DNA from: Kutzneria buriramensis
GTDB lineage: Bacteria > Actinomycetota > Actinomycetes > Mycobacteriales > Pseudonocardiaceae
Length of the DNA: 64,000 bases
Assembly: GCF_003387475.1 (NCBI RefSeq)
Contig: NZ_QUNO01000022.1
Location: 1-64,000, forward strand
Direction of reading: 5' to 3'
Shown piece after piece: positions 1-64,000 of this stretch. The first letter of the stretch is position 1; every line of letters begins with the position of its first letter. A program made the translations under genes and the position numbers. Below the pieces are notes generated by a model. The model was not told the origin of the DNA and did no database searches. It worked only from the letters and a program-made list of their open reading frames with translations.

Positions 1-124
1 GGGATCCGGCCCTGGGCCCTGACTTCGGCGAAGAAGGCGTCGGCTCGGTCGCTGGCGCTCAGCCTCGATGGCTCGGCTCGGCTGGCGGTGTAGACAACGA
101 GGCCTCCCCGCCGCCATTCAGGTG

Positions 125-210
125 ATTACTACCCAGAAATAGTCCCATACAGCTTGACCTCCGACGCGCCGTGCTCGATCATTCCATTACTACCAATGAA
201 TGGTAGTAAT
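125..210. promoter_or_regulatory. Operator-like ATTACTACC repeats
   Basis: The nonamer ATTACTACC occurs at 125-133 and 186-194. The second copy forms a perfect inverted repeat with GGTAGTAAT at 202-210, separated by 7 nt. This AT-rich symmetrical site stands out in very GC-rich DNA and resembles a dimeric repressor operator with an extra half-site. No gene start lies immediately next to it; the nearest supported gene begins at 423. The binding protein is unknown. Confidence 0.4.
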
Positions 211-361
211 GACTTGGGGTTGGGGTGTACAGGGCCTGTGCCGGTCACCCACTCGGAGGCCTGGCCGGGCAGCCGAGCAGGACCCCAAGCCGAACGGCGG
301 CAACCGGGGCGGGTGTGCTCCCCGCTACCTGTGCCGGTGCCGTCGTTACGGCTTCAGACGC

Positions 362-398
362 GGCGGACCTGGGCTTATCCCCCGGGCCCAGGTCCGCC
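362..398. promoter_or_regulatory. 13-bp inverted repeat before the small membrane gene
   Basis: GGCGGACCTGGGC (362-374) is perfectly complementary to 386-398, with an 11-nt loop. It ends 11 bp before the Shine-Dalgarno GGAGG of the 423 gene. It could be a terminator of an upstream unit or a leader hairpin. There is no U-run, so neither role is proven. Confidence 0.4.
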
Positions 399-422
399 GC
401 TTCCACCTCGGAGGTGTCGCAG

Positions 423-713
423 ATGTGGGCAGCGGTGATCGCGGCAGTGGTGCTGCTGATCGCTGCGGCCGTCGTCTGCGAGGTCCGCGACCGTGACCGG
501 TCTCCGGGACGGCATCTCGCGACCGGCACCAGATCAGCTCAATTTCGCGGCGTCCGGGCGTCCCTGAGACGCCATCGGCGAAGCGCCGTAACCGACAACA
601 GCATCGAAACCGACGGGCACGTCATCTTCATGCGCTGCGTCGCCGACCGCGACGCGCCCCCCGGGCCGGCGACGCGCCGGCGTGCCCTTTCCTGGAACTC
701 GCCGGACGGCTGA
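423..713 (+). CDS. Small single-pass membrane protein, hypothetical
   Basis: Predicted 96-residue protein. I chose the ATG at 423 because GGAGG lies 8 nt upstream (410-414). Residues 3-21 form one hydrophobic alanine/valine/leucine/isoleucine segment, followed by a strongly basic, arginine-rich tail, so the protein is probably anchored with the tail in the cytoplasm. No family was recognised. It is the first supported gene of the window and is followed by two large hairpins before the sigma factor gene. Small proteins of this make-up are common in actinobacterial plasmids, but the function cannot be assigned. The composition of the second half is less gene-like than its neighbours, so the call is moderate. 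Confidence 0.45.
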   Translation: MWAAVIAAVVLLIAAAVVCEVRDRDRSPGRHLATGTRSAQFRGVRASLRRHRRSAVTDNSIETDGHVIFMRCVADRDAPPGPATRRRALSWNSPDG

Positions 714-768
714 GACCCCCGCCGGCCGTCCTAGGCAGAATCCCGAGCTGCCGAGGGCCGAGTTCCGT

Positions 769-863
769 CGTCATGGGCAGGTGCCTCCCTGGTGCCCATG
801 ACGGATGTGGTGGGTCGGGGAGCGCCGGTGTTGTGCCGGCTACGGCGTTCCCCGACCCACCAC
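769..863. promoter_or_regulatory. Two strong hairpins upstream of the sigma factor gene
   Basis: The first hairpin pairs 769-779 with 793-803 (core GTCATGGGCA, perfect). The second pairs 807-827 with 843-863: a 21-bp stem with a single G-U pair and a 15-nt loop. Neither has a following T-run, so they are not typical intrinsic terminators, although actinobacteria often use U-less hairpins. They lie 119 bp before the sigma factor start and could terminate the 423 gene or form a leader structure controlling sigma expression. Confidence 0.5.
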
Positions 864-981
864 CCTCACCCTCACCTCTCGCAGTGCGTCCGCGACCGCG
901 TCGACGCACGCGCTGACTCGCTCGCGCCGATCCTGGTCCGACCGGACCACGTCGGTGGCCGATCGTGGAAGGACGCCTCCG

Positions 982-1806
982 ATGAGCACCGCCGTGGACT
1001 CGCCGTCCCAGCCCCCGAGGCCACTTCGGACGCGCGCGAACGGCACCGGCGGCACGCCGACCGACACCGATCTGCTGGAGCAGGTGCGCGGAGGGGACAT
1101 CGCCGCCTACGGCCAGCTGTACGCCGAGCACGTCATCGCCGCCTACAACCTCGCCGGCCAGTTGACGTGCTCCCGGTCCGACGCCGACGACCTGGTGCAG
1201 GCGGCGTTCGAGAAGGTGCTCGGCGCCGTCAAGGCCGGCCGTCAGATCCGCGCCTTCCGGGCGTACCTGCTCACCGTGCTGCGGCGCATCGCGTACGACC
1301 GGACCAGACGCCAGCGCCGGCTCGAGATCAGCGACGATCTCGAGGCCCGGTTGGGTGAGCTGTTGGGCAAGCGCGCGGAGCTGACTGTGCCGTTCGAGGA
1401 TCTCGCCGTCACGGAGCTCGAGCAGGTCTGGGTGACCCACGCGTTCGCCCGGCTGGACGAGCGGTGGCAGCGGGTGCTGTGGCATGTCGAGGTCGAGGGC
1501 ATGGCGCCGTCCGAGGTCGCCGGGATGTTCGGCATGTCGCCGAACGGCGTCTCGGCGTTGGCCTACCGGGCCCGCCGCGGCCTGCGTGCTGCCTTCCTGG
1601 AGGTGCAGGCGAGCTACCACGACCGCCGCCGGCGGTGCGAGGTCAGCAGCCAGCTCGTCGACTGGGTCTTCGAGCGGCTCCGGGCCGCGGATCTGGCCGC
1701 GTTCGAGAACCACCTGGACCGGTGCGAGCAGTGCCGCATGTGGGCCACCGACCTCGCCGAGGCCAGGCAAGAACTCCAGCTCGAGCCGGTGTCGGCCGCC
1801 GCGTGA
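982..1806 (+). CDS. ECF-type RNA polymerase sigma factor with C-terminal zinc-binding tail
   Basis: 274-residue protein. The ATG at 982 is chosen because GGAAGG lies about 9 nt upstream; longer in-frame versions lack a ribosome site. Residues ~30-105 carry the sigma region 2 signature (acidic S-D-A-D-D-L-V-Q-A-A-F core), and residues ~135-200 a region 4 helix-turn-helix (P-S-E-V-A-G-M-F-G-M-S). The tail of ~75 residues contains H-x3-C-x2-C (H-L-D-R-C-E-Q-C), the core motif of ZAS-type anti-sigma domains, so this factor may carry a built-in redox- or zinc-sensing regulator. No separate anti-sigma gene is adjacent; the next gene is convergent. It is a candidate for reading the six-copy promoter element of this window (inference). 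Confidence 0.85.
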   Translation: MSTAVDSPSQPPRPLRTRANGTGGTPTDTDLLEQVRGGDIAAYGQLYAEHVIAAYNLAGQLTCSRSDADDLVQAAFEKVLGAVKAGRQIRAFRAYLLTVLRRIAYDRTRRQRRLEISDDLEARLGELLGKRAELTVPFEDLAVTELEQVWVTHAFARLDERWQRVLWHVEVEGMAPSEVAGMFGMSPNGVSALAYRARRGLRAAFLEVQASYHDRRRRCEVSSQLVDWVFERLRAADLAAFENHLDRCEQCRMWATDLAEARQELQLEPVSAAA

Positions 1807-1814
1807 GGATCTGA

Positions 1815-2450
1815 TCAGGCGATCAGCAGCGCCAGCCACGTACCGAGCAACAGCGCGGGTCCGTAGGGCGTGATGTCCATGGCGCGGGCGCCGGCCAGCC
1901 GGTTGATGACGACGCTGACGGCGATGAGCAGCGACCACGCCAGCAGCCCGGTGACCAGTGTCGTCCAGCCGGCGGCCGCAAGATAGGCGGCCAGTCCGGG
2001 GGCGAACTTCACATCGCCTAGGCCCGGCCCTCCCAGCAGCCCCAGCACCAGCATCAGCACACCAACCACGACGGCCGCGATCACCGCGTGCACCGCCGGC
2101 GCGGGCTGTCCGCTCACCAAGGCGGGCAGTCCGGCCAGCACGACGCCGGCGCCGGTGAACGGCAGCGTCAGCACGGTGGGCAGCCGGTGCTCGCGCAGGT
2201 CTACCAGCGCGGCCGGGCCGGCGAGCACCAGCAGGGGCAGGCTGGCCAACAGCATCACCGGATTCCAGCGGTATGCCGCGGTCGCGCCGACAGCGCCGCA
2301 CACCGTGACGGTCGCGATCACGACCGCGGGCGAACGCAGCGAGAATCCGGTGCGGGAGGAGCTGGTCGTGTTCGCCAGGACCAGCACGATCGGCCCGATC
2401 ACCAACGCGGCGAGGAAACCGGCCAGCAGGACGGCGCCGACGGTGCTCAC
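1815..2450 (-). CDS. A24-family prepilin-type peptidase
   Basis: 211-residue integral membrane protein with about six to seven hydrophobic segments. Two catalytic aspartates of type IV prepilin peptidases are visible: D in A-L-V-D-L-R-E-H-R-L-P (the usual D-x-R/x-x-x-I-P site) and the G-x-G-D motif in G-L-G-D-V-K-F. The N-methylation domain found in full-length PilD is absent, as in many actinobacterial TadV-like enzymes. Family role: cleavage of the leader of prepilin-like proteins at the membrane. The start ATG overlaps the stop of the upstream XRE gene (ATGA), so the two are translationally coupled. It is the last gene of the long leftward operon. No prepilin substrate was recognised in the window; it may process a pilin-like protein used in mating. 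Confidence 0.85.
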   Translation of the reverse strand: MSTVGAVLLAGFLAALVIGPIVLVLANTTSSSRTGFSLRSPAVVIATVTVCGAVGATAAYRWNPVMLLASLPLLVLAGPAALVDLREHRLPTVLTLPFTGAGVVLAGLPALVSGQPAPAVHAVIAAVVVGVLMLVLGLLGGPGLGDVKFAPGLAAYLAAAGWTTLVTGLLAWSLLIAVSVVINRLAGARAMDITPYGPALLLGTWLALLIA

Positions 2451-2956
2451 TGGTCTCGGGCCGCCGAGGCGGCGTAGGCGGCCTGAACTTGCTCGGCGTC
2501 CACGCCCAGCGCCCGGCCCAGCTTCGTGGCCACCTGGCTGGGCAGCTGGCCTGCCGGAGTGCTTTTCAGGTCCTCACCGCTGAGACCGAGAGCGCTGGAG
2601 GTGGCGCTCGGCCGGGCCAGCCCTTTCCGGCCGCCGTCCTCCCAGTTCACCAACACCAGGCGCGCGACGCCGATTTCGTCGGCGACCTCGGCTTGGGTCT
2701 TGGCCGCGAGGCTGCGCAGCTCGGCCAGGGTGGGATTGGTCGGCCGGGTCTGCAGCTGGTCGGGGGTGAGCCCGAGCGCGGCGGCCAGAGCTCGCAGCCG
2801 CTCGGCGTTGATGCCGCGGTTCCCGCCAGCCCACTGCCGCACCCAGCTGGAGTCGATTCCGAGCCGTTTGGCCAGCTCAGACGCACTGATCTGGGCGTCC
2901 GCGAGGGCGCGTGCGAGGGCGGCCGAATCGAACAGCGGAATGCTCGGTCGGCCCAC
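2447..2956 (-). CDS. XRE-family double helix-turn-helix regulator
   Basis: 169-residue DNA-binding protein. GTG at 2956 was chosen because GGAGGAG lies immediately upstream with 5-nt spacing; a second GTG 18 nt further up is possible. Residues ~15-65 form one helix-turn-helix (A-S-E-L-A-K-R-L-G-I-D-S-S-W-V) and residues ~75-120 a second (T-Q-A-E-V-A-D-E-I-G-V), each like the Cro/C1 fold. A third short helical repeat follows. It overlaps the peptidase gene by 4 bp. The 83-bp gap before it contains GCGACGTTGTCGCC, close to half of the six-copy promoter element, so this protein may autoregulate or act on that regulon; that is inference. Confidence 0.75.
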   Translation of the reverse strand: MGRPSIPLFDSAALARALADAQISASELAKRLGIDSSWVRQWAGGNRGINAERLRALAAALGLTPDQLQTRPTNPTLAELRSLAAKTQAEVADEIGVARLVLVNWEDGGRKGLARPSATSSALGLSGEDLKSTPAGQLPSQVATKLGRALGVDAEQVQAAYAASAARDQ

Positions 2957-3039
2957 GCGCTCCTCCTCACTCACGCGACGTTGTCGCCGCCCAGCAGGAC
3001 GGTACGTCACGGCGGGTGTGCGGGTGGTGGACCCGGTGA

Positions 3040-4164
3040 TCACGGCGTGGTGGCCGACGGGGTCGGCGTTTGGGACGGCCAGCATGATCGGGTCGCCTCG
3101 GCGCTGTCGGCCGTGGCCGCGTCGTTGAGGTTCCACTTCGGAGGGAACCACGCCGTGAGCGGCTCGGCCAGCGGTCGGAAGGTCTGCTTGATGCGGCTGC
3201 GGCCACTGTGCCCGGCGACGTCGGGGTGCGCGACCCGGGCGTACTTGTCGACCTCGCAGAACAGGTTCTGGCAGTCGACCAGGTGCAGCCGGCGGCGGCC
3301 GAGCAGGCCGTCGAAACGCAGGCCTAGTCGGGCGAAGTGCTGCTCCTGGTGCTCGGTGACGTAGCGGATGATCTCGTGCTCGATGCCGTCGGCGGCCGGC
3401 CCGAAGCACTTGCGGATGCCGTCGCGTGCGCCGGGGCCGGCCACGACGAAGTCGTCCTCGTCGAAGTTGACGATGTCGGAGTAGCCGAGGTCGACGGTGT
3501 GCTGGTAGGCGAGGAAGTCACCGAAGCTGGGGATGTCGTGTAGTAGCCGGAAGGTCTCGGCCATGCCGCCGGCCGCGAGCAGCCGCTCGACCAGGCCGCC
3601 AGCCATGACGTGCTGCAGCAGCCGCAAGTGGTTGGTGTGCTTGCGGGCGGCGCCCATCGGCGGCGGCGGGATGACGTAGGCCGGCGAGTACAGCCGCTGC
3701 CCGGCCTGCGCCGCCCGGCCCAGGATCAGCTCGTACCGGTCGAGGTCGAACCGAGCCCAGCTGATCTCGCCGAGCTCGGTGTGCAGCAGTTGCCAGGTGG
3801 AGATGCGGTTGAAGGACTTGAACAGCAGGGTCCGGAACACGACCTCTGTCGGGGCCGGGTCGGCGGCGTAGATGACCTGGTTGATCAGGTGCTGGCTGAC
3901 GCGGTCGGCGGCGCGGAAGGCGTTGGTGAACCGGTGCCGGGCCAAGATCGGGTCGCTGGTCCAGGGCCCGGGGTGGCCGGCCAGGCGCGCTTGGTAGAGG
4001 GCGTGGCGGGCGGCGGCGAACCGCCAGTAAGTGTCGAAGACCGGGCTGGGGGTGAGGGCTCGGCCTGCGACGGTGATCGGCGGCGCCGGCGGGTGCGAGG
4101 TGGACGCCGGCAGCTGCAGCGTGAACTGGTCGCCGGTGTCCGGGCCGCGCGGTGGAGGGGACAC
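3040..4164 (-). CDS. 5-hmdU DNA kinase helical-domain-like protein (thymine hypermodification-associated family)
   Basis: 374 residues. GTG at 4164 was chosen because GGAAGGA sits 6 nt upstream; longer starts run deep into the neighbouring gene. From about residue 45 the protein reads as the actinobacterial family annotated as nucleotide-kinase-domain or 5-hydroxymethyl-dU DNA kinase helical domain: V-F-D-T-Y-W-R-F, P-W-T-S-D-P-I-L-A-R-H-R-F-T-N, D-R-V-S-Q and C-Q-N-L-F-C-E-V-D-K-Y-A-R. In thymine-hypermodifying phages related domains are fused to the kinase, or act as alpha-glutamyl/putrescinyl-thymine pyrophosphorylases, on DNA. No P-loop kinase is fused here. Family membership rests on remembered motifs; a role in DNA base modification is inference. 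The last ~30 residues are atypical, and the family normally ends near the N-D-A motif. Confidence 0.7.
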   Translation of the reverse strand: MSPPPRGPDTGDQFTLQLPASTSHPPAPPITVAGRALTPSPVFDTYWRFAAARHALYQARLAGHPGPWTSDPILARHRFTNAFRAADRVSQHLINQVIYAADPAPTEVVFRTLLFKSFNRISTWQLLHTELGEISWARFDLDRYELILGRAAQAGQRLYSPAYVIPPPPMGAARKHTNHLRLLQHVMAGGLVERLLAAGGMAETFRLLHDIPSFGDFLAYQHTVDLGYSDIVNFDEDDFVVAGPGARDGIRKCFGPAADGIEHEIIRYVTEHQEQHFARLGLRFDGLLGRRRLHLVDCQNLFCEVDKYARVAHPDVAGHSGRSRIKQTFRPLAEPLTAWFPPKWNLNDAATADSAEATRSCWPSQTPTPSATTP

Positions 4165-4192
4165 AGTGGGTCCTTCCGGGCAAGTGCGCTGA

Positions 4193-5248
4193 TCAGACGG
4201 CTTGGGGCGGGAAGTGGCGTGGGCGGTGTGGGGCGATGTCAATCGAGAAGTGCTCCGCCATGGTCAGCATGACTTGGCACGGCCAGGGGATGGTGCAGCC
4301 GGGCAGCGGTGATGCGCCCCATTCGCCGCCCGGGGCGTAGATCGCCGAACAGCCCCAGCAGGCGGTGCCCAGCTCGGCGGGCCGGTGGCAGCGGCCGTCG
4401 GCCGCGGCGTCGGCGTGCTCGCACTCGTCGTCCAGGCAGCGGGCGTCGTACAGCTGGACCGGGCGGTGGCCACGCAGGTGGGCGAGAAGGCAGTCGAGTT
4501 CCGCGTCCTCGCCGGGCTCGTGTCCGTGCGGGTTGATCGCGGCGCGCAGCAGCGCGAGCAGCGGTGGCTCATCGTCGGTGGTGATGCCCTGGGTCAGGGC
4601 CAGGGCGTGATCCGGGGCGGCCTCGGGCGGGACGACGCTGAGGAACCGGTGCCGGCGAGGGCCGCAGCTGGGCAGCCGCACTCCGGCGTAGGCCAGGGCG
4701 CCGCCGATGCCGGTGAACGGCCCGATCAGCGCCGTCGCCCCGGCGTCGTCCTCGACTTCGATGACCACCGGCCAGTGCTCGCGGACGCGAAGACGGGCGG
4801 CGTGGACGAACACCATGTGCCCGCTCATGTCCGATCGTGTGCCCAGCACCGCGACGAGATCGTCCGGCGGCGCGGCCGGGGACAGGCGAGCCCAGTTGTC
4901 GGCGGCCTGTTCCCAGTAGACGGGCGGCGGTGGCTCGAGGCGGGGCCAGTCGTCCCAGGGAAAGACCCACCCGTGGATGAGGTCGACCATGCTCGTGATC
5001 CACTGCCTGCGGGTGTGCGGGCTGGTGGAGGTGTCCCGGGCGGCGACGACCAGTTCGGCGAGGTCGGCTTTCTGGCCGGTGGGCTCGCGGTGGATGGCGA
5101 TCTCCCGATCGTCCGGTGTGTTGTTCTGCCTGATCGCCGCGGCCAGGGCCTCGATCGGTGTTCCGGTGACGCGCTCGGTCCGCGTGATTTTCGCCGCCGG
5201 ATTGAAGAGCACGTCGTCGTAGAAGGTGGTGATCACGGTGTAGCGCAC
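4193..5248 (-). CDS. Hypothetical protein with Cys-rich region
   Basis: 351 residues starting at GTG 5248, with AAGGGA 6-8 nt upstream. I do not recognise the family. The N-terminal half is acidic/hydrophobic and soluble-looking. Residues ~270-330 hold a cluster of cysteines and histidines (C-L-D-D-E-C-E-H, G-R-C-H, A-C-W-G-C), which could bind zinc. There is no signal peptide or membrane segment. It lies 28 bp before the DNA-kinase-domain-like gene and 15 bp after the frameshifted 5264-5469 gene, inside the long leftward operon, so it is probably co-transcribed with the modification- and restriction-like genes. No function proposed. Confidence 0.7.
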   Translation of the reverse strand: MRYTVITTFYDDVLFNPAAKITRTERVTGTPIEALAAAIRQNNTPDDREIAIHREPTGQKADLAELVVAARDTSTSPHTRRQWITSMVDLIHGWVFPWDDWPRLEPPPPVYWEQAADNWARLSPAAPPDDLVAVLGTRSDMSGHMVFVHAARLRVREHWPVVIEVEDDAGATALIGPFTGIGGALAYAGVRLPSCGPRRHRFLSVVPPEAAPDHALALTQGITTDDEPPLLALLRAAINPHGHEPGEDAELDCLLAHLRGHRPVQLYDARCLDDECEHADAAADGRCHRPAELGTACWGCSAIYAPGGEWGASPLPGCTIPWPCQVMLTMAEHFSIDIAPHRPRHFPPQAV

Positions 5249-5263
5249 GCTGATTCCCTTCGG

Positions 5264-5469
5264 TCAGCCGGCGGCGGGCAGGGTGATGTCGTGCTGCCCG
5301 GTCGTGGGCAGGGGGATTCCGGCGCGGTGCAGCACCGTGGTGGCCAGCCAGTGGATGTGGTCGGTGGTGACGGCCCAGCACCGCACCACCGGGCCGCGGT
5401 CCTGCGCACTGGCGGCCGCGTGGGATGCGGCGCCCCGAGGTAGGTCAAGGTGCCGTAGGTGCGGTCCAT
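5264..5469 (-). pseudogene. Frameshifted small hypothetical gene
   Basis: ATG at 5469 follows AAAGGA. The frame reads M-D-R-T-Y-G-T-L-T-Y-L and then runs into proline/arginine-rich shadow sequence. A second frame, ending at 5264, has normal coding character (V-V-R-C-W-A-V-T-T-D-H-I-H-W-L). The two join if one base is added to the four-C run at 5433-5436 (plus strand), giving a ~68-residue protein. This is either a real one-base deletion or a homopolymer error in the assembly. No family recognised. It sits directly upstream of the 5248 gene. Confidence 0.5.
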
Positions 5470-5541
5470 GGCGGTCCTTTGTCCGGTCTGTGTCCACTGC
5501 GGACGAGTTGGTGATTTCCCTTGGGTGCCAGGCGATCTGCG

Positions 5542-5861
5542 CTAGTCGGGGTAGTAGGGCGTGTGCGGTTGCAGCAGGTTGTCGGGCGTGCCGCTGACGA
5601 CGGTCAGGTCCGTGGCGCAGCAGTGTGAGCAGCTGGCCCACTTCTTGGCCACTACGGCTCCGCCGGAGGTGGAGGCGTGGCCGTCGACGACGGACTTGGC
5701 CGGGCGCATGCTGCCGTCGCAGCGGCTCGGCGGCGTGGTGGCGGCGGGCAACATCGTGGTCACCAGCCCAGGACCGTCGGCGTGGTCATGACCACGGAGG
5801 TGGCGAACGCGATGAGCACGAGCACCGTGGATGCGGTCCTGCCGGCCGGGGTGGTGGACAA
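5542..5861 (-). pseudogene. Frameshifted small secreted protein gene
   Basis: TTG at 5861 is preceded by AGGAG, and the frame starts with a short basic N-terminus and a hydrophobic stretch like a signal peptide (S-T-V-L-V-L-I-A-F-A). It meets a stop after ~32 codons. A good second frame continues from L-V-T-T-M-L to the TAG at 5542 and has four cysteines. Adding one base in the three-C run at 5767-5769 would join them into a ~106-residue exported protein. Length 320 nt is not a multiple of three, consistent with a lost base. Function unknown. Confidence 0.45.
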
Positions 5862-5873
5862 CTCGGTGCTCCT

Positions 5874-6434
5874 TCAACGGGATTTGATGTGGGATCGGAC
5901 GGAGTGGCGCGGGTCGGGCCAGTGCAAGGGGGCGGTGCGCGACCAGCAAGGGAAGGCCGCCGAGCTGGTCGGGCGGCGTGGTGTGCTCGGCGCGGGTGGT
6001 GACCAGCACCAGCACGTCCAGGCGGCCGGTGCGCGTAGCGCTGGATCTGCCGGCGACGGCGCCCGGGGGTCGGCGACCTTGACCTCGATGCCGATTCGGG
6101 GGCCCACCAGGTCGATGCGGCTGGCCGGCGTCAGGCTGACTTCGCGGGTCGCGGCGTAGCCGCCCCCGAGAAGGACCTGGGCGACCAGTTGCTGCAGCTG
6201 GGTTTCGTCACGGTGTTGATACCTGATCGCGGTCAGGAGCGTGACGATTCGACCGGCTGTCGCATGGTCTGGCGCGGGGGTGTCCTGGGCGGGATCGGTG
6301 TGGTCTTCGGTTGCCGGAGCGCTGCTATCGGTCGCCACTGAAGTCTCAGAGTCTTTGGACCTCTCTTGTACGCCGGAGTCATCCGGCCCGCTCCGTCCGC
6401 GTCGGCCGGCTGACTGGGGTTTCGGGTGAGACAT
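5874..6434 (-). pseudogene. PD-(D/E)XK-type nuclease-like gene with internal frame disruption
   Basis: ATG at 6434 is chosen over 6461 because GAGGAC lies 6 nt upstream. The first ~120 residues read well and include R-I-D-L-V-G-P-R-I-G-I-E-V-K, the D...E-x-K arrangement of PD-(D/E)XK restriction-type nucleases. After A-D-P the frame degenerates. Plausible continuation (Q-I-Q-R-Y-A, then L-D-V-L-V-L-V-T-T-R) lies in the other frames, and the original frame returns for the last ~18 codons. Three one-base surplus positions (near 6065-6069, ~6026-6034 and 5928-5932) would restore one reading, and they sum to three. Either decaying gene or assembly error. Confidence 0.55.
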
Positions 6435-6482
6435 CGGTGGGTCCTCGCGGGGGCTGGTCATGCGGCGGGATGGCGGGCTCGG

Positions 6483-7511
6483 TCAGCCCCGCCAGGGCGT
6501 GGCGCCGGCCAGGTCGCTGGACACAGTCGCGGCGAGCGGTCGCAGGATCGCGGTGTTGGTGGTGATCAGGCCGAGCTCGCGGTTCGCGGTCAGGGAGGCG
6601 GTCGAGAAGTTCTGCGAGCCCAGGAACCCGCGGGCCTGGGGCGTGCCGGCGTCGGCGAGGACGATCTTGGCGTGGATGTAGAGCCGGGCCGAGGTGGAGT
6701 AGGTGGCCACGCGCACGCCGGCGCGGGTCAGCGTGGCGAAGTTCGTGTTCCAGCTGGGGTTGCTGGTCATGGTGACCGTGACGGCGACGCCGCGTCGGGC
6801 CGCGGTGGCCAGCGCGGCCACGATGGCGGGATCGGCCATCTCCTCGTTCTCCACGGCGAGGGTGGTGGTAGCCGAACCGATCAGCTGCAGCAGGCTGGAT
6901 TGCGAGGTGGTCGGGCTCCAGACCAGGTCGGTGCCTGAGCTCGGGGTCACGGGCGTGGCGGTGAAGTCGCCGTCAAAGGTGTGCTCGATTGCGGCGACGT
7001 CGGCGGGGTCGCGGTCGAGCACGCCGACGTCGCGTCCGGTGGCGTAGTAGCGGCTGGTCAGGTTGCCCGACAGGATCAGCGCGGCGCCGCGGTCCACGGT
7101 GATCGTTTTCTGGTGGGTGGCGCGGAACGCGGTCGGTGCCCAGACGACGTGGACATGGTTGCGGGTCAAGAAGTCGAACGCCGGTTGGTTGTGGGTGGCC
7201 TCGCGGTTGTGGTCGAGGATGACGCGGACAGTGACGCCGCGTGCCGCGAGGTTGGCCAGGTTCTGTTCGGCGGTGGTGTCGTCGAGTTCGTACATCGTCA
7301 TGTCCAGCGTGTGCTGGGCGGTGGTGATGAACTGCCGGACCGCGGTCCAGTGCTCGTCCGGCTCGGTGATCAGCGGTCCGAGTGAGGCCGGTGTTTCGGC
7401 CGGGGTGGCCGCGAAGCCGGGGTGGCAGGCGGCCAGCGCCACGGGCAGCGCCAGTGCGGCGAGGATTCGACCGAGGCGGCCGGCGAGGTGTGCACGCACG
7501 GGAGGAGGCAC
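6483..7511 (-). CDS. Phospholipase D-like lipoprotein
   Basis: 342 residues from GTG 7511. The N-terminus is a lipoprotein signal (hydrophobic segment ending L-A-A-C, lipidated Cys29), so the enzyme should be anchored on the outer face of the membrane. Two complete HKD motifs are present: H-Q-K-T-I-T-V-D (His133/Lys135/Asp140) followed by S-G-N, and H-A-K-I-V-L-A-D (His280/Lys282/Asp287) followed by G-S-Q-N. The PLD fold hydrolyses phosphodiesters in lipids or nucleic acids. Its 17-bp gap from the methyltransferase gene places it in the same operon. A surface PLD nuclease/lipase in a conjugation regulon could act on incoming DNA or on envelopes at the mating contact; the substrate is not deducible. 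Confidence 0.85.
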   Translation of the reverse strand: MPPPVRAHLAGRLGRILAALALPVALAACHPGFAATPAETPASLGPLITEPDEHWTAVRQFITTAQHTLDMTMYELDDTTAEQNLANLAARGVTVRVILDHNREATHNQPAFDFLTRNHVHVVWAPTAFRATHQKTITVDRGAALILSGNLTSRYYATGRDVGVLDRDPADVAAIEHTFDGDFTATPVTPSSGTDLVWSPTTSQSSLLQLIGSATTTLAVENEEMADPAIVAALATAARRGVAVTVTMTSNPSWNTNFATLTRAGVRVATYSTSARLYIHAKIVLADAGTPQARGFLGSQNFSTASLTANRELGLITTNTAILRPLAATVSSDLAGATPWRG

Positions 7512-7530
7512 CTTCCTGGGTGGTGGGTGG

Positions 7531-9027
7531 TCACGCGGTGAGCGAGGGCGTGCCGAGGGCGGGGTAGGGCTGCGGTCGGGTCAGGTCAGGCCTCGTGACA
7601 GGAGCGGGGAGAGTTCCGGTGGCCGCGACGCCGGCGAGCATGGTGACGGCCTGCGCGGCGAGGTGGCGCCCGTAGCCGATGTCGAACTCCTCGCGGGCTT
7701 CGGCGGCGAAGACTTGCTCACGGATGGCGCTCCACACGTGTCCCCGGGCGGGATCGGCCGGGACGCACGGCTCGCCGCGGTTGCCGCGCACCACGCGGAT
7801 GGTCGGGGTCGACGGCGGTTGGTTGCGGCTGATCAGGATGACCGTCGGGGTGCCGTGGCCGGGGATGTAGGCGCCGGAGGTGTCGATGATCCAGCGCAGG
7901 TCCACGCTCGGCAGGTAGTCCTCGACCAGGGGGCGGCCGAATTCGCGTTTCATGAAGCTGTTGGCGGTGAGCTGGCCGACCCAGCCGCCGGGCCGGGCGA
8001 GTCGGTGCACCAGCACGGCGAACGGCACGGCCAGGCTGAATTTGCCGTGGCAGACCTCGGGGTAGGCGGCGCGGATGGCCGACCGGTCGGTGGGGTCCTT
8101 GCAGGTGATGTAGGGCGGGTTGGCGAGCACGACGTCGTAGCGGCCGGCCTCGAGTAGCGGGTGGTCGTCCAGCAGCGCGTTGGCCTGCGTGATGTTCACC
8201 CGGAGCCGGTCGGGGATGTCGGCCAGCGTGTGTCCGCCGAGCACCGCAGCGGCTTGGGCCAGCAGCCGGTAGCGGGCGACGGCGGCGGCGTAGCCGTCCA
8301 GGTCGACGCCGTGCACGGCCGCGAGGGCGGCGGCGACGGCGTCCAGGCGGTCGCGGTGGCGCTGGTGCGACAACGTGGCGCTCAGCGCCTCGACCAGGAT
8401 GTGGCCGGTGCCGCAGGCGGGGTCGATCATCGTGGGCACCGGGGTCTCGAACCGGGCCTTGTCCAGGGTGCAGCGCAGCAGCAGCCGGGTGACGAAGGTC
8501 GGCGTCTGGACCAGCGCGCGGCCGGACCGCGCCTGAGTGGACAGCGCCTGGTAGAGGTCGCCGAGCCGGTGGCCCCGGCACTGGTGGGGTCCATCGATCA
8601 GGTCGGCGGACAGGCCCGTGCCGGTGCGCCACAGCTGCAGCAGCGCGGCGGCGTCGGCGGCGGTCGGGTCGGTGGTGAGCATCGGGTTGATCACCGGGTC
8701 GGCCAGCGGCCGCAGGTCCGGGTGGGCGGCGGCCAGGTCGTGCAGCGCGCGCCGGATCCAGGTGCGGGTGTCGGTGCCGGCCGGCGGCTCGCCGCCGCCG
8801 GGGCCGAGGGCGACCGGGGCGAGGCGGCGGAGTTCGGCGTGTCGCAGCAGCGCGGTGGTGTGGGCCCAGGTGACCATCGCCTGCTCGGCGGCCGGGCAGG
8901 GGCGGCCGCCGGACAGGTTGTTCGTCGCGGTGCTGATCCAGGCGGCCAACGCCCGGGTCAGCACGGCGGGCCGGGTCCCGGAGGGGGAGTCGTCGGCGTC
9001 GGCAGCTCGCGGTGGGGCGGTGGTCAT
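7531..9027 (-). CDS. N6-adenine-specific DNA methyltransferase
   Basis: 498 residues; ATG 9027 with GGGAAG upstream, overlapping the previous stop by 4 bp. SAM-binding motif I is D-P-A-C-G-T-G-H-I (residues 202-210) and catalytic motif IV is N-P-P-Y (303-306), diagnostic of gamma-type N6-adenine methyltransferases. The C-terminal part (W-I-I-D-T-S-G-A-Y-I-P-G-H-G-T-P-T) resembles the PglX/BREX and type IIG methylase families, but the protein is far shorter than PglX (~1200) and has no visible target-recognition extension. Probably modifies plasmid DNA to protect it during or after transfer. The only restriction partner nearby is the disrupted PD-(D/E)XK gene. Confidence 0.85.
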   Translation of the reverse strand: MTTAPPRAADADDSPSGTRPAVLTRALAAWISTATNNLSGGRPCPAAEQAMVTWAHTTALLRHAELRRLAPVALGPGGGEPPAGTDTRTWIRRALHDLAAAHPDLRPLADPVINPMLTTDPTAADAAALLQLWRTGTGLSADLIDGPHQCRGHRLGDLYQALSTQARSGRALVQTPTFVTRLLLRCTLDKARFETPVPTMIDPACGTGHILVEALSATLSHQRHRDRLDAVAAALAAVHGVDLDGYAAAVARYRLLAQAAAVLGGHTLADIPDRLRVNITQANALLDDHPLLEAGRYDVVLANPPYITCKDPTDRSAIRAAYPEVCHGKFSLAVPFAVLVHRLARPGGWVGQLTANSFMKREFGRPLVEDYLPSVDLRWIIDTSGAYIPGHGTPTVILISRNQPPSTPTIRVVRGNRGEPCVPADPARGHVWSAIREQVFAAEAREEFDIGYGRHLAAQAVTMLAGVAATGTLPAPVTRPDLTRPQPYPALGTPSLTA

Positions 9028-9428
9028 ACCGCTTCCCATTGCAGATGCGCGGACGTGTCCTGTGCGAGATAGGTCGCCGCCGCGCGCTTGACCTGTTTGC
9101 ACAGCTCGTCGTCGTCTTCGGACAATGTGGCTCGTGACCAGTCCACCGCGGTGGTCGCCAGGTGCGCCGCGAAATTGCGGGCGCTGGCGACGCTGTGGGT
9201 GATGCTGGCGGTGATGGCCAGGCCGCTGGGGATGTGGATGACGGCGAAGTCGCCGCCGAACTCGACCACGTTCGGTCCGCGCAGCACTGGGTAGGTGCCG
9301 ACGCCCAGGTGCGGGTCGGCGGTGGTCTCCACCACCAGCGGCACTTCGGCGTCTGGGTAGCGGCGGTCCGGGTCGGTGGCGACCGCGCGGATGGCGATCA
9401 GCATGCGGGGCATGGGGGTGTGGTTCAT
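9024..9428 (-). CDS. Hypothetical protein (134 aa)
   Basis: Soluble 134-residue protein from ATG 9428, overlapping both neighbours by 4 bp. The N-terminal half looks like beta strands (M-L-I-A-I-R-A-V, P-L-V-V-E-T-T, F-A-V-I-H-I-P-S-G-L-A-I-T), and the C-terminal half is an amphipathic acidic helix region. No signal peptide or recognised motif. Tight coupling to the methyltransferase and to the two zinc-finger-like genes upstream suggests they are made together. No function proposed. Confidence 0.7.
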   Translation of the reverse strand: MNHTPMPRMLIAIRAVATDPDRRYPDAEVPLVVETTADPHLGVGTYPVLRGPNVVEFGGDFAVIHIPSGLAITASITHSVASARNFAAHLATTAVDWSRATLSEDDDELCKQVKRAAATYLAQDTSAHLQWEAV

Positions 9429-9919
9429 GCGGCCCTCCGGGGGCTCGTGCTCACGGCGCCGTCCAGCGCCAGGCGGAATTCGGCGCCGGCATACGCGCCC
9501 GGTTCACCGGGGTCGGCGGGCATGTAGTGCCATCGCGGGTGGGCGGCGTTGCCGGCGTGCTGCCGGCACTGGCACAGCACGGCGCGCCAGTAACCGGAGC
9601 GGATCAGCCGCAGCTGTGCGGCGGCGCCGGGAAGGGGCACGGGGCTGTGGCCCAGGGCCGCGAACGCCATCTCCTGCGCGGTGGCCAGGGTGGTCGCGCG
9701 CACGAGCAACTGTCCGTGGGCTTCCAGGTGGTGGGTGACCCACTCGACGGGCGCGGTGTCGACGCTGGGTGTGCTGGCGCAGCTGTCGCAGATCAGGTCG
9801 CGGTGTTTGCTGTCCGCCCACCGCCAGCCTCGAGCCCGCAACGCCTTGCGGGCGAAGCTGGCGGTGCGGCAGTCGATCCGGCATTGACGTCCACAGTGGA
9901 CACAGCGGTGGGAGGTCAT
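9425..9919 (-). CDS. Small zinc-finger-like hypothetical protein
   Basis: 164 residues from ATG 9919. The N-terminus has C-V-H-C-G-R-Q-C and C-D-S-C, two CxxC-type knuckles ~35 residues apart, suggesting one structural zinc site; further Cys are in V-L-C-Q-C-R-Q-H. The start overlaps the stop of the 9916-10215 gene by 4 bp, and its own stop overlaps the next start, a chain of coupled genes. A nucleic-acid-binding role is possible. No known family recognised. Confidence 0.7.
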   Translation of the reverse strand: MTSHRCVHCGRQCRIDCRTASFARKALRARGWRWADSKHRDLICDSCASTPSVDTAPVEWVTHHLEAHGQLLVRATTLATAQEMAFAALGHSPVPLPGAAAQLRLIRSGYWRAVLCQCRQHAGNAAHPRWHYMPADPGEPGAYAGAEFRLALDGAVSTSPRRAA

Positions 9920-10215
9920 CGCGTTCCGCCGGTCTTGAGCGCCTGATGGAAGGCCGGGTCGAGCAGTTGGCAGCCGGGGCAGTCCGGGCCGGCGGGTTCG
10001 ACTTGGTCGGCCGACGCGGGCAGTTGGTCGGCGGGGCAGTAGTGCCCGCACAGCAGACCGAGGTAGTTGCCGGTGCGAGTGGTGGCGATCCGGGCGACGC
10101 GGTGGCGGCGGTGGTCGAAGTCGATGAGGCCGCCGAGGTAGCGGATCCGGAGAAGGTCACTGGTCGGAGCCTGCGGGGTCTCGGTCGCTGTGGGTCGGTG
10201 GCGGACGCAGATCAC
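9916..10215 (-). CDS. Small Cys/His-rich hypothetical protein
   Basis: 99 residues. The GTG at 10215 overlaps the upstream stop (GTGA) and has CCGGAG ~7 nt upstream, which fixes the start. The C-terminal half contains L-L-C-G-H-Y-C and G-P-D-C-P-G-C, two CxxC-like pairs that could make a zinc ribbon. N-terminal half is basic. Part of the four-gene chain with 4-bp overlaps (10781 to 9024). Function unknown. Confidence 0.65.
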   Translation of the reverse strand: MICVRHRPTATETPQAPTSDLLRIRYLGGLIDFDHRRHRVARIATTRTGNYLGLLCGHYCPADQLPASADQVEPAGPDCPGCQLLDPAFHQALKTGGTR

Positions 10216-10781
10216 GACGCGCTCCGGTGACAGGTGGTGTCCACGGGGAACCGAAACGCGGTGGTGCGCAGCAGCCGCAGCGAGACGATGCCGAGGTCGG
10301 CCAGTGGCGGGACGGCGAGCTTCCCGCGGATGGCGGCGATCAGGGCGTGCTCGGCAACGGCGAGGGTCGGGCCGACGGCGGCCAGTCCGCCCAGGACGGC
10401 GACGTCGGGGTCGACGCTCACGCGCACTCGCCCCTCGACCAGGTTCTGCTCGAGGGGGACGGTCAGACAGGTCTGGTCGGGCAGCCGGGGGACCGGGATC
10501 GCGGTCAGCGTGTCGCCGGGGCCGGCCGCGATCATGCGGCTGGTTGTCGCGAGCACGCGCACGGCGGCGATCTCGTCGAGTTCCAGCCCGTCTCGATGCT
10601 CGGCCGGCAGGGTGGGCAGGGCGTCGAGGACGGCGTCGGCCAGGCGCTGGCATGCCTGCTCGATGGTCTTGTCGTCGGCTTTGATCCGCTGCAGGGGCGG
10701 GCGGCCGACGATGTCGGCGGACCAGCGGCGGGCCCGGATGGTGAGCGTTGCTCGGATTGTGATGTCCTGGTCGGGCTGCAT
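10212..10781 (-). CDS. Hypothetical protein (189 aa)
   Basis: ATG 10781 is chosen because GGGAGA lies 7 nt upstream, although an open frame extends further. Alternating beta-type segments (I-T-I-R-A-T-L-T-I-R-A, L-E-L-D-E-I-A-A-V-R-V-L) and helices suggest a soluble globular protein. No motif recognised. It is first of the tightly overlapping set 10781-9024 and is separated from the WhiB gene upstream by ~210 bp that hold a short CCTCTC/GAGAGG hairpin (10891-10909), so expression may be partly uncoupled from the WhiB gene. Confidence 0.6.
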   Translation of the reverse strand: MQPDQDITIRATLTIRARRWSADIVGRPPLQRIKADDKTIEQACQRLADAVLDALPTLPAEHRDGLELDEIAAVRVLATTSRMIAAGPGDTLTAIPVPRLPDQTCLTVPLEQNLVEGRVRVSVDPDVAVLGGLAAVGPTLAVAEHALIAAIRGKLAVPPLADLGIVSLRLLRTTAFRFPVDTTCHRSAS

Positions 10782-10890
10782 CGGTGTCTCCCTGTGGTGC
10801 TCGACGGTGCGCGTCGGTGGAGCCTGTGGCGGTCCTCTCCGTCTGGCGTCCGGTTGTCGGCGGTGAGGCCCCGGGGCGGTCCTGCTTCCT

Positions 10891-10909
10891 CCTCTCGCGC
10901 GGTGAGAGG
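10891..10909. terminator. Short GC hairpin in the 10782-10991 gap
   Basis: CCTCTC (10891-10896) pairs with GAGAGG (10904-10909) across a 7-nt loop, in the 210-bp gap between the WhiB gene and the 10781 gene. It could attenuate transcription within the operon. No other gene is visible in the gap. Confidence 0.3.
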
Positions 10910-10991
10910 GGGCCGGCAAGTTGCAGGACCTCCGGCGGGCTGACGCGGGCCCCGGGACACTCGGACTGCGGTGCGTCAGCCAGGGGTTGGG

Positions 10992-11258
10992 TCAGCAGCG
11001 CGCGGTCGGCGCGGCGCGGTGGCGACGTTGGCGTTGCCGGGTGCTGGTCGACGCCCAGATGCCCATCGAGCCGGTGCGGACGGCTTCTCGGACGCATTCC
11101 TCGGCGACGGGACACCGGCCACAGATGTTCTTGGCCTGGACTTCCTCCGTGCCGCGGCCGGTCGGGAAGAAGATGTCGGGCTCGGGGTGCCGGGCGCAGG
11201 CCGCGCGGTCGCGCCAGTCGGCCGTGTCGGGTGGCCCAGTTCGGCATGCAGCGGTCAT
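10992..11258 (-). CDS. WhiB-family iron-sulfur transcription factor
   Basis: 88 residues; ATG 11258 preceded by GGGAGG. WhiB hallmark: an early Cys (R-A-A-C-A-R-H-P-E-P-D-I-F-F-P), then C-G-R-C-P-V-A-E-E-C (C-x2-C-x5-C), giving four [4Fe-4S] ligands, then G-I-W-A in place of the common G-V-W-G-G turn and an arginine-rich tail for DNA contact. Wbl proteins act with the sigma region 4 of RNA polymerase. A second copy lies at 12172-12501 in the same operon. The start overlaps the end of the HNH gene (ATGA). Likely regulator of host-specific or transfer genes; targets unknown. Confidence 0.9.
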   Translation of the reverse strand: MTAACRTGPPDTADWRDRAACARHPEPDIFFPTGRGTEEVQAKNICGRCPVAEECVREAVRTGSMGIWASTSTRQRQRRHRAAPTARC

Positions 11259-12157
11259 GACGGTCCCTCCCGCGTCACCACTGGCGTTACGATGAAGTTG
11301 CATAGCAACTTGAGCGTAACGGATGTTCGGGATGTTGTCTTGTCACGGCGCACGGCACTCGCCGGTGTGAGCGCGGGGGAGAGGGCAGAACCGGGCCCGG
11401 CGCCGGACGCGAGGGCCGCCGGCCCGAGCGGGCAGGTGTCCAGCAGCCTCTGCAGAGCGGCGCGCTCGGCGGCGGTGACGGTGAGTCGGTAGGCGTCCTT
11501 GACGGTGATGACGATCCGGGCGAAGGGGCACTGGTAGGCCATCCGGGTGGGCTGCCAGGTCGCGGCGTCGCGTTGGGCTTTGGCGTGGATCGCCGAGGTC
11601 GAGGCCGTGAGGAGGTTGCGGGTGTCGTTGGCGAAGGCCGCCCGGCGTGCCGGCGTCCAGCTGGCGGCGCCGGAGCGCCAGGCGTCGGTCAGACTGGTCA
11701 CGTGGTCGACGTCGACGTCGGCCGGGCGTTTCTCGACGAGGGCGTCGTAGGGGCTGTACCAGGTTCCTGACTGAGCCGCGCAGTTCTGGTCGGTGCGCAC
11801 GTCGGTGCCGTCGCGGCGGAGGACCTCTTCCCGGGTGTCGCAGGCTCCGACGCGTTCCCAGGGGCCGAACTGGTCGTCGGCGAATCCCTGCAGGGTGCCC
11901 TGCGGGGCGACGGCCAGGCGGGTGAGCGCCTCGCGGGCCTGGTCGAGGTCCAGGGTGCCGTCGGGCACGCGAGTCGCCTCGGCGGTGGACAAGCCGATGC
12001 CGTCCCCGCTGCCGGCCGGGGTGTGGAGTCCGCGCACCTGCTGGCTGATCTCGGAGCCGACGGCGTCGACCAGCACGCGAAACCCGAACAGGTCGGTGGC
12101 GTAGCTGCCGGCGAAGGTCGCGGCGAGGATGAGCACGACGGTGGCGGCGCGGGGCAT
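11255..12157 (-). CDS. Secreted HNH (DUF1524/GmrSD C-terminal-like) nuclease
   Basis: 300 residues; ATG 12157 with GGAGA upstream. An N-terminal hydrophobic segment (residues 4-18) acts as signal or anchor. The core around residues 145-225 carries V-D-H-V-T-S-L, N-D-T-R-N-L-L-T-A-S and a C-P-F-A ending, the layout of actinobacterial exported HNH endonucleases. The domain ends near residue 245; the remaining ~55 residues are unusual and their DNA contains a nested palindrome (11285-11321), so an original stop may have been lost. Lies between two WhiB genes. Could degrade extracellular or donor/recipient DNA; role in the element unknown. Confidence 0.8.
   Translation of the reverse strand: MPRAATVVLILAATFAGSYATDLFGFRVLVDAVGSEISQQVRGLHTPAGSGDGIGLSTAEATRVPDGTLDLDQAREALTRLAVAPQGTLQGFADDQFGPWERVGACDTREEVLRRDGTDVRTDQNCAAQSGTWYSPYDALVEKRPADVDVDHVTSLTDAWRSGAASWTPARRAAFANDTRNLLTASTSAIHAKAQRDAATWQPTRMAYQCPFARIVITVKDAYRLTVTAAERAALQRLLDTCPLGPAALASGAGPGSALSPALTPASAVRRDKTTSRTSVTLKLLCNFIVTPVVTREGPS
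11285..11321. repeat. Nested palindrome, operator-like
   Basis: Perfectly centred on 11303: CGTTACG (11285-11291) pairs with CGTAACG (11315-11321), and AAGTTGC (11295-11301) with GCAACTT (11305-11311). The site is just upstream of the WhiB start at 11258 and inside the 3' end of the HNH gene. The same outer arms occur at 13243-13283, so this looks like a protein-binding site used twice. Confidence 0.6.
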
Positions 12158-12171
12158 CGGTGTCTCCGTGG

Positions 12172-12501
12172 TCAGGCGGCGGCCAGCGGCGAGGCGGGTC
12201 GCGTGTCGTCGGGGTCGTCGTGCTGGTCGCCGGGGGCGTGGCTACCGTCGGAGTGGCGGCCGCGGCGCAGGTCACGGCGTTCCGTGGGGGTGGTTCCGCC
12301 CCAGACGCCGAACTCCTCGCCACGGCTGAGCGCCCATTCCAGGCACTGGGTCCGGCTCTCGCAGCCCAGGCAGATCTTCTTGGCCGCGCGGGGCGACTGC
12401 CCCTTGTCGGGAAAGAACATCTCCGGATCGACTTCGGCGCACACGGCGCGGTCGCGGAACTTCGGCATGAGGCCGGTGAGCGAGCTGGACGCGGTCGACA
12501 T
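12172..12501 (-). CDS. WhiB-family iron-sulfur transcription factor (second copy)
   Basis: 109 residues from ATG 12501, overlapping the upstream stop (TGATG). Signature: A-V-C-A-E-V-D-P-E-M-F-F-P-D-K-G, then C-L-G-C-E-S-R-T-Q-C (C-x2-C-x5-C), then F-G-V-W-G-G-T-T-P-T-E-R-R, the full G[V/I]WGG turn that binds sigma region 4. A basic/acidic tail of ~30 residues follows. Distinct from the 10992-11258 WhiB, so not a recent duplication. Second gene of the unit driven by the shared promoter element at 13090-13128. Confidence 0.92.
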   Translation of the reverse strand: MSTASSSLTGLMPKFRDRAVCAEVDPEMFFPDKGQSPRAAKKICLGCESRTQCLEWALSRGEEFGVWGGTTPTERRDLRRGRHSDGSHAPGDQHDDPDDTRPASPLAAA

Positions 12502-13055
12502 CAGGCCACCGCCGTTCGGCGGGCGCGGCGTCGGATCACCAGGCCCAGCACCAGCCACGCGACTGCGCCGAACAGCAGGGCGGCGCCCTGCGGGCCGGGG
12601 AGCACCGGCGGGCCGGGCAGTGGTCCGACGCGGACTTGGAGGCCGTCCTCGGAGATCCAGGCGGACATGTGGTCGCCGACCTTCGCGGTCGCCGGGATGT
12701 CGTAGAGCACGCGCTGGACGGGGCCGTGGTGGCCGTCGACGGTCAGCGAGTCGACGACCACCACGGCTGCGGTGGTCAGCCGGACCGCGCCGTTGCCGTG
12801 GCTGAGCCAGACGTCGACCGCTCCCACAACGGGGGGTTGGGCAACCGTGACGGTGTGCTGGGTGGCGGGCGTGGTGGCCAGAAAGCCTTGGTAGAGGCCC
12901 AGGGCGATCAGCCCGATCACGGTGATCCCGAGGGAGCGGCGGATCCAGCCCAGTGTCCCGTGGGGACGGAGGCGGGTCAGCAGCGAGCGCACACGCGAGG
13001 ACTGCTCGGTGGGCGGCGCGGCGCTGGTGGTGCGCTGTCGGCCGGTGGTGCGCAT
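12501..13055 (-). CDS. Two-pass membrane protein, hypothetical
   Basis: 184 residues; ATG 13055. Basic N-terminus (~40 residues), membrane helix at ~43-60 (I-T-V-I-G-L-I-A-L-G-L-Y), an external beta-rich domain of ~90 residues, then a second helix near 158-175 (A-A-L-L-F-G-A-V-A-W-L-V-L-G-L-V-I) and an arginine cluster inside. This resembles accessory envelope proteins of mating systems, but no family was recognised. First gene after the shared promoter element 35 bp upstream; it heads the leftward operon that appears to run to 1815. Confidence 0.75.
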   Translation of the reverse strand: MRTTGRQRTTSAAPPTEQSSRVRSLLTRLRPHGTLGWIRRSLGITVIGLIALGLYQGFLATTPATQHTVTVAQPPVVGAVDVWLSHGNGAVRLTTAAVVVVDSLTVDGHHGPVQRVLYDIPATAKVGDHMSAWISEDGLQVRVGPLPGPPVLPGPQGAALLFGAVAWLVLGLVIRRRARRTAVA

Positions 13056-13089
13056 CGAGGTCTCCTCGCGGGTCTGGTGTCGGGCCTTC

Positions 13090-13128
13090 GTTGCCTATAG
13101 GCGTCGGCCGGGTGCGGCCGGCGACAAG
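13090..13128 (-). promoter_or_regulatory. Shared promoter element, copy 1
   Basis: Read leftward: TTGTCG (13127-13122), 22 bases, TATAGG, in the palindrome GCCTATAGGC (13093-13102) followed by AACG. The same two blocks with identical 22-base spacing occur five more times, always leftward and just before a gene. 35 bp upstream of the 13055 start. The spacing is too long for a simple sigma-70 promoter with TTGTCG as -35, so an alternative sigma or an activator site next to a TATAGG -10 is more likely. Confidence 0.75.
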
Positions 13129-13242
13129 CGCCGCCCAACCGCGCGGATCCACGCCGCCGCGGCGGCCGATTCAGCGGCCGTCGCCTGCGGGCTGCGGCGC
13201 CAACGTCGAGTCCGGGCTTCACCGGGTTCTTCCACCAGAAAG

Positions 13243-13283
13243 GGCGTTACGCTGATGTTTCATTAGAACATCAGCGTAACGCC
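13243..13283. repeat. 17-bp inverted repeat, operator or terminator
   Basis: GGCGTTACGCTGATGTT (13243-13259) is perfectly complementary to 13267-13283 across a 7-nt loop. It lies between the end of the P-loop gene (13306) and the promoter element at 13090. The outer part GCGTTACG-N-TGA-N-GTT also occurs in the nested palindrome at 11285-11321, which argues for a binding site. It could also stop transcription from 14007. Confidence 0.6.
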
Positions 13284-13305
13284 TTGTGGATTGGTCGCTG
13301 GGCGG

Positions 13306-14007
13306 TCAGCCGCGGGTCAACACCGTGCTCGGGGCGGCCACGTCCAGCAGTGCGCGAGGGCCGTAGGTGCTCAGGTGATCCGAGGGGGCGCGATACAGGC
13401 ACTGGTAGTCGGCCAAGTGGCGTGCGTGTTCGAGCAGGTGGGGCGCGTCCTGGGCGGTCAGTCCGAGCAGCATGCGCAGTTGGTCGTCGGTGGGGTGCGC
13501 CGTGTCGCGCACGCGGAAGAGGAACACGGCGACCGAGGGATCCAGTGCCAGGTGGGCGTAGTGCTCGGCGGCGGAGCGAACGAGGATGAGCCGTCCGGTG
13601 TGCGGGGTGTCCCGGACGAGGCCGCTGTCGACGGTGTGCGCGATGGTGCGGCGGCGGTCGGTCGCGAGGAGTTCGCAGGGGTGATGGTCGCTGACGACCG
13701 TCTGCCCGGGGCGGGGGAGGATCGTCCCCCAGCGCACTGGGCGAGCCGCGCCGGCCAGCAGGTAGGCCAGCCGGCTCTTCCCGCACCCGGCGTCGCCCAG
13801 GACCAGGGTGACGCGGGCTGGCGCGAGGCCGGGGGCGTCCGCGGCCGCGGGTCCGTCGGCGTTCCGATCGCGCGGCGCGAGCCGGGCGGGTTGCTGAGCC
13901 CGAACGAGGCCCGTGTGTGTCAGCCAGTGGAGCTCACCCACGAATGCGTCTGCCGGCTCGGGGATGGCCGCGGCGACAGGGGCAGGGCGGTCGGGGGTAG
14001 TGGGCAT
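13306..14007 (-). CDS. P-loop ATP-binding protein
   Basis: 233 residues; ATG 14007. Walker A is G-D-A-G-C-G-K-S-R (residues ~70-78). A Walker B-like hydrophobic strand may be G-R-L-I-L-V-R-S. No transmembrane segment. Shorter than VirB4/VirD4 or ParA; the family was not recognised. It forms a single-gene unit between the shared promoter element (35 bp upstream) and the 13243 hairpin. Being in the transfer regulon suggests a role in conjugation or its control, but that is inference. Confidence 0.7.
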   Translation of the reverse strand: MPTTPDRPAPVAAAIPEPADAFVGELHWLTHTGLVRAQQPARLAPRDRNADGPAAADAPGLAPARVTLVLGDAGCGKSRLAYLLAGAARPVRWGTILPRPGQTVVSDHHPCELLATDRRRTIAHTVDSGLVRDTPHTGRLILVRSAAEHYAHLALDPSVAVFLFRVRDTAHPTDDQLRMLLGLTAQDAPHLLEHARHLADYQCLYRAPSDHLSTYGPRALLDVAAPSTVLTRG

Positions 14008-14041
14008 CCAGTCCTCCTCGTCGTGGGCGGGTGCGCTCCCC

Positions 14042-14079
14042 GTTGCCTATAGGCACCGGCGCACCGAGGGCGGCGACAG
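14042..14079 (-). promoter_or_regulatory. Shared promoter element, copy 2
   Basis: Leftward CTGTCG (14079-14074), 22 bases, TATAGG inside a block reading TGCCTATAGGCAAC. One mismatch in the first block (CTGTCG for TTGTCG). 35 bp before the 14007 start. Confidence 0.7.
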
Positions 14080-14109
14080 CGGTGTGCCGAGAACGCGGAA
14101 ACCGCCGAC

Positions 14110-14142
14110 TAGACAGGACATCTAATGTCCCATTATAATGGG
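14110..14142 (+). promoter_or_regulatory. Sigma-70 promoter overlapped by palindromic operators
   Basis: TAGACA (14110-14115), an 18-bp spacer and TATAAT (14134-14139) form a near-consensus housekeeping promoter for the 14171 gene. The -10 lies inside a perfect 14-bp palindrome CCCATTATAATGGG (14129-14142), and the spacer contains GGACAT-CTA-ATGTCC (14116-14130). A repressor bound here would block RNA polymerase directly. Strikingly AT-rich for this window. Confidence 0.75.
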
Positions 14143-14170
14143 TCTATACAAGTTGGAGGAGGTGGAGATC

Positions 14171-14605
14171 ATGAACGAGCAGTTGCCGGTGTTCGTTTAC
14201 GGCACCTTGCGGCACGGCTGTGGTAACTACGAAGCGCTGCTGGAGGGCTGCACCACGGCGGAGTTCTCGGCTCAGGCCGAGGGGTTGGCGCTGTACGGCA
14301 CGCGGTTCGCGTTCCCGTACGCGGCTGTCCGCGAGGGCGGCGTGGTCGTCGGCGAGCTGATGGTCATCGACCCGCAGCGCTACGACGAGGTGCTGCGCCA
14401 TCTGGACATACTGGAGGGATACGAGCAGAAGCGCCCGGAGTCCTCGCACTACGTCCGGGTGACCCGGACGGTGCGGTGCGAGATCGACGGGCAGTGGATG
14501 CCGCGAGAGGCGTACCTGTACCTGGCCGGCAGCCGCGCGATCGCGCGGTTCGACGAGGGTGACCTGATTCCGGGCGGGGACTGGGTGAACCGGCATGCCG
14601 CGTAA
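14171..14605 (+). CDS. Gamma-glutamylcyclotransferase-like (AIG2/GGCT) protein
   Basis: 144 residues; ATG 14171 with GGAGGAGGTGGAG upstream. The signature V-F-V-Y-G-T-L-R-H-G-C-G-N-Y at residues ~6-19 is the GGCT substrate loop. The catalytic glutamate is probably the E of the D-I-L-E-G-Y-E segment (~85). GGCT enzymes release gamma-glutamyl groups as 5-oxoproline from amines or dipeptides. It overlaps the next gene by 11 bp, and a class II amidotransferase follows, a combination often seen near amidoligases. It may trim or remove gamma-glutamyl adducts made by the amidoligases at 23-31 kb (inference). Confidence 0.85.
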   Translation: MNEQLPVFVYGTLRHGCGNYEALLEGCTTAEFSAQAEGLALYGTRFAFPYAAVREGGVVVGELMVIDPQRYDEVLRHLDILEGYEQKRPESSHYVRVTRTVRCEIDGQWMPREAYLYLAGSRAIARFDEGDLIPGGDWVNRHAA

Positions 14606-14879
14606 CCCGGTCATCAACCGCAAGAACCTGCACCCGATGACGGTGTGGAAGACGCCGGCCACGTCGGAGTCGATCGCGCAGATGCGGTTGACGGCGGCGG
14701 CGATGAACGTGTCGATCGGGTCGCTGGTCAGCACGGCTTTCGGTGAGCTGCTGAAGAACTCGCCGGAACAGATCGCGCACCTGATGCGCCAGCACGGCCA
14801 GCTCAACGACGAGGAACTGGCCGCCGTGCTCGCGGTCCTGGCAGGCGCGAAGCCGGACCAGGACAAGGACAAGCGCTGA
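14595..14879 (+). CDS. Small hypothetical protein, possible ribbon-helix-helix
   Basis: 94 residues from ATG 14595, overlapping the end of the GGCT gene by 11 bp. The segment T-S-E-S-I-A-Q-M-R-L-T-A-A-A-M-N-V-S-I-G looks like the strand-helix of MetJ/Arc-type regulators (amphipathic helix, then short turn and second helix), although the match is weak. The C-terminus is charged. It may bind the palindromes at 14116-14142 and autoregulate the operon; speculative. Coupled translation with the neighbours is clear. Confidence 0.55.
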   Translation: MPRNPVINRKNLHPMTVWKTPATSESIAQMRLTAAAMNVSIGSLVSTAFGELLKNSPEQIAHLMRQHGQLNDEELAAVLAVLAGAKPDQDKDKR

Positions 14880-14928
14880 GGCGCAAGGGAAGTGCACGCC
14901 GGGATGGCGTGGGAGGAGGTGAACCGAG

Positions 14929-15963
14929 GTGTGTGGTTTGTTCGGCATGATGCGCGTGCGCAACTGGTCGCACGAGCGCTGTGACCGCGCCGCCGGAGCG
15001 CTGGTGATGCTGGGATTGCTCGCCGAAGAGCGGGGTGTCGACGCGGCGGGGCTGGCGATGCGCGGTGCTGTTGGTCGTACGGCCAGCGGCACGCGGCGGG
15101 CGGACATCACGCGGTTCGCCGACGTCCGGGTCAACGGTTGGCGCGTGGTCAAGACGCGCGGGCGGTTCTCGACGTTGGACCAGGGCGCAATCCACAGTGA
15201 TCTGCGCCGGGCTCGCGTGGCGTTGGGCCACACCCGGTGGGCAACGCAAGGCGGCGACAAGTTGGTCAACGCCAGTCCTCTGGTGATCGGCCCGATCGTG
15301 GGCTGCCACAATGGCGATGTGGCGGTCAGCTCTCTTCGGGAGCTGGTCGATGACCAGGTTCGGCTGGCGGGCAGCACCGACACCGAGGTGCTGTTGGCGG
15401 CGTTGGGCGCCACCGATGGCACCGCCGCTGCGGTGCGGTCGGTGCTGGAGACCGTGCAGGGCCGGGTTGCGCTCACGTGGGTCGATCATCGCCAGCCGCA
15501 CGGGCTGTGGCTCGCGCGCGGGGCGCTCAGCCCGCTGGCGGTCGCCGGCGACGGGCAGGGTGGCCTGTGGTGGGCGAGCAATCCCCAGTGGCTGCGCCGG
15601 GTCGAGCAGCACTTCGGCCTCGGCCTGTCCGCGCCCCGCATGCTGCGGGAGGGCTCGCTGCTGCGGGTTCGTGGCCGTGACGGCGATCTGGATGTGCAGA
15701 TCAGCCCGGCGTTCGTCCCGCTCGTCCGGCTTCAGGATCGGCGTGTGGCCGGTATCGCGGCGTGGCGTGGCTTCACTCGGGCCGATCGCGCCGACGACGA
15801 GGCGAGGTTGAGGAACAAGCTGGTCACGGCGGTCCGAACGAGCCGGTGGCGCAGCGATCCGTGGCCGGTGTTCGGCGCGGAAGACGTGGATGACTGGCCG
15901 ATGCCGGGTGAGCCGCTGGTCGGCGACCCGGACTGGGACGACTTCGATTGGGAGGTCGCCTGA
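14929..15963 (+). CDS. Class II (Ntn-type) glutamine amidotransferase
   Basis: 344 residues; GTG 14929 with GGAGGAGG upstream. The first residues M-C-G-L-F-G place the catalytic cysteine at position 2 after Met removal, as in GlmS/PurF/AsnB N-domains. Further motifs: G-H-T-R-W-A-T-Q-G-G (glutamine site), C-H-N-G-D and S-T-D-T-E-V-L. No synthetase domain is fused, so it would provide ammonia to a separate partner. Operon order GGCT, small protein, GATase suggests glutamine/glutamate-linked amide chemistry, and the amidoligase cluster lies 7 kb away on the other strand. Likely cytosolic. Confidence 0.88.
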   Translation: MCGLFGMMRVRNWSHERCDRAAGALVMLGLLAEERGVDAAGLAMRGAVGRTASGTRRADITRFADVRVNGWRVVKTRGRFSTLDQGAIHSDLRRARVALGHTRWATQGGDKLVNASPLVIGPIVGCHNGDVAVSSLRELVDDQVRLAGSTDTEVLLAALGATDGTAAAVRSVLETVQGRVALTWVDHRQPHGLWLARGALSPLAVAGDGQGGLWWASNPQWLRRVEQHFGLGLSAPRMLREGSLLRVRGRDGDLDVQISPAFVPLVRLQDRRVAGIAAWRGFTRADRADDEARLRNKLVTAVRTSRWRSDPWPVFGAEDVDDWPMPGEPLVGDPDWDDFDWEVA

Positions 15964-16335
15964 CCGGTTTATTCCGGCTGTGACCGCGGTGGCCCGTCAC
16001 CTCGTGTGGGTGGCGGGCCACCGCGATTTCGACGTGTTCGGACCGCGGCGGCAACGCTGGGCGGATCCGCGCTCGTCCTCGCCTGCAGATCCGACAAGGC
16101 CCCGGATGCCGGCGCACTCCGACCTGGGCGACGCGGTCGCGCAGATCCTGGCCACCCTCGCGGATGTCGGCGCACCGTGTCGCCCACGGCGGTGATCCGC
16201 CGCGAGGACGCGCCGGCACTGTCGTGCGCGACCAACCGCGTGGCGAGCACCATCGAGTGGTATCGGGCGCACATCGTCGGCACGCCCATCCTCGTAACGG
16301 CACGGCGGTCACCCACCGCGCGTACGATCGGCGCT
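15964..16335. other. Non-coding gap with repeat copy
   Basis: 372 bp without a convincing gene. It holds copy A of an imperfect ~76-bp direct repeat (16024-16099). Just before the next gene lies TACGAT at 16323-16328, 7 nt from the GTG at 16336, the spacing expected of a leaderless actinobacterial promoter. Confidence 0.4.
16024..16099 (+). repeat. Imperfect 76-bp direct repeat, copy A
   Basis: Shares with 17224-17298 the exact core CCGCGGCGGCAACGC plus matching flanks (CG-TTTCG at the start, CCGACAAGG at the end), about three quarters identical by eye with one single-base gap. The two copies lie on either side of the NYN gene. Confidence 0.55.
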
Positions 16336-17163
16336 GTGGGTGACCGCTACCGAATCGGCGTGTTCTACGACGGAACTTGGTTCGCCCACGTCAGCGACTT
16401 CTACGCCACCCACCACCGTCGCGCCGCACGACCTTCTCTGGGCGGTCTGCACGACGCCGTGCGGTGGTACGTACACCGTGTCGACGGCGTCGACCTCGAC
16501 GCCGTCGAGGTCGCCCAGGCGCACTATGTCCGCGGACGCAGCCCTGTGCCCTCGACGGCCTTCGATGCCGTTCTGGCCAACGCCGGCGTGACCCGCCATG
16601 ATCTCGAACTACACGAAGGCAAGGAGAAAGGCGTCGACGTCCATCTCGCGCTCGAAGCATGGGAGTGCGCGACCACCCTGCCGCTGGACTACGTCGTTCT
16701 GATCACCGGCGACGCCGATTTCGCGCCACTAGTGACCCGGTTGATCGACCGGGACGTCCGCGTGATCATTCCTGTCCTGGACGCGACTGACGCGGGCGGC
16801 CAGGTACTGCACACCGCGGCGCAACTGCGAGCAGCGACGAGCGACACGCCCACGTTCGACCAACTCTTCGCTCCTGGCGATGCCGACGACTACCCGCTCA
16901 AGTTCCCGTTCGTGCGATCCGCTACGGCCGCGCCCCCGAAGCCGCAGAACGGCCGCTGGCACGGGACCGTGACCGGATGGACTCCGGGACGCACGCACGG
17001 CTTCATCACCGACAGCAAGGGCGTCTCCTGGTTCGCCTCGCGCGACGAGCTTCCCGACGGTTATGAAGATCTACCGATCGACACACCGGTGTCGTTCACC
17101 GGGTCGCCGAAGCCGGCACCCGGCAAGAAGTACCCGCAGGCGTACTCCATCCACCTCGACTGA
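16336..17163 (+). CDS. NYN-domain (LabA/PIN-like) RNase fused to a small C-terminal beta domain
   Basis: 275 residues; GTG 16336, probably leaderless (TACGAT 7 nt upstream). Residues ~4-165 read as a NYN domain: I-G-V-F-Y-D-G-T-W-F (first Asp), a central K-G-V-D-V-H-L-A-L (Asp) and I-T-G-D-A-D-F-A-P-L (third Asp), the metal-binding acidic set of PIN-like RNases. Residues ~205-275 resemble a cold-shock/OB-like module (G-F-I-T-D-S-K-G-V-S-W-F-A). NYN proteins process or degrade RNA; an RNA-targeting or regulatory role is plausible. It stands alone between two copies of a direct repeat. Confidence 0.8.
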   Translation: MGDRYRIGVFYDGTWFAHVSDFYATHHRRAARPSLGGLHDAVRWYVHRVDGVDLDAVEVAQAHYVRGRSPVPSTAFDAVLANAGVTRHDLELHEGKEKGVDVHLALEAWECATTLPLDYVVLITGDADFAPLVTRLIDRDVRVIIPVLDATDAGGQVLHTAAQLRAATSDTPTFDQLFAPGDADDYPLKFPFVRSATAAPPKPQNGRWHGTVTGWTPGRTHGFITDSKGVSWFASRDELPDGYEDLPIDTPVSFTGSPKPAPGKKYPQAYSIHLD

Positions 17164-17223
17164 CACTGACGCCGGGCCTAGAGACTCAGCCCTGTGAACC
17201 GACTGCGGCCGTAGATTCCTTCA

Positions 17224-17298
17224 CGGTTTCGCCGCGTTCGGGCCGCGGCGGCAACGCCGCGCGCATCCTCCCTCCACGTCCCCTGCTGGCCGACAAGG
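17224..17298 (+). repeat. Imperfect 76-bp direct repeat, copy B
   Basis: Second copy of the repeat at 16024-16099, here 89 bp before the RapZ-C-like gene. The spacing between copies is 1.2 kb and encloses exactly the NYN gene. Confidence 0.55.
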
Positions 17299-17386
17299 GC
17301 GTCCAAGACACTGAGTCGGGGGTTGACCGTTGCCTGCCGTCGGGCAACCCCTTCCCGCACAACGGCTTCTCCTCGATGGTGTTGTC

Positions 17387-17740
17387 ATGGCGACGGATTC
17401 GATCAGCACCAGAGACCACGGCAGCGTCCCGCAACTGCGGGTCACCTCGTTCGGTTTCGGGCACGCCCCCGCTCCGGCCGCCGACATCGTCCTGGACCTG
17501 CGCCCCTGGTTTCGTGACCCGCATGTCTCGTCGAGACTGCGCGAGCTGACCGGCCGTGATCCCGAAGTCATCGCCAACGTCCTGAGCACGCCCGGCGTCG
17601 GCGGCTTCATCAACCAGGTGTTCCGCGCTGCGGGTGAACTCGTCCAGCTCGGACTCGGCACGGTCAACCTGGCGGCTGGTTGCGTCGGCGGCCGTCATCG
17701 ACCCATTGACCGGACTAACGACCGACACGCCGGCACGTAG
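17387..17740 (+). pseudogene. RapZ C-terminal-domain-like gene, 5' part, interrupted
   Basis: From ATG 17387 the reading (V-T-S-F-G-F-G-H, D-I-V-L-D-L-R, L-T-G-R-D-P-E-V, G-C-V-G-G-R-H-R) follows the RapZ C-terminal domain, which binds glucosamine-6-phosphate in Proteobacteria and occurs as stand-alone small proteins in actinobacteria. Homology stops at the second Arg of G-G-R-H-R near 17700, and the last ~12 codons to 17740 are foreign. The missing end is found in frame at 22749-22895. The gene has been split by the insertion at 17701-22748. Confidence 0.75.
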
Positions 17741-17787
17741 CTCGTGGCGCTGCCCGGCTGATCGGTACTCGTGGGCACCTCAAGATC

Positions 17788-19047
17788 ATGGAGGTGCCCG
17801 TCTTGACCAGCACGACCTTCCGCGACCTCACGGCCATCCAGCTGCCGAAGTGGGGCGCGGTCCGCGCGGCATCCGGCCCGGTCCCGTGGCTGCTCGTCGA
17901 CGACGACGGCCAGGCCGTATTGCCGGTGCACCGGTACTTCATCGACTTCGTCGCCCGGGACACCCGGCTCGGCAGCGTCCGCAGCTACGCCTACGACCTG
18001 CTTCGGTGGTGGCGCTGGCTGATCGTGGTCGACGTCGCGTGGGACAAGGCGACCTCGGCCGAGGTCCGCGACTTCGTGTTGTGGATGAAACAGGCCCGGA
18101 AAGTGCGGCGGCATGCCCGCACCGTCTCGGCGGCGACCGCCGGCACGCTCAATCCGGTCACCGGCAAGCAGTACCTCGACGACCAGTACAAGCCGCGCTC
18201 GATCGCCCACTCCAATGCGGTGCTGCGCGCCTTCTACGAGTTCTGGGTGCACGAGGACGGCACACCGCTGGTCAACCCGGTGCCACTGGACCGCTCCGGC
18301 CACCGGCGGCCGCACGCCCACCACAACCCGCTCCAGCCCTACCGGGCCGGCGAGGGCCGCCTGCGGTACAACCCCAAGATCCCCAAGCGGCGGCCCCGGG
18401 AGATGCCCGAGGACCGCTGGAAGGACTTCTTCGGCGCGCTGCGGTTCAACCGGGACCGTGCGATCACGGCCACCGCGGTCAGCAACGGCGCCCGCGCGGC
18501 CGAACTGCTGGGCGTGCGCGGTGTCGATCTGGACTGGGGCGAGCAGATGGTGCGGGTGTTCCGAAAGGGCACGGGCGCGGAGCAGTGGCTGCCGGTCAGC
18601 TCGGAGGCGTTGGTCTGGACCCGCCTCTACTTGGCAGAGCTGCCGCCCCTCGACCCGCAGGAACAGGTGTGGCGAACGCTTCGCCGACGGGACTACGGCG
18701 CCGGCCTGGAGTTCCAGCCGCTGAACTACGAGGCGTTGCGCGCGGTGCTCCGTCGGATCAACACGCTGCTGGGCACCAACTGGTCGATGCACGATCTGCG
18801 GCACACCGCCGCGCTGAGGATGGCTCGCGACGAGCGGCTTTCGCTGCGGGACGTGCAGGAGATCCTCGGGCACGCCCACCTGGCCACCACCGGCGACACC
18901 TACTTGATCGAGCAGCAGGCCGAGGTCGTACGCCGAGTCCAGTGCCACCTCGCGGATCGGGCTGAGCAAGCACAGCGCCCGGCCGCACCGAGCGCCGGCT
19001 ACGCCAGCACCGACCTGGACGTGCTGTTCGGCGGTGGTGCGGAATGA
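17788..19047 (+). CDS. Tyrosine recombinase/integrase (TnpA-like)
   Basis: 419 residues from ATG 17788; TTG 17803 is an alternative favoured by GGAGG at 17790-17794. The N-terminal ~190 residues are a SAM-like core-binding domain. The catalytic set is present: Arg in N-G-A-R-A-A-E-L-L, Lys in R-K-G-T-G, H-D-L-R-H-T-A, G-H-A-H and the nucleophile Tyr in T-G-D-T-Y-L. The stop overlaps the next start (ATGA), coupling it to the larger recombinase. It presumably acts with that protein in moving the 17701-22748 element. Confidence 0.92.
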   Translation: MEVPVLTSTTFRDLTAIQLPKWGAVRAASGPVPWLLVDDDGQAVLPVHRYFIDFVARDTRLGSVRSYAYDLLRWWRWLIVVDVAWDKATSAEVRDFVLWMKQARKVRRHARTVSAATAGTLNPVTGKQYLDDQYKPRSIAHSNAVLRAFYEFWVHEDGTPLVNPVPLDRSGHRRPHAHHNPLQPYRAGEGRLRYNPKIPKRRPREMPEDRWKDFFGALRFNRDRAITATAVSNGARAAELLGVRGVDLDWGEQMVRVFRKGTGAEQWLPVSSEALVWTRLYLAELPPLDPQEQVWRTLRRRDYGAGLEFQPLNYEALRAVLRRINTLLGTNWSMHDLRHTAALRMARDERLSLRDVQEILGHAHLATTGDTYLIEQQAEVVRRVQCHLADRAEQAQRPAAPSAGYASTDLDVLFGGGAE

Positions 19048-21497
19048 GCCCTCGCCGCGCCAACCGCGTCATGCTCGCCGACACGGTCACCGCGCTGCCG
19101 CCTCAGCCGCTGTTCGTCGACCACGAGGTCACGACCGACCACACCCGGGTCGGCCCTCACGACCACCTGAGCCGCGCCCAGGTGCTGGAGCTGCTGCCCA
19201 CCCTGCCGATCTGGAACCTCGACCTCGACGGCACGCCCCTGGCCGGCGGAAAGAACGAAGCGACCCGAAACCACCGACGGATGTCCGGCGCCGCGGCAGT
19301 GCTGACCTGGTTGGAGACCCATCCCGGCGACGGATGGCAAGCACGATGGCGCACCGCAGGATGCGACCGGGACAAGCAGTGGTACGCCGCCGCCGTCGCC
19401 GACCTTCCGGGCTGCGAGGGCCTCCGGTTCAACCAGCTGGTCTCGGGGCTGACCTTCTTGTTCCTCAACAAGATCGTGCTGCCCGACATGCTGTTTCTCC
19501 GCGGTTACAAGGCAATGCGGCTGTTCAAGTACGCCCAGCTGATGTTCCCGCCAGGCACGCTGGACACGATGCGCCGATTCGTCGAGTCCGTCGGGATGTC
19601 GGAATCGCATCTCCAGCAGGGTCTGCGGGTGATCTCCTCGCTCGTGCTGCACACCGGCCGCGACCTTCCCGAGCTGACCGCCGAGGACATCATCAGCGTG
19701 CGGGCGCTGGGCCGCCGGTGCCGAGGCGAGGCGTTCCCGGGCACGTTCCCGGCATGGGACCTGCTGCGGGCGGTCGGGGTCATCCAGTCCCAGGACTCCC
19801 TCAAGGACGCATTGCGGCACGGCCAACGCCCGACCGCCGAGCTGGTCGACCAGCACAACGTGCAGAGCACCACGATCCGCAACGTCCTGGTCCGTTACCT
19901 GGAGGAACGCCGTCCCGGGCTGGACTACGGCTCGTTCCGCGGCCTAGTCGGCGAACTCGTGAAGGTGTTCTGGGTCGACATCGAGACCCACCACCCCGGT
20001 ATCGACTCCCTCCGCTTGCCGCCTGAGGTCGTCGACGGCTGGAAACAGCGGCTGCTGACCTACGTCGACAAGGCCGGGAACGTCCGCGAACGCCGTGGGC
20101 GAGTCGACATCATGATGCGCGTCCGGGGCTTCTACCTCGACATCCAGGAGTGGGCGCACGAGGACCCGTTCTGGGCGCCACACGCGGTGCCCAGCCCGAT
20201 CAACCGCGGCGACGGCGCCGGCGGCCTGAAGATCGTCACGCAGACCCAGGCCCGGATGCACCAACGCGTCCGGGAACGCCTGCCGCACCTGCCCGTGCTG
20301 GTGGAGACCGCCGAACGAGTGCGCCACGAGGCCGCCGACCTGCTCGCGGCGGCGGCCGCCGCCGTCTTGGGCACCGAGTTCGAGCACGCCGGCCGCCGGT
20401 ACCTGCGGATCCTGCCCGCCGGCAACAAGACGCCCGGCCGTGAGGTCACCGACGTCTACATCCGGGAGGTCGGCAGCACCGCGCTGCACTCGATCAACCA
20501 GACCCATGCCGAGGACGATGCGTTCTGGGCCTGGGTGGTGGTGGAGACCTTGCGGCACACCGGGGTTCGCGTCGAGGAACTGACCGAGATCACTCACCTC
20601 GCGCTGGTCTCCTACCGGTTGCCCGACACCGGTGAGGTCGTACCGCTGCTCCAGATCGTGCCGTCCAAGAGCAACGAGGAGCGGCTGCTACTGGTCAGCC
20701 CGGAGCTGGCCAGCGTGCTGGCCACGATTATCACCCGGCTGCGGAACAACAACGGCGGCAAGGTGCCGCTGGTCGCCCGCTACGACCACCACGAACGCGT
20801 GACCGGACCGCCGCTGCCGCACCTGTTCCAGCGCCGGCCGTACTGGCAGAACCAGGTGTTCAGCTACGCGGCGATCAAACGCCTGCTCGACGCCACCCTG
20901 GCCCACACCGGCCTACGCGACGCCGCCGGCGAACCGCTGCGCTACACCCCGCACGACTTCCGGCGGATGTTCGCCACCGAGGCCGTCACCGGCGGCCTGC
21001 CCGTTCACATCGCCGCTCGGCTGCTGGGGCACAAGAGTTTGTCCACCACTCAGGCGTACCTCGCGGTCTTCCAAGACGATCTGGTCCGGACCTACCGAGG
21101 CTTCCTTGATCGGCGTCGCGCGGACCGGCCGGCGGAGGAGTACCGCGAGCCCACCGACCAGGAGTGGCTGGAGTTCCAGCAGCACTTCGAACTGCGCAAG
21201 GTCTCCCTCGGTACCTGCGGCCGCCCCTACGGCAGCCCGTGCAAGCACGAGCACGCCTGCATCCGCTGCCCCGTGCTCCGCATGGATCCCCGCCAACGAC
21301 AGCGGCTGGTGGAGATCATCGCCAACCTCCGCGACCGCATCGCCGAGGCCCGCCACAACGGCTGGCTCGGCGAAGTCGAAGGGCTCCAGACCAGCCTCAA
21401 CGCCGCGGCCGCGAAGCTGACCAGCCTCGACCGGACGACCACGACTGCCCGCCCGACCATCACCGACCTCGGTATGCCGATCATCACCTTGGCCTGA
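19044..21497 (+). CDS. Large tyrosine recombinase (TnpB-like) with C-terminal Cys cluster
   Basis: 817 residues, twice the usual integrase length. Catalytic motifs lie in the last third: Arg in H-T-G-V-R-V-E-E-L, H-D-F-R-R-M-F-A, L-L-G-H-K-S-L and Tyr in T-T-Q-A-Y-L. After it comes C-G-R-P-Y-G-S-P-C-K-H-E-H-A-C-I-R-C-P, a zinc-binding-type cluster seen in Tn554 TnpB relatives, and a coiled-coil-like tail. The ~450-residue N-terminal extension has no recognised motif. Translation is coupled to the first recombinase by an ATGA overlap. Likely the second strand-exchange partner. Confidence 0.9.
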   Translation: MSPRRANRVMLADTVTALPPQPLFVDHEVTTDHTRVGPHDHLSRAQVLELLPTLPIWNLDLDGTPLAGGKNEATRNHRRMSGAAAVLTWLETHPGDGWQARWRTAGCDRDKQWYAAAVADLPGCEGLRFNQLVSGLTFLFLNKIVLPDMLFLRGYKAMRLFKYAQLMFPPGTLDTMRRFVESVGMSESHLQQGLRVISSLVLHTGRDLPELTAEDIISVRALGRRCRGEAFPGTFPAWDLLRAVGVIQSQDSLKDALRHGQRPTAELVDQHNVQSTTIRNVLVRYLEERRPGLDYGSFRGLVGELVKVFWVDIETHHPGIDSLRLPPEVVDGWKQRLLTYVDKAGNVRERRGRVDIMMRVRGFYLDIQEWAHEDPFWAPHAVPSPINRGDGAGGLKIVTQTQARMHQRVRERLPHLPVLVETAERVRHEAADLLAAAAAAVLGTEFEHAGRRYLRILPAGNKTPGREVTDVYIREVGSTALHSINQTHAEDDAFWAWVVVETLRHTGVRVEELTEITHLALVSYRLPDTGEVVPLLQIVPSKSNEERLLLVSPELASVLATIITRLRNNNGGKVPLVARYDHHERVTGPPLPHLFQRRPYWQNQVFSYAAIKRLLDATLAHTGLRDAAGEPLRYTPHDFRRMFATEAVTGGLPVHIAARLLGHKSLSTTQAYLAVFQDDLVRTYRGFLDRRRADRPAEEYREPTDQEWLEFQQHFELRKVSLGTCGRPYGSPCKHEHACIRCPVLRMDPRQRQRLVEIIANLRDRIAEARHNGWLGEVEGLQTSLNAAAAKLTSLDRTTTTARPTITDLGMPIITLA

Positions 21498-21501
21498 GAC
21501 G

Positions 21502-21534
21502 GGCGCGGGGTGGGCCGGCTGCCGGCCCACCCCG
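21502..21534 (+). terminator. 16-bp perfect hairpin after the recombinase genes
   Basis: CGCGGGGTGGGCCGGC (21502-21517) is complementary to 21519-21534 with one base between, just 5 bp after the stop of the second recombinase. There is no T-run, but such GC hairpins terminate transcription in many actinobacteria. Confidence 0.6.
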
Positions 21535-21620
21535 CGTGGCTGACACGCAGTCGCGTTTCTGCCCGTGATCACCTGCCGGTGCACTACCGTGGTAGGCCGA
21601 CTGCCGTAACCGGGGGACGC

Positions 21621-22679
21621 ATGGACGAGATCCTGAAGGCGATCGCCGCCGCACTGGCCCGGGAACAGGGTGAGCCAGCCGACGACGCGATGGAAACCGG
21701 CACGGGCGTCCGAGCCAACATCATGCGTCAGTTGCGGCTGCGAGTTAACGAGAGATTCACCGACAAACCAGGTCCACAGGACGTGCTCGCCAAGGCGTCG
21801 GCGCACCCGGACAGTCTGGGTTGGATCGCGTTGCTGGCTGAGGTACTTGATCGAGCCTGCAAGGCTGATCCCGTCTTCGCCGCCGAACTACTGGACTTGT
21901 GGGAACGAGCCGAGGCGGCTGCACCTGCGCCTATCTGGTCGGAACAGGCCGGGAGCAACGCCGGCGTGCCCAAGACCGGCAGCACAGGCGGCATTGCGGT
22001 GCTGGCCGGCGACGACGTCGATATGGCGGATGACGAAAACACGGATTCCGGCCACGAGAACGAACATGACAATGGCACGATCATTTATCGCCGGAACGAA
22101 ATTATCGTCAACCTCGGAAGTTTTGAGGCCCCTGGACAACATGAGCGGGTTGACGTAGACGTCTCGGTGTATCTCGACGTCGAGGAAGCCGCAGACCCGG
22201 TGGAGTCGGTCCTCGTCACGGTGCTCAGGAAGTACGGCTTCCAGGTCCATAGCTGGGGCGAACCGATCCGCAGCTCGTGGTTCCGCAGGATGCGGGTCTC
22301 CATCAACAAGGCCCGTCAGCACGAGCTGACGCGCCGACTGGCTGGGGACCTGAGCCGGGCTGTGGAGCTGCGGGCGGTCGACCAAGCGCAAGCCCAGGTC
22401 GACGCTGCCCAGGGCGATGTCGTCGCGAAGCTGTTGACCGCACTCGCGAGCACCTCTGCCGCAGCCATCCAGATCGGCTCGGTGCTGCTGATCAAGGTCG
22501 ACGGCGTGCCGATGGTACGCAACCTGACCCAGCTGGAACTTGCCCACCTGCAACGAAACCCGGACCTGGTACGCGATCCGGCAGCATGCCTGTCCGCCCT
22601 CCAACACGCTGCGGATCAAGCAGCACGGACCGCCGAGCCGCCAGAGCAGGACGGCAAGTCAGCCTTGCCCAGCGGATGA
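21621..22679 (+). CDS. Unknown protein carried by the Tn554-like element
   Basis: 352 residues; ATG 21621 with CGGGGGAC upstream. Three parts are visible: an N-terminal helical region (~1-100), an acidic low-complexity linker (~130-155) and a C-terminal domain with beta strands and a long amphipathic helix (I-I-V-N-L-G-S-F, V-D-V-D-V-S-V-Y-L-D-V; later S-V-L-L-I-K-V-D-G-V-P-M-V). No catalytic motif recognised. It could be the element's cargo, possibly a conflict or regulatory protein, or replace TnpC. It is separated from the recombinases by a terminator and may have its own promoter. Function unknown. Confidence 0.7.
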   Translation: MDEILKAIAAALAREQGEPADDAMETGTGVRANIMRQLRLRVNERFTDKPGPQDVLAKASAHPDSLGWIALLAEVLDRACKADPVFAAELLDLWERAEAAAPAPIWSEQAGSNAGVPKTGSTGGIAVLAGDDVDMADDENTDSGHENEHDNGTIIYRRNEIIVNLGSFEAPGQHERVDVDVSVYLDVEEAADPVESVLVTVLRKYGFQVHSWGEPIRSSWFRRMRVSINKARQHELTRRLAGDLSRAVELRAVDQAQAQVDAAQGDVVAKLLTALASTSAAAIQIGSVLLIKVDGVPMVRNLTQLELAHLQRNPDLVRDPAACLSALQHAADQAARTAEPPEQDGKSALPSG

Positions 22680-22748
22680 TCGCCCAGGAGGCGATTGACC
22701 AGGGCTGACGCTACTTCGAAGTTGCGAGCCTCCTTAGTCCGGAAAAGC

Positions 22749-22895
22749 AGCGTGGTCGTGTCCGACCAGCTGTATTTCCGCGCTCTCTCGACCGGTTGGA
22801 CCGCCGGTGTCCATCATCGCGATGCCGACAAGCCGGTGCTGGCCGGCCGCCGGCCGCACTCGGCCGGCTTCGCGCACCAGTGGGTGTCCCGGTGA
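22749..22895 (+). pseudogene. RapZ C-terminal-domain-like gene, 3' part
   Basis: The frame S-V-V-V-S-D-Q-L continues naturally after G-G-R-H-R of the 17387 fragment (family pattern G-G-R-H-R-S-V), followed by H-H-R-D-A-D-K-P-V-L and a stop at 22895. It has no start of its own. Joined with 17387-17700 it would give a ~153-residue protein. The gene is inactive unless the element excises. Confidence 0.7.
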
Positions 22896-22964
22896 CTGCT
22901 GCTGTGGATGCCGCAGGCCGGCGAGGCGACGTCCGTCGTGTGCCGGGCCGGCAGAGCACGGCGA

Positions 22965-24881
22965 TCAGCGAGCAGAGCGCGTCGCGGGCTGAGCCCATCG
23001 CGTGATGGCGAACAGGCTGGTGGCCTGGGCCTTGTCCACGGCGCGGTGGAAGACCGTGTCGACCAGAGCACGGAAGGAGCGGGTGGCCGCGCGCCAGTCC
23101 TCGCCGCGCAGGCGGCCGCCGCGGTCGCCGAAGGCGTGGTGGTGCCCGCCGAGTGGGTCCACCTGGAGATCGCCGGCGTGGCCCGCGGTGCGCAGGGCCG
23201 CCTCGGTGAGCCCGAGGGACAGCTTGACCTGGGTTTGGATCACCGCGGCGTCGAGGGAGCCGTCCCACATCCGGAACTCTGCGTGGTCGTTGGGATGGCC
23301 GTGTACGGCGCTCAGGTTCAGCGCCACGCCGTGGCTGCTGTTGCGCTGGCGTACCTGGGTGACCGACTCGAACCCGGCGCTGGCCGTGGGATTCGGCGTG
23401 CACCACGCGGTTCCGCGATGGGTCCGGCGGTCCGGGTTGGTCGCCAGCCGGAACAGGGTGTCCTGGTAGGCGGCGACCAGGCGCAGCAGCCGGGCGTGGT
23501 TGGCCGCGAGGTGGTCGAAGTTTCCGGTGGCGACGTGGACGTGGCCACCGGTGCTGACCGTCGCGATGCCGCCGTGGGCGCGCACGATCGCGCAGACCGC
23601 TTCGATGTCCTGCCAGGTTTCCGGCGTGTCGAACAGGATCGGGCTGACGATCTCGCCGTCGACGGTGGAGTCCTCCTCCAGCCGCCAGCCGTCGCGGGCG
23701 TCGGTGTATCCGCCGATGCGGGGCTCGTGGTAGCCCCAGATCGTGCTGTCCTCGGCCAGGCCGGCGTCGGCCAGGTCGTGGGCGATGTTGCGTCGTGCGC
23801 CGTAGCTGGCCTCTTCGCCGAGTTCGAATTCGATCTCCACGCCGAAGCCGCGGCCGTGTCCGCGCGCGCCGAGCCCACCGGTGGCGTCCTCATACAGCAG
23901 GGGCACGGTGTCCTCGCCGCGTTCGATCCGGCGCAGCGTGTCCTGGTAGGCGGCTTGGAAGGCATCGAAGTCGTCCAGGTAGGACACCTCCGGCGCCGGC
24001 CAGGTCTGTTGGGCGCGTTGTTGCGCCGCCTGCGCCGCGGCGTGCTCGGCGCCCAGTTCGGACAGCACGGTGGTGCTGGCGCGGCGGGCGGTGGCCAGCC
24101 TGGTCGGCGAGCTGATGCTGCCGGTGACGTCGGCGGCGGCGAGTTGACGGTGCGCGCAGTGCGGTTGGCCGCAGGTGCAGTTCAGTCCGTCCGCGGCATG
24201 CTCGCCGGCGTCGGGGGAAGCAGGGGCGTAGACGGCGACGGCGCCGGTGATGTCGCCGGCGACGCCGGTGGCGGGGTCGTGGTACTGGCCGTGCACGTCG
24301 ACGAGGACGGGCTCGTCGGACAGCACCACCGCCTCGCGCACGAGCGACAGCAGCGGCGCGTACAGCATCCCGTGCTCGAAGTAGTGGCGGCGTTCGGGCA
24401 TGGTGGCCACGGGGCAGCGGTGTGCGGCGAGCCCGGTGAATTGGCCGCACCGGGAGCACCGGGTTCGTGGCCGGCCATCGCGCAGCAGTTCGGCGTACCA
24501 GCTCGTCCCGGCCTCGATCTCGGCCGCGGGCTGGGCCAGGACGCCGGTGGACCACAGGTAGTGCACCGACCGGTTGCGCTCGGCGGCGTCCTGCAGCTCG
24601 TTCCACGTCTGCGTCGGGATCCCGCTGACGCGGTAGGTGCCGCCGGTCCGGAAGGTCACTTCGAGCGTGCCGCCGGTGTTGTCGGTCGCGGGCTGGTAGG
24701 CGAGGTGTCTGACCAGGCGTTGGCGGTGTGGGGCGAGGTGTTCGATGCCGTCGGGGACGGGTTCGGGAGCGTCCTGGGCCGCGGCGCCGACAACGGCGCC
24801 GGCCGGGGGAACCGGGTGTGCAGGCGGCGGGCCGGGGTTCACCTGGTGGTGCTGGTGGTTGGCGCGCCTACCCGAGCCCAT
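22965..24881 (-). CDS. KTSC/SWIM/amidoligase multidomain protein, paralog 1
   Basis: 638 residues; ATG 24881 (GAGGA upstream), overlapping the upstream partner gene by 14 bp. Order: His-rich tag (N-H-Q-H-H-Q-V-N-P-G, 8-17); KTSC-like domain (~57-116); zinc ribbon C-S-R-C ... H-R-C-P (142-157); SWIM finger C-T-C-x4-C-A-H (235-244); Y-L-D-D-F-D-A-F (301-308); amidoligase core with F-G-V-E-I-E-F-E (346-353), D-G-E-I-V-S-P-I-L (408-416) and G-G-H-V-H-V (445-450). The fold is the glutamine-synthetase-like COOH-NH2 ligase family, which forms amide bonds with ATP. Last gene of the operon. Zinc modules suggest a nucleic-acid or protein target. Confidence 0.85.
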   Translation of the reverse strand: MGSGRRANHQHHQVNPGPPPAHPVPPAGAVVGAAAQDAPEPVPDGIEHLAPHRQRLVRHLAYQPATDNTGGTLEVTFRTGGTYRVSGIPTQTWNELQDAAERNRSVHYLWSTGVLAQPAAEIEAGTSWYAELLRDGRPRTRCSRCGQFTGLAAHRCPVATMPERRHYFEHGMLYAPLLSLVREAVVLSDEPVLVDVHGQYHDPATGVAGDITGAVAVYAPASPDAGEHAADGLNCTCGQPHCAHRQLAAADVTGSISSPTRLATARRASTTVLSELGAEHAAAQAAQQRAQQTWPAPEVSYLDDFDAFQAAYQDTLRRIERGEDTVPLLYEDATGGLGARGHGRGFGVEIEFELGEEASYGARRNIAHDLADAGLAEDSTIWGYHEPRIGGYTDARDGWRLEEDSTVDGEIVSPILFDTPETWQDIEAVCAIVRAHGGIATVSTGGHVHVATGNFDHLAANHARLLRLVAAYQDTLFRLATNPDRRTHRGTAWCTPNPTASAGFESVTQVRQRNSSHGVALNLSAVHGHPNDHAEFRMWDGSLDAAVIQTQVKLSLGLTEAALRTAGHAGDLQVDPLGGHHHAFGDRGGRLRGEDWRAATRSFRALVDTVFHRAVDKAQATSLFAITRWAQPATRSAR

Positions 24882-25455
24882 CGTCGTCCTCGGGCGCGCC
24901 GGCACCGGCCGGCTGGCTGCTGGCCAATGTGATGATCCCGGCCTGCGCGAGGCTGACCAGCAGTTCCCAGTCCTCGCCGGGGTCCAGCCACCAGATATCG
25001 CGTCCTTGGGGAGCGGCGATGCGGCCCACGGGCGTGTAGAACGTCGTGACCAGGATCAGGGGAATCGGGCCGTCCCACTGGTCCAGCACCGGCGGTCGGG
25101 AGAAGTCGCCCAGCAGCAGTTGGCGTTGCTCGGGGGTGCACTCGGCCAGCTGCGGCGCCGTGGCGAGCTCGGCCTGGCGGCGCACCTGCAGGTCGCAGGC
25201 GAGCCGGATGCGCGCGGCGGCGGCCTCGGTCGGGGTGGTGATGGCGCGGTAGCCGGGAACGAGCGCCTCGACCAGGGCGGCTGGTGTCTGCGCGTAGGTG
25301 CGCAGACTGCCGCCGGCGTGGATCATCTCGAAGCGCCACTGGGTGCCGTCGGGCCGTCGGGGGGCGTGCGGGGCGTCGGCGGCCGCGGCCGGGTTGCGCA
25401 GGATCACGGGGCCGTCGTCGTCGACCGCGGGGACGGAAGTCGGCGGTGTGGTCAT
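24868..25455 (-). CDS. Amidoligase-associated hypothetical protein, paralog A
   Basis: 195 residues; ATG 25455 with GGAGC upstream. Clear paralog of 31629-32216: shared W-R-F-E-M-I, D-L-Q-V-R, P-P-V-L and I-W-W-L-D-P-G-E-D-W-E-L-L-V. Soluble, no signal peptide, no catalytic motif recognised. Each copy directly precedes and overlaps an amidoligase gene (this one paralog 1, the other paralog 4), so the pair was probably duplicated as a unit and the protein may be a subunit or substrate-presenting partner of the ligase. Function unknown. Confidence 0.7.
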   Translation of the reverse strand: MTTPPTSVPAVDDDGPVILRNPAAAADAPHAPRRPDGTQWRFEMIHAGGSLRTYAQTPAALVEALVPGYRAITTPTEAAAARIRLACDLQVRRQAELATAPQLAECTPEQRQLLLGDFSRPPVLDQWDGPIPLILVTTFYTPVGRIAAPQGRDIWWLDPGEDWELLVSLAQAGIITLASSQPAGAGAPEDDDGLG

Positions 25456-25500
25456 CGTGGTGCTCCAGGTGGTCGAGGCGGGGTGGCGGGACGTTATCTT

Positions 25501-27210
25501 TCAGCCTCGCTGCCAGCGGGTGATGGCAAAGAGGCCGGTGGCCTGGGCCTTGTCCACCGATCGGTGGAACACCGTGTCGACCAGGGCTCGGAAGGAGCGG
25601 GTGGAGGAGCGCCATTCCTCGCCGCGCAGGCGGGCGCCGCGGCCGCGGCCGCCGACGGCGCGCCAGTGCTGTCCGACGCGCTCGATGTCGGTGGTGGCCC
25701 GCGGCTGCGCAGACGTGCGGAACGCGGCCTCGGTCAGTCCGAGGCTGAGCTTCACCTGGGTCTGGATGATCGCGGGGTCCAGCGAGCTGTCCCACATCCG
25801 GTACTCGACGTGGTCGCTGGCTCCGCCGTGCACGCCGCCGAGGTTGATCGCGTAGTTGTGGGAGTAGTTGTAGTCGCGGGCCTGCGTCAGCGTGGCGTAT
25901 CCGTTGGCGGGCGCCGGGCTCGGGGAACACCAGAACAAGCCCCGGTGCCGTCCCCGGATGGGGTTGGCCGCCAACCTGAACAACGTATCGGTGTGGGTGT
26001 CGACCAGGTGCAGCAGCCGGTTGTGGTGGCCGACCTCGTGGTCGAAGTTCGCGGTGCCGACGTGGACGTGGCCGCCGGTGCGGCGGGAGACGATCCCGCC
26101 GTGCTGGCGCACGATGTCGCACACGGTCTGCACGTCGGTCCAGGTCTGTGGGCTGTCGAACAGGATCGGGCTGACGATCTCGCCGGCGACGGTGCTGTCC
26201 GCCTCCAGCCGCCACCCGTCGCGGGCGTCGGTGTAGCCGCCGTCGCGACGGCCCTGGTGGTAGCCCAGCATCTCGGAGTGCTGGCTCAGGCCCGCGTCGC
26301 GCAGGTCACTGGCGATGCGGCGCAGTGCCGTGCGGGAGGTTCCGCCCTCGAAGTCGAACTCGAGCTCGACGCCGAAGCCGCGGACGCCCAGTCCGCCGGT
26401 GGCGTCCTCCAGCAGCAGCGGCACCGCTGGCTCGCCGGCGTCGTGGCGCCGGCGGGCCTGCCGGTATGCCTGCTGAAAGGCGTCGAAGTCGTCCAGGTAG
26501 GACACGGAGCCGGCGTCGGCGGCGGTATCGATGCTGGCTTGGTGCGCCCGCTGGGACGCCTGGTGGTCGGCGGCGAGCTCGGTGAGCACCGTGGTGGCGG
26601 CGCGGCGGCTGGCGGTGGCGCGTTGGCGGTGGTCGGGCACGACCTGGTCCAGGACGGCGGTTGCGACCTGGCGGGCGTGGCGGCAGTCGGAGATGCCGCA
26701 GCTGCAGAACAGGCGGGCGCCGAGGTCGTCGTGGTCGATGTGGGTGAGTGGGGCGGCGATGCGGACCTCGCCGGCGACCAGGTGGCCGCCCGAAGGGATG
26801 CGCGGGTCGTCGACGGCGGCGCGGACCGGCAGCAGGACGCCGCCGGCGAAGTTCACCGCGCCGGGCAGTGCATGCGGGTCCGGCATCAGCATCCCGATGG
26901 TGGGGGTGTGGCGGGTGACGTACGGGATGGTGTCGAGCGGGCAGTGGTGCGTGGTCGCGCCGACGAACTGGCCGCAGCGGGCGCACCGCTCGTTCGCCGA
27001 CGGGGCGGGCGGTGGCGGCAGTGTCGGGATGATCTCGGACTCGAGCAAGGTCGCGCGTCGCAGGCGGGTGTCGTAGTCGAGCGCGAGGTCTGCGCTCGTG
27101 GGCTCGGTGACGAGGGCGCCTGCGGCGCCGGCGGGCGCGGCGCCGCCCCCGGCGGGCGTGCCGGGGTGGACGTGGTGGTGTTGGTGGTCGGTGCGACGAC
27201 CGCTGCCCAT
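25501..27210 (-). CDS. SWIM/amidoligase multidomain protein, paralog 2
   Basis: 569 residues; ATG 27210. The same N-terminal tag (D-H-Q-H-H-H-V-H-P-G) is followed by a short linker; the KTSC-like domain is missing. Zinc ribbon C-A-R-C-G-Q-F-V-G ... H-H-C-P (from 76), SWIM C-S-C-G-I-S-D-C-R-H, Y-L-D-D-F-D-A-F, then the amidoligase core F-G-V-E-L-E-F-D, G-E-I-V-S-P-I-L-F and G-G-H-V-H-V. It follows paralog 3 by 11 bp. Loss of the KTSC domain while the core stays intact suggests divergence of binding rather than decay. Confidence 0.85.
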   Translation of the reverse strand: MGSGRRTDHQHHHVHPGTPAGGGAAPAGAAGALVTEPTSADLALDYDTRLRRATLLESEIIPTLPPPPAPSANERCARCGQFVGATTHHCPLDTIPYVTRHTPTIGMLMPDPHALPGAVNFAGGVLLPVRAAVDDPRIPSGGHLVAGEVRIAAPLTHIDHDDLGARLFCSCGISDCRHARQVATAVLDQVVPDHRQRATASRRAATTVLTELAADHQASQRAHQASIDTAADAGSVSYLDDFDAFQQAYRQARRRHDAGEPAVPLLLEDATGGLGVRGFGVELEFDFEGGTSRTALRRIASDLRDAGLSQHSEMLGYHQGRRDGGYTDARDGWRLEADSTVAGEIVSPILFDSPQTWTDVQTVCDIVRQHGGIVSRRTGGHVHVGTANFDHEVGHHNRLLHLVDTHTDTLFRLAANPIRGRHRGLFWCSPSPAPANGYATLTQARDYNYSHNYAINLGGVHGGASDHVEYRMWDSSLDPAIIQTQVKLSLGLTEAAFRTSAQPRATTDIERVGQHWRAVGGRGRGARLRGEEWRSSTRSFRALVDTVFHRSVDKAQATGLFAITRWQRG

Positions 27211-27221
27211 TCCTGGTCTCC

Positions 27222-29186
27222 TCACCGAGTCGCGCGGGCGCGCTGCCAGCGGGTGACGGCGAACAGGCCGGTCAGCTGGGCCCGGTCCTCGTCACGGTGG
27301 AACACGGTGTCCATCAGGGACCGGAACCCGCGGGTGGCCTGCCGCCACTGCTCGCCGACCAGGCGCCGCCGGCCGAACTGCGCGTGGTGGTCGCCGAGCC
27401 GGTCCACGCGGCCACCGTTGGGCCGCGACGGCGAGCCGGCGTCGCGGAACGCGGCCTCGGTCAGCCCGAGGGAGAGCTTGACCTGCGACTGGATGACCGC
27501 GGGGTCCAAGGTGGCATCCCACATCCGGTACTCGACATGGTCGCTGTGCCCGCCGAACACCGACTGCATGTTGACCGCCAGGTTGTGCCCGTTGTTGGCG
27601 TCTCGGGCATGGCCGATGTCGCGATAGCCCTGGGCGGGGATCCTGTTGGGACTGCACCAGCGCACGCCGCGGTGAGTGCCGCGTTCGGGGTTGGACGCCA
27701 GCCGGAACAGGGTGTCGGAGTGCGCGTCGACCAGTTCCATCAGCCGGTTGTGGTTTTCCACGGTGTGGTCGAAGTTTCCGGCTCCGACGTGGACGTGGCC
27801 GCCGGCGCGCACGCTGGCCTGGCCGCCGTGCCGGCGGACGATGTCGCAGACCGTGGCCAAGTTCCGCCAGGTTTCTGGGGTGTCCCACAGGATCGGGCTG
27901 ACGATCTCGCCGGCGACGGTGGCGTCGTGTTCCAGCCGCCAGGCGTTGGCGGCCTCGGTGTAGCCGTCCCGAGCGCTGGCGTGCCAGCGGTCCATAGTCC
28001 GGCTCTGGCTCAGGCCGGCCTGGTAGAGGTCTTCGGCGATCGACCGCAGGGCGGCCGCGCGGTTCACGTCGTGGGGGAGGTCGAACTCCAACTCGACGCC
28101 GAAAGGCCGGCCGCCGTCGCGGGAGCCGAGCCCGCCGGTGGCGTTCTCGATCAGGTAGGGGATGGGTGGTTCGCCGGCGGCGACTCGTTGCTGGGCTTGG
28201 CGATAGGCCGTCTCGAACGCGGACGGGTTGTCCATATAGGACATCGCGGCGGTCCCGGGCTCGGATCGCGAGCGCTCCTGAGCGCGGACGGACTCGTCGT
28301 GTTCGGCGGCGAGTTCGCCCAGCACCGCCGTGCTCGCCCGCCGGTCGGGCGTTCGCACGCGTGGGGAGCGCATCAGGTCGACCAGTTCGGCCGCGGCGAG
28401 TTGGGCGTGCTGGCAGCCGGCGCGGCCGCAGCCGCAGGCCAGGTCCGCGGCGGCCGCGGCCGGATCGAACTCGGCCCGGGGGCCGGGGATGGTGGCGTCG
28501 CCGAACACCGCGTAGCCGTGGGGATCGTCGGGCAGCCGGTAGTAGCCCTCCAGCGGGATGCGGAGCTGGGCGTCGTCGCCGAAGTCGCAGTGCTCGCGCA
28601 GCGCGGTGGCGTTGGGGATGGCGAGTTGGCCGTGGTCGCTGACGTAGACGCGCCGCGCCGCGGTGGTGACCGGGCAGTGGTGCTCGGTCTCGCCGACGAA
28701 TTGCCCGCAGTGCGGGCAGTGGGCCTGGGCACCGCGCGACGTCGCGGCGGCGTTGGTGGTCGGTTCCTCCTGCGCTGCGGCGGGTTCGGCCGTGTCGGGT
28801 TGGGGGCGCAGGTCGTCCTCATCCAGCGGGTGGGAGGGGAAGGCGCCGAAGACGTCGTTGTTGACGGCGCGGGAGACGCTCGCGTCGTCACCAGCCTGTT
28901 GGATCCGCCGCCACAGCTCGACGGGCACGTCGGCGTACCGCATGGTCTGGAGGTCGCCGTTCGTGACGTTCCGGAAGGTCACGTCGAGCAGTCCATGGTC
29001 GGCGTCGTTGTCGGCGTAGCTGAAACGGACTCCGTCGATGAGCCGTGAACTCGGCGTGGACAGGTGCTCGACGCGGACCGGTTGAGGCTGCTCGGACGGC
29101 GCGGTGTCCTGCAGAGTGGCCACGCCGGCGCCGAGGCCGGGATCGACGTGGTGGTGCTGGTGGTGGGATCGACGACCGCCGCCCAT
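27222..29186 (-). CDS. KTSC/SWIM/amidoligase multidomain protein, paralog 3
   Basis: 654 residues; ATG 29186 with GGGAGGAG upstream. Tag S-H-H-Q-H-H-H-V-D-P-G at residues 7-17; KTSC-like segment ~45-115 (L-L-D-V-T-F-R-N-V ... M-R-Y-A-D-V-P-V-E-L-W); ribbon C-P-H-C-G-Q-F-V-G ... H-H-C-P; SWIM C-G-C-G-R-A-G-C-Q-H; amidoligase core F-G-V-E-L-E-F-D-L, G-E-I-V-S-P-I-L-W, G-G-H-V-H-V. Closest by eye to paralog 4 (almost identical C-terminus ending F-A-V-T-R-W-Q-R versus F-A-I-T-R-W-Q-R). Intact active-site motifs. Confidence 0.85.
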   Translation of the reverse strand: MGGGRRSHHQHHHVDPGLGAGVATLQDTAPSEQPQPVRVEHLSTPSSRLIDGVRFSYADNDADHGLLDVTFRNVTNGDLQTMRYADVPVELWRRIQQAGDDASVSRAVNNDVFGAFPSHPLDEDDLRPQPDTAEPAAAQEEPTTNAAATSRGAQAHCPHCGQFVGETEHHCPVTTAARRVYVSDHGQLAIPNATALREHCDFGDDAQLRIPLEGYYRLPDDPHGYAVFGDATIPGPRAEFDPAAAAADLACGCGRAGCQHAQLAAAELVDLMRSPRVRTPDRRASTAVLGELAAEHDESVRAQERSRSEPGTAAMSYMDNPSAFETAYRQAQQRVAAGEPPIPYLIENATGGLGSRDGGRPFGVELEFDLPHDVNRAAALRSIAEDLYQAGLSQSRTMDRWHASARDGYTEAANAWRLEHDATVAGEIVSPILWDTPETWRNLATVCDIVRRHGGQASVRAGGHVHVGAGNFDHTVENHNRLMELVDAHSDTLFRLASNPERGTHRGVRWCSPNRIPAQGYRDIGHARDANNGHNLAVNMQSVFGGHSDHVEYRMWDATLDPAVIQSQVKLSLGLTEAAFRDAGSPSRPNGGRVDRLGDHHAQFGRRRLVGEQWRQATRGFRSLMDTVFHRDEDRAQLTGLFAVTRWQRARATR

Positions 29187-29218
29187 GGTGTTCTCCTCCC
29201 TCGTGCGGTGTGGTGGCG

Positions 29219-31642
29219 CTAGCGCTGCCAGCGGGTGATGGCGAACAGGCCGGTCAGCTGGGCCCGGTCCTCGTCACGGTGGAACACGGTGTCCATCAGG
29301 GACCGGAACCCGCGGGTGGACGCGCGCCAGTCCTCGCCGTGCAGGCGCCGGCGGCCGAAGACCCGTCGGTGCGCGCCGACGTGGTCCACGTGGCCGTCGT
29401 TGGGCGCGGAGGTGCTTCCGGCTTCTCGAAAGGCGGCCTCGGTGAGGCCCAGCGAGAGCTTGATCTGCGACTGGACGATGCTGGGCTCCAGACTCCCGTC
29501 CCACATGCGGTATTCCACGTGGTCGCTTCGCCTGCCGGACACCGACTGCATGTTCACCGCCAGGTTGTGCCCGTTGTTGGCGTCGCGGGCATGGCCGATG
29601 TTGCGGTATCCCTGGCTGGGAACGTGGTTGGGGCGGCACCAGTAGGTGCCGCGGTGGGTGCCGCGTTCGGGGTTGGACGCCAGCCGGAACAGCGTGTCGG
29701 AGTGCGCGTCGACCAACTGCATCAGCCGGTTGTGGTTGCCCACGGTGTGGTCGAAGTTCCCGATGCCGACATGCACGTGGCCGCCGGTGCGGGTGGTGGC
29801 ACGGCCGCCATGTCGTCGGATGATGTCGCAGACGGTCTGCAGGTCGTTCCAGGTTTCCGGGGTGTCCCACAGGATCGGCGAGACGACTTCGCCGGAGACC
29901 GTGCAGTCCTCTTCCAGCCGCCATCCGTTGCGGGCCTCGGTGTATCCGGCGTATTCGCTGGAGTGGTAGCCGCCGACCATGGTGGTGGTGCTCAGACCGG
30001 CGGCATGCAGGTCGCGCGCGATGGCGTTGAGGCGGCTCCGTTGGTTGGGGCCGGACAGGTCGAACTCCAACTCGACGCCGAAGGCCCGGCCGCCGTCGCG
30101 GGACCCAAGGCCGCCGGTGGCGTTCTCGGTCATGTAGGGGACCGCGGGCTCGCCGTTGGCCACGCGCGCCAGCGCCTGTCGGTAGGCGGCCTGGAACGCG
30201 TCAGGGTTGCCGCTGTAGGTGGTGACCGCGGCGGGCGCGGCGCGGGCGGCGTCTTGGGCTTGGGTGGAGGCGAAGTGCTCGGCGGCGAGCTCGCCGAGCA
30301 CGGCCGTTGTGGCCCGCCGGTCGGGGCTGTTGACCAGCGGCGAGTGCACCCGCTCGATGAGGTCGGCGGCCGCCAGCTGTGCATGCCGGCACGCTGGCTG
30401 GCCGCACGTGCAGGACAGCCCCGCCGCGGCGGCGGCGGGGTCGACCGGCACCTGGCGCCCGTAGACGTTGACGGTGCCCTCGACGAAATGCACGGAGTTC
30501 CCGTCGTCCTCCGGGGTGACGTCGACGGCGGCGGTGATGGGTACGGGGATGGACACCTCGCCGAAGGCGCAGTGGCGTTGCATCGCGGTGATCGACGGGC
30601 AGTTCAACGTGATCGGGCCGCTGAAGTAGGAGGTCGACGCAGCCGGGACCGGGCAGTCGTGTGTCGTGATCGCGCCGACGAACTGGCCGCAGGTTGGGCA
30701 TCGGCGTTGACCCCGAATGCCGTGGAACTGGTTGCTCAGCGCCAGAACGGTGTCGTAGCGGTGCGAGCACGGATTCTCGCCGCACGTGCAGTCCAGGTGC
30801 GCGATCGCGTCGTCCCACACGATGTCGTTCGTGTCGCGGAGCAGCTGCGCGTGCCCGGTGACTTGGTGGGGCTCGCCGCTGTCGTTGTCGTATCCGGCGG
30901 TGACCGGGACCAGCAGCGGGCCGTGGGCGAAGTCGGCGTTGGCGCGCATCGTGGAGACGTCGGGCATCGTCACGGTGCCGGGGATGGCCAGGTGTGGGCC
31001 ACCGCCGGCGTTCGGCCGCTGATCCTGGATCGTGATCGAGGAGCTGATGGGGCAGTGGTGTGCCGCAGCGCCGACGAACTGCCCGCAGGTGGGGCAATGC
31101 TGTTGCCCAGGGCCGATTCCGGGCAGCGCGGCGGGGACGCGGGCACGGGCGATGAGGGTGTCGTTGTCACCGACGAGGTGGTTGCTGAAGTGCCCGACGA
31201 CCTCGGTGGAGACGAGATGGCCGACGCTGCCGCCGGCGGTGTGGGTCTGCTGGAGGCGGTCCCACATCGGGCCGGGAACCTCGGCGAACCGATAGGTGCT
31301 GCCGTTGCTGCGCCAGCAGACCTCCAGGGTGCCGAGCTGGTTCGGCCCGGAGCCCGGGGCGTAGGACAGCAGCCGGACCGCGGAGGAGTCCGGCAGGATG
31401 TGCTCGACGCCGTCGGTGGTGAATTGTCCCTGGTCGCCGGCGGCGGCGCGCAGCCGCTGGTAGTTGTCCGCGTCGGCCCGGGCGAGCTCGGCCTCTTCGG
31501 CGGCCACGGCGTCGACGTCGCGCTGGGTGACCTGGCCCAGTTCGTCGTCGGGCTCGTCGACCAGCGCGATGCCTCCGCCAGCACCGCCCGTGCCCGGGTC
31601 GACGTGGTGGTGCTGGTGGTGGGAGCGGCTACCGGCGCCCAT
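29219..31642 (-). CDS. KTSC/double-SWIM/amidoligase multidomain protein, paralog 4
   Basis: 807 residues, the longest copy; ATG 31642 overlaps the partner gene by 14 bp. Tag S-H-H-Q-H-H-H-V-D-P-G; KTSC-like ~84-146; then the zinc-ribbon plus SWIM module occurs twice: ribbon C183/C186 with SWIM C285/C287/C292/H294, and ribbon C315/C318 with SWIM C411/C413/C418/H420. Amidoligase core F-G-V-E-L-E-F-D-L, G-E-V-V-S-P-I-L-W, G-G-H-V-H-V. The internal duplication explains the extra ~150 residues over paralog 3. Predicted ATP-dependent amide ligase; substrate unknown. Confidence 0.86.
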   Translation of the reverse strand: MGAGSRSHHQHHHVDPGTGGAGGGIALVDEPDDELGQVTQRDVDAVAAEEAELARADADNYQRLRAAAGDQGQFTTDGVEHILPDSSAVRLLSYAPGSGPNQLGTLEVCWRSNGSTYRFAEVPGPMWDRLQQTHTAGGSVGHLVSTEVVGHFSNHLVGDNDTLIARARVPAALPGIGPGQQHCPTCGQFVGAAAHHCPISSSITIQDQRPNAGGGPHLAIPGTVTMPDVSTMRANADFAHGPLLVPVTAGYDNDSGEPHQVTGHAQLLRDTNDIVWDDAIAHLDCTCGENPCSHRYDTVLALSNQFHGIRGQRRCPTCGQFVGAITTHDCPVPAASTSYFSGPITLNCPSITAMQRHCAFGEVSIPVPITAAVDVTPEDDGNSVHFVEGTVNVYGRQVPVDPAAAAAGLSCTCGQPACRHAQLAAADLIERVHSPLVNSPDRRATTAVLGELAAEHFASTQAQDAARAAPAAVTTYSGNPDAFQAAYRQALARVANGEPAVPYMTENATGGLGSRDGGRAFGVELEFDLSGPNQRSRLNAIARDLHAAGLSTTTMVGGYHSSEYAGYTEARNGWRLEEDCTVSGEVVSPILWDTPETWNDLQTVCDIIRRHGGRATTRTGGHVHVGIGNFDHTVGNHNRLMQLVDAHSDTLFRLASNPERGTHRGTYWCRPNHVPSQGYRNIGHARDANNGHNLAVNMQSVSGRRSDHVEYRMWDGSLEPSIVQSQIKLSLGLTEAAFREAGSTSAPNDGHVDHVGAHRRVFGRRRLHGEDWRASTRGFRSLMDTVFHRDEDRAQLTGLFAITRWQR

Positions 31643-32216
31643 CGTCGCCGTCCTGGTCCGGGTCGGGCGCCGGCATCGGCGGCATGAGGTCGTCGCGGGC
31701 GTGCAGGCGGATCACGTCGGCTTGAGCGAGGGTGACCAGCAGCTCCCATTCGTCGCTGGGATCCAGCCACCACACGTTCCCCTCGGGGGCCGGGGTGGGC
31801 CGGTAGGGCGCGTAGAACGTCTTGACCAGCACCAGCGGGACCGGCGCGTCCCACCAGACCAGCACCGGCGGCTGCGAGAAGTTGCCCAGCAGCACCTCAC
31901 GCTGCTCGGCGGTGCACTCCACGATTTGTGGCCCCGCGGCGAGCGCGGCCTGCAGGCGCACCTGCAGGTCGCAGGCCGTGCGCAGCCGGGCGTGCGCGCG
32001 CTCGGTCGGGGCGACCAGACCGTCGTAGCCGGGGATCAGGGCCGCGACCAGGTCGGCTGCGGTGTCGGCGTAGGCACGCCAGGCTCCTCCGCCGAAGATC
32101 ATCTCGAACCGCCAGGGCCGGCCGGCGGGGTGTGGGGGCACAGGCGGGACGTCGGCCGCTTCGGCGGGGTTGCGCTGGACGGCGAAGCGTGGGCTGGTCG
32201 AGATCGGCTCGGTCAC
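31629..32216 (-). CDS. Amidoligase-associated hypothetical protein, paralog B
   Basis: 195 residues; GTG 32216 overlaps the previous stop (GTGA). Same family and length as 24868-25455: W-R-F-E-M-I, D-L-Q-V-R, P-P-V-L, V-W-W-L-D-P-S-D-E-W-E-L-L-V. The C-terminus is a D/P-rich tail. Lies between the DUF4417-like gene and paralog 4. See paralog A for the reasoning on a ligase partner role. Confidence 0.7.
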   Translation of the reverse strand: MTEPISTSPRFAVQRNPAEAADVPPVPPHPAGRPWRFEMIFGGGAWRAYADTAADLVAALIPGYDGLVAPTERAHARLRTACDLQVRLQAALAAGPQIVECTAEQREVLLGNFSQPPVLVWWDAPVPLVLVKTFYAPYRPTPAPEGNVWWLDPSDEWELLVTLAQADVIRLHARDDLMPPMPAPDPDQDGDDGRR

Positions 32217-33352
32217 GGGGTTCCTCCGGCGGGTGCGTGGCCGTCGAGCAGGTCGGCGTAGTAGCGGACGTTGGTGTGGAAGGCGTCCCGGGTCAGGGCG
32301 TGCACGTCTTGGCGGCCCTGGTCGGTCATCACCGCGCCGCGGCGGGCGTACTGCAGCGCGTTCTGGGCGACCAGGTGCAGCCGCTCGCCGAACAGGGCGC
32401 CCAGCGTGCGGATCCGATCCGGGCGTGAGGCGCCGACCAGCCAGATCGGCATGTCGGCGGGCAGGGTGCCGGCCAGGTAGGCCAGGCCGGGCACGACGAG
32501 TTCGTTCCATTCCTCGGCGTCGCGGAAGGTCTGCAGGTTGACCGCGACCTGCGCCGGCTCGGTGTCAGCGACCCAGTCCAGGTAGCGCTCGAGGTCTTCC
32601 AGCCGGGCCCAGTACAGGCACGGCGCGGTCGGCACGCCGAGGTCGGCCAGCTCGGCGGCGATCAGGAGGTTGCGCCGGTAATTGATCAGGTGCTCGGTGC
32701 GGGGCTGGTTGAGGTACATGCTGTAGTTGCTGGTCAGCACGAGGTCCCAGCCCTGGGCGGCGATGGACAGCATCAGCCCGTCGCGGTGCCGGCCGCTCCA
32801 GTACTTCTCCACGAGCGGGTCCGTGCCGTAGCCGACGAGGATGGCCTTGGCGGTGTCGGGGATGGCGAAGGCCTGGTGGGCGGTCGTGTCGTGCAGTTTC
32901 GGCATGATCTTGCCGGTCGCGGTGGACAGCACGCGGCGCATGCCCACGGCGTAGGCGGGCCAACCGAGGCCGTCGTCGAGCGGGGCGATGTCGTCGCCGT
33001 CGCCCATCGGGATGAACCGCGGGAGCCCGGTGGGGGCCGGCTGGGTGACGTGCAGGTCGGTGAAGCGCAGGGTGCCGCCGACCGCGGCGATCCAGTCGCC
33101 GACGTCGGGTCGGGAGCCGCAGCGGATGGGGCAGGTGCGGCAGGCGCCCCCGTCGCGCACCGCGGCCCGGGACGGGTCTTCTGCTCGGGCGCAGCTGCAG
33201 TACTCGCAGCTGGAGGACGTGCCGCTGCAGATCGGCTCGACCGCGCGGGGGTTGTCGATCCAGAAGTCGCAGACCGCGCAGTTGCAGCCGGGCGCCGGGC
33301 GGGGCCCGGTCGGCGCGCCGAGGGTCGGTGTGGACAGGAACACCGGGGTCAT
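32213..33352 (-). CDS. Cys-rich DUF4417-like protein, possibly TIM-barrel/TGT-like
   Basis: 379 residues; ATG 33352 overlaps the ParB-like stop. The first ~80 residues hold about ten cysteines (C-N-C-A-V-C, I-C-S-G, C-E-Y-C-S-C, C-R-T-C-P-I-R-C), enough for a metal or Fe-S cluster. The rest has Y-W-S-G-R-H-R-D-G, S-N-Y-S-M-Y-L-N-Q-P-R, alternating strands and helices, and L-V-G-A-S, similar to DUF4417 proteins of plasmids and suggestive of a TIM barrel like the tRNA-guanine transglycosylase family. A base-exchange or other nucleic-acid-modifying activity is conceivable; not shown. Always coupled here to ParB-like and amidoligase genes. Confidence 0.6.
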   Translation of the reverse strand: MTPVFLSTPTLGAPTGPRPAPGCNCAVCDFWIDNPRAVEPICSGTSSSCEYCSCARAEDPSRAAVRDGGACRTCPIRCGSRPDVGDWIAAVGGTLRFTDLHVTQPAPTGLPRFIPMGDGDDIAPLDDGLGWPAYAVGMRRVLSTATGKIMPKLHDTTAHQAFAIPDTAKAILVGYGTDPLVEKYWSGRHRDGLMLSIAAQGWDLVLTSNYSMYLNQPRTEHLINYRRNLLIAAELADLGVPTAPCLYWARLEDLERYLDWVADTEPAQVAVNLQTFRDAEEWNELVVPGLAYLAGTLPADMPIWLVGASRPDRIRTLGALFGERLHLVAQNALQYARRGAVMTDQGRQDVHALTRDAFHTNVRYYADLLDGHAPAGGTP

Positions 33353-34644
33353 CCCGCCTCCTTGATGGTGGTGGGTTGGGACGGTGCTGGCGTGGCCAGC
33401 AGGTCGGTGGTCTCGGCCAGCCGCAGCTGCAGGGATCCCACGGCGTAGCGGGGCGGTCGGCGTCCGGCGCGCAGCTCGCCGTTCAGCTCGCGCAGCCGGT
33501 CCAGCACGTCGGTTACCAGGTGCGGGTCGATGCCGGCGTGCTCCCGGGCGTCGTCGGCGCCGACCGAGTCGTCGTCCTGCGGCCCGCCGGCGACGGTGGT
33601 GTGGCCGGCGTCGTCGTCCGGGTGCGGCGTGGTGGCGAGGTCGGTGCGGCTGAGCTTTTCCGCACGGGCGGCGTTGGCGGCGTCGTGCAGCGCGACCGCG
33701 GCTTCGACGGCCTGCTCGACTGGCGGCAGCGCGGCGCGGGCGCCGATGGCGGCCGCGGATGCCTGCGCGGCCGCGGTCGCCGCGGCCAGCAGTTCCGGGC
33801 GGCCCAGGGCCTTCACCGCGGTCCACAGTTCGGCGACGTTCTGGCGGGGATCGCGGGCCAGGCGCACCAGCCCGGTCCGGGTGGTCAGGGCGATCTGGTG
33901 GGCGTCCAGGTCGGTGGACAGCTCCCGGGGCAGGTGTTGGAAGGCGGCCACCAGTTGCCGTGCCTTGCGGGGCCCGAAGGACACACCGAGCCGGCGCAGC
34001 ACGAGCTCCCACGGGGCGCCGACCTGCGGCGCGTGACGCAGGCGGGTCTTGTCCAGCAGCGTCCAGCGCGCGACCGGGTCGTCGGTGTCGGCCAGGTCGG
34101 CCTCGGGCACGGGCGCGCCGGCCTCGGTCAGCCGGGTGGCCAGCACGGCGCAGCGCTCCAGCAGCAGCGCCGAGGCGAGTTCGCCGGGTTGGTAGTCCTG
34201 GCGGGCAAGGTTCTCGATCAGTTGCCAGGCGTTGCGTTCTTCCTCGGTCAGCGGGCCGGGGCAGATCATCGCCGGCACGCGCTGGAAGTAGGTGTTGTCC
34301 GGGTCCTCGCGCAGTCCGATGCGGCAGCAGCGCAGCCGGCCTTCGCCGGTGACCAGCCGCAGGTGGACCTCGCCGGTGTCGGCGTCGGTCAGCTCCTCGA
34401 CCAGGATCGGGGAGAGCACGCCGTGCACGGCGATCGACGACAGCAGCTCGCCCAGGCCGTTGAGGCTGGTGGACTCGCTGGGGCCGCGGCCTTGCAGGCC
34501 GGTGTGCACGGCGCCGGGACCGGTGACCGGCAGCCACGCGAACCGGCGCTGCGCGAGCCGCGGCGAGCTGTCCAGGCCGCGCACGGCGGCCTCCAGCCCG
34601 CCGGCTTCGGCGCGCTGCTCCTCCGCGGCCAGGGCGGTGCTCAT
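33349..34644 (-). CDS. ParB/sulfiredoxin-fold domain protein
   Basis: 431 residues; ATG 34644, overlapping both neighbours by 4 bp. Residues ~50-130 read as a ParB N-terminal domain: G-L-G-E-L-L-S-S-I-A-V-H-G-V-L-S-P-I-L-V, V-T-G-E-G-R-L-R (the G-E-R-R-type phosphate site) and A-W-Q-L-I-E-N-L-A-R. The middle has a helical DNA-binding-like region, and the C-terminus is acidic. It is distant from the partition locus (61 kb) and not paired with a ParA, so a partition role is unlikely. ParB-fold proteins act as CTPases or nucleases; here it may guide the modification enzymes to DNA (inference). Confidence 0.8.
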   Translation of the reverse strand: MSTALAAEEQRAEAGGLEAAVRGLDSSPRLAQRRFAWLPVTGPGAVHTGLQGRGPSESTSLNGLGELLSSIAVHGVLSPILVEELTDADTGEVHLRLVTGEGRLRCCRIGLREDPDNTYFQRVPAMICPGPLTEEERNAWQLIENLARQDYQPGELASALLLERCAVLATRLTEAGAPVPEADLADTDDPVARWTLLDKTRLRHAPQVGAPWELVLRRLGVSFGPRKARQLVAAFQHLPRELSTDLDAHQIALTTRTGLVRLARDPRQNVAELWTAVKALGRPELLAAATAAAQASAAAIGARAALPPVEQAVEAAVALHDAANAARAEKLSRTDLATTPHPDDDAGHTTVAGGPQDDDSVGADDAREHAGIDPHLVTDVLDRLRELNGELRAGRRPPRYAVGSLQLRLAETTDLLATPAPSQPTTIKEAG

Positions 34645-35618
34645 GTCGACCTGCCGGACGTGCGGCGTTTGGGCGCCGTGCCGAGGAGGTTGACGTTGTG
34701 CCCGTAGGCGTCCCAGAAGATCGGCTCGAACGGGCCGTGGTCGGTCAGCTGCGTCATGGTGGTGCACAGCAGGCCGAGGCGGTCGAGGTGCTGGTTGATG
34801 TACGGGTCCTCGGCGCAGAATCCGAGCAGTTGTTCGGCCCGGCGTTCCAATGTGGACTGTGCCTTGTCCGCGAAGACGATCAGCACCCGGGGGAAGCGGC
34901 GGTAGTGGCGCCGCCAGTTGGGCACGGTGTCGCCGGCGCGGCGGGCCTCCAGCGGGATGTAGGTCAACAGCCGGGTGTAGTTGCGGATCTTCTCGGTCAG
35001 TGCCAGCACGGTCTCGGTGCCGCGATCGGCCTCGATCAGGCAGACCACACCGGAGTCGCCGTCGGCGTCGTCGGTCAGCACGAACCGGATCCGCAGGTCG
35101 GAGACGAGGTTGGAGGCCTCGCTCTCGCCGTCGCGCACGCGGTGTCCGATCTCGTTGTCCCAGTCCAGGTAGCTGATGGGCACGTTTCGGGCGCGGCCGT
35201 GGCGGACGAACTCCACACCGATCTGGTTGGCGAGCAGGGTGTGGCTCTGCAGGTTGGAGTCGGCGCGGCCGGCGGTCATCACGTAGGCCCGCGGCCGCAG
35301 GGCGGCGGCCACGCGGGCGCGGCCGGCCGGGGTGACCCACCACGCCTTGGCGTTGCGCTCGTGCTGGACCGGCGTGCTGGCCGCCAGTTCGGCGGCGGCG
35401 AGCCTCTGGAGGTTGCGGTGGAGGAACTCGCGCCGGTAGTCGGCGGCTACCAGGGTGTGCAGCTGCTGGGTGGTCATCAGCCGGTGCTGGGTCAGGCAGG
35501 CGAGGATCTGCTCCTGCATCGGCGACAAAGTGACCTGGCCGGTGAGCAGCTTGGCGCTCCACATCTTGGGCGTGATGTTGCCGCCGCGGGGACGGCGCGG
35601 GGTGCTGGTGGCGGGCAT
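34641..35618 (-). CDS. Replication-relaxation family protein
   Basis: 325 residues; ATG 35618 with AGGAG upstream; the longer open frame is a shadow of the neighbouring coupling gene. N-terminal winged helix (~30-100: Q-I-L-A-C-L-T-Q-H-R-L-M-T-T-Q-Q-L-H, R-N-L-Q-R-L), then a domain with D-L-R-I-R-F-V-L and I-E-A-D-R-G-T-E-T-V, the E-x-D layout of the Replic_Relax family found beside coupling ATPases on actinobacterial plasmids. Thought to bind plasmid DNA, possibly replacing a classical relaxase; the biochemical role is unsettled. Sits between coupling ATPase and ParB-like gene. Confidence 0.75.
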   Translation of the reverse strand: MPATSTPRRPRGGNITPKMWSAKLLTGQVTLSPMQEQILACLTQHRLMTTQQLHTLVAADYRREFLHRNLQRLAAAELAASTPVQHERNAKAWWVTPAGRARVAAALRPRAYVMTAGRADSNLQSHTLLANQIGVEFVRHGRARNVPISYLDWDNEIGHRVRDGESEASNLVSDLRIRFVLTDDADGDSGVVCLIEADRGTETVLALTEKIRNYTRLLTYIPLEARRAGDTVPNWRRHYRRFPRVLIVFADKAQSTLERRAEQLLGFCAEDPYINQHLDRLGLLCTTMTQLTDHGPFEPIFWDAYGHNVNLLGTAPKRRTSGRST

Positions 35619-35625
35619 GGTGCTC

Positions 35626-38076
35626 CTAGCGGGCCGGCGGGTCGGTGCGAGGACGGCGCGGACGCAGCTTGGTGACGCCGGGCGGCAGGTCCTCGGCGCC
35701 CTGCGGCTCGCCGCCCCCGGCGTCCCGGCGCCGGGCGTTCTTGGTCTTGGCACCCGTGGTCTTGCCACCGGGCGCGGCGCCGTGGCTGTTCTGCGTTTCC
35801 ACCCGGCTACGCGGGATGTGGGTGTTGAGGTAGGCGGCGATGCGCTCGTCGAGCGTGCGCAGCTCTTCCAGGGTCTGTTCCACGGGCTTGCGCGCGAGGT
35901 TCGCGTCGACGGCGGCGGCGATGGCCGCCGGGGCCTTCGGGTCGTGGTAGTCGGCGAAGATGTCGGCGGAGTCGAAGCCACGCATCCAGATGGGCGTCGT
36001 GGTCTGCTTGTGCAGGGTGAGCTGGCCGATGGAGCAGAACCGTTCGAGCCGGGTGAAGGTCTTGGGCTCGACCACGTCGCCCATTTCCTTGGACAGGATC
36101 CGGGCCGCTTCGGCGCGCTCGGCGTTGCTGATGATGTGGCTGCGGTTGGTCAGCCACATGTCCTGGGTGGCCTTCTGCAGCACCGTCAGGGACTGGGTGG
36201 CGCCGAACACCTTCAAGCCGTACTTGGCCGTCTCCCGCAACATCAGCTCCAGCACGGAACCGGCGGTGTCGTAGATCTGCATCTCGTCGACGGCCAGCCA
36301 GAACGTGCGCAGCTTGTCCATCGGCAGCCCGGTGTCCTGCCGGGACAGTGCCGCGAGGAACACGTCGTAGAGGAAGAAGCAGGCCAGGAAGCGGTCCTTG
36401 TCGCCGGTGCCGGCCGGGGACGCGAGGATGATCTTTCCTTCGTCCATCGCGCGGCGTGCGTCGTAGGTGGACTGGGGGGTGCCCAGCAGCGCGGCCACCG
36501 ACGGCGAGGACCGCAGCCGGTCCAGCAGGTTGGTCACCGGCGTGATGGCGCTTTTCTCCAAGTTGTTGAACCGCGTCTGCCAGAACGAGGCCACGTCTCG
36601 GGGCAGGTGCGGGATGGTGTGCGCGCGCCATTCCTCGTCGGACAGGATCGTGGTGATCTGGAAGACGGTCGGCTGGAGGTCGGGCGGCAGCACCAGGCCG
36701 AGTTCGCACAGCGACCACACGCTCTGGGTGACCAGGTTCTGCGCCCGGTTGTTGACGTTCGACCAGCTCAGCGCGGCGGAGAACGCCGAGACCACCGCGG
36801 AGATCCGGCCTTCGATGTCGGCCCGGTCGCGGCCGGTCATCGACAGCAGGTTGAAGCCGGCCTGCTTGGACGCGCGGGTCCGGGACAGGTTGAACTCGAG
36901 GATCCGGTCGGCCACCGAGCCCAGGAACGGCTTCATGCGCTCGATGGCCTGCACGTGCGGGTCCAGGTACATGCCGCCGTGGCCGGCCAGCGCCAGGTGC
37001 ACGAACTGGCCGAGCATCCGCTCGGACTTGCCGGAGCGGGACTTGCCGGTGAGCAGCTCGAAGAAGGTGTCTTCCAGCGGCACACCGGCTGGGCGCCAGC
37101 CGCGGTTGTCACGCACCCAACCCATGGGCAGCAGGTGCCGGTCGCGGGGGCCGCGGTAGAGCGGCAGCGTCTTGGGCGGGGGCGGCACCGGCCCGCCGGA
37201 CCGGGCGATGTTGGTGATCTGGAGGTTCTGCGTCGGGGGCTTGAGGAAGGCCCCGATCTCGCCGGTGGTAACCCAGCCGCCGCTCTTGGGCGGCGCGAAC
37301 GCCCCGGTCCGCAGGCGGTGGTCGAAGCGGCGCCGGCGCCAAGCGATGTCCGAGCCCAGGTAGAACGGCCCGAGCCGCTGCCCGTAGACCCGGAAGTGGT
37401 TCTGGTCGCCGAACTGCTGCAGCGCGGCGAACACCATGGCCAGTCGCTGTTCGGCGCGGCCTTCCTTGGGGCTGCGGGCGACCATCAGCATCTGCAGGTC
37501 CCACCACGCCTCGTCGAGGGCGAGGATCTTGCCGCCGAGCTCGCGGGCCTGCTGAGTGGCTGCGGTGCGCTGCAGGGGCGTCAGCCGCGGCGCGGCTGGC
37601 TGGCGGGTGGCGCGCGTGCTGGCGGAGTCGACCCCGTAGGCGATCATCTGCACGCTCTGCCGCAGCGAGGCGCCGCGGTTGGCCGTGTCGGCGCCGGCGC
37701 CGTCCTCGCGCAGCACCTGGCTGCGCAGGTGGCGCTGCCGGGCGGGGGCGACCGGCAACAGATCCAGGTGCATCTCGAAGGACTCGCCCTTGGTGTTGGA
37801 CAACCCGGTCAGCGCCTGGGCGATCTGGTGCAGCGGGTCGTTGTCGACGCCGAAGTTCGGCCGCGCCAACGGGTAGCGCGGGTCGGCGGCCAGGACCACC
37901 TCGAAGCGGGACACGTGCAGGGGAGGTTCGTCCTCCCTCGATGGCGCCGGCGCGGGCTTGGGCGCAGGCGGCTCCCAGTGCACGCCGGGCAACTTGAGCA
38001 GCTGGCGTGCCCAGAAGCCGGGGACGAGGTCCTCGGTCTCGCCGACCACGGGGATGTCGAGGTTGCCCGCGCTCAT
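35626..38076 (-). CDS. Type IV secretion/coupling ATPase (VirD4/TraD-like)
   Basis: 816 residues; ATG 38076 overlapping the upstream gene. Walker A is L-T-G-K-S-R-S-G-K-S-E in the middle of the protein; Walker B is T-F-W-L-A-V-D-E-M-Q; the motif G-A-T-Q-S follows, as in coupling proteins and VirB4. No transmembrane helix is present; the small membrane protein encoded just upstream (38073-38675) may serve as its anchor. Energises transfer of DNA through the mating channel. First large gene of the operon carrying the amidoligases, so transfer and modification genes are co-expressed. Confidence 0.85.
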   Translation of the reverse strand: MSAGNLDIPVVGETEDLVPGFWARQLLKLPGVHWEPPAPKPAPAPSREDEPPLHVSRFEVVLAADPRYPLARPNFGVDNDPLHQIAQALTGLSNTKGESFEMHLDLLPVAPARQRHLRSQVLREDGAGADTANRGASLRQSVQMIAYGVDSASTRATRQPAAPRLTPLQRTAATQQARELGGKILALDEAWWDLQMLMVARSPKEGRAEQRLAMVFAALQQFGDQNHFRVYGQRLGPFYLGSDIAWRRRRFDHRLRTGAFAPPKSGGWVTTGEIGAFLKPPTQNLQITNIARSGGPVPPPPKTLPLYRGPRDRHLLPMGWVRDNRGWRPAGVPLEDTFFELLTGKSRSGKSERMLGQFVHLALAGHGGMYLDPHVQAIERMKPFLGSVADRILEFNLSRTRASKQAGFNLLSMTGRDRADIEGRISAVVSAFSAALSWSNVNNRAQNLVTQSVWSLCELGLVLPPDLQPTVFQITTILSDEEWRAHTIPHLPRDVASFWQTRFNNLEKSAITPVTNLLDRLRSSPSVAALLGTPQSTYDARRAMDEGKIILASPAGTGDKDRFLACFFLYDVFLAALSRQDTGLPMDKLRTFWLAVDEMQIYDTAGSVLELMLRETAKYGLKVFGATQSLTVLQKATQDMWLTNRSHIISNAERAEAARILSKEMGDVVEPKTFTRLERFCSIGQLTLHKQTTTPIWMRGFDSADIFADYHDPKAPAAIAAAVDANLARKPVEQTLEELRTLDERIAAYLNTHIPRSRVETQNSHGAAPGGKTTGAKTKNARRRDAGGGEPQGAEDLPPGVTKLRPRRPRTDPPAR

Positions 38077-38675
38077 GACCGGACCTCGTCGACGACCTGG
38101 CCGGCAGTCTCCGACTCGTCGTCCGCGCGGACAACGCCGGCGGAGTCATCCGCGGCCGGGAAGCCTGCGGGCAGGCCGTTGGCCTGGAGCCAGGCGGCCA
38201 GAGTCGGCACCAGCTCCTCGTCGCCGGTGGCGCGGTCGATCTGACGGACCTCGACTGCCTTGTAGCCCGACGCGCTGATCAGCGGCACCGCGTGCGGCGG
38301 CACAGTCAGCCTGTACCGCAGCAGGCCCTCGTCGTCGGTCAGCAACGTGACCCTCAGGGCGTGCGCCCCGGCGGGCCCCAGCCACCGGTTGAACAGCCGG
38401 TGCGCGCTGGGTCGGACCCGGGACCATCGCTTCGCGATGGCCTGCACCTCGTCGAGGCTGGCGGTGAACTCCTCGCTCGGCTTGAGTTCGATGGTGACGC
38501 GCTGGGCAAGTCGGCGGTGCAGGCCGTGCCGGCGGAGCACGGCGATGCCGAGCACCGCGAGGCCGGCCAGCACGGCCAAGCCGATCATGAGCGCGGTGTT
38601 GCCGAAGAAATCGGCGATCGAGCGCGTGAACAACGACCACGCCGTGCCCACGTCCGGTGAACTCGCCCAGCGCAT
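38073..38675 (-). CDS. Single-pass membrane protein, putative coupling-protein anchor
   Basis: 200 residues; ATG 38675 with GAGGAG upstream. One membrane helix at ~28-48 (T-A-L-M-I-G-L-A-V-L-A-G-L-A-V-L), then a cytosolic domain of strand-helix pattern. No family recognised. ATGA overlap with the coupling ATPase gene argues for a complex with it. It is the first gene of the 11-gene operon and lies 67 bp downstream of the shared promoter element. Confidence 0.7.
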   Translation of the reverse strand: MRWASSPDVGTAWSLFTRSIADFFGNTALMIGLAVLAGLAVLGIAVLRRHGLHRRLAQRVTIELKPSEEFTASLDEVQAIAKRWSRVRPSAHRLFNRWLGPAGAHALRVTLLTDDEGLLRYRLTVPPHAVPLISASGYKAVEVRQIDRATGDEELVPTLAAWLQANGLPAGFPAADDSAGVVRADDESETAGQVVDEVRS

Positions 38676-38741
38676 CCGTGTTCTCCTCGGCGGCGACGTC
38701 CGGTCCGGGGGTCCGGACCGGGGCGGCGCGGAGACGCCCCC

Positions 38742-38780
38742 GTTGCCTATAGGCGGCCTGCGGGTGCCGGCAGCGACAAC
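38742..38780 (-). promoter_or_regulatory. Shared promoter element, copy 3
   Basis: Leftward GTTGTCG (38780-38774), 22 bases, TATAGGCAAC within GCCTATAGGC. It drives the operon from 38675 to 22965 (membrane protein to amidoligases). The rest of the 38676-39006 gap shows no gene. Confidence 0.78.
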
Positions 38781-39006
38781 CTCACTGGGGTTCGTCGCAG
38801 CGTCGGTGAACGCGGGTGGACGTCTCGTCGCGACAAGCGGCGCGAACAACACCGAGAACGATCGTGTTGGCTTGACCAGACAGCGAGCTACGGGGCCGTG
38901 GCCGTCGGCCGGCGCTCGGCCCCTATTTCAGGCGCCCGCGGAGTTCGCGACCCACTGTTACTGGCGTGCCTGCGCGTACTTGCCGGCCTCACAGACCTGG
39001 CCCGGT

Positions 39007-39336
39007 TCAGTCCACCTGGTCGCCGGAGGTCGTGGATGTATACGCCTGGCGAAGTGCGGCCAGGTCGACGCGAATGCCCAGGGCTTGCAGCCACTCCCTG
39101 ACTTCACTGAGCTTGAAGAACTGGTACTTCGGGGACAGGTGGTAGGCCTGCGGCGGCGTGGCGCGCTGCGGGCGGCCCCGCTGCACGGCCAACCACCTGA
39201 CGGATTTTCCAGCCAGTGCGGCGACCTGCGGATTGGCGAGCCAACAGTCGCCGGCGGGCAGTGGGGACAATCCGGCGACTAGACCAGTGGTCGCCAAGTC
39301 CGCAGTCTCCCCGGCCCTCGGCTCGTTCGTCTCCAT
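39007..39336 (-). CDS. Small helix-turn-helix (excisionase-like) protein
   Basis: 109 residues; ATG 39336 with GAGGAC upstream. The central part W-L-A-N-P-Q-V-A-A-L-A-G-K-S-V-R-W-L resembles a MerR/Xis-type winged helix that begins with W-L/helix 1, and Y-Q-F-F-K-L-S-E-V-R-E-W-L-Q the closing strand-helix found in excisionase-like DNA-binding proteins. Possibly regulates the neighbouring promoter or controls excision or replication. A 173-bp gap separates it from the gene upstream. Confidence 0.6.
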   Translation of the reverse strand: METNEPRAGETADLATTGLVAGLSPLPAGDCWLANPQVAALAGKSVRWLAVQRGRPQRATPPQAYHLSPKYQFFKLSEVREWLQALGIRVDLAALRQAYTSTTSGDQVD

Positions 39337-39509
39337 CGTCCTCTTCGCATCCTTCGACGGGGCTCTGCATCCTCGCGGTGGCGATGTACTCGGACGCCAC
39401 CTTCGCGGCGCTGAGGCTGGTCGCAGATATTCGGAAGTATGGAGGATCAACCGCCCCGGAGGATCGTCCCCCCGAAGCAGGTGAGGCAGTACACGCGTGT
39501 GCGCCCAGC

Positions 39510-39812
39510 TCATTCCTCGTCCAGTTCCGCGTCCTCCTCGTACACCTCCAACAACTCCGTGTACGTGGCACCGAAGTGCTCAGCGGCGGCGTCGAGCATG
39601 ATCGCCAGCGCTCCCGTGGCACGGTCGCTGAGATCAGAACAGACCGTTGACAGCTCGGCCAGCGCGTTCAGGCGCGTCTCGTCCAAGGCCCGGGTCATCA
39701 GGTACGGAGGGGTGGCTCGCACTTCCGCGAGAACGCGGTGAGCGGTGTCGAATCGCCGAGCCAGATCGTCGGGGAGTTCCATCGCCAGGGCTCCCATGCT
39801 GGACGTGGACAT
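39510..39812 (-). CDS. Small acidic hypothetical protein
   Basis: 100 residues; ATG 39812 chosen over 39821 because AAGGTGG lies 5 nt upstream. Entirely helical-looking, acidic at the C-terminus (E-V-Y-E-E-D-A-E-L-D-E-E). No motif recognised. It is the leftward product of the divergent operator region 39846-40044, so it might be the autoregulator or an antidote-like partner; no evidence for either. Confidence 0.6.
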   Translation of the reverse strand: MSTSSMGALAMELPDDLARRFDTAHRVLAEVRATPPYLMTRALDETRLNALAELSTVCSDLSDRATGALAIMLDAAAEHFGATYTELLEVYEEDAELDEE

Positions 39813-39845
39813 CGTGACCACCTTCCCTCTCTACTCCATCCCGAT

Positions 39846-40044
39846 GTTGCCATAAGGCTACACCATCATGTTGCCATATGACAACACGCCAGGCGGTCAG
39901 CCCGGTCGCGTCGACCACCTTTGGGCGGAACACCTCCCGACTGCCCACCGGAAGCCCCCTTCCGCTCTCAGTCCCGACCGACAGCAAGACCACGGCCAAC
40001 ACCTGTTGCCATATGGCAACATGATGATGTAGCCTTATGGCAAC
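39846..40044. promoter_or_regulatory. Divergent promoters with mirrored palindromic operators
   Basis: Two ~40-bp blocks are inverted copies of each other: 39846-39886 and 40004-40044. Each has a palindrome (TGTTGCCATATGGCAACA at 40004-40021, one mismatch at 39869-39886) overlapping a TTGCCA -35, a TAGCCT -10 18 bp further (40030-40035 on the right) and a second half-site TTATGGCAAC over the start point. This is the layout of two repressible promoters firing outward, to 39812 (-) and 40071 (+). Confidence 0.75.
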
Positions 40045-40070
40045 AGAGCGCAGATGAAGGGCGGAAGACC

Positions 40071-40316
40071 ATGGTCGCCAAGTTCGCCGCAGAGATTCGG
40101 ACCAACCACGGCCAGCCCGGCGCGACGTGCACGTACGGCGTCGTTATCAACGAGGTCGTCTACGGCGACGAGATCATGGGCGACGAGGTGCCATGCGGCC
40201 AGCCGGCAAACTTCATGGTCAACCCCGAGCTGCTGGCCCCCGACCAGCCGCCGCGCTATTCGTGCCCACGGCACGCAAAGCACTACGGCAACGACCTTAC
40301 TCCGATCGCGCACTGA
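40071..40316 (+). CDS. Small Cys-containing hypothetical protein
   Basis: 81 residues; ATG 40071 with GGAAGA upstream, first gene right of the divergent operator. Cys residues in A-T-C-T-Y-G, V-P-C-G-Q and Y-S-C-P-R-H-A-K-H form a possible zinc site. Soluble. No family recognised. Probably co-transcribed with the 40457 gene and ended by the hairpin at 40709. Confidence 0.6.
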   Translation: MVAKFAAEIRTNHGQPGATCTYGVVINEVVYGDEIMGDEVPCGQPANFMVNPELLAPDQPPRYSCPRHAKHYGNDLTPIAH

Positions 40317-40456
40317 TCGACGGGCCGCCAGAGTGACAACACCCGGCGGCCCGCCCCTGATCGATGCCGTTTCTCGTGCCGCCGCCCCGCCCCCAGATGC
40401 GGCCAATCCCCAGGCCGCGCAATCCCTGTGTCCCTCATTTGGAAAGGACGACGACC

Positions 40457-40687
40457 ATGGTGACCACGCAGCACGGCGGCGAGCGCGGCTATGTCCCCGC
40501 CCGGTGGCGCAACTGCGCGGACCGCTGGACCAGCGACAGCGCAGGCTGGGGCGTCCGTGTCGCGGTGATCACCGACCACGGCGACACCGTCGACGTACAG
40601 ACCAAGGACACAGGTGCCACTGTCCGCGCCGGCGACAAGTTCACCGTGCCGGCCGACGCGATCTGGGTCGGGGGAGACCGCCGCTGA
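40457..40687 (+). CDS. Small basic hypothetical protein with SH3-like strands
   Basis: 76 residues; ATG 40457 with GGAAAGGA upstream. The C-terminal 45 residues look like a small beta barrel (V-R-V-A-V-I-T-D-H-G-D-T-V-D-V, F-T-V-P-A-D-A-I-W-V). No family recognised. Lies 140 bp after the 40316 stop. Confidence 0.55.
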   Translation: MVTTQHGGERGYVPARWRNCADRWTSDSAGWGVRVAVITDHGDTVDVQTKDTGATVRAGDKFTVPADAIWVGGDRR

Positions 40688-40708
40688 CCCACAACACCGG
40701 ATTCTCAC

Positions 40709-40735
40709 CGCCCCGGAGGACGATCCTCCGGGGCG
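40709..40735 (+). terminator. 12-bp stem-loop terminator
   Basis: CGCCCCGGAGGA (40709-40720) pairs perfectly with TCCTCCGGGGCG (40724-40735) over a 3-nt loop, 22 bp after the 40687 stop. No T-run. Strong enough to terminate the 40071-40687 unit. Confidence 0.65.
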
Positions 40736-41424
40736 GACGCATGTCCGCCCCCAGTCAGTCCCAGCGCCGGCCGTCCCCGCGATTCACGATCACCCGACAC
40801 CAAGATCACCTCGGTTCAAGATCATCCTCACCCCCGGCCGGACCATGATCCACGATCTTGGTCGCCCCCGGTGTTGATCACGCGCCCGCCCCGTCGCCCA
40901 CCACCCCCGACCCATCAGCCGACCAGAACACCCACCAAGCCGAGAACACCGACATCAACGAGAGAGCACCACCAAACCCGCACCACCACCCCACTTCGCT
41001 CTGCTCTGCGCTGCACTGATACTGACCTGACCGCGTAGGGGAACCCCGTCCTGGCACCCGCCCCGTTCGGAACTCGCTTCTTCTTCCTTCCCTGCCCCGA
41101 TCGGAACCTCACCTACCCTCCCTATAGAGATATGTCGGCGTTGTCGCCGGCCTCAACAACGGCCGGTGACCAGCGCGAATCCGATCGAACGCGAACGAAC
41201 GTCCGGTACGGGCGGGAGTACGGAGGGCAGTACGGGCGGCAGTACGGAGGAAAGTACGGGCGGCAGTACGGGCGGCAGTACGGACCAGCACCACGCGCGA
41301 CCGGCTCGATCGGGCCGCCGTGGCAACCCATTCGGGGTTGCGCGGGCGTCTGCCCAGGGAGCTACGCGGCAGTCGAGTTCCTGCCGTCACCGGCTGCCGC
41401 AGGGGGCCGGCAGGTGGGTTCTGA
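40736..41424. other. Gene-free region with GATC-rich segment and tandem repeat
   Basis: Nearly 690 bp with no convincing gene. It starts with a segment rich in GATC words (40786-40880), including CCAAGATC and its inverse GATCTTGG, then pyrimidine-rich DNA and a block with CCTATAG and GTTGTCGCC close together (41121-41148), then the 12-bp tandem array at 41206. It may hold an origin of transfer or replication; no nick site was recognised. Confidence 0.4.
41206..41289 (+). repeat. 12-bp tandem repeat array (7 units)
   Basis: GTACGG recurs exactly every 12 bp at 41206, 41218, 41230, 41242, 41254, 41266 and 41278, with consensus GTACGGGCGGCA. It can be read as a Y-G-R-Q tetrapeptide but lies in no supported gene. 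Iteron-like or minisatellite. Confidence 0.75.
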
Positions 41425-41955
41425 TCACCACGTGCAGGCGCACCACCAGCGGCTGCTGTAACCGCACACCGTCGCGGTATGGCCGTTGAGCAAGGTGACC
41501 GTCACCATCTGCCCGTGGTGGACGACGCGGTGGACCCGGCTGGCCCGGGTGGGCCGGCCGGGCACGCGCACCCAGTCGCCGACCTCGACCTGGCTAGCGG
41601 GCACGCGTTCCCAGGGGAAGCCGAGCAGGGCCACCGGTGAAAGCCGACGCTGCAGAAACTCACCCAGCCCGAGCCACCGGACGCCGGCGTAGAGCGTCGC
41701 CACGAAGGTGATCAGGCCGACCTGCGCGCTGAGCCCGTGTTGGTGCAGCGCCTGGTCGGTCGCTGTGCCCGCAGTCCATGCGAGGCGGGCGGCGACCGCG
41801 GCCACGACGGCCTCGGTGGTTAGGGCGACGGCGCCGACCCCCTGCCACAGTCCTCGGTGGCGGGGTGAGGGGAGCAGGAGCCGAGGCACGGCGAACTCGC
41901 CGTCGCCGCGGTAGACCCGGTTGGGGATGACCGTCAGCTGCGGCGCCGCGGTCAT
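41425..41955 (-). CDS. Two-pass membrane protein with C-terminal beta domain
   Basis: 176 residues; ATG 41955 overlaps the stop of a 27-codon leader frame (41952-42035), and a GTG at 42051 in the same frame lacks a ribosome site. Two hydrophobic helices (~38-62 and ~77-97) are followed by an SH3-like stretch (V-E-V-G-D-W-V-R-V-P-G, Q-M-V-T-V-T-L-L-N-G-H). No family recognised. It belongs to the transfer regulon through promoter copy 4 and is the last gene before the non-coding region. Confidence 0.65.
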   Translation of the reverse strand: MTAAPQLTVIPNRVYRGDGEFAVPRLLLPSPRHRGLWQGVGAVALTTEAVVAAVAARLAWTAGTATDQALHQHGLSAQVGLITFVATLYAGVRWLGLGEFLQRRLSPVALLGFPWERVPASQVEVGDWVRVPGRPTRASRVHRVVHHGQMVTVTLLNGHTATVCGYSSRWWCACTW

Positions 41956-42035
41956 CGGCGGTACGCCCGGCGGCAGGGCGCTTCGGCTGTGGTCGGGCCT
42001 GCTGGTGGCGTCATCTGGTGGCGGCTGCTCGACAT
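41952..42035 (-). CDS. Short leader ORF (27 codons)
   Basis: ATG 42035 is preceded by GGGGAG at good spacing, and its TGA overlaps the ATG at 41955 as ATGA. The peptide is basic with no motif. The arrangement suggests translational coupling or attenuation of the membrane protein gene. Confidence 0.4.
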   Translation of the reverse strand: MSSSRHQMTPPAGPTTAEAPCRRAYRR

Positions 42036-42089
42036 GACACGCGCTCCCCACGTGGTCGACGGCAAGCGGTCCAGGTGGTCCCGGGCCTC

Positions 42090-42128
42090 GTTGCCTATAG
42101 GCGGCCGGGTCGCCACGGCGGCGACAAC
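42090..42128 (-). promoter_or_regulatory. Shared promoter element, copy 4
   Basis: Leftward GTTGTCG (42128-42122), 22 bases, TATAGGCAACG. 55 bp before the leader ORF. A plus-strand GTTGTCGCC (42156-42164) lies just beyond, forming an inverted pair with this copy. Confidence 0.75.
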
Positions 42129-42168
42129 TCCCGGCGGCCAGGGCGGTGCGGTGGCGTTGTCGCCCAGG

Positions 42169-42792
42169 TCAGGACGGTGCGACGGGCTGGAGTCCGCTGG
42201 GGGTGCGCTGAATCTGAATGGTGATGGAGGCGTGGTCGATGGTCTCGGTGGTGATGGCGTTGGTGCCGGAGTAGACCGCGATCACCTGATAGCCGCCGGT
42301 GGATCGGTCGGTGCGGGCGGTGATGGCGTGCACCCTCAACCCGGTGACCACCGGCCGGTCCGGCGGGCCGGCGGGCCACAACCGGGGCCAGGTGCGGGCG
42401 AGGGCGGCCGCGCCGGTGGTGGTCAAGTCGGCGTTGATGACTTCGGCGCCGAGCGTGCACACCGACAACCGCAGGGCGGGGTCCAGGTCGCTGCCCTGGT
42501 CCAGCAGCGTTTGCAGGGCCTGGTCGGTGATGGGACCGTCCAGCGCTCCCGCTCCGGGCGGCACCGGGTATCCCGGGTCGATTGGCGGATAGGCCCGTTG
42601 GCCGTCCGGAGAGTTCGTGGTTGTCGCCGGGGCGGGCGAGACGGCATGAGGAGCGGGCGTTGCGGCCGACGGTGAGGCGGCAGCGCCGGTGGTTGTGGCC
42701 GGTCCGCCGCCCAGCAGCGTCACGGTGAGCGCGACGACGGCGGCGGCCAGGCCGAGAACCAGCAGTGGACGCAGCAGACGCGACGACGGCAT
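42169..42792 (-). CDS. Exported/anchored hypothetical transfer protein
   Basis: 207 residues; ATG 42792 after GGGGAC. One N-terminal membrane helix (residues 8-28), then a Thr/Ala/Pro-rich linker to ~60 and an external domain of ~140 residues with strands (T-G-L-R-V-H-A-I-T-A-R, I-A-V-Y-S-G-T) and a single Cys. Resembles accessory conjugation proteins located outside the membrane. 17 bp after the peptidoglycan hydrolase gene, so part of the 46586 unit. Confidence 0.65.
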   Translation of the reverse strand: MPSSRLLRPLLVLGLAAAVVALTVTLLGGGPATTTGAAASPSAATPAPHAVSPAPATTTNSPDGQRAYPPIDPGYPVPPGAGALDGPITDQALQTLLDQGSDLDPALRLSVCTLGAEVINADLTTTGAAALARTWPRLWPAGPPDRPVVTGLRVHAITARTDRSTGGYQVIAVYSGTNAITTETIDHASITIQIQRTPSGLQPVAPS

Positions 42793-42809
42793 GACGGTGT
42801 CCCCTTCGG

Positions 42810-44027
42810 TCAGTGGGCGGCGGGGCGGGTCGCGCCGGCGAAGCCTTCGAAGTACACGGACCGCACGCGCACCGGGATGCCGAAGTCGGCGGCTTCGATC
42901 ATCTGGTTGTTGCCCAGGTAGAGGGCGACGTGGTGGATGGTGGCGGGGTTGTGCGGGTCATACGCCCAGTACAAGAGGTCGCCTCGTTGCAGCTTGGCCA
43001 GGCCGTCGCCGGGGCCGGCGACCTGGGGACCGACGGCGAACTGGTCAACCGCGACCCGGGGCAGGGTGATGCCGGCTTGGGCGTAGGCGGCTTTGGTCAG
43101 GCCGGAGCAGTCGAAGCCGGCGGAGCTGGGCGGGCCGTTGCCGCCCCACACGTAGGGCAGGCCCTGCTGCTTGAGCGCGAAGGCGATGGCGGTCTCCACG
43201 GCCGGCCCGGCCGGGCCGCCGGCGCCAGGGTTGGTGCCATAGGCGTCGAACCGGGCCACGGCGGCCATGACCTGCGCGACGTAGGCGTTGGAGTGGTTGT
43301 ACCGGTAGATGGCGGCGCGTTCCTGGTCGGGGTTGGTCAGGTCGGCCGGTTTGCCGCCGCACAGGTACACCACGGCGGCCGCGGCGGCGTCGTAGACGTT
43401 CTGCGGGTCGCGTTTGCCGTCGCCGTTGCCGTCCTGGCCGACCGAGGCCCACGTCGAGGGCATGAACTGGAAGGGGCCCTGGGCGCGTTCGCTCATCGGG
43501 GTGGTGTTGCCGCCAACGCCCGAGCCGTCCAGGACCGGGCCGACGATCGGCGGGCTGACGTCACCGTTGGGCGCCACGGTGCGGCCGCCGGCATTGTTGG
43601 ACTCGACCTCGCCGATGCCCGCCAGAAGGCTCCACCGGATCGTGCAGCCGGGAGCGAGCTGGCCGGCGCGGCCGACGGCCTTGGTGATCGCGTCCAGCAC
43701 GATCGGGTTCAGCCCCGGCACCGAAGACGGCACCCCGGCCGCGCTGTTCGCGCTGCTGGCGGCCCCGGCGGCCAGGGCCAGGACCGCCAGCCACGCGGCG
43801 ACGATCACCACGGCGACGATGAGGATGATCACCGACGCCTTGGCTAGCAGGATGCGGCGGATCCAACGCCAGGCCAGCCGGGCAACCACCCGGGTGGCGA
43901 CCTGGGTCGCGCTGCGCTGGACGGCGGCCGCCTGCCGGCCGCGGCGGCGGCCGACCAGCGCGGCCAGCGCCCGCCCGGCCCGCCCACCACGGCGGGCGGA
44001 CGGGCGCGGCGGGGTGAGCACGGGCAC
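42810..44027 (-). CDS. Lytic transglycosylase/NlpC-P60 peptidoglycan hydrolase
   Basis: 405 residues. Basic N-terminus, membrane helix ~65-95, a transglycosylase domain (~125-255; Q-F-M-P-S-T-W at the core, with the catalytic Glu probably in G-I-G-E-V-E-S) and a C-terminal NlpC/P60 domain: F-D-C-S-G-L-T (catalytic Cys), H-H-V-A-L-Y-L-G (His), then N-Q-M-I-E-A. VirB1-like role: opens the cell wall for the channel. Follows the TrbL-like gene by 9 bp. Confidence 0.9.
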   Translation of the reverse strand: MPVLTPPRPSARRGGRAGRALAALVGRRRGRQAAAVQRSATQVATRVVARLAWRWIRRILLAKASVIILIVAVVIVAAWLAVLALAAGAASSANSAAGVPSSVPGLNPIVLDAITKAVGRAGQLAPGCTIRWSLLAGIGEVESNNAGGRTVAPNGDVSPPIVGPVLDGSGVGGNTTPMSERAQGPFQFMPSTWASVGQDGNGDGKRDPQNVYDAAAAAVVYLCGGKPADLTNPDQERAAIYRYNHSNAYVAQVMAAVARFDAYGTNPGAGGPAGPAVETAIAFALKQQGLPYVWGGNGPPSSAGFDCSGLTKAAYAQAGITLPRVAVDQFAVGPQVAGPGDGLAKLQRGDLLYWAYDPHNPATIHHVALYLGNNQMIEAADFGIPVRVRSVYFEGFAGATRPAAH

Positions 44028-44036
44028 CGCCGGGCC

Positions 44037-46586
44037 TTACACGTTCGGCGGGTTCAGCCGGCCACGCAGCCGAGCTCGCCGATCCCGTGAGCTGCCCCCG
44101 CCGGGGACCTGACCGCCGTTGGCCCCGCTGGAGGGACGCATACGCGTTCGGCCGGCCCGGTCGACACCGGCGGCGCTGCCGTAGGGGACGTTGTGGCCGG
44201 TCGTGACGGAGGCGGCGTTGCGCAGGATCTGGTCGGCCTCGGCGGTGGTGTGGCGGATGCCCAGCCGGGATGTGCCGTGCGGAGTGGGTCCGCCGGCCCG
44301 GGTTTCGGCGCGGGACGCGGCTTCCCGGGCGCGCTTGTCGGCCAGCTGCCGGGCCAGGCGGCTGCGGACGGCGGCGTCGGCGTGCGGGGTTTCCCGGCGC
44401 GGGACCGGTCCGGCGGCGCGGGTCGCGACCGGTCCGCGGGCGCCGGGCCGGATGCCGCCGGGGCGCAGGCCGCCGGCGCTGGTGCCCGGCCGCGGCGTGA
44501 CGGTCACGCCGGCCACGCCGTCGGGGGTGCGGTAACCAGGGTTGCCCGGGCGGCGCGGGAACTTGGGCGGGTTCACACGGGCCGCGAACATGCGGTGGCG
44601 GCGGGCGGCGGCCGCACTGGCGGCCTGGCCGGCCTCGCCGGCGAGCAGGCTGCCATAGATCGCGCCGGTCTGTAGAGCCCTCGAGCTCTCGGTTTTGATC
44701 TTACGGAAGGCGGCTTTGCGGGTGTTGACCAGGCGCTGGCGCTGCTGGCGCAAGGTGGCGATGGCGGCCTTGCCCGGGGCGGTGCGGGCCAGGCGGCGCG
44801 CGCCGCGGCGGCCGAAGCGCGTGAGTCGCTTGAGCGGGCGGGTCGCCGACCGCCATTCCTGGCGGCCTTCGAACATCATGTGGCGCAGCGCCACGCCGGA
44901 CGCCAGCCCGGCGCCGGCGGCCGCCCAGGGAGCCATGCCGCCCCCGCCGTAGCCGCCGTAGCCGCCCAGGCCTCCGGACATGCCGCCGCCCGAGGCGGTG
45001 CGGGCCAGTTTGCCGATCAGGCTGTGCGCGGCGCGGCCGGCCATGCGCTTGATCTTGCGGTGTAGCAGGAAGCCCAGGAGCACGACCATGTCGAACACGA
45101 CGAACCGCATGATCAGCGACGAGTCGTTGCTGGCCTGGAAGATGCCGATGATCAGGCGGATGTAGACGGCCAGGCCGACCAGGGTGAGAACCACCAGCAG
45201 CACGGCGGCGGCCACGGTCACGCACCACCACCACAACACGTTGCGGCCGCCGCGCGGGGCGTAGGCCGAGACGCACGCGAACGGCGCGGCGACGACCATC
45301 CCGGCGAGGATGACCTGCGCCAACGCCAGCGAGCACGACATCAGGGCCAGCAGCACGATCAGGATCAGGGAGCCGCCGGTCACCAGCACGACGCCGATGA
45401 GGCGTTCGGGGGTGGCTTTGGCGTTGAAGTCGGCGAGGCTGCCGCAGCCGGCGTCGCGCATCCGGTCGCGAGGGCTGTTGTCGGTGCCGTGCGGCCCGCT
45501 GTCGACGATCATCTGGTACTCGGCCAGGCAGTTGTTGTCGGGGTGCTGCGGGTCGTCCAGCGACTTGCCCCAGTCCAGGATCATGTGCGGCTCGACGACC
45601 AGGGCGTAGCCCAGACCGGTGATCAGGGGGTCGGCGACCTGGTAGTCCATTACCTGCTGCTGGTTGGGGTTGTCGCTGAGCACCACCGCCGCGGTCTGCA
45701 GGGAGAAACTCTTGGCCTTGCCGAGCAGCCCGTTGTCGCCCAGCAGGGTCGCGCTGGGGTTGGCCAGGATCACCACGAACACGGCGCCGGCGATGAGCGA
45801 AGTCGCCATCTCGGTCAAGCCATGGGCCAGGCGGCCGGACAGGATCAGCGTGCCGCCGACGAACGCGGTGGCGACCATCGCGAACTGGGGCAGCCCGAGT
45901 CGGTCGACGACCAGGCCTTTCCAGGTGGCCGCCAGCGCGTTGACCGGGCCGAGCAAGAACCCGGCGATCGAGAAGCCCAGCGCCTGGTCGACCAGCCAGG
46001 TGTTCACCCCGACCAGCCAGGTGTGCAGGCTGAACGCCAGGCGGGTGAGCATGCCGAAGAACCACTCGTCGGCGGAGCCGGTGAAGATGTTGCCCGGGTC
46101 GTAGCCGATGTCGAACTTGGTGAAGTCGGCGCCGCCGGACCCGAGCAGGGTCGGCATCACGCCGCCGGAGCCCGACAGGTTGAACTCCTCACCGGGCATG
46201 TGGATGACCTCGGTGGGCAGCGTCCCCGGCGGGCTGCCCGCGGGTGGCCCGGTGGGCAGCCCGTGCAGGCACATCGGCAGGTTCTGCATCGCCGGGTCCT
46301 TGCAGATGTCCGGCGTCCCCGGCGCTGCCGGCGTCCCCGAGGCCGGCGGTGCGGCCGCAGTGGAGGTGCCCGGCACGGGGATCAGCGGGATGCCCGGCGG
46401 CGGCGCGGTGGCCACCGGCGCGGACGGTGTCGGCACGGGCAGCGGCACTGGCACGGGGTCAGCCGCGGCGGCGCCCGCGCTGGCCAGCACACCGGCGCAG
46501 ACCAGGGCGAGCATGCCGGCGGCGGTCAGAACCGTCCATCGGGACTGGCGTCGAGGACCGGGCGCGGGGTGGGGGAGCAGGGCCAC
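44037..46586 (-). CDS. TrbL/VirB6-like channel membrane protein
   Basis: 849 residues; ATG 46586. Signal-like helix near the N-terminus, a long Pro/Ala-rich outer segment, then about seven membrane helices (~200-520), a glycine-rich stretch (G-G-Y-G-G-Y-G-G-G) and a ~300-residue basic disordered tail with many Arg/Gly/Pro. This is the layout of actinobacterial conjugal TrbL-type proteins. Forms part of the inner-membrane pore. First gene after promoter copy 5 (39 bp upstream), transcribed with the hydrolase and 42792 genes. Confidence 0.8.
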   Translation of the reverse strand: MALLPHPAPGPRRQSRWTVLTAAGMLALVCAGVLASAGAAAADPVPVPLPVPTPSAPVATAPPPGIPLIPVPGTSTAAAPPASGTPAAPGTPDICKDPAMQNLPMCLHGLPTGPPAGSPPGTLPTEVIHMPGEEFNLSGSGGVMPTLLGSGGADFTKFDIGYDPGNIFTGSADEWFFGMLTRLAFSLHTWLVGVNTWLVDQALGFSIAGFLLGPVNALAATWKGLVVDRLGLPQFAMVATAFVGGTLILSGRLAHGLTEMATSLIAGAVFVVILANPSATLLGDNGLLGKAKSFSLQTAAVVLSDNPNQQQVMDYQVADPLITGLGYALVVEPHMILDWGKSLDDPQHPDNNCLAEYQMIVDSGPHGTDNSPRDRMRDAGCGSLADFNAKATPERLIGVVLVTGGSLILIVLLALMSCSLALAQVILAGMVVAAPFACVSAYAPRGGRNVLWWWCVTVAAAVLLVVLTLVGLAVYIRLIIGIFQASNDSSLIMRFVVFDMVVLLGFLLHRKIKRMAGRAAHSLIGKLARTASGGGMSGGLGGYGGYGGGGMAPWAAAGAGLASGVALRHMMFEGRQEWRSATRPLKRLTRFGRRGARRLARTAPGKAAIATLRQQRQRLVNTRKAAFRKIKTESSRALQTGAIYGSLLAGEAGQAASAAAARRHRMFAARVNPPKFPRRPGNPGYRTPDGVAGVTVTPRPGTSAGGLRPGGIRPGARGPVATRAAGPVPRRETPHADAAVRSRLARQLADKRAREAASRAETRAGGPTPHGTSRLGIRHTTAEADQILRNAASVTTGHNVPYGSAAGVDRAGRTRMRPSSGANGGQVPGGGSSRDRRARLRGRLNPPNV

Positions 46587-46624
46587 GGGGACTCCTTGGT
46601 CGGGCGGAGGTCTCGGTGGCCTCC

Positions 46625-46663
46625 GTTGCCTATAGGCGGTGGGGGAGCCGAGGCGGCGACAAC
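46625..46663 (-). promoter_or_regulatory. Shared promoter element, copy 5
   Basis: Leftward GTTGTCG (46663-46657), 22 bases, TATAGGCAACGG. Drives the TrbL/hydrolase unit. Two plus-strand GTTGTCGCC words (46684-46692 and 46705-46713) lie just upstream in opposite orientation. Confidence 0.78.
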
Positions 46664-46748
46664 GCGGCCGGATCCGGAGGGGCGTTGTCGCCGCGGCTGC
46701 CGGCGTTGTCGCCGTCCCAGTCCGGCGGGACGGGCGTTGCCGCCCTGG

Positions 46749-49352
46749 TCAGGCGGCGTTGTCGGCGCCGGGCACCGCCGCGGCGTGCTGGTCCTGCTCG
46801 GCGTGCTGCTCGGCCAGGTAGTGCAGCGCGGCTTCGTAGTCGGTGCGGGTGGCCATCTCGTGGGTGGCCAGCACGGAGGCGCTGATCTGGAGCATGCCGA
46901 CGTTGCGGTCCAGGTCGGAGTGCAGGCACTGGCCGGCGTCCAGGCCGTCGAACAGCTCCACCAGGCCGGGCTCGGGCTGGATCCCGAACGCTTCCAACGT
47001 GCGTTCGGCGGCGCGGGTGGTCATCCGGAACAACATCCACCGGGAGAACAGGTCGATCATCTCGGGGCTGAAGGTCTCGACGGTCTGGGAGGACAGCCAC
47101 ACGCCGCAGTCATGCTTGGAGCCATCCCGCAGAGCGGCGCGCACCAGCGCTTGCCCTTCAGCGGAGTCGGTCAGGGCCCAGGCCTCGTCCAGCACGAGCG
47201 CGGTGAAGCGGGTGACGACGTCGAAGGCGACGTGCCGGGCGACGGCGGTCAGCAGGTACAGCAGCGCCTGGCTGTGGATCTGCTCGTCGGACAGGTGCCG
47301 GCGGGCGTACTCGCTGGCCAGGTCTTCCCGGGTGGGCAGCTGCAGCTCCGGCGCGGCGAACACCACGGCGTCGTGGGCGTCCAGGTCGGGCACGATGCCC
47401 TCGCCGAACACGATGCCGGCCAGCTCGTCGTTGCGGAGGTTGGCCATGCGCTCGCCGACCTCGCGGGCGGCAGGGTCGGTGGCGCCGGCGGCGAGCAGCT
47501 CCTCGACGACGTCGTTGATGCCGCCGCCCTGGTCGGCGACGACCTTGATGGCCCGCTTGAGGATGGTGCCGTGCAGGCTGCGCGGCTCGACGCCGGTGAG
47601 CAGGGTGAGGTAGCCGTTGGTGTAGCGCACGCCCCGGTCGTCCAGGTGCGCGAACACCCGCAGCGGGTCGAAGCACAAGCCGCTGCCGCCGGTCAGCCGC
47701 ACGATCGCCGGGTTGTGCGCGACCACCTCCGCCCAGGTGGACCACTCCGCCCGCGGGGTGCGGTCCAAGATGATCAGGCGGCCGCCGCGGTCGAGGGTGT
47801 CCTCGCCCATGCGCTTCTGGGCGTAGGACTTGCCTGCGCCGGGCTCGCCGGTCAGCACGATGTTGCCGGAGCGCCGGTTGACCAGGCGGGTGCCGCGTCC
47901 CGGGTCCAGCAGAACCGGCCGCAGCACCACCCCGTCCAGGCTGAACCCGAGCAGGGCGCCGCTGGGGTCGCCCAGGTTGCTGCCGGCCAGCGGCGCGAAC
48001 GCGGCCAAGTCGGCCGGCATCATCCACTGCCGGTAGGCCTTGTGCAGCCCGCCCAGCGGCTGCCCGGGCCAGAACGCCCAGTAGCACTCCTCCTGCCGGC
48101 CGACGGGCCGGGTCGCGGCGTATTCGCCGTCGGTGAGCTGGTCGGTCAGCACGCGGGCGCGGCGCTGGCACTCGTCGGGGTCTTCGGCCCAGACGGCGAA
48201 CACCGCGGTCAGCTCCAGTTCGGGGGCGTTGCGGTCCTCGGCCAGCGCCAACTGCTCGGCTTCGGCGGCGTTGTGGGCCTGGTCCAGCTCGGTGGGCATG
48301 CCGTTGGGGGAGCCGGCCCACTGCTCGTGCTGGCCGACCAGGTGCTTCTGGGCGGTGGCGTTGCGGCGGGTGGCTTCGGTGTTGGGGATGGAGCAGCCGG
48401 TGACGACCCAGTCCACTGGGAACGCGACGTTCTCGGCGGCGGCGAACCATTCGCCGCCGGGGAACGGGAACTCGCCGGGCAGGGAGTGCTGGACCACGAA
48501 CGCCTGGTGCCCGACCAGGTCGTGCACGGCGTCCTCGGCGTCCAGGTCTGCGCCGGGCCGGGGCGCGACCTGGACCTGCAGGTAGCGGGGCACGGTGGCG
48601 GTCTTGCGGGCCAGGTCCCGCCAGCTGGGCAGGCGGGCCGTGCCGCCTTCGCGGTAGACCGGCTCATCCAGGATGCCGGCCAGGCACACCCCGCGCAGCG
48701 GTGCGCCGGGGCCGGTGTCCGGGCCGACCACGCGGTCGCAGAACAGCTTCGGGTCCTGGTAGTCCTCCAGCAGCGGCTCGTCCAGGCCGCGGCGGGGGAA
48801 GCGGTCCATCATCCAGACCTGCTCGGCCGCGGTCAGCCGGCGCAGTGGCAGGTGCGCGCCGATCGACTCCTCCAGGCGCGCCATGGCGGCGAAGGCGTCG
48901 CTGCGGTCGGCGACGGTCACCGGCGGCGGGGTCAGGCCGAACAGGCGGCGCAGGTTCGACGCGGTCGCCGAGGCGCTGGCCGACCAGCCCTGGCCGGCCG
49001 AGGGCAGCTCGGCGGTCAGGTAGAAGCGCCGCTCGAACATCTCCACGCCGTCCAGCCGCTCCAGCAGCGCCGTGGTCTTGGTGCGCAGCTGCGGGGTCAC
49101 GTCCAGGTCGACGTCGCTCAGGCTCCGCTCCAGCACGCAGGTGGCGTCGATGCGCGCGCACAGCGACAGCAGGCTCCAGTGCCGGGGCAGTCGGCTCAAC
49201 GCCCGGGTGGTGGCCTGCCAGAACCGCAGCTTCTCCTGGCGGGTCAGGTACAGGTAGGTCTTGGGCGTGAGCTCCCACAGACCCCATACGGTGCCGTGCA
49301 CGGTCCACAGCAGGTTGCCGGAGATGTGACGGACGGGGGCGGCGCGCAGCAT
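46749..49352 (-). CDS. VirB4/TraE-type conjugation ATPase
   Basis: 867 residues; ATG 49352 with GAGGAG upstream. Walker A G-E-P-G-A-G-K-S-Y near residue 480, Walker B L-V-L-D-E-A-W-A-L near 680, then S-S-Q-T motif III. The N-terminal ~400 residues match the VirB4 N-domain layout (F-Y-L-T-A-E-L, Q-A-H-type segments) common to TcpF-like ATPases. Powers assembly and transfer; membrane-associated without its own helices. 10 bp after the membrane gene at 49363. Confidence 0.88.
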   Translation of the reverse strand: MLRAAPVRHISGNLLWTVHGTVWGLWELTPKTYLYLTRQEKLRFWQATTRALSRLPRHWSLLSLCARIDATCVLERSLSDVDLDVTPQLRTKTTALLERLDGVEMFERRFYLTAELPSAGQGWSASASATASNLRRLFGLTPPPVTVADRSDAFAAMARLEESIGAHLPLRRLTAAEQVWMMDRFPRRGLDEPLLEDYQDPKLFCDRVVGPDTGPGAPLRGVCLAGILDEPVYREGGTARLPSWRDLARKTATVPRYLQVQVAPRPGADLDAEDAVHDLVGHQAFVVQHSLPGEFPFPGGEWFAAAENVAFPVDWVVTGCSIPNTEATRRNATAQKHLVGQHEQWAGSPNGMPTELDQAHNAAEAEQLALAEDRNAPELELTAVFAVWAEDPDECQRRARVLTDQLTDGEYAATRPVGRQEECYWAFWPGQPLGGLHKAYRQWMMPADLAAFAPLAGSNLGDPSGALLGFSLDGVVLRPVLLDPGRGTRLVNRRSGNIVLTGEPGAGKSYAQKRMGEDTLDRGGRLIILDRTPRAEWSTWAEVVAHNPAIVRLTGGSGLCFDPLRVFAHLDDRGVRYTNGYLTLLTGVEPRSLHGTILKRAIKVVADQGGGINDVVEELLAAGATDPAAREVGERMANLRNDELAGIVFGEGIVPDLDAHDAVVFAAPELQLPTREDLASEYARRHLSDEQIHSQALLYLLTAVARHVAFDVVTRFTALVLDEAWALTDSAEGQALVRAALRDGSKHDCGVWLSSQTVETFSPEMIDLFSRWMLFRMTTRAAERTLEAFGIQPEPGLVELFDGLDAGQCLHSDLDRNVGMLQISASVLATHEMATRTDYEAALHYLAEQHAEQDQHAAAVPGADNAA

Positions 49353-49362
49353 GGCGTTCTCC

Positions 49363-50070
49363 TCAGTGGCCGGACGCCGTGCGCAGCGGCGGCTGGCCGG
49401 ACTCGTGTGACGAAACCTCGGGGCCGTGACGGAACTCGCCGTTGGCCAAGGCCGTGGCGGCCCGGGTGAGTTCGGCGACCGACACGAGCCGGGGCCCCGG
49501 CGCGGTGGCGGCCGCGGGTGCGCGGCGCGGGCCCGGAGCACTGGCCCGGTGCGGTGCGCCCGCCGGGGCCGCGGCGGACGACGTTGTCGCGGTCGGCGTT
49601 GTGGCGGGAGCGGCGGGCGATCCGGGCCAGCGGGTGGCGGCCGCCGCGTCGGCGACGCGGGCGAGCTCGTCGATGTCGATCAGGACGCTGTAGAACGCCG
49701 GGGCCCGGTGCGCGCGGGGCAGGGTCAGGGTGCGGCCGTTTACCCGGCCGCTGATCGGGGCGGTGGCCAGCGACAGCAGGCCGGCGGCGACGGCGGCTGG
49801 ACCGGTGCCGTCGGTGCGCAGGTAGCGGGTGGCCACGCCGACCGCCACCGGCAGGCCGAGGATGAGCAGGATCTGCAGGGACCACGGCATCCCGCCGGCC
49901 CAGTAGGCCCGGGTCTGGATCAGCAGCGCCAAGGTGCCCACGCCGGTCACGAACTGCGCGGCCTGCAGGGCGACCGGCAGCTGGTAGCCCATGACCCACC
50001 GGACCCACTGGGTGAACCGGCGGGCGCGGGTGTAGGTGCGGCGGACGATCACCTCGTCCTCGGCGCTCAC
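49363..50070 (-). CDS. PrgI/TcpE-like membrane protein
   Basis: 235 residues; GTG 50070. Two membrane helices (~34-52 and ~62-80) near a basic N-terminus, then a soluble region with R-T-L-T-L-P-R and an Ala/Pro/Thr-rich tail. The place just before VirB4 and the two-helix layout resemble TcpE/PrgI proteins of Gram-positive systems. Sequence identity is not evident, so the name is positional. Confidence 0.6.
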   Translation of the reverse strand: MSAEDEVIVRRTYTRARRFTQWVRWVMGYQLPVALQAAQFVTGVGTLALLIQTRAYWAGGMPWSLQILLILGLPVAVGVATRYLRTDGTGPAAVAAGLLSLATAPISGRVNGRTLTLPRAHRAPAFYSVLIDIDELARVADAAAATRWPGSPAAPATTPTATTSSAAAPAGAPHRASAPGPRRAPAAATAPGPRLVSVAELTRAATALANGEFRHGPEVSSHESGQPPLRTASGH

Positions 50071-50119
50071 CGGCCTCGCCTCCGGCCCGGGCGTGGTCGG
50101 CTGGCCGGCGCGGGCCGGC

Positions 50120-50473
50120 TCACGTCGCGTCCCGCGTCGAGCTCGAGGTGGCGGTGGTCGTGGCGCCGGCCGGCGTGGGCGGCCGCAGCCGGACCACGCT
50201 GTCGGCGGTGATCGGCTCCCGGTCGCGGACCCAGGCTGGCGCTGGGGCGCTGCTGAGTTTCTGGGCGTCCTTGTTGAACAGGTTGCTCGCCCAGCTGATG
50301 TTGCCGATCGCCCAGTTGACGAACCAGACCGCGGCGATGACGCCGATCATCGGCACCAGCGCGAAACTCGTCTTGAAGGCGACTTTGATGACGGTGAACA
50401 GGCAGATCAGGATCAGCAGGGCGCGGCCGATGTCTTCGAGGGTGCTGATGAGCGTTCGTGCGGCGTCGAGCAT
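50120..50473 (-). CDS. Small two-helix membrane protein of the transfer operon
   Basis: 117 residues; ATG 50473 after AAAGGA. Helices at ~16-34 and ~40-57, then a short Pro/Ala/Thr tail. TcpD-like in size and place, between the TcpC-like and TcpE-like genes. Function unknown. Confidence 0.65.
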   Translation of the reverse strand: MLDAARTLISTLEDIGRALLILICLFTVIKVAFKTSFALVPMIGVIAAVWFVNWAIGNISWASNLFNKDAQKLSSAPAPAWVRDREPITADSVVRLRPPTPAGATTTATSSSTRDAT

Positions 50474-50494
50474 CGGATGTCCTTTCCCGAGGGC

Positions 50495-51718
50495 CTAGCG
50501 GGTCGTGGCCGACGGGCTGGGCGGTGTGGTGCTGGTCGAGCTGGTGGTCGGGGCCGACGGGCTGCTCGTCGCGGGCGCGGTCGACGTGCCGGGCGTGGAG
50601 GTGGCCGCAGGGGCCATGGGCGGCGCGGCGGTGACGCCGGTGACCGTCCACTGCCCGGCGCGCACCACCATCAGCAGCGGGTAGGACAAGGTCTGGACGA
50701 CGCCGGCGGTGTCCACGCCGCGCGCGGTGACCAGCACCGTCAGCTGGCTGCCGTCGGCCGGCGGACTGGTGCCTTGGGCGGCCTGGATCTGGTTCGGGTC
50801 GCCGGTGGCGGTGATCGCGGTGACGTCGACGTGGGTCATCACCGGCGCCGGCAGGGACGTGCAGGTCGGGCAGTAGCGGGCCAGTTCGCCGTCGCCGGCC
50901 AGGTAGGCCGACAGGTAGCGGGCGATGGTGTCGCCGGCGGCGGAGGTGACCGTCACGGTCTGGCCGGGCGCGGCGCCGGCCAGACCGTAGGTGCCCGGCC
51001 CGGCCACCAGCGCCGGGGCGGTGACCGCGCTGTAGCCGGGGGAGGAGGTTCCGGCCGGGCAGGCCGGGCCGCTGGCGACACCGCAGGAGGCCACCGGGAT
51101 CTGGTAGTAGCGCAGTCCGAGCTGGGTCAGGCTGCCGTCGCCCTTGACCGCGGCCACGGTGGCGGCCACCGTCACCGACCAGTAGCCGGGGGTGGCGGCG
51201 CCGCCCGGGCCGGGCACCGGCTGCACCGACACCGGGGTGGTGCCGGTGGCCACCAGCGCGCCGGGCACGACCGCGGTCAGGTCCGGCACGGCGGGCATGA
51301 ACCGGGCCAGGGTGCGTTCGGTGCCGCGGCCGGCCGGCAGCCACGCCTGCAGGAACAGCGCGCCGAACGCGCCGGCCCCGGGATCGGCGACGGCGGTGGT
51401 CTTGGTGGCGCTGGTCGGCGTGGCCGTGGCCGGCCGCATCACCTGCAGGATCGCCAGCAGGCCGCCGCCGGCCGCGACGGCCAGCAGCAGCCACAGCAGC
51501 GTGGCCAGGGCGCGGGTGCGCAGCGGCTGCCGCTGGCCCCACCGCTCGCGGCGGGCCGATCCGGTGGTGGCGCCGCCGTTGCCGGGGCCGAACAGCAACC
51601 GCCGCCATCCACTGCGCTGAGGTTCGGCGTCGGTGATCTGCGTCTGCGGGTCGGGACGTACCGGGGCGTAGAAGGCCGGGCCGGGCGGGGTTGGGCGGCG
51701 GCCGAGCTTGAGCGGCAT
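50495..51718 (-). CDS. TcpC/VirB8-like conjugal transfer protein
   Basis: 407 residues; ATG 51718, overlapping the upstream stop (TGATG). Cytosolic basic N-terminus, one helix (~70-92), a large external domain consisting of two NTF2-like repeats (A-F-G-A-L-F-L-Q-A-W-L ... ; Y-L-S-A-Y-L-A-G-D-G-E-L-A ...), and a Ser/Thr/Pro tail. This is the TcpC fold, the Gram-positive counterpart of VirB8. Structural part of the channel. Confidence 0.8.
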   Translation of the reverse strand: MPLKLGRRPTPPGPAFYAPVRPDPQTQITDAEPQRSGWRRLLFGPGNGGATTGSARRERWGQRQPLRTRALATLLWLLLAVAAGGGLLAILQVMRPATATPTSATKTTAVADPGAGAFGALFLQAWLPAGRGTERTLARFMPAVPDLTAVVPGALVATGTTPVSVQPVPGPGGAATPGYWSVTVAATVAAVKGDGSLTQLGLRYYQIPVASCGVASGPACPAGTSSPGYSAVTAPALVAGPGTYGLAGAAPGQTVTVTSAAGDTIARYLSAYLAGDGELARYCPTCTSLPAPVMTHVDVTAITATGDPNQIQAAQGTSPPADGSQLTVLVTARGVDTAGVVQTLSYPLLMVVRAGQWTVTGVTAAPPMAPAATSTPGTSTAPATSSPSAPTTSSTSTTPPSPSATTR

Positions 51719-51978
51719 CAGGCGGCCCTCCGGGATTCTCGGACGGCGGCCGGCGGCGGCTGGCGGCGGGCGACCTGCTCGGCGGCGTCGACCGCGATCC
51801 AGGCGTTGTGGTCCAGCTCGGCGGCCAGTTCGCCGAGCAGGCCGCGGTCCAGCACGCTGGGCTTGGCCAGCAACTGCGCCATCAGGTCGGCCAGTCGGCG
51901 TTCGCCCTCGGCGGCGCGGGCGCGCAGCTCGTCGAGCTCGGGGTCGGGCGTCGCGGTGACGCCGTGGTGTGCGGGCAC
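51718..51978 (-). CDS. Small helical hypothetical protein heading the transfer operon
   Basis: 86 residues; ATG 51978. Mostly charged amphipathic helix (E-L-D-E-L-R-A-R-A-A-E-G-E-R-R-L-A-D-L-M), likely coiled coil. No family. First gene after promoter copy 6 (28 bp upstream) and coupled to TcpC. Confidence 0.6.
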   Translation of the reverse strand: MPAHHGVTATPDPELDELRARAAEGERRLADLMAQLLAKPSVLDRGLLGELAAELDHNAWIAVDAAEQVARRQPPPAAVRESRRAA

Positions 51979-52005
51979 GGCCGCCTCCTTCCGGGTGGTC
52001 TGTCC

Positions 52006-52044
52006 GTTGCCTATAGGCGGCTGTCGGCGACCGTCGGCGACAAC
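52006..52044 (-). promoter_or_regulatory. Shared promoter element, copy 6
   Basis: Leftward GTTGTCG (52044-52038), 22 bases, TATAGGCAACGG. Drives the secretion operon 51978 to 46749. It lies only ~40 bp after the end of the sigma-like gene. Confidence 0.78.
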
Positions 52045-52081
52045 GACGGCGCGGGAAGTTGGTGGTGTGGCCAGACGGGTC

Positions 52082-52948
52082 TCAGCTGGCCTGGGCCCAG
52101 TCGCCCACGGCGACGACCAGGCGGGCTTCGGCGCGCTGGCAGCGCCGCTGCAAGGAACGGCGGGTCATGCCGGTCGCGGCGGCCAGCTCGTCGTCGGAGA
52201 AGCCGAGCAGCCGGCGAGCGCGAACGAGTTCGGCGTCTTCGGCCGAGAGCGCTCCGGAGGTGACGACCCACTCGAACAGCTCGCGGACTTCAGCGTCGCC
52301 GGCGGGGTCGGCCGTGGGGTCGGTGACCGTGCTGGCCCGCGTGCGGCGGGCGAGGCTGTCCGCGCCGGCGGCGTCGTCCGAGCTGTCGTGGTCGGTGACC
52401 ACGTCCAGGCTGGCCCGGCTCGCGCCGACGTCGGGCAGGTCGCGCTGGCGCAGCAGCCGTTCCCGAACGTCGCGGGCAGAGCTGCGCAGCAGATTCGCGG
52501 CCACAGCCCGGGTGCCTCGCCAGGTGCGGATGCGCACGGCGAGCTCGGCGGCCAGGGCCTGCTCGACCTCGTCGCCGTAGCACCAGGGGTCGCCCATCTC
52601 CAGATCGGCCAGCCGCCGACGCCAGGCCGCCAGGCCGGTGGCCATCAGCGCGAGCAGCACGCGGGCAGCCAGCGCGTCGCCGGCGCCGTAGATGGAGGCC
52701 AGCCGGGCCAGCGCCAGCAGGATCTCGTCGACGCGGTCGGCGTCCTTGCCGTGGTGGACGCTGTCGCGGAGCTCGGCGAACGTCGCGATGCCGACCAAGG
52801 CGGGCTCGTCGGTGCCCCAGCCGCGCAGGGCCAGCAACGCCTGCGGCGTCGCGTCCAGCGAGTGCAGGTCGTCGAGCAGCGCCGAGGCAAGGGTCCACCG
52901 GGCCGCCATGGTGCGGCCGGGCGTCAAGGAAGTGCTGGGTGTTGCCAT
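52082..52948 (-). CDS. Sigma-like/helix-turn-helix regulatory protein
   Basis: 288 residues; ATG 52948 (AGGTGG upstream). The C-terminal 65 residues (L-F-E-W-V-V, D-A-E-L-V-R-A-R-R-L-L-G-F-S-D-D-E-L-A-A-A-T-G-M-T-R-R-S-L-Q-R-R) read as a sigma region 4-like helix-turn-helix. The middle part (~80-160) is helical and could be a degenerate region 2; no strong match. It sits directly upstream of promoter copy 6 and is in the same orientation. A plausible transcription factor for the transfer regulon; inference from position and motif only. Confidence 0.6.
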   Translation of the reverse strand: MATPSTSLTPGRTMAARWTLASALLDDLHSLDATPQALLALRGWGTDEPALVGIATFAELRDSVHHGKDADRVDEILLALARLASIYGAGDALAARVLLALMATGLAAWRRRLADLEMGDPWCYGDEVEQALAAELAVRIRTWRGTRAVAANLLRSSARDVRERLLRQRDLPDVGASRASLDVVTDHDSSDDAAGADSLARRTRASTVTDPTADPAGDAEVRELFEWVVTSGALSAEDAELVRARRLLGFSDDELAAATGMTRRSLQRRCQRAEARLVVAVGDWAQAS

Positions 52949-53293
52949 CGTGACCACCTGGTTCCGTGGTGCGGGATCCGGTGGCGTTCACGCTGCTCAG
53001 CGAGGTTTGTGGAACCGTTGGCGTGCGTTGTCGCCCAGCTCAGAGGGGATGTTCGGCGAGACGTTGTCGTCGGTCTTCACGCCGTTGCCACGGCCGGCCG
53101 GGGTGCTGTGAGCTGCGAGGCAACCTCGCCGGTGGGTGCGCGGCAAGCGTCGACGGAGGCCGGCGTCCGGAGCGTTCCGGCCCAGATCGCTCTCGTGCCG
53201 GTAGCAAAACGTGCGTTTTACTCCCGCCGGTCGCAGCGGGCCTTCGAGGGGAGACGGCCCTGCCGGGCTGGTGCTCGTGGGCGCGGGCGGGAG
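52949..53293. other. Gene-free gap with palindrome
   Basis: 345 bp, no gene seen. It contains a plus-strand GTTGTCGCC (53027-53035) and a palindrome AAAACG-TG-CGTTTT (53206-53219), AT-rich for the region and possibly an operator of the leftward 52948 gene. Confidence 0.4.
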
Positions 53294-54076
53294 TCAGCCG
53301 GCCAGCTCGTCGTCCGGCAACAGCGTGCCCTGGCCGATCTGGTCGAAGCCGGCCTGGCGCGCCTTGGCTACCGCGGCGCGCTGGAGGTCGAGGTCGGCAC
53401 TGTCAGGGAGCAGCAAGGTCTGGTAGTCGTCGGCACCGGCGGCCCTCAGGGCCTCGCGGATGTCGGCGGCACGCCGGCCAGGCCCACGCGGATCGTTCAT
53501 CGGACCGCGCCACTCGAACTCTCGGAGCCGGAAGTCCCAGTAGTTGTCCGCTTTGGTGCCGACCGACAGGTGATGCGGGTTGGCGCAGGACCGTTCATCG
53601 CAGCTGTGGCGCAGCACCTGGCCCGGGGTGAGATCGGCGTTGCCGGCCAGCAGCCAGGAAACGTGGTGGGCATAGGCCACCCACTCGACGAGCTTGCCGG
53701 TGACCGGGTGCTTGTCGTACTTGATGTGGAGGTTGCCGTAGCCGGCGCCGCTGCGACCGTCGGCGCTGGCTCCATTGAGCGAGCTCACCCACAACCAGCA
53801 CTCGGAGTCGTCGCCGTTGGCGGTCCACACCTTCGACCAGAACCGCCAGGCGATGGCGGGGTTGGCGGCCAGCTCGGCGGCCAGGTCTCGCACCAGGTAC
53901 AGCCCGACCGACCGCGGTGCCGCCGGCTCAACGGTGGCGGCCGGAACCGGCAGCTCCAGCAGCGGCAGCTGATCGGGATCCTGACCATGGTGTGAGCTGC
54001 CCACCAGACCAGCATGGCGGCTGACCCTGACAATTTGAGGTCGCTGTGGCATCCGGCCGAGCTCGTTGGTGGTCAC
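53294..54076 (-). CDS. HNH endonuclease, phage/homing type
   Basis: 260 residues; GTG 54076 overlapping the upstream stop, GAGGAGG ahead. Core H-S-C-D-E-R-S-C-A-N-P-H-H-L-S-V-G-T with D-N after it is the HNH_3 pattern of homing-type nucleases, preceded by W-L-W and an H-H-V-S-W. Translationally coupled to the Rep-like gene. It may be a free-standing homing nuclease or processing nuclease for the replicon. Confidence 0.85.
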   Translation of the reverse strand: MTTNELGRMPQRPQIVRVSRHAGLVGSSHHGQDPDQLPLLELPVPAATVEPAAPRSVGLYLVRDLAAELAANPAIAWRFWSKVWTANGDDSECWLWVSSLNGASADGRSGAGYGNLHIKYDKHPVTGKLVEWVAYAHHVSWLLAGNADLTPGQVLRHSCDERSCANPHHLSVGTKADNYWDFRLREFEWRGPMNDPRGPGRRAADIREALRAAGADDYQTLLLPDSADLDLQRAAVAKARQAGFDQIGQGTLLPDDELAG

Positions 54077-55869
54077 GCGACCTCCTCATCGTCCAGGTCG
54101 CCCTCGTCGTCATCGTGGATCGTGGCCCACCACGGCTGGCGATCGACAACCTCGTCGTCGGTCTCGACAACCTCGTGCTCGACGACGAGGTTGTCGTCCA
54201 CTGCGGCGGTGTAGCAGGCGGTGCAGACGGCGCTGCCGCTCGGCAGCTCCGGGCGTTGCTGCACGGTGTCGTCCTCCTCGCCGCACGCCACGCACGACAA
54301 CTCCTCCGCGGCGGGGCCCGGCCGGGGGTCTGGAGGCAGTGTTAGCACTGTGTCAGTGGCGTTGTTGCGCTGGTCAGGGCGGCACAACGCCACCACAGCG
54401 GCGGCCAGAGTGGGTGCCTGGACCACCGCGTCGACGGCGTCGGAGGAGAGTTCCTTCGGCTCCAGGCCCGCATCGGCCAGGAGCCGCAACGCCGCTTCAC
54501 GCACGACCCCCTCGCCCCGAGTGCTAACACTGGGTTCGACCCCCGCCACCGCCTCGCGGAGCATCGAGCTGACCGTGTGCGCCAGCCCAGTCGGGTTGGG
54601 GGTGTCGACCAGGGCGGCCGTGGGCCGGCGCCAGACGGTAGCCAGGCTGAGCTCGGCCATCGCTGCCAGCAACGCCGGGCTGAGCTCAGCCAGCACGGTC
54701 GCCTGCCAGTCGGCCGCGGCGTCGCGGGTGGCAGACGATTCCTGGGCGGCGACGCGGCTGGCTTCTTGGAGCGCCTGGTCCCGGAGCCGGCGGTGGCGGG
54801 GGCTCTCGGCGCAGTCCATCAACCGGCTGACGCGGTAGGCCAGGAACCCTGCCGCGCTGTCCACCACAGCGGGCAGGGCGTGGGTGATCCGGTCGAGGAT
54901 CTCCTTCCGGCGGAACTCCTCGGCCAGAGCCGTGCACAGCGAGGCGACTTGGCGCTGGCGGCCGCGGCTGCCCGGCGTGGTGCGCAGCTGCTGGGGCAGG
55001 CGGTTGAGGATCCAGTCCAGGTCGGCGGGGCTGACCCGGCGGACGTTGTCGCCGGCGTTGTCGAGGTTGTCGTGGGGCGTTGCCGCCCCCCTCGTCTGGG
55101 GGCTGGAGGCAGTGTTAGCAGCCGGTGCGCTGGAAGGTGGGAGGGGTGCCTTCGGCACATAAGAAGAGGGGGCGCGCTCGGAAACCCCACCCCTACCCGG
55201 TGAGTTTTGAGGGACGTTGTGACCCTCGTGAGCAGCTGAATCGGGCCTCCGAAGATCGGCATGGAGATCGTCTTCGGGTTGGTCGACAACGTCTGGCCCC
55301 CCAGTGCTAACACTGGGTTCGGGCGTGGCGTTGTCGATGTTGTCGCCGCGGGGCTGGTCGGTGACCGGTGGGGTCCAGCGGCCTTCGCGCTGCAGCCGCA
55401 GCAGGACGTCGCTAGCGAACCGCGCGGGGATGCCGATGGTGCTCATCCGGCCGCGGCCGCGGCCTGGCCGGTACAGCAGCACGCCGGCGGTGACGAGTTC
55501 GGCCAGGTCGGCGCCGAGCTTGCGGGCCGCGCCGGGGCCCAGCCCGGCCTCGTGCGCGAGCTGGCCCAGCGACACCTCGTCGACCAGGCGGGAGTAGTGG
55601 ACGGTCAAGTGGACGGCGGTGTTGAACACCCGCATTAGGCGCGGCCGTAGCCCGGCCCTGCTGGCCGCCGTGCTCATGCGGCGCGCCAACTTGCTGTTCT
55701 CCAGTCCGCGCAGCACGCGCCCGTCCGGGAGCAGCTCTAGCTGCTCGCCGGCGGACGCCAGCGCGAGTTCGAGCGCGTCCCGGTCGAGCCCGGGCTCGCG
55801 TGCGTTGAACGTCACCAGTGTCAGCCCGGGGGGCTGAGCAGGTGACAAGGATCCTGTGGTCTTGGACAT
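54073..55869 (-). CDS. Rep-like winged-helix DNA-binding protein with C-terminal zinc ribbon
   Basis: 598 residues; ATG 55869. Residues ~75-150 (T-V-H-Y-S-R-L-V-D-E-V-S, L-A-H-E-A-G-L-G-P-G, L-V-T-A-G-V-L-L) form a winged helix such as is found in actinobacterial replication initiators. A long low-complexity middle section, a helical domain and a zinc ribbon C-V-A-C ... C-T-A-C near the C-terminus follow. The gene contains repeated 12-mers (see repeat). It lies next to dnaB on the same strand, hence the replication-initiation guess. Family not proven. Confidence 0.55.
   Translation of the reverse strand: MSKTTGSLSPAQPPGLTLVTFNAREPGLDRDALELALASAGEQLELLPDGRVLRGLENSKLARRMSTAASRAGLRPRLMRVFNTAVHLTVHYSRLVDEVSLGQLAHEAGLGPGAARKLGADLAELVTAGVLLYRPGRGRGRMSTIGIPARFASDVLLRLQREGRWTPPVTDQPRGDNIDNATPEPSVSTGGPDVVDQPEDDLHADLRRPDSAAHEGHNVPQNSPGRGGVSERAPSSYVPKAPLPPSSAPAANTASSPQTRGAATPHDNLDNAGDNVRRVSPADLDWILNRLPQQLRTTPGSRGRQRQVASLCTALAEEFRRKEILDRITHALPAVVDSAAGFLAYRVSRLMDCAESPRHRRLRDQALQEASRVAAQESSATRDAAADWQATVLAELSPALLAAMAELSLATVWRRPTAALVDTPNPTGLAHTVSSMLREAVAGVEPSVSTRGEGVVREAALRLLADAGLEPKELSSDAVDAVVQAPTLAAAVVALCRPDQRNNATDTVLTLPPDPRPGPAAEELSCVACGEEDDTVQQRPELPSGSAVCTACYTAAVDDNLVVEHEVVETDDEVVDRQPWWATIHDDDEGDLDDEEVA
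54338..55314. repeat. Dispersed 12-mer AGTGTTAGCACT within the Rep-like gene
   Basis: AGTGTTAGCACT at 54338-54349, its inverse AGTGCTAACACT at 54520-54531 and 55303-55314, and a partial copy at 55111-55122. Flanks repeat too (CTGGAGGC before two copies, GGGTTCG after the other two). Iteron-like or autoregulatory sites embedded in coding DNA. Confidence 0.55.
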
Positions 55870-55975
55870 GAGCGCATGTCCGGCTACCCTGGTTGCCAGT
55901 GATTTTGGGTATAGCCAACCTACGTAGCGACCCGGAGCCGGCAAGCGCGCGTCGTTACGGAAGGTGGGGCAACTG

Positions 55976-56022
55976 AGGACGGCGTCCTGGTGCAGTTAGC
56001 AGCTGCGTCAGGACGCCATCCT
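55976..56022. terminator. 14-bp inverted repeat at the end of dnaB
   Basis: AGGACGGCGTCCTG (55976-55989) pairs with CAGGACGCCATCCT (56009-56022) with one mismatch, over a 19-nt loop that itself contains GCAG/CTGC. It covers the dnaB stop codon and could terminate dnaB transcription before the Rep-like gene, or serve as a binding site in the replication region. Confidence 0.5.
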
Positions 56023-57435
56023 GTTTAGGGCGTGCTCCGGCGAACCTCCCCTCGTGTGCGTAGCGGAACCCGTGTGCCCGGGGTGGGGTGACGGGTAGTC
56101 GGAGGCCAGGTCGGCGAAGCGGCTGTAGTGCAGCTGGTGTGCGACCGTGATCGTCGCGGTGGGGCCGCCTCGGTGCTTGGCCAAGATCAGGTCAGCCTCG
56201 CCGGCGCGGGGGTCGTCGCGCTCGTAGGCGTCAGGCCGGTTGACCAGGATTACCAGGTCGCTGTCCTGCTCGATCGATCCGCTTTCGCGTAGATCGGACA
56301 GCATCGGCCGCTTGTCCACGCGCTGCTCGGGGCCGCGGTTGAGCTGGCTGATCGCGATGACCGGGACCTCCAGCTCCTTGGCTAGGAGCTTCAGGTTCCG
56401 GGAGAACTCGGAGACCTCCTGCTGGCGGGACTCCACCCGCTTGCCGGACGTCATCAGCTGCATGTAGTCGACCACCACGAGCCGAAGGTCGTGGCGTTGC
56501 TTGAGCCGGCGGGCCTTGGCCCGGATTTCCATCATCGTCAGGTTCGGCGAGTCGTCGATGAACAGCGGTGCCTCGCTGATCTCGGTGATCCGCCGGGCAA
56601 GCCGGGTCCAGTGCTCGTCGGTCATGCTGCCGCTGCGCATGTCCGCCATGCGGATCTCCGCCTCGGCTGACAGCATGCGCGAAACGATCTCGGTCTTGCT
56701 CATCTCCAGCGAGAAGATCACGCTGGTCCATCCGTGCTTGATCGAGCAAGAGCGCGCGACGTCGAGGCCGAGGGTCGACTTCCCGTGGCCGGGCCGGCCA
56801 GCGACAGTGATCATCTGTCCTGGTTGCAGGCCGTTGGTGAGGCGGTCCAGGTCCACGAAGCCGGTCGGGATGCCGATGGCGCCGCCACCACTGCTGGCGA
56901 TGGCCTCGAGCTCCAGGAGCGTCGGCTCGAGAAGCTCGTCCAGCGCTTGGTAGTCGGCCCGGGTGCGCCGCTCGGTGATGCTGTAGACCTCGGCTTGAGC
57001 CAGGTCGACCACTTCGTCGATCTCGGCGTGGTTGGCCTGGTAACCCATCTGGACTATGCGCGTGCCGGCCTCGATCAGCCGGCGCAGCACAGCCTTCTCG
57101 GCCACGATCGCGGCGTAGTACCCAGCGTTTGCCGCCGTGGGCACCATGGCGATCAGCGTGTGGAGGTAAGGCGCTCCGCCGACCCTCTGCAGAACGCCTG
57201 CCCGACCGAGCTCGGAGGCGACCATCACGGGGTCTGCCGGCTCTCCGCGGCCGTAGAGGCCGAGGATGCAGTCGAAGATGGTCTGGTGGGCGGGCCTGTA
57301 GAAGTCGCCGATCTGGACGGCGTCGATGACGTCCGCAATTGCGTCCTTGGACAGGAGCATCGCACCGAGGACAGACTGTTCAGCCTGTTCGTCGTGTGGA
57401 GGTAGTGGTCCTGCCCAGGCTTGGGCCGTGGTCAT
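56008..57435 (-). CDS. dnaB: Replicative DNA helicase DnaB
   Basis: 475 residues; ATG 57435. N-terminal domain with P-P-H-D-E-Q-A-E-Q-S-V-L-G-A-M-L, then the RecA-like core: Walker A G-R-P-G-H-G-K-S-T, F-S-L-E-M-S, V-V-V-D-Y-M-Q-L-M (Walker B), S-Q-L-N-R and D-L-R-E-S-G-S-I-E-Q-D. Full-length for the family and without an intein. Ring helicase loaded at an origin; a plasmid-borne copy suggests theta replication with its own helicase. The only DnaB in the window. Confidence 0.96.
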   Translation of the reverse strand: MTTAQAWAGPLPPHDEQAEQSVLGAMLLSKDAIADVIDAVQIGDFYRPAHQTIFDCILGLYGRGEPADPVMVASELGRAGVLQRVGGAPYLHTLIAMVPTAANAGYYAAIVAEKAVLRRLIEAGTRIVQMGYQANHAEIDEVVDLAQAEVYSITERRTRADYQALDELLEPTLLELEAIASSGGGAIGIPTGFVDLDRLTNGLQPGQMITVAGRPGHGKSTLGLDVARSCSIKHGWTSVIFSLEMSKTEIVSRMLSAEAEIRMADMRSGSMTDEHWTRLARRITEISEAPLFIDDSPNLTMMEIRAKARRLKQRHDLRLVVVDYMQLMTSGKRVESRQQEVSEFSRNLKLLAKELEVPVIAISQLNRGPEQRVDKRPMLSDLRESGSIEQDSDLVILVNRPDAYERDDPRAGEADLILAKHRGGPTATITVAHQLHYSRFADLASDYPSPHPGHTGSATHTRGGSPEHALNRMAS

Positions 57436-57504
57436 CGCAGGCGCCGGCTCGGCACGACACACCACAAGATCGTCAGCCGATCGTGCGCCGTACGCGCTAT
57501 CATG

Positions 57505-57636
57505 GGGTGGTCCGCGCAAGCGTGGGCCACCCTGCAGGTGGTAGACATGTGAGGTCTCCAGCAGGTGAGATCGGAGGCAGGCCGGCAGCCTCACTCCGAC
57601 TGGCAGAACCCGTCCCGGGCCAACGGGGCGGGTTTT
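57505..57636 (+). ncRNA. Candidate small structured RNA upstream of dnaB
   Basis: A TATCAT -10-like box (57498-57503) precedes a 12-bp hairpin (57506-57517 with 57520-57531, two G-U pairs), a shorter AGAC/GTCT hairpin (~57544-57557), a GGAGGC/GCCTC hairpin and then an intrinsic terminator: AACCCGTCCCG (57607-57617) pairs with 57624-57634 and runs into TTTT. No open frame. Divergent to dnaB, so it could be a copy-number or regulatory RNA. No -35 is obvious and no known RNA family was recognised. Confidence 0.45.
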
Positions 57637-57639
57637 GTG

Positions 57640-58122
57640 TTATTTGCTGACGATCATCGTGTGGTATTTGTCGACGTACTCCCACCCTTCTGTCGTCAGC
57701 GTGTAAAGCCGGTTCTTACGACCGCTATCCCCGTTCGCGGAATCGGTGTCAACGAACCCCGCCTGGAGTGCGTTCTTCATCAGCCGGTCGGTGTTTTGCC
57801 AGCTCAGCTGCAGTACCGCGGCCACTTCCTGTGGCCTTCCGGTACCTCCCCAGTCGGCAAGCAACCACAAGGCACTTTCAGTAGTCCGCGGCAGTCTGTC
57901 AGGCGAGCGCCGCATTCTTTGTGCGAAGCTCGGCTGTTGAGCCGCGATCTGCTCGACCTCTAACGCGTCGACGTGTCGCGGTGCAACCTGGGTTAGGCGC
58001 CCCGCGAGGATCATCGCGCACAGATCGGCCTGCGAGACGGTCAAGCGGCGAGCGGCCTCGGCGAACGGCATCCGGCTGCTGCCCAAATCCAACGACTGCT
58101 GGAGCGGGGCCACTGCCGTCAT
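57640..58122 (-). CDS. Winged-helix DNA-binding protein
   Basis: 160 residues; ATG 58122 with GAGGAG upstream. N-terminal ~55 residues look like an excisionase/HTH module (M-P-F-A-E-A-A-R-R-L-T-V-S-Q-A-D-L-C-A-M-I-L-A-G). The second half (~80-150) is a MarR-like winged helix (A-L-W-L-L-A-D-W-G, V-L-Q-L-S-W-Q-N-T-D-R-L-M-K, L-Y-T-L-T-T-E-G-W). Likely transcriptional or replication regulator near the replication genes. Confidence 0.7.
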   Translation of the reverse strand: MTAVAPLQQSLDLGSSRMPFAEAARRLTVSQADLCAMILAGRLTQVAPRHVDALEVEQIAAQQPSFAQRMRRSPDRLPRTTESALWLLADWGGTGRPQEVAAVLQLSWQNTDRLMKNALQAGFVDTDSANGDSGRKNRLYTLTTEGWEYVDKYHTMIVSK

Positions 58123-59726
58123 CTCGTCCTCCTCTGCTCGATCGGGTCAAGGTCAGGTCTACACCTGCAAGCCGTCGATGCCTCCGATTTCGGAGGTTCG
58201 GCGTGTCGCTTGCCGGACACTACGAGATCAGCCCGAGTTGATCAACACCAGGGGTGGATTGGTTCGACGCACTTCGGACTGGTGGCTTACTACGTCGCAA
58301 ACGCCCCCAGCATTCATCCGCTGAGACTGGATGATCTACGACATAGGCGGTCAGTCCGACTAGTTACGTCACGGTGACGAAAAATAACAGCAGGTCAGAA
58401 GGGGTGTCGAAATTATGTCTGATATGTACGGGTTTGGTCGCTGTCTTGGCAGCGTGTATCCGCCCCACGAGCGGAGGGGCTAGGAGCTGCTCTGACTTGG
58501 GGCATCGGACGTGGCAGGCGGCGCTTCGGATCGCATGCCGACGTCGGTAGGAGACGTCATCGTTTGCGGAGACCAGGTCTCGCCGGTTACCCGCGTGGAG
58601 GGTTCTCAAGGAAAAGTAGGACCATCACGAAGGCCGAGGTGTCGCGTGGCCAGGAAGGGTTTTGCATTCAGCGTCGTTTCACTCTGACAATGCGGGCGCT
58701 TGTCCTGGTGCTGACACGGATGGCGGAGGTAGTCGACAGGGCGCCGTGATCGAACGTCGTCCGAGCTGGCTGGCTGCTGACGGGACGTTCCTCGAGTGCT
58801 GCTGGCTCCGGTCGATCGCACCAGGTTCGGCCGGAGCCTGGCGACATCGACGCATGGCGAGCCAGTCCGATCGACTGAGCAGAGGCAAAGGCAGTTCGGA
58901 GCGCCGAGCCGGCCCGATAGGCGGGGTAGCACCGGTTTAGCCAAGGCTGCGCGGCACCCGCGACCAAGTACCCATCGTGCACCCCTCTCCTGTCGCGCTG
59001 GGCGCCGCTGCGGCCTGCTTCTGCACCTGGTTGGGCTCCGGCGTCCACACGGGCGTGGTGAATGGCTGTAAGGGACTGCATGGTGCCCTGGTCAGGCTTT
59101 CCACCCGCGCGGTCCGGACACCTCTCGCTCGACGTTAGTCCGACCAGTCGTCTGAGCGTCCGCAACTGCGCCTTGTTCAAACAGATCGGTTGTAACCTCC
59201 GCCCAGTCGAAACGTGACCTGCTAGCCCCTGCCTGACTACATACGCCAGGTCATCCGCCCAGCATGTCAGCCTTGACGCCCGAGCTGACGTGCAGCCGCA
59301 GCTTGGCGGAGAGTCATATTCCAGGATGGCCTAGTAGTGGAGGCGCTCTAGCCAAGCCCATCCCCCCAACCTGCTTCGCTTCTCATCGCTGCCGCACCGC
59401 TGCGAAGTGGGCGGCGGTGGGTTCGAACGTGCTCGGGCACCATCAAGGGCCCGTACGCGGATCCGGATGCAGAGGTCGGCGATCACGGCAAGCCCGCAGG
59501 TTGATGGCGGCAGTTCGGAGCCCTGCGCGTAGGTGCGGTGCCAGGGAGCGCGGTTACCCCGTCGGGTCCGCAGTGACCTGCCGTGCCGATGGTCGAATTG
59601 CATGTTGCCGTGTCGGTTAAGCCGTTCACCCAAGGCCCGTTGCCTGACGCAAGTGGGCTCAAAATTTTGCCGGGAGTAGTGTTGTAGGCATCAAGGCCCG
59701 GCTTGTAGGCGGCTGAGGAGGTGATC

Positions 59727-60788
59727 ATGCGAGCTCTAGATGGAAGACGACTGTTGACTTCCGGCGACTTTGCGGACCTCTGCCTGGCCGGCGGCTGGCT
59801 CTTGGGTGATCACCCTCGAGAGGCAATGGAACCTAGTCTGAGTGCCTCTACCGCCCTGAATAGCGGGGAATGCCTTGCCGCTTCATCGGTTGGTCCACGG
59901 TCTCGTTGGTCAGTCGGTACACAATTGCGTTCAGATACCAGCGGCCGGGTGAACCGGTGGACCGTGTTGTCGGCCCAGTTGTGTGGCGAATTGTTCGCCG
60001 ACTCGGAGGCCCTCTGGCCTAGCGGGTGGCGCGCCCACTTGTCAGCCGACATGTCACCAGGAGCCGCCATCCGAGCACGTGCACGAGCGTGGGCTGCAGC
60101 CTGCAGCGTACCCCGGGGTGAAGAGCGCACCTGTCGGTCTAGCATGTTCGCAAGCGGAGCGGTACAGCTCCGATCAAACTTCCGACCTGCACGAACAGCT
60201 GCAAACTTGTCGGAGTACCTACCTGACGACCTGCCTGACTGGTTGCCTTACCTCCTGCCTGACGTACTACCAAACGACCTGTCTAACAAGTTGCCGGACA
60301 TGGTGTCGGTGTCCTTGCCTGAGTCAGGACCTGCAGCTATGTGGAAACGTCACCATGACACTATGGCAAGCTGGCAGCCAAACCGAATGCGGACGGTGTC
60401 ATCAGTAAGGTCAGGTAGGTGCCGGTTGGCTGGTCACCGCACGTTGCCGCCAACAGACGCAGGAACCCCACCGCAAGCCAAAGGGTGGAGTAAGTTGGCG
60501 GGCGGAACGCGTACTGTCTGGCGCATTACAGCGCTAACGGCCGAACCAATAATTGTGGTAAGTGGCACGCAGCGCTGTTCGCTCGCCATTTACCAAGGGG
60601 GCTTGTGCACCAGGCCGCTCAAGATGTTCACAGCTGCTCGATACATAAAACCACCTAGTTTTTCGCCTACGGCCCCGCGTGCAGCTGCATGCGCTGGTGA
60701 ACCATGCGACTTCGAAGCCGGCAGGTGCATGTCGTCACGTGCCCGGTTGTCTAGACTGCGGTGTCGGACACTGCGTAGGCAGGTATAG
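59727..60788 (+). CDS. Doubtful ORF with a perfect Shine-Dalgarno
   Basis: 353 codons from ATG 59727, which is preceded by GAGGAGGTGATC, an almost full-length match to the 16S anti-Shine-Dalgarno. Against it: composition unlike the other genes, no recognisable domain, and the middle simply translates the 12-bp array as L-P-D-x repeats (~residues 165-195). Either an orphan gene or chance. Confidence 0.2.
   Translation: MRALDGRRLLTSGDFADLCLAGGWLLGDHPREAMEPSLSASTALNSGECLAASSVGPRSRWSVGTQLRSDTSGRVNRWTVLSAQLCGELFADSEALWPSGWRAHLSADMSPGAAIRARARAWAAACSVPRGEERTCRSSMFASGAVQLRSNFRPARTAANLSEYLPDDLPDWLPYLLPDVLPNDLSNKLPDMVSVSLPESGPAAMWKRHHDTMASWQPNRMRTVSSVRSGRCRLAGHRTLPPTDAGTPPQAKGWSKLAGGTRTVWRITALTAEPIIVVSGTQRCSLAIYQGGLCTRPLKMFTAARYIKPPSFSPTAPRAAACAGEPCDFEAGRCMSSRARLSRLRCRTLRRQV
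60208..60327 (+). repeat. Degenerate 12-bp tandem array (10 units)
   Basis: Ten consecutive 12-mers such as TACCTGACGACC (60220), TGCCTGACTGGT (60232), TGCCTGACGTAC (60256) and TGCCTGAGTCAG (60316); consensus starts TGCCTGAC. Same period as the array at 41206, different sequence. Iteron-like. Confidence 0.6.
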
Positions 60789-60977
60789 ATTGCAGCCTAG
60801 GAAGCCCCGTGTAGCTACCGGGGTAGACTCCCATTGGCGCACAGTTCCATGGTCCGACATGCCCATATACGCGCTCTCCGATTTGCACGCATGGGTACTG
60901 CTGGATGCACGTTTCGGTGCACATCTAACTGCGGCAGTTGGTGGCAGGCTCGGTCGGGCGGCTAGGTAGGGCTGTGG

Positions 60978-61020
60978 TACGATCTGGCCTCGGCAGGCCG
61001 GTCTACCCGGGCCTGTAGAC
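60978..61020 (+). promoter_or_regulatory. parA promoter/operator region
   Basis: TGG-TACGAT (60978-60983) is an extended -10. Two symmetrical sites follow: GGCCT-CGGC-AGGCC (60986-60999) and GTCTAC-8 nt-GTAGAC (61001-61020). Likely autoregulatory sites or part of the centromere of the partition operon. Confidence 0.5.
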
Positions 61021-61067
61021 GGCGACGTGCATCCTGGCGCGCTGCCTTCCTCAGCCGGAGGTCACTA

Positions 61068-62021
61068 GTGTCCCTGGACACCGAGTACGTTTGGCCGCCA
61101 ACGTGGCTGTCTCCAAAGGCGCACAGCTGGTTGCCAGTCGACTGGCTCGACCAGATTCAGAGAGTGGTCGCGCTCATCAACGGCAAGGGCGGCGTCGGCA
61201 AGACCACCGTCAGCGCCAACATGGCAGGGCTGGCGGCTGCGAACGGGCAGCACGCGCTGCTCATTGACGCCAACGCTCAGGGCAACATCGCTCGCGAGCT
61301 CGGGTATCGGAAGAGCGCGATCGACGACAAGGGCGAGGCGTTCTACGAGTCGATCCGCCGCGGCCGGCCGCTCGAACCTGCGCGAGACGTACGTCCGGGG
61401 CTGGATGTGGTTGTTGGAGGCTCCGAGCTCGAAGGCCTTGGCAGCCTGCTCAACTCGATGGTGGGGGTCGTTGGGCCTGCCGCGAACCTCGCGCTCGCGC
61501 GGTGCCTTGTGCCGATCGCGCCCGACTACGACCTCATTGTGATTGACTCGCCGCCGGAGAATGCGCCTGTTGAACGGCTCGTGCTGACCACCTCGCGGTA
61601 CCTCATCGTGCCAACTAAGTCCGATGACGCGAGCCTGGATGGCCTCGGCATGGTCGCGGATAGGTTCACGGATGCCAAGGCGCTCAACCCTGACCTTGAG
61701 ATCCTGGGCGTGCTGCTGTTCGCTACTGGACGAGGGTCAAGCGCGATCCGTAGGGACGTAGCCACACGGGTGAAGGCGATGCTAGGTGACGTTGCACCAC
61801 TCTTCGATCGGGTGGTTGGGCACGCCGAGAAGATCGCCAAAGAAGCTCGAACCAAGGGCAAGCTGGTCTTCGAGCTTGAGGAGCATCGTCTAGATCGTCT
61901 CCGGAACCCGGACGATCCCAACCGTAGGAAGACGCCGATCGAAGAGCTGGCGGAAGACTACGACGGCATCTATGCCCAGTTTTGCCAGATGCTAGCCGAA
62001 CACGAATCAACCGCTGCGTAG
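61068..62021 (+). CDS. parA: ParA-type partition ATPase
   Basis: 317 residues; GTG 61068 with GGAGGT upstream. Deviant Walker A I-N-G-K-G-G-V-G-K-T-T (residues ~37-47), A' D-A-N-A-Q-G, and Walker B L-I-V-I-D-S-P-P-E. No N-terminal HTH, so a type Ib/short ParA. Moves plasmid copies apart with the partner encoded 8 bp downstream. Confidence 0.92.
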   Translation: MSLDTEYVWPPTWLSPKAHSWLPVDWLDQIQRVVALINGKGGVGKTTVSANMAGLAAANGQHALLIDANAQGNIARELGYRKSAIDDKGEAFYESIRRGRPLEPARDVRPGLDVVVGGSELEGLGSLLNSMVGVVGPAANLALARCLVPIAPDYDLIVIDSPPENAPVERLVLTTSRYLIVPTKSDDASLDGLGMVADRFTDAKALNPDLEILGVLLFATGRGSSAIRRDVATRVKAMLGDVAPLFDRVVGHAEKIAKEARTKGKLVFELEEHRLDRLRNPDDPNRRKTPIEELAEDYDGIYAQFCQMLAEHESTAA

Positions 62022-62029
62022 GAGATCCA

Positions 62030-62848
62030 ATGACCGACTCAACGACCGAGTCCAAGGCCGGGACTGAGGACGAGGCCATCGGAGCTGCCTTCGCCACCGG
62101 TCGCCGTCGTCGTGGCGCCGGCGCGCCGCAGTTGCCTGATCGCCGCAGTGGTGGGCGGGCTGGCACAGTTCCTGAGGCGGCGGTCGCAGCGCACGTGCCT
62201 CCTGTTGAGGTGAACGCGCCCCAGAAGCCAGCCAAGCCGGTTGATGACGAAGACTGGGCCACTGGCGTCCAGCAGGGGCCGGCCGCTGACGACTGGGAGT
62301 CGGCACCTCCGGCCTTGGAGGATGTTGCAGGTGCTGACGATACCGACGAGAGCGGCGCTGAGGGAGGGTCGACCACTGAGCGGCCCTTGAACGTGACGAT
62401 CTACCCCCCGCGCGCTCTGGTTGACCGCATTGAGGGCTATCAGGAGACCCAGAAGAAGAGTCTCCGGCTGCGACAGTATGCAAACGGCCGGGTCGTGCTC
62501 GACGCCCTGATGGAGGTGGACGAGGACCGCTTGATCGCCGAGGTTGTCCGCCGTCACCGGCCGGAGCCGGCCAAGAAGTCCCGGTTCGTCGCGATGAAGC
62601 CCGTCAAGCCCACGGGCGAAGTGAACAAGCCCGGCTGGCACTTCACGATGATCCCGTCGAACCTGGATGCCGCTGACGACCTGGTTGAGGAGGTCAAGGC
62701 GCGAGGAGTTCCGACCAACCGGTCGGACCTGCTCTGCACGGCGCTGGACATGTTTCTGCCGCAGCGGATACGTCGGTCGTCCAGGAAGGGCGCGGCTACG
62801 TCGGCACCTGAGGACGCGGAGAAGCCTGCCGCCGCCGAGGCGTCGTAA
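62030..62848 (+). CDS. ParA partner, ParB-like centromere-binding protein
   Basis: 272 residues; ATG 62030 with GGAG 6 nt upstream. N-terminal ~110 residues are disordered and acidic with an R-R-R-R patch, a usual ParA-contact region. Two ribbon-helix-helix-like parts follow: P-L-N-V-T-I-Y-P-P-R-A-L-V-D-R-I (~120) and W-H-F-T-M-I-P-S-N-L-D-A-A-D-D-L-V-E-E (~205). Lacks the ParB N-domain. Assigned mainly by its place after parA. Confidence 0.7.
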   Translation: MTDSTTESKAGTEDEAIGAAFATGRRRRGAGAPQLPDRRSGGRAGTVPEAAVAAHVPPVEVNAPQKPAKPVDDEDWATGVQQGPAADDWESAPPALEDVAGADDTDESGAEGGSTTERPLNVTIYPPRALVDRIEGYQETQKKSLRLRQYANGRVVLDALMEVDEDRLIAEVVRRHRPEPAKKSRFVAMKPVKPTGEVNKPGWHFTMIPSNLDAADDLVEEVKARGVPTNRSDLLCTALDMFLPQRIRRSSRKGAATSAPEDAEKPAAAEAS

Positions 62849-62882
62849 GGAGTCAGGACCCCCGTAGATCCCCCCGCCTGAT

Positions 62883-62918
62883 GTGGGCCCCGCGCGCGAA
62901 GGTTGCCGCGGGGCCCAC
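62883..62918 (+). terminator. 12-bp hairpin after the partition operon
   Basis: GTGGGCCCCGCG (62883-62894) pairs perfectly with CGCGGGGCCCAC (62907-62918), 35 bp after the partner gene. The remaining 270 bp up to the next gene hold a GGAGGAAA motif at ~63102-63109 before a TTG frame and another palindrome (~63127-63142), but no other gene. Confidence 0.75.
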
Positions 62919-63191
62919 AGTCGTACTTGCAGGGCCATTTGGCTACTCGGCGCAAGCGACAGCCTTTGCAAGCGCTGCCCGTATGGGTGATGGACCTGCG
63001 AGCTACTACTGTCCGTAAGTGTCAAGGCTAGCCCAACTGGGTGAAGTTCGCATGGATCTTTTGGACTAGCGTGTGGGTGTCGAGGTTCTATCGTCACAGG
63101 TAGGAGGAAACCTGCTCTATTGACAACACCGGGGTGCCCCGGTCCTCCACACTCGGGGGTTATGGCACACCGGGTATTGGGGGAGATGCGC

Positions 63192-63794
63192 ATGGCACCA
63201 GGCTTGCGGCAACGCTGGGTGACGACGAGGGCGTCGTTGAGCCTTGCGCTTGCGAGCGGCCTCATGCTGGCCGCCTGCGCTGGTGGCGGAGGGACGGGGT
63301 CTTCAAGCGTCGGTGGGTCGTCGACTGAGAGTTCGCCGACGGCTACGTCCGCATCGCCAGAAGCGCTAGCGACGAACGCCGCGATGGTTGCATACGAGGG
63401 CTACTGGACCGTGAGCAATCAGGCGAACTCGGCGCCTGGGAAGCAGGACTGGCACGCCGAGCTCGCCAAGTACGCGGCAGACCCTGCGCTGACACAGCGG
63501 ATCCAGGCGCTCGCCAACTTCGCTTCCGTACCCGCTCACTTCGTGGGAGAACCGAAGCGCTCGCCACAACCAACTTCTGTATCCCTGCAGCAGCCGCCGC
63601 GGGTAACGATCACAGACTGCTTGGACGTTTCCGAGTGGAAGTTGGTCAGTGACAAGCCTGGCGAGGTGGGGAAGAACTTGAATGATCCGAACCAACCGCA
63701 GCGGTACAAGTTCACTGCCGAAGTCGTGCAGTATCAAGATCCGTCGCGCTGGCTGGTTCAAAAAACCGAGCCGCACTTGGATCAGACATGCTGA
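63192..63794 (+). CDS. Lipoprotein, hypothetical
   Basis: 200 residues; ATG 63192 with GGGGGAG 6 nt upstream; TTG 63120 is a less likely start. Signal peptide with lipobox L-A-A-C (Cys ~28), Ser/Thr/Gly linker to ~55, then an NTF2-like external domain (M-V-A-Y-E-G-Y-W-T-V ... W-K-L-V ... F-T-A-E-V-V-Q-Y). Such proteins are frequent on actinobacterial mobile elements. Coupled to the next gene by a 7-bp overlap. Confidence 0.75.
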   Translation: MAPGLRQRWVTTRASLSLALASGLMLAACAGGGGTGSSSVGGSSTESSPTATSASPEALATNAAMVAYEGYWTVSNQANSAPGKQDWHAELAKYAADPALTQRIQALANFASVPAHFVGEPKRSPQPTSVSLQQPPRVTITDCLDVSEWKLVSDKPGEVGKNLNDPNQPQRYKFTAEVVQYQDPSRWLVQKTEPHLDQTC

Positions 63795-64000
63795 ATAGAC
63801 TGTCGAAGGTAATGGTCCTTGTTTTCGCCGCCGGAGTAGTACTCGTCGGCGTCAACGTCGTGTCTACTACGCCGGCCTTTGCTGATGGTCAGCCATGCAA
63901 GGTCATCAGCGACCAGGGCGTTTGCTTGATTGACGTCACATCCCCGGGTCGTCCGGGTGGGCCGCAGGACCCAGGGCAGGGAGGGCAGGGTGGCCAGGGC
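63788..64000 (+). CDS. Secreted protein, partial (runs off the window)
   Basis: ATG 63788 overlaps the lipoprotein stop. 71 codons are visible: signal peptide (V-M-V-L-V-F-A-A-G-V-V-L ending A-F-A-D), two cysteines and then a Gly/Gln/Pro-rich run that continues past 64000. Exported partner of the lipoprotein; function unknown. Confidence 0.6.
   Translation, partial: MLNRLSKVMVLVFAAGVVLVGVNVVSTTPAFADGQPCKVISDQGVCLIDVTSPGRPGGPQDPGQGGQGGQG

Follow-up and report, generated by a model that had tools for sequence, protein, structure and literature searches.

Gene content of the locus

The window, a stretch of 64,000 nucleotides from Kutzneria buriramensis (contig NZ_QUNO01000022.1), holds one tight minus-strand operon in which amidoligase genes are joined with two genes for 195-aa partner proteins, a ParB-fold gene and a DUF4417-type gene behind conjugation-type genes (Table 1), as described by a sequence-only reading covering positions 22965..34644. 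Lengths (638, 569, 654 and 807 aa) and coordinates reported there for four paralogous amidoligases are correct, with no internal stops, and the claimed paralogy of the partners was verified, both being homologous and 54% identical. According to the coordinates, the ParB and DUF4417 genes and the DUF4417 and partner genes overlap by 4 nt, and both partner/ligase junctions by 14 nt. A Pfam scan of the coupling-type ATPase yielded nothing meaningful. Within partner 2, ARAGORN called a tRNA-Gly at 31797-31869, which is taken as false because it sits in the 3' half of this gene and reaches the gathering score of no Rfam family.

Table 1 Features of the window discussed in the text
Feature	Position	Strand	Remarks
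Gamma-glutamyl cyclotransferase (GGACT/AIG2-like)	14138..14605	+	Pfam GGACT E 1.1e-18; YGTLR, LEG motifs kept
94-aa protein	14595..14879	+	Between cyclotransferase and amidotransferase genes
Stand-alone class-II (GlmS-like) glutamine amidotransferase	14929..15963	+	Pfam GATase_6 E 5.4e-16; N-terminal Cys
Three-gene block, two tyrosine recombinases	17788..22679	+	Phage_integrase E 1.4e-17 and 2.9e-12; third gene without match
Amidoligase, 638 aa	22965..24881	-	HQHH N-terminus, KTSC-like, zinc-ribbon, SWIM-like, Amidoligase_2
Partner protein 1, 195 aa	24868..25455	-	Homologous to partner 2
Amidoligase, 569 aa	25501..27210	-	HQHH N-terminus, zinc-ribbon, SWIM-like, Amidoligase_2; without KTSC match
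Amidoligase, 654 aa	27222..29186	-	HQHH N-terminus, weak KTSC, zinc-ribbon, SWIM-like, Amidoligase_2
Amidoligase, 807 aa	29219..31642	-	Zinc-ribbon and SWIM-like stretch duplicated; Amidoligase_2
Partner protein 2, 195 aa	31629..32216	-	GTG start (inferred)
DUF4417-type protein	32213..33352	-	Cys-rich N-terminus; predicted alternating beta/alpha (barrel-like) domain
ParB-fold protein	33349..34644	-	Pfam ParB_N E 1.4e-4 (below cut-off)
Replication-relaxation protein (Replic_Relax)	34641..35981	-	E 7.6e-17; true start probably near 35629 (inferred)
Coupling-type ATPase	35626..38076	-	Walker A GKSRSGKS; homology to Streptomyces-plasmid 'ATP/GTP-binding protein'
NlpC/P60 and SLT peptidoglycan-type enzyme	42810-44027		Within the element

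Outside the span of the earlier reading, and absent from it, are the genes of a cyclotransferase (GGCT) and an amidotransferase (GATase), 7 kb from the operon and on the opposite strand, which we consider candidate erasers of the ligase product. The cyclotransferase is the top GGACT match of the genome. The amidotransferase keeps Cys2, HTRW, HNG and TDTE and matches the GlmS subfamily model at 4.6e-20, below that model's cut-off; by its GlmS-like sequence it would fit ammonia supply as well as hydrolysis. A relative of the 94-aa protein sits between the same two genes in another locus (L005; blastp 41% over 74 aa). The recombinase block separating these genes from the operon is probably an insertion outside the system.

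Sequence features of the amidoligases

All four window ligases pass the Pfam cut-off of 22 for Amidoligase_2 (PF12224) with 33.4-39 bits, and a search of the 12-Mb genome at E 0.001 matched no others. They share FGVE[LI]EF, GE[IV]VSPIL and GGHVHV, in line with the motifs noted before, and group together with moderate support. Loss of core residues, which the reading had named as speaking against it, was not seen, the core E-x-E, W..E.D..V..E..SP, HV and E-x-R being invariant in 13 out of 13 aligned ligases; of these, E-x-E, E..D, HV and E-x-R represent the acidic and basic core of the amidoligase fold. A sequence search at E 1 retrieved no solved structure matching the ligase core.

The proposed KTSC-zinc-ribbon-SWIM front end held for its zinc motifs, as CxxCGQFxG..HxCP (zinc-ribbon) and CxCx4CxH (SWIM-like) occur in all four window ligases, an assignment based on motifs and not on profiles, whereas the KTSC and SWIM profiles remain below their cut-offs (KTSC: 21.7, 14.2 and 12.0 bits against 25, with no match for the 569-aa ligase in the Pfam scan; SWIM: 12.8 bits for one window copy, and 12.6, against 19.6). 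In a relative (L017), KTSC reaches 28.1 bits and thus exceeds the cut-off. Zinc-ribbon motifs are absent from all 13 Streptomycetaceae ligase copies tabulated, so that aiming by zinc modules cannot be general.

Partner, DUF4417-type and ParB-fold proteins

For partner 1, AlphaFold2 gave a confident model of a compact alpha/beta protein (pLDDT 86.2, pTM 0.79), and the best match among solved structures searched by sequence was at chance level (E 0.41). In four genomes the partner gene is present but no ligase lies within the 20 kb examined, and the partner is therefore not ligase-specific.

The DUF4417 label draws on homologues: the window protein scores 16.5 bits, below the DUF4417 (PF14386) cut-off of 28.9, but homologues from the Bacillota locus L018 in the same alignment score 30.7 and 50.3 bits. 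In its AlphaFold2 model (pTM 0.79; residues 1-80 below pLDDT 50) strands and helices alternate in the fashion of a barrel; by sequence, the best solved structure was again at chance level (E 0.23). CxCxxC and a ParB neighbour suggested a TGT acting by DpdA-type base exchange, in analogy to DpdA/DpdB; the TGT family is absent from the Pfam scan matches. The ParB-like assignment behaves similarly, with ParB_N at 22.3 bits in the window (cut-off 26.3) but 51.2 in the L018 relative, together with a PHROG ParB-like match (2.1e-6) and an NCBIfam parB_part match (2e-6, below cut-off).

Recurrence in other genomes

Fifteen operon-type loci, all selected via their ligase, were compiled from actinobacteria and one Bacillota, which places the gene set in two phyla. 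The partner was present in all 15, a DUF4417 and a ParB gene in 14 each (frequencies conditional on the ligase, by which the loci were chosen), the cyclotransferase in 12, the amidotransferase in 11 and the ATPase/Replic_Relax pair in 12. Neither GGCT nor GATase was found in the L014 and L023 loci, nor GATase in L011. Signature patterns of GATase were all found in eight out of nine proteins and YG[TS] of GGCT in nine out of nine; for the L018 GATase the top NCBIfam model was EgtC, far below cut-off. L017 combines partner, ligase, GGCT and GATase without ParB or DUF4417, and L018 contains all six families while the ATPase/Replic_Relax pair is absent from its 14 kb; therefore, the enzymes look like the unit. 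Linkage to a transfer ATPase, part of the earlier description, holds for the window with its conjugation-type neighbours but not for the neighbourhoods examined of L017, L018 and L023, from which the pair is absent. The L023 plasmid carries FtsK/SpoIIIE and C40-peptidase genes ~30 kb from its locus.

The expectation that the four ligase genes would be linked elsewhere was borne out insofar as the operon recurs, but with one, two or three copies in relatives (1-4 including the window). Since, in addition, the window's four group together, four copies are not defining; we rejected them as the essence of the system, and the expansions look separate. Streptomyces loci have three (or two) ligases and one partner, the window four and two. 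Identity to relatives is 42-57% for window ligases, 39-54% for partners and 49-59% for DUF4417, and lower for the neighbouring ATPase (34-36%), Replic_Relax (30-34%) and VirB4-like (30%) genes. Streptomycetaceae copies are under purifying selection (dN/dS 0.06-0.27 among orthologues).

The homologous ligase domain was also found in giant proteins, whereas the ligases of window and plasmids stand alone with 334-807 aa as annotated or called. It lies C-terminally in two proteins, one of 1955 aa (L012) and one at least 3511 aa long (L067), where the called partner starts follow 31 nt and 4 nt downstream, respectively, and it shares one protein with a papain-fold toxin domain in L025. The partner occurs in two of the seven giant-type loci scanned and not beside L026, the third C-terminal case; no ParB or DUF4417 neighbour was seen in the flanking DNA examined.

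Comparison with known systems

Iyer et al. 2009 reportedly predicted a phage amidoligase/GATase_6/GGACT module. Such a trio within one neighbourhood (phiEco32 phi32_84, 83 and 77; LUZ24 gp18, 19 and 22) is common to the window, which resembles it because GATase and GGACT genes are also present, at 14.1-16.0 kb, so the statement that the operon matches no well-known system is correct in part. By sequence, the locus looks like a variant of this predicted kind of module, for which the literature found offers predictions only, without a proven substrate. The phiEco32 and LUZ24 modules additionally include a COOH-NH2_lig type-2 gene and, by record annotation, an ATP-grasp/RimK-type gene (Pfam weak or none); among 28 window proteins scanned, neither COOH-NH2_lig (PF14395) nor ATP-grasp exceeded the cut-off, a weak ATP-grasp match falling on the Replic_Relax protein (12.4 bits against 23.1). 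The element, in contrast, encodes a ParB protein, and its 1-4 ligases bear additional N-terminal modules. Two profile comparisons each showed no likeness of partner or DUF4417 to phiEco32/LUZ24 hypothetical proteins, and viral contigs yielded no confirmed relative of either the ligase or the DUF4417 alignment. PADLOC models gave no match for two ligases, partner 1, DUF4417, ParB, GGCT and GATase; the core proteins scanned thus match no known anti-phage defence system.

Proposed function and alternatives

The explanation we prefer, tentatively and at somewhat below even chances, is a reversible amide tagging system of a mobile element with its own erasers. We infer its reaction, reversal, aiming and restraint as follows. 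The amidoligases, by family of glutamine-synthetase-like fold, would be the writers, using ATP to activate a carboxyl that is joined to an amine, most likely in a gamma-glutamyl type link. The cyclotransferase would act as eraser by releasing gamma-glutamyl groups as 5-oxoproline, and the amidotransferase might either supply ammonia from glutamine or hydrolyse gamma-glutamyl amides as in EgtC. Together with ParB and the DUF4417 protein, the KTSC/zinc-ribbon/SWIM front ends may direct the ligases to their target, at a first guess a protein or peptide, perhaps DNA-bound, encountered as the element establishes, and the partner may hold the ligase in check by binding. A more specific version appears rather unlikely to us: a ParB-DUF4417 complex would guide between one and four amidoligases to the transferred DNA or to a protein bound to DNA, two erasers would remove the amide tag after establishment and the partner would be a safety catch, in a so far undescribed system spanning two phyla and conjugative as well as other mobile elements.

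The earlier suggestion of an amide modification of DNA is conceivable. Around the proven phage CmoX/CmoY system of DNA hypermodification, genes with a ParB domain occur, as do ligases bearing a glutamine-hydrolysing domain (PMC12783734); the system shares with our locus an ATP-dependent amide ligase, a ParB-domain neighbour and possibly glutamine-derived ammonia. If the element's DNA contained a base with a carboxyl group to which the ligases attach ammonia or an amine, the incoming strand would be protected, ParB and DUF4417 would act on the DNA side, and the SWIM-like and zinc-ribbon motifs would fit; phages also carry ParB-CTPase folds fused to DUF4417 (PMC12704722), two domains that are here encoded by separate genes, adjacent in most of the ligase-selected loci. 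However, CmoY is asparagine-synthetase-like, and the ligase thus of another family; CmoA was not found in this genome, and the two C5-methylases found lie on other contigs, none being found on this one. The lack of an enzyme providing a carboxyl handle in these searches weakens DNA modification, which would also leave the cyclotransferase without evident role. The giant-protein ligases, with no ParB or DUF4417 neighbour in the DNA examined, speak against it as well, and we regard it as improbable. Modification of cell-wall or envelope peptides, which would shut out rival elements or phages, has been proposed for the phiEco32 amidoligase (Iyer 2009, as cited in PMC11318856), and both the shared enzyme trio and the NlpC/P60 and SLT enzyme of the element (Table 1) agree with it; yet this protein fits a transfer channel equally well, ParB, DUF4417 and zinc motifs are left without role, and no experimental test of the proposal was found in the literature, so that this reading, too, seems unlikely.

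The giant proteins bear on a further possibility, namely that the ligases are delivered along with the DNA as toxic effectors and that the partner is their antidote: partner genes directly downstream of the C-terminal domains in L012 and L067, and the papain-fold toxin domain in L025, point in this direction, but the scarcity of the partner among giant-type loci and its absence beside L026, the ligase to partner ratios of 4:2 in the window and three (or two) to one in Streptomyces, the missing sign of delivery for operon ligases and the then superfluous erasers make it quite doubtful. Gamma-glutamyl protection followed by removal is known from butirosin and ergothioneine biosynthesis, where a ligase is paired with a GGCT (BtrJ/BtrG) or with a class-II amidohydrolase (EgtA/EgtC). 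A corresponding small-molecule or peptide pathway carried as cargo, to which the weak EgtC match of the L018 GATase could be added, is very unlikely, as annotated neighbours of four operon-type plasmid loci (many 'hypothetical') share no biosynthetic cluster or transporter.

For the tagging system that we prefer, ligase, candidate erasers and candidate inhibitor are now all named, the enzymes being those of the phage modules with a recurring partner set. The subject connects mobile-element biology, ParB-fold NTPases and giant toxin-like proteins via one enzyme. Operon-type loci were found on plasmids of sequenced Streptomyces and Nonomuraea strains and, because the enzymes sit there with all parts named, what the ligases modify is testable in laboratory strains.

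Operon structure and conjugation-type genes

The ligase system of the window is genuine, it recurs in other loci, and its genes appear intact. The sequence-only reading had placed the ligases, partners, ParB-like and DUF4417-like genes in a single operon behind the coupling ATPase, and the minus strand can indeed be read as a single operon, overlapping at several junctions, in the order coupling-type ATPase, Replic_Relax, ParB-fold, DUF4417-type, partner 2, 807-aa ligase, 654-aa ligase, 569-aa ligase, partner 1 and 638-aa ligase. While several junctions overlap by 4 nt, both partner-ligase junctions overlap by 14 nt, so that the partner-ligase pair looks like a unit that was duplicated. The Replic_Relax protein was matched by its profile (E 7.6e-17). 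For the ATPase at 35626-38076 Pfam gave no meaningful match; its Walker motif and position suggest a coupling protein. Upstream on the same strand, the VirB4-like ATPase and the NlpC/P60-SLT protein are consistent with a conjugation channel. Directly beyond the window, the 207-kb contig carries homologues of Tad/type II secretion-type genes from a Nonomuraea plasmid.

Features of the window discussed in the text
Feature	Position	Strand	E value
Methylase, PglX/type IIG match	7531-9102		1.3e-102
Gamma-glutamyl cyclotransferase	14138-14605	+	1.1e-18
Stand-alone class-II glutamine amidotransferase	14929-15963	+	5.4e-16
Three genes, two of them tyrosine recombinases	17788-22679	+	
Operon, ATPase to 638-aa ligase	38076-22965	-	
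Partner 1	24868-25455	-	
Example of MGxGxRxxHQHH start	31607-31642	-	
Partner 2	31629-32216	-	
tRNA-Gly (ccc), ARAGORN candidate	31797-31869	-	
ATPase/Replic_Relax pair	34641-38076	-	
NlpC/P60 + SLT protein	42810-44027	-	
VirB4-like ATPase (AAA_10)	46749-49541	-	1.2e-41

Gene content of related loci

A scan of the genome collection gave 17 loci, of which ten were operon-type, their ligase not being part of a giant frame (L005-L011, L014, L017, L018), four had the ligase inside a giant frame (L012, L013, L015, L016) and three were distant or split (L019-L021). Additionally, six of ten matching plasmid records were taken, four operon-type (L022, L023, L024, L086) and two giant-type (L025, L026), as was one of two matching phage records (L027). 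Counting the window, there are 15 operon-type loci in total, and the figures below leave out the giant-type loci, L019-L021 and L027. Scoring was by profiles, apart from the L018 amidotransferase (inspection and Pfam) and L086 (BLAST and annotation), and since the profiles were made from the window, L022, L023 and L024, these four match by construction. All loci were selected by their ligase, so that the counts describe what accompanies a ligase and not the converse; moreover, the loci are not independent, because L008 and L009 are identical in their ligases and L006, L007, L022, L024 and L086 are closely related to both.

The partner was present in 15 of 15 loci (weakly matched in L018, E 4e-5), and DUF4417 and ParB in 14 each, L017 having neither. 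The cyclotransferase was found in 12/15 (not in L006, L014, L023), the amidotransferase in 11/15 (not in L006, L011, L014, L023) and the ATPase with Replic_Relax in 12/15 (not in L017, L018, L023); the L006 sequence stops immediately past its last ligase. L018, from Desulfovirgula (Bacillota), contains all six families, the ATPase/Replic_Relax pair being absent from the 14 kb examined, and the plasmid L023 has no such pair within 14 kb, its FtsK/SpoIIIE and C40-peptidase genes lying some 30 kb off. Outside the counts, L020 has DUF4417, the ATPase and a split ligase. The ligase and partner families are rare: ligase alignments matched at least 3 of 60 relatives and, across the phylum, at least 2 of 396 genomes, and the partner alignment at least 6 of 394 genomes of the class (window genome included each time), lower bounds because the searches scored few candidates per genome.

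Ligases: conservation, front-end motifs and history

None of the core residues varies across the 13 aligned ligase sequences. The ligases, partner, DUF4417, ParB and ATPase of Streptomycetaceae are under purifying selection (dN/dS 0.06-0.27 between orthologues). Identity of the window proteins to relatives is 42-57% for ligases, 39-54% for partners and 49-59% for DUF4417; for the conjugation-type proteins it is 34-36% (ATPase), 30-34% (Replic_Relax) and 30% (VirB4-like).

The KTSC-zinc-ribbon-SWIM layout claimed from the sequence is real but not constant, because the front-end motifs differ among loci. CxxCGQF zinc-ribbon and CxCx4CxH SWIM-like motifs occur in all four window ligases, doubled in the 807-aa copy, and the distant relative L017 shares the layout: its KTSC match exceeds the cut-off, its zinc-ribbon motif is that of the window copies and its SWIM motif is longer. 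The L018 and L011 ligases carry a SWIM-type motif, whereas none of 13 tabulated Streptomycetaceae ligases has the zinc ribbon and four show only a degenerate CxG..CxH form. In the tree, the four window ligases cluster together with moderate support (81/87) and the Streptomycetaceae copies fall into other, well-supported clades, so the copies probably multiplied separately in different lineages. Furthermore, an N-terminal motif, M/VG-x-G-x-R-x-x-H-Q-H-H, starts 29 ligase frames, with a variant in one more (L023), and the expression used found no such start on non-ligase frames in the window's contig and 20 further loci; it may bind metal, act as a recognition tag or serve as a signal for transfer.

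Partner and DUF4417 proteins

AlphaFold2 gave confident models of the partner (pLDDT 86.2, pTM 0.79) and of DUF4417 (pLDDT 77.3, pTM 0.79); in the latter, strands and helices alternate past residue 110 and the Cys-rich residues 1-80 are of low confidence. In two giant-type loci the ligase domain forms the C-terminus of a giant protein, 1955 aa long in L012 and at least 3511 aa long in L067, and the partner gene, directly next downstream, occupies the position of an immunity gene. Because of this position an inhibitor role of the partner is plausible, to be set beside five other giant-type loci in which the profile scan found no partner and four genomes (L068-L071, 20 kb taken each) with a partner relative and no ligase. 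In L069, the partner-family gene lies beside proteins with a QPxGGxFA-type start, and such starts are common in mobile elements. The tRNA-Gly candidate inside partner 2 had no Rfam match at gathering scores and is probably false.

Cyclotransferase and amidotransferase as putative erasers

The cyclotransferase and amidotransferase genes of the window, separated by a 94-aa gene, were absent from the sequence-only reading. Between them and the ligases lies the recombinase block, which resembles a Tn554-type or recombinase-trio insertion and likely arrived later. Three Streptomyces plasmids (L022, L024 and L086) have both genes directly after the last ligase, on the opposite strand. Chance closeness of these genes to the ligases is unlikely, because the 12-Mb window genome has just three cyclotransferase matches above cut-off, including this one.

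The window amidotransferase retains the N-terminal Cys, HTRW, HNG and TDTE signature; by pattern search all four occur in 8/9 amidotransferases, L017 lacking the second and L024 being taken from an annotated start that is probably too short. Cyclotransferases have YG[TS] in 9/9 and the LEG pattern in 8/9. For the L018 amidotransferase the closest NCBIfam model was EgtC, with a score far under its cut-off. EgtC strips a gamma-glutamyl group, and BtrJ/BtrG are a ligase and cyclotransferase pair by which a gamma-glutamyl group is attached and then removed. From this likeness and pairing we infer, by analogy, that the ligases may be writers and the cyclotransferase and amidotransferase erasers.

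Relation to phage systems

Phages phiEco32 and LUZ24 carry Amidoligase_2, GATase_6 and GGACT genes near each other, the same trio as the element. Published reports describe phages with amidoligase, amidotransferase and ATP-grasp (PMC3890496), with amidoligase, amidotransferase, cyclotransferase and glutathione synthase (PMC10945688), with amidoligase and cyclotransferase (PMC11318856), and with fusions of ParB and DUF4417 (PMC12704722). In a different view of this gene set, PMC10945688 takes its phage genes as nitrogen-metabolism genes. The element system is of the phage amidoligase-amidotransferase-cyclotransferase kind, in a version carried by mobile elements that also comprises ParB, DUF4417, the partner and multiple ligases. 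In the literature covered, no paper brought amidoligase, KTSC and SWIM together, and the only one to combine amidoligase with conjugative, plasmid and Streptomyces concerns a phosphonate antibiotic.

Additional observations

Two unusually long frames, each open without N or stop, were seen on minus strands: 27,324 codons in genome G020 (C1:4825897-4907868), with amidoligase-like matches at two places, and 23,843 codons in genome G024 (C4:161142-232670), with one. Their second-position GC (0.50 and 0.51) is low, like coding DNA, and of the two only G020 has a raised third-position GC (0.82, against 0.72 in G024). The methylase of the window, a strong PglX/type IIG match, has homologues downstream of the ligases in the scan locus L008 and in L022, L024 and L086.
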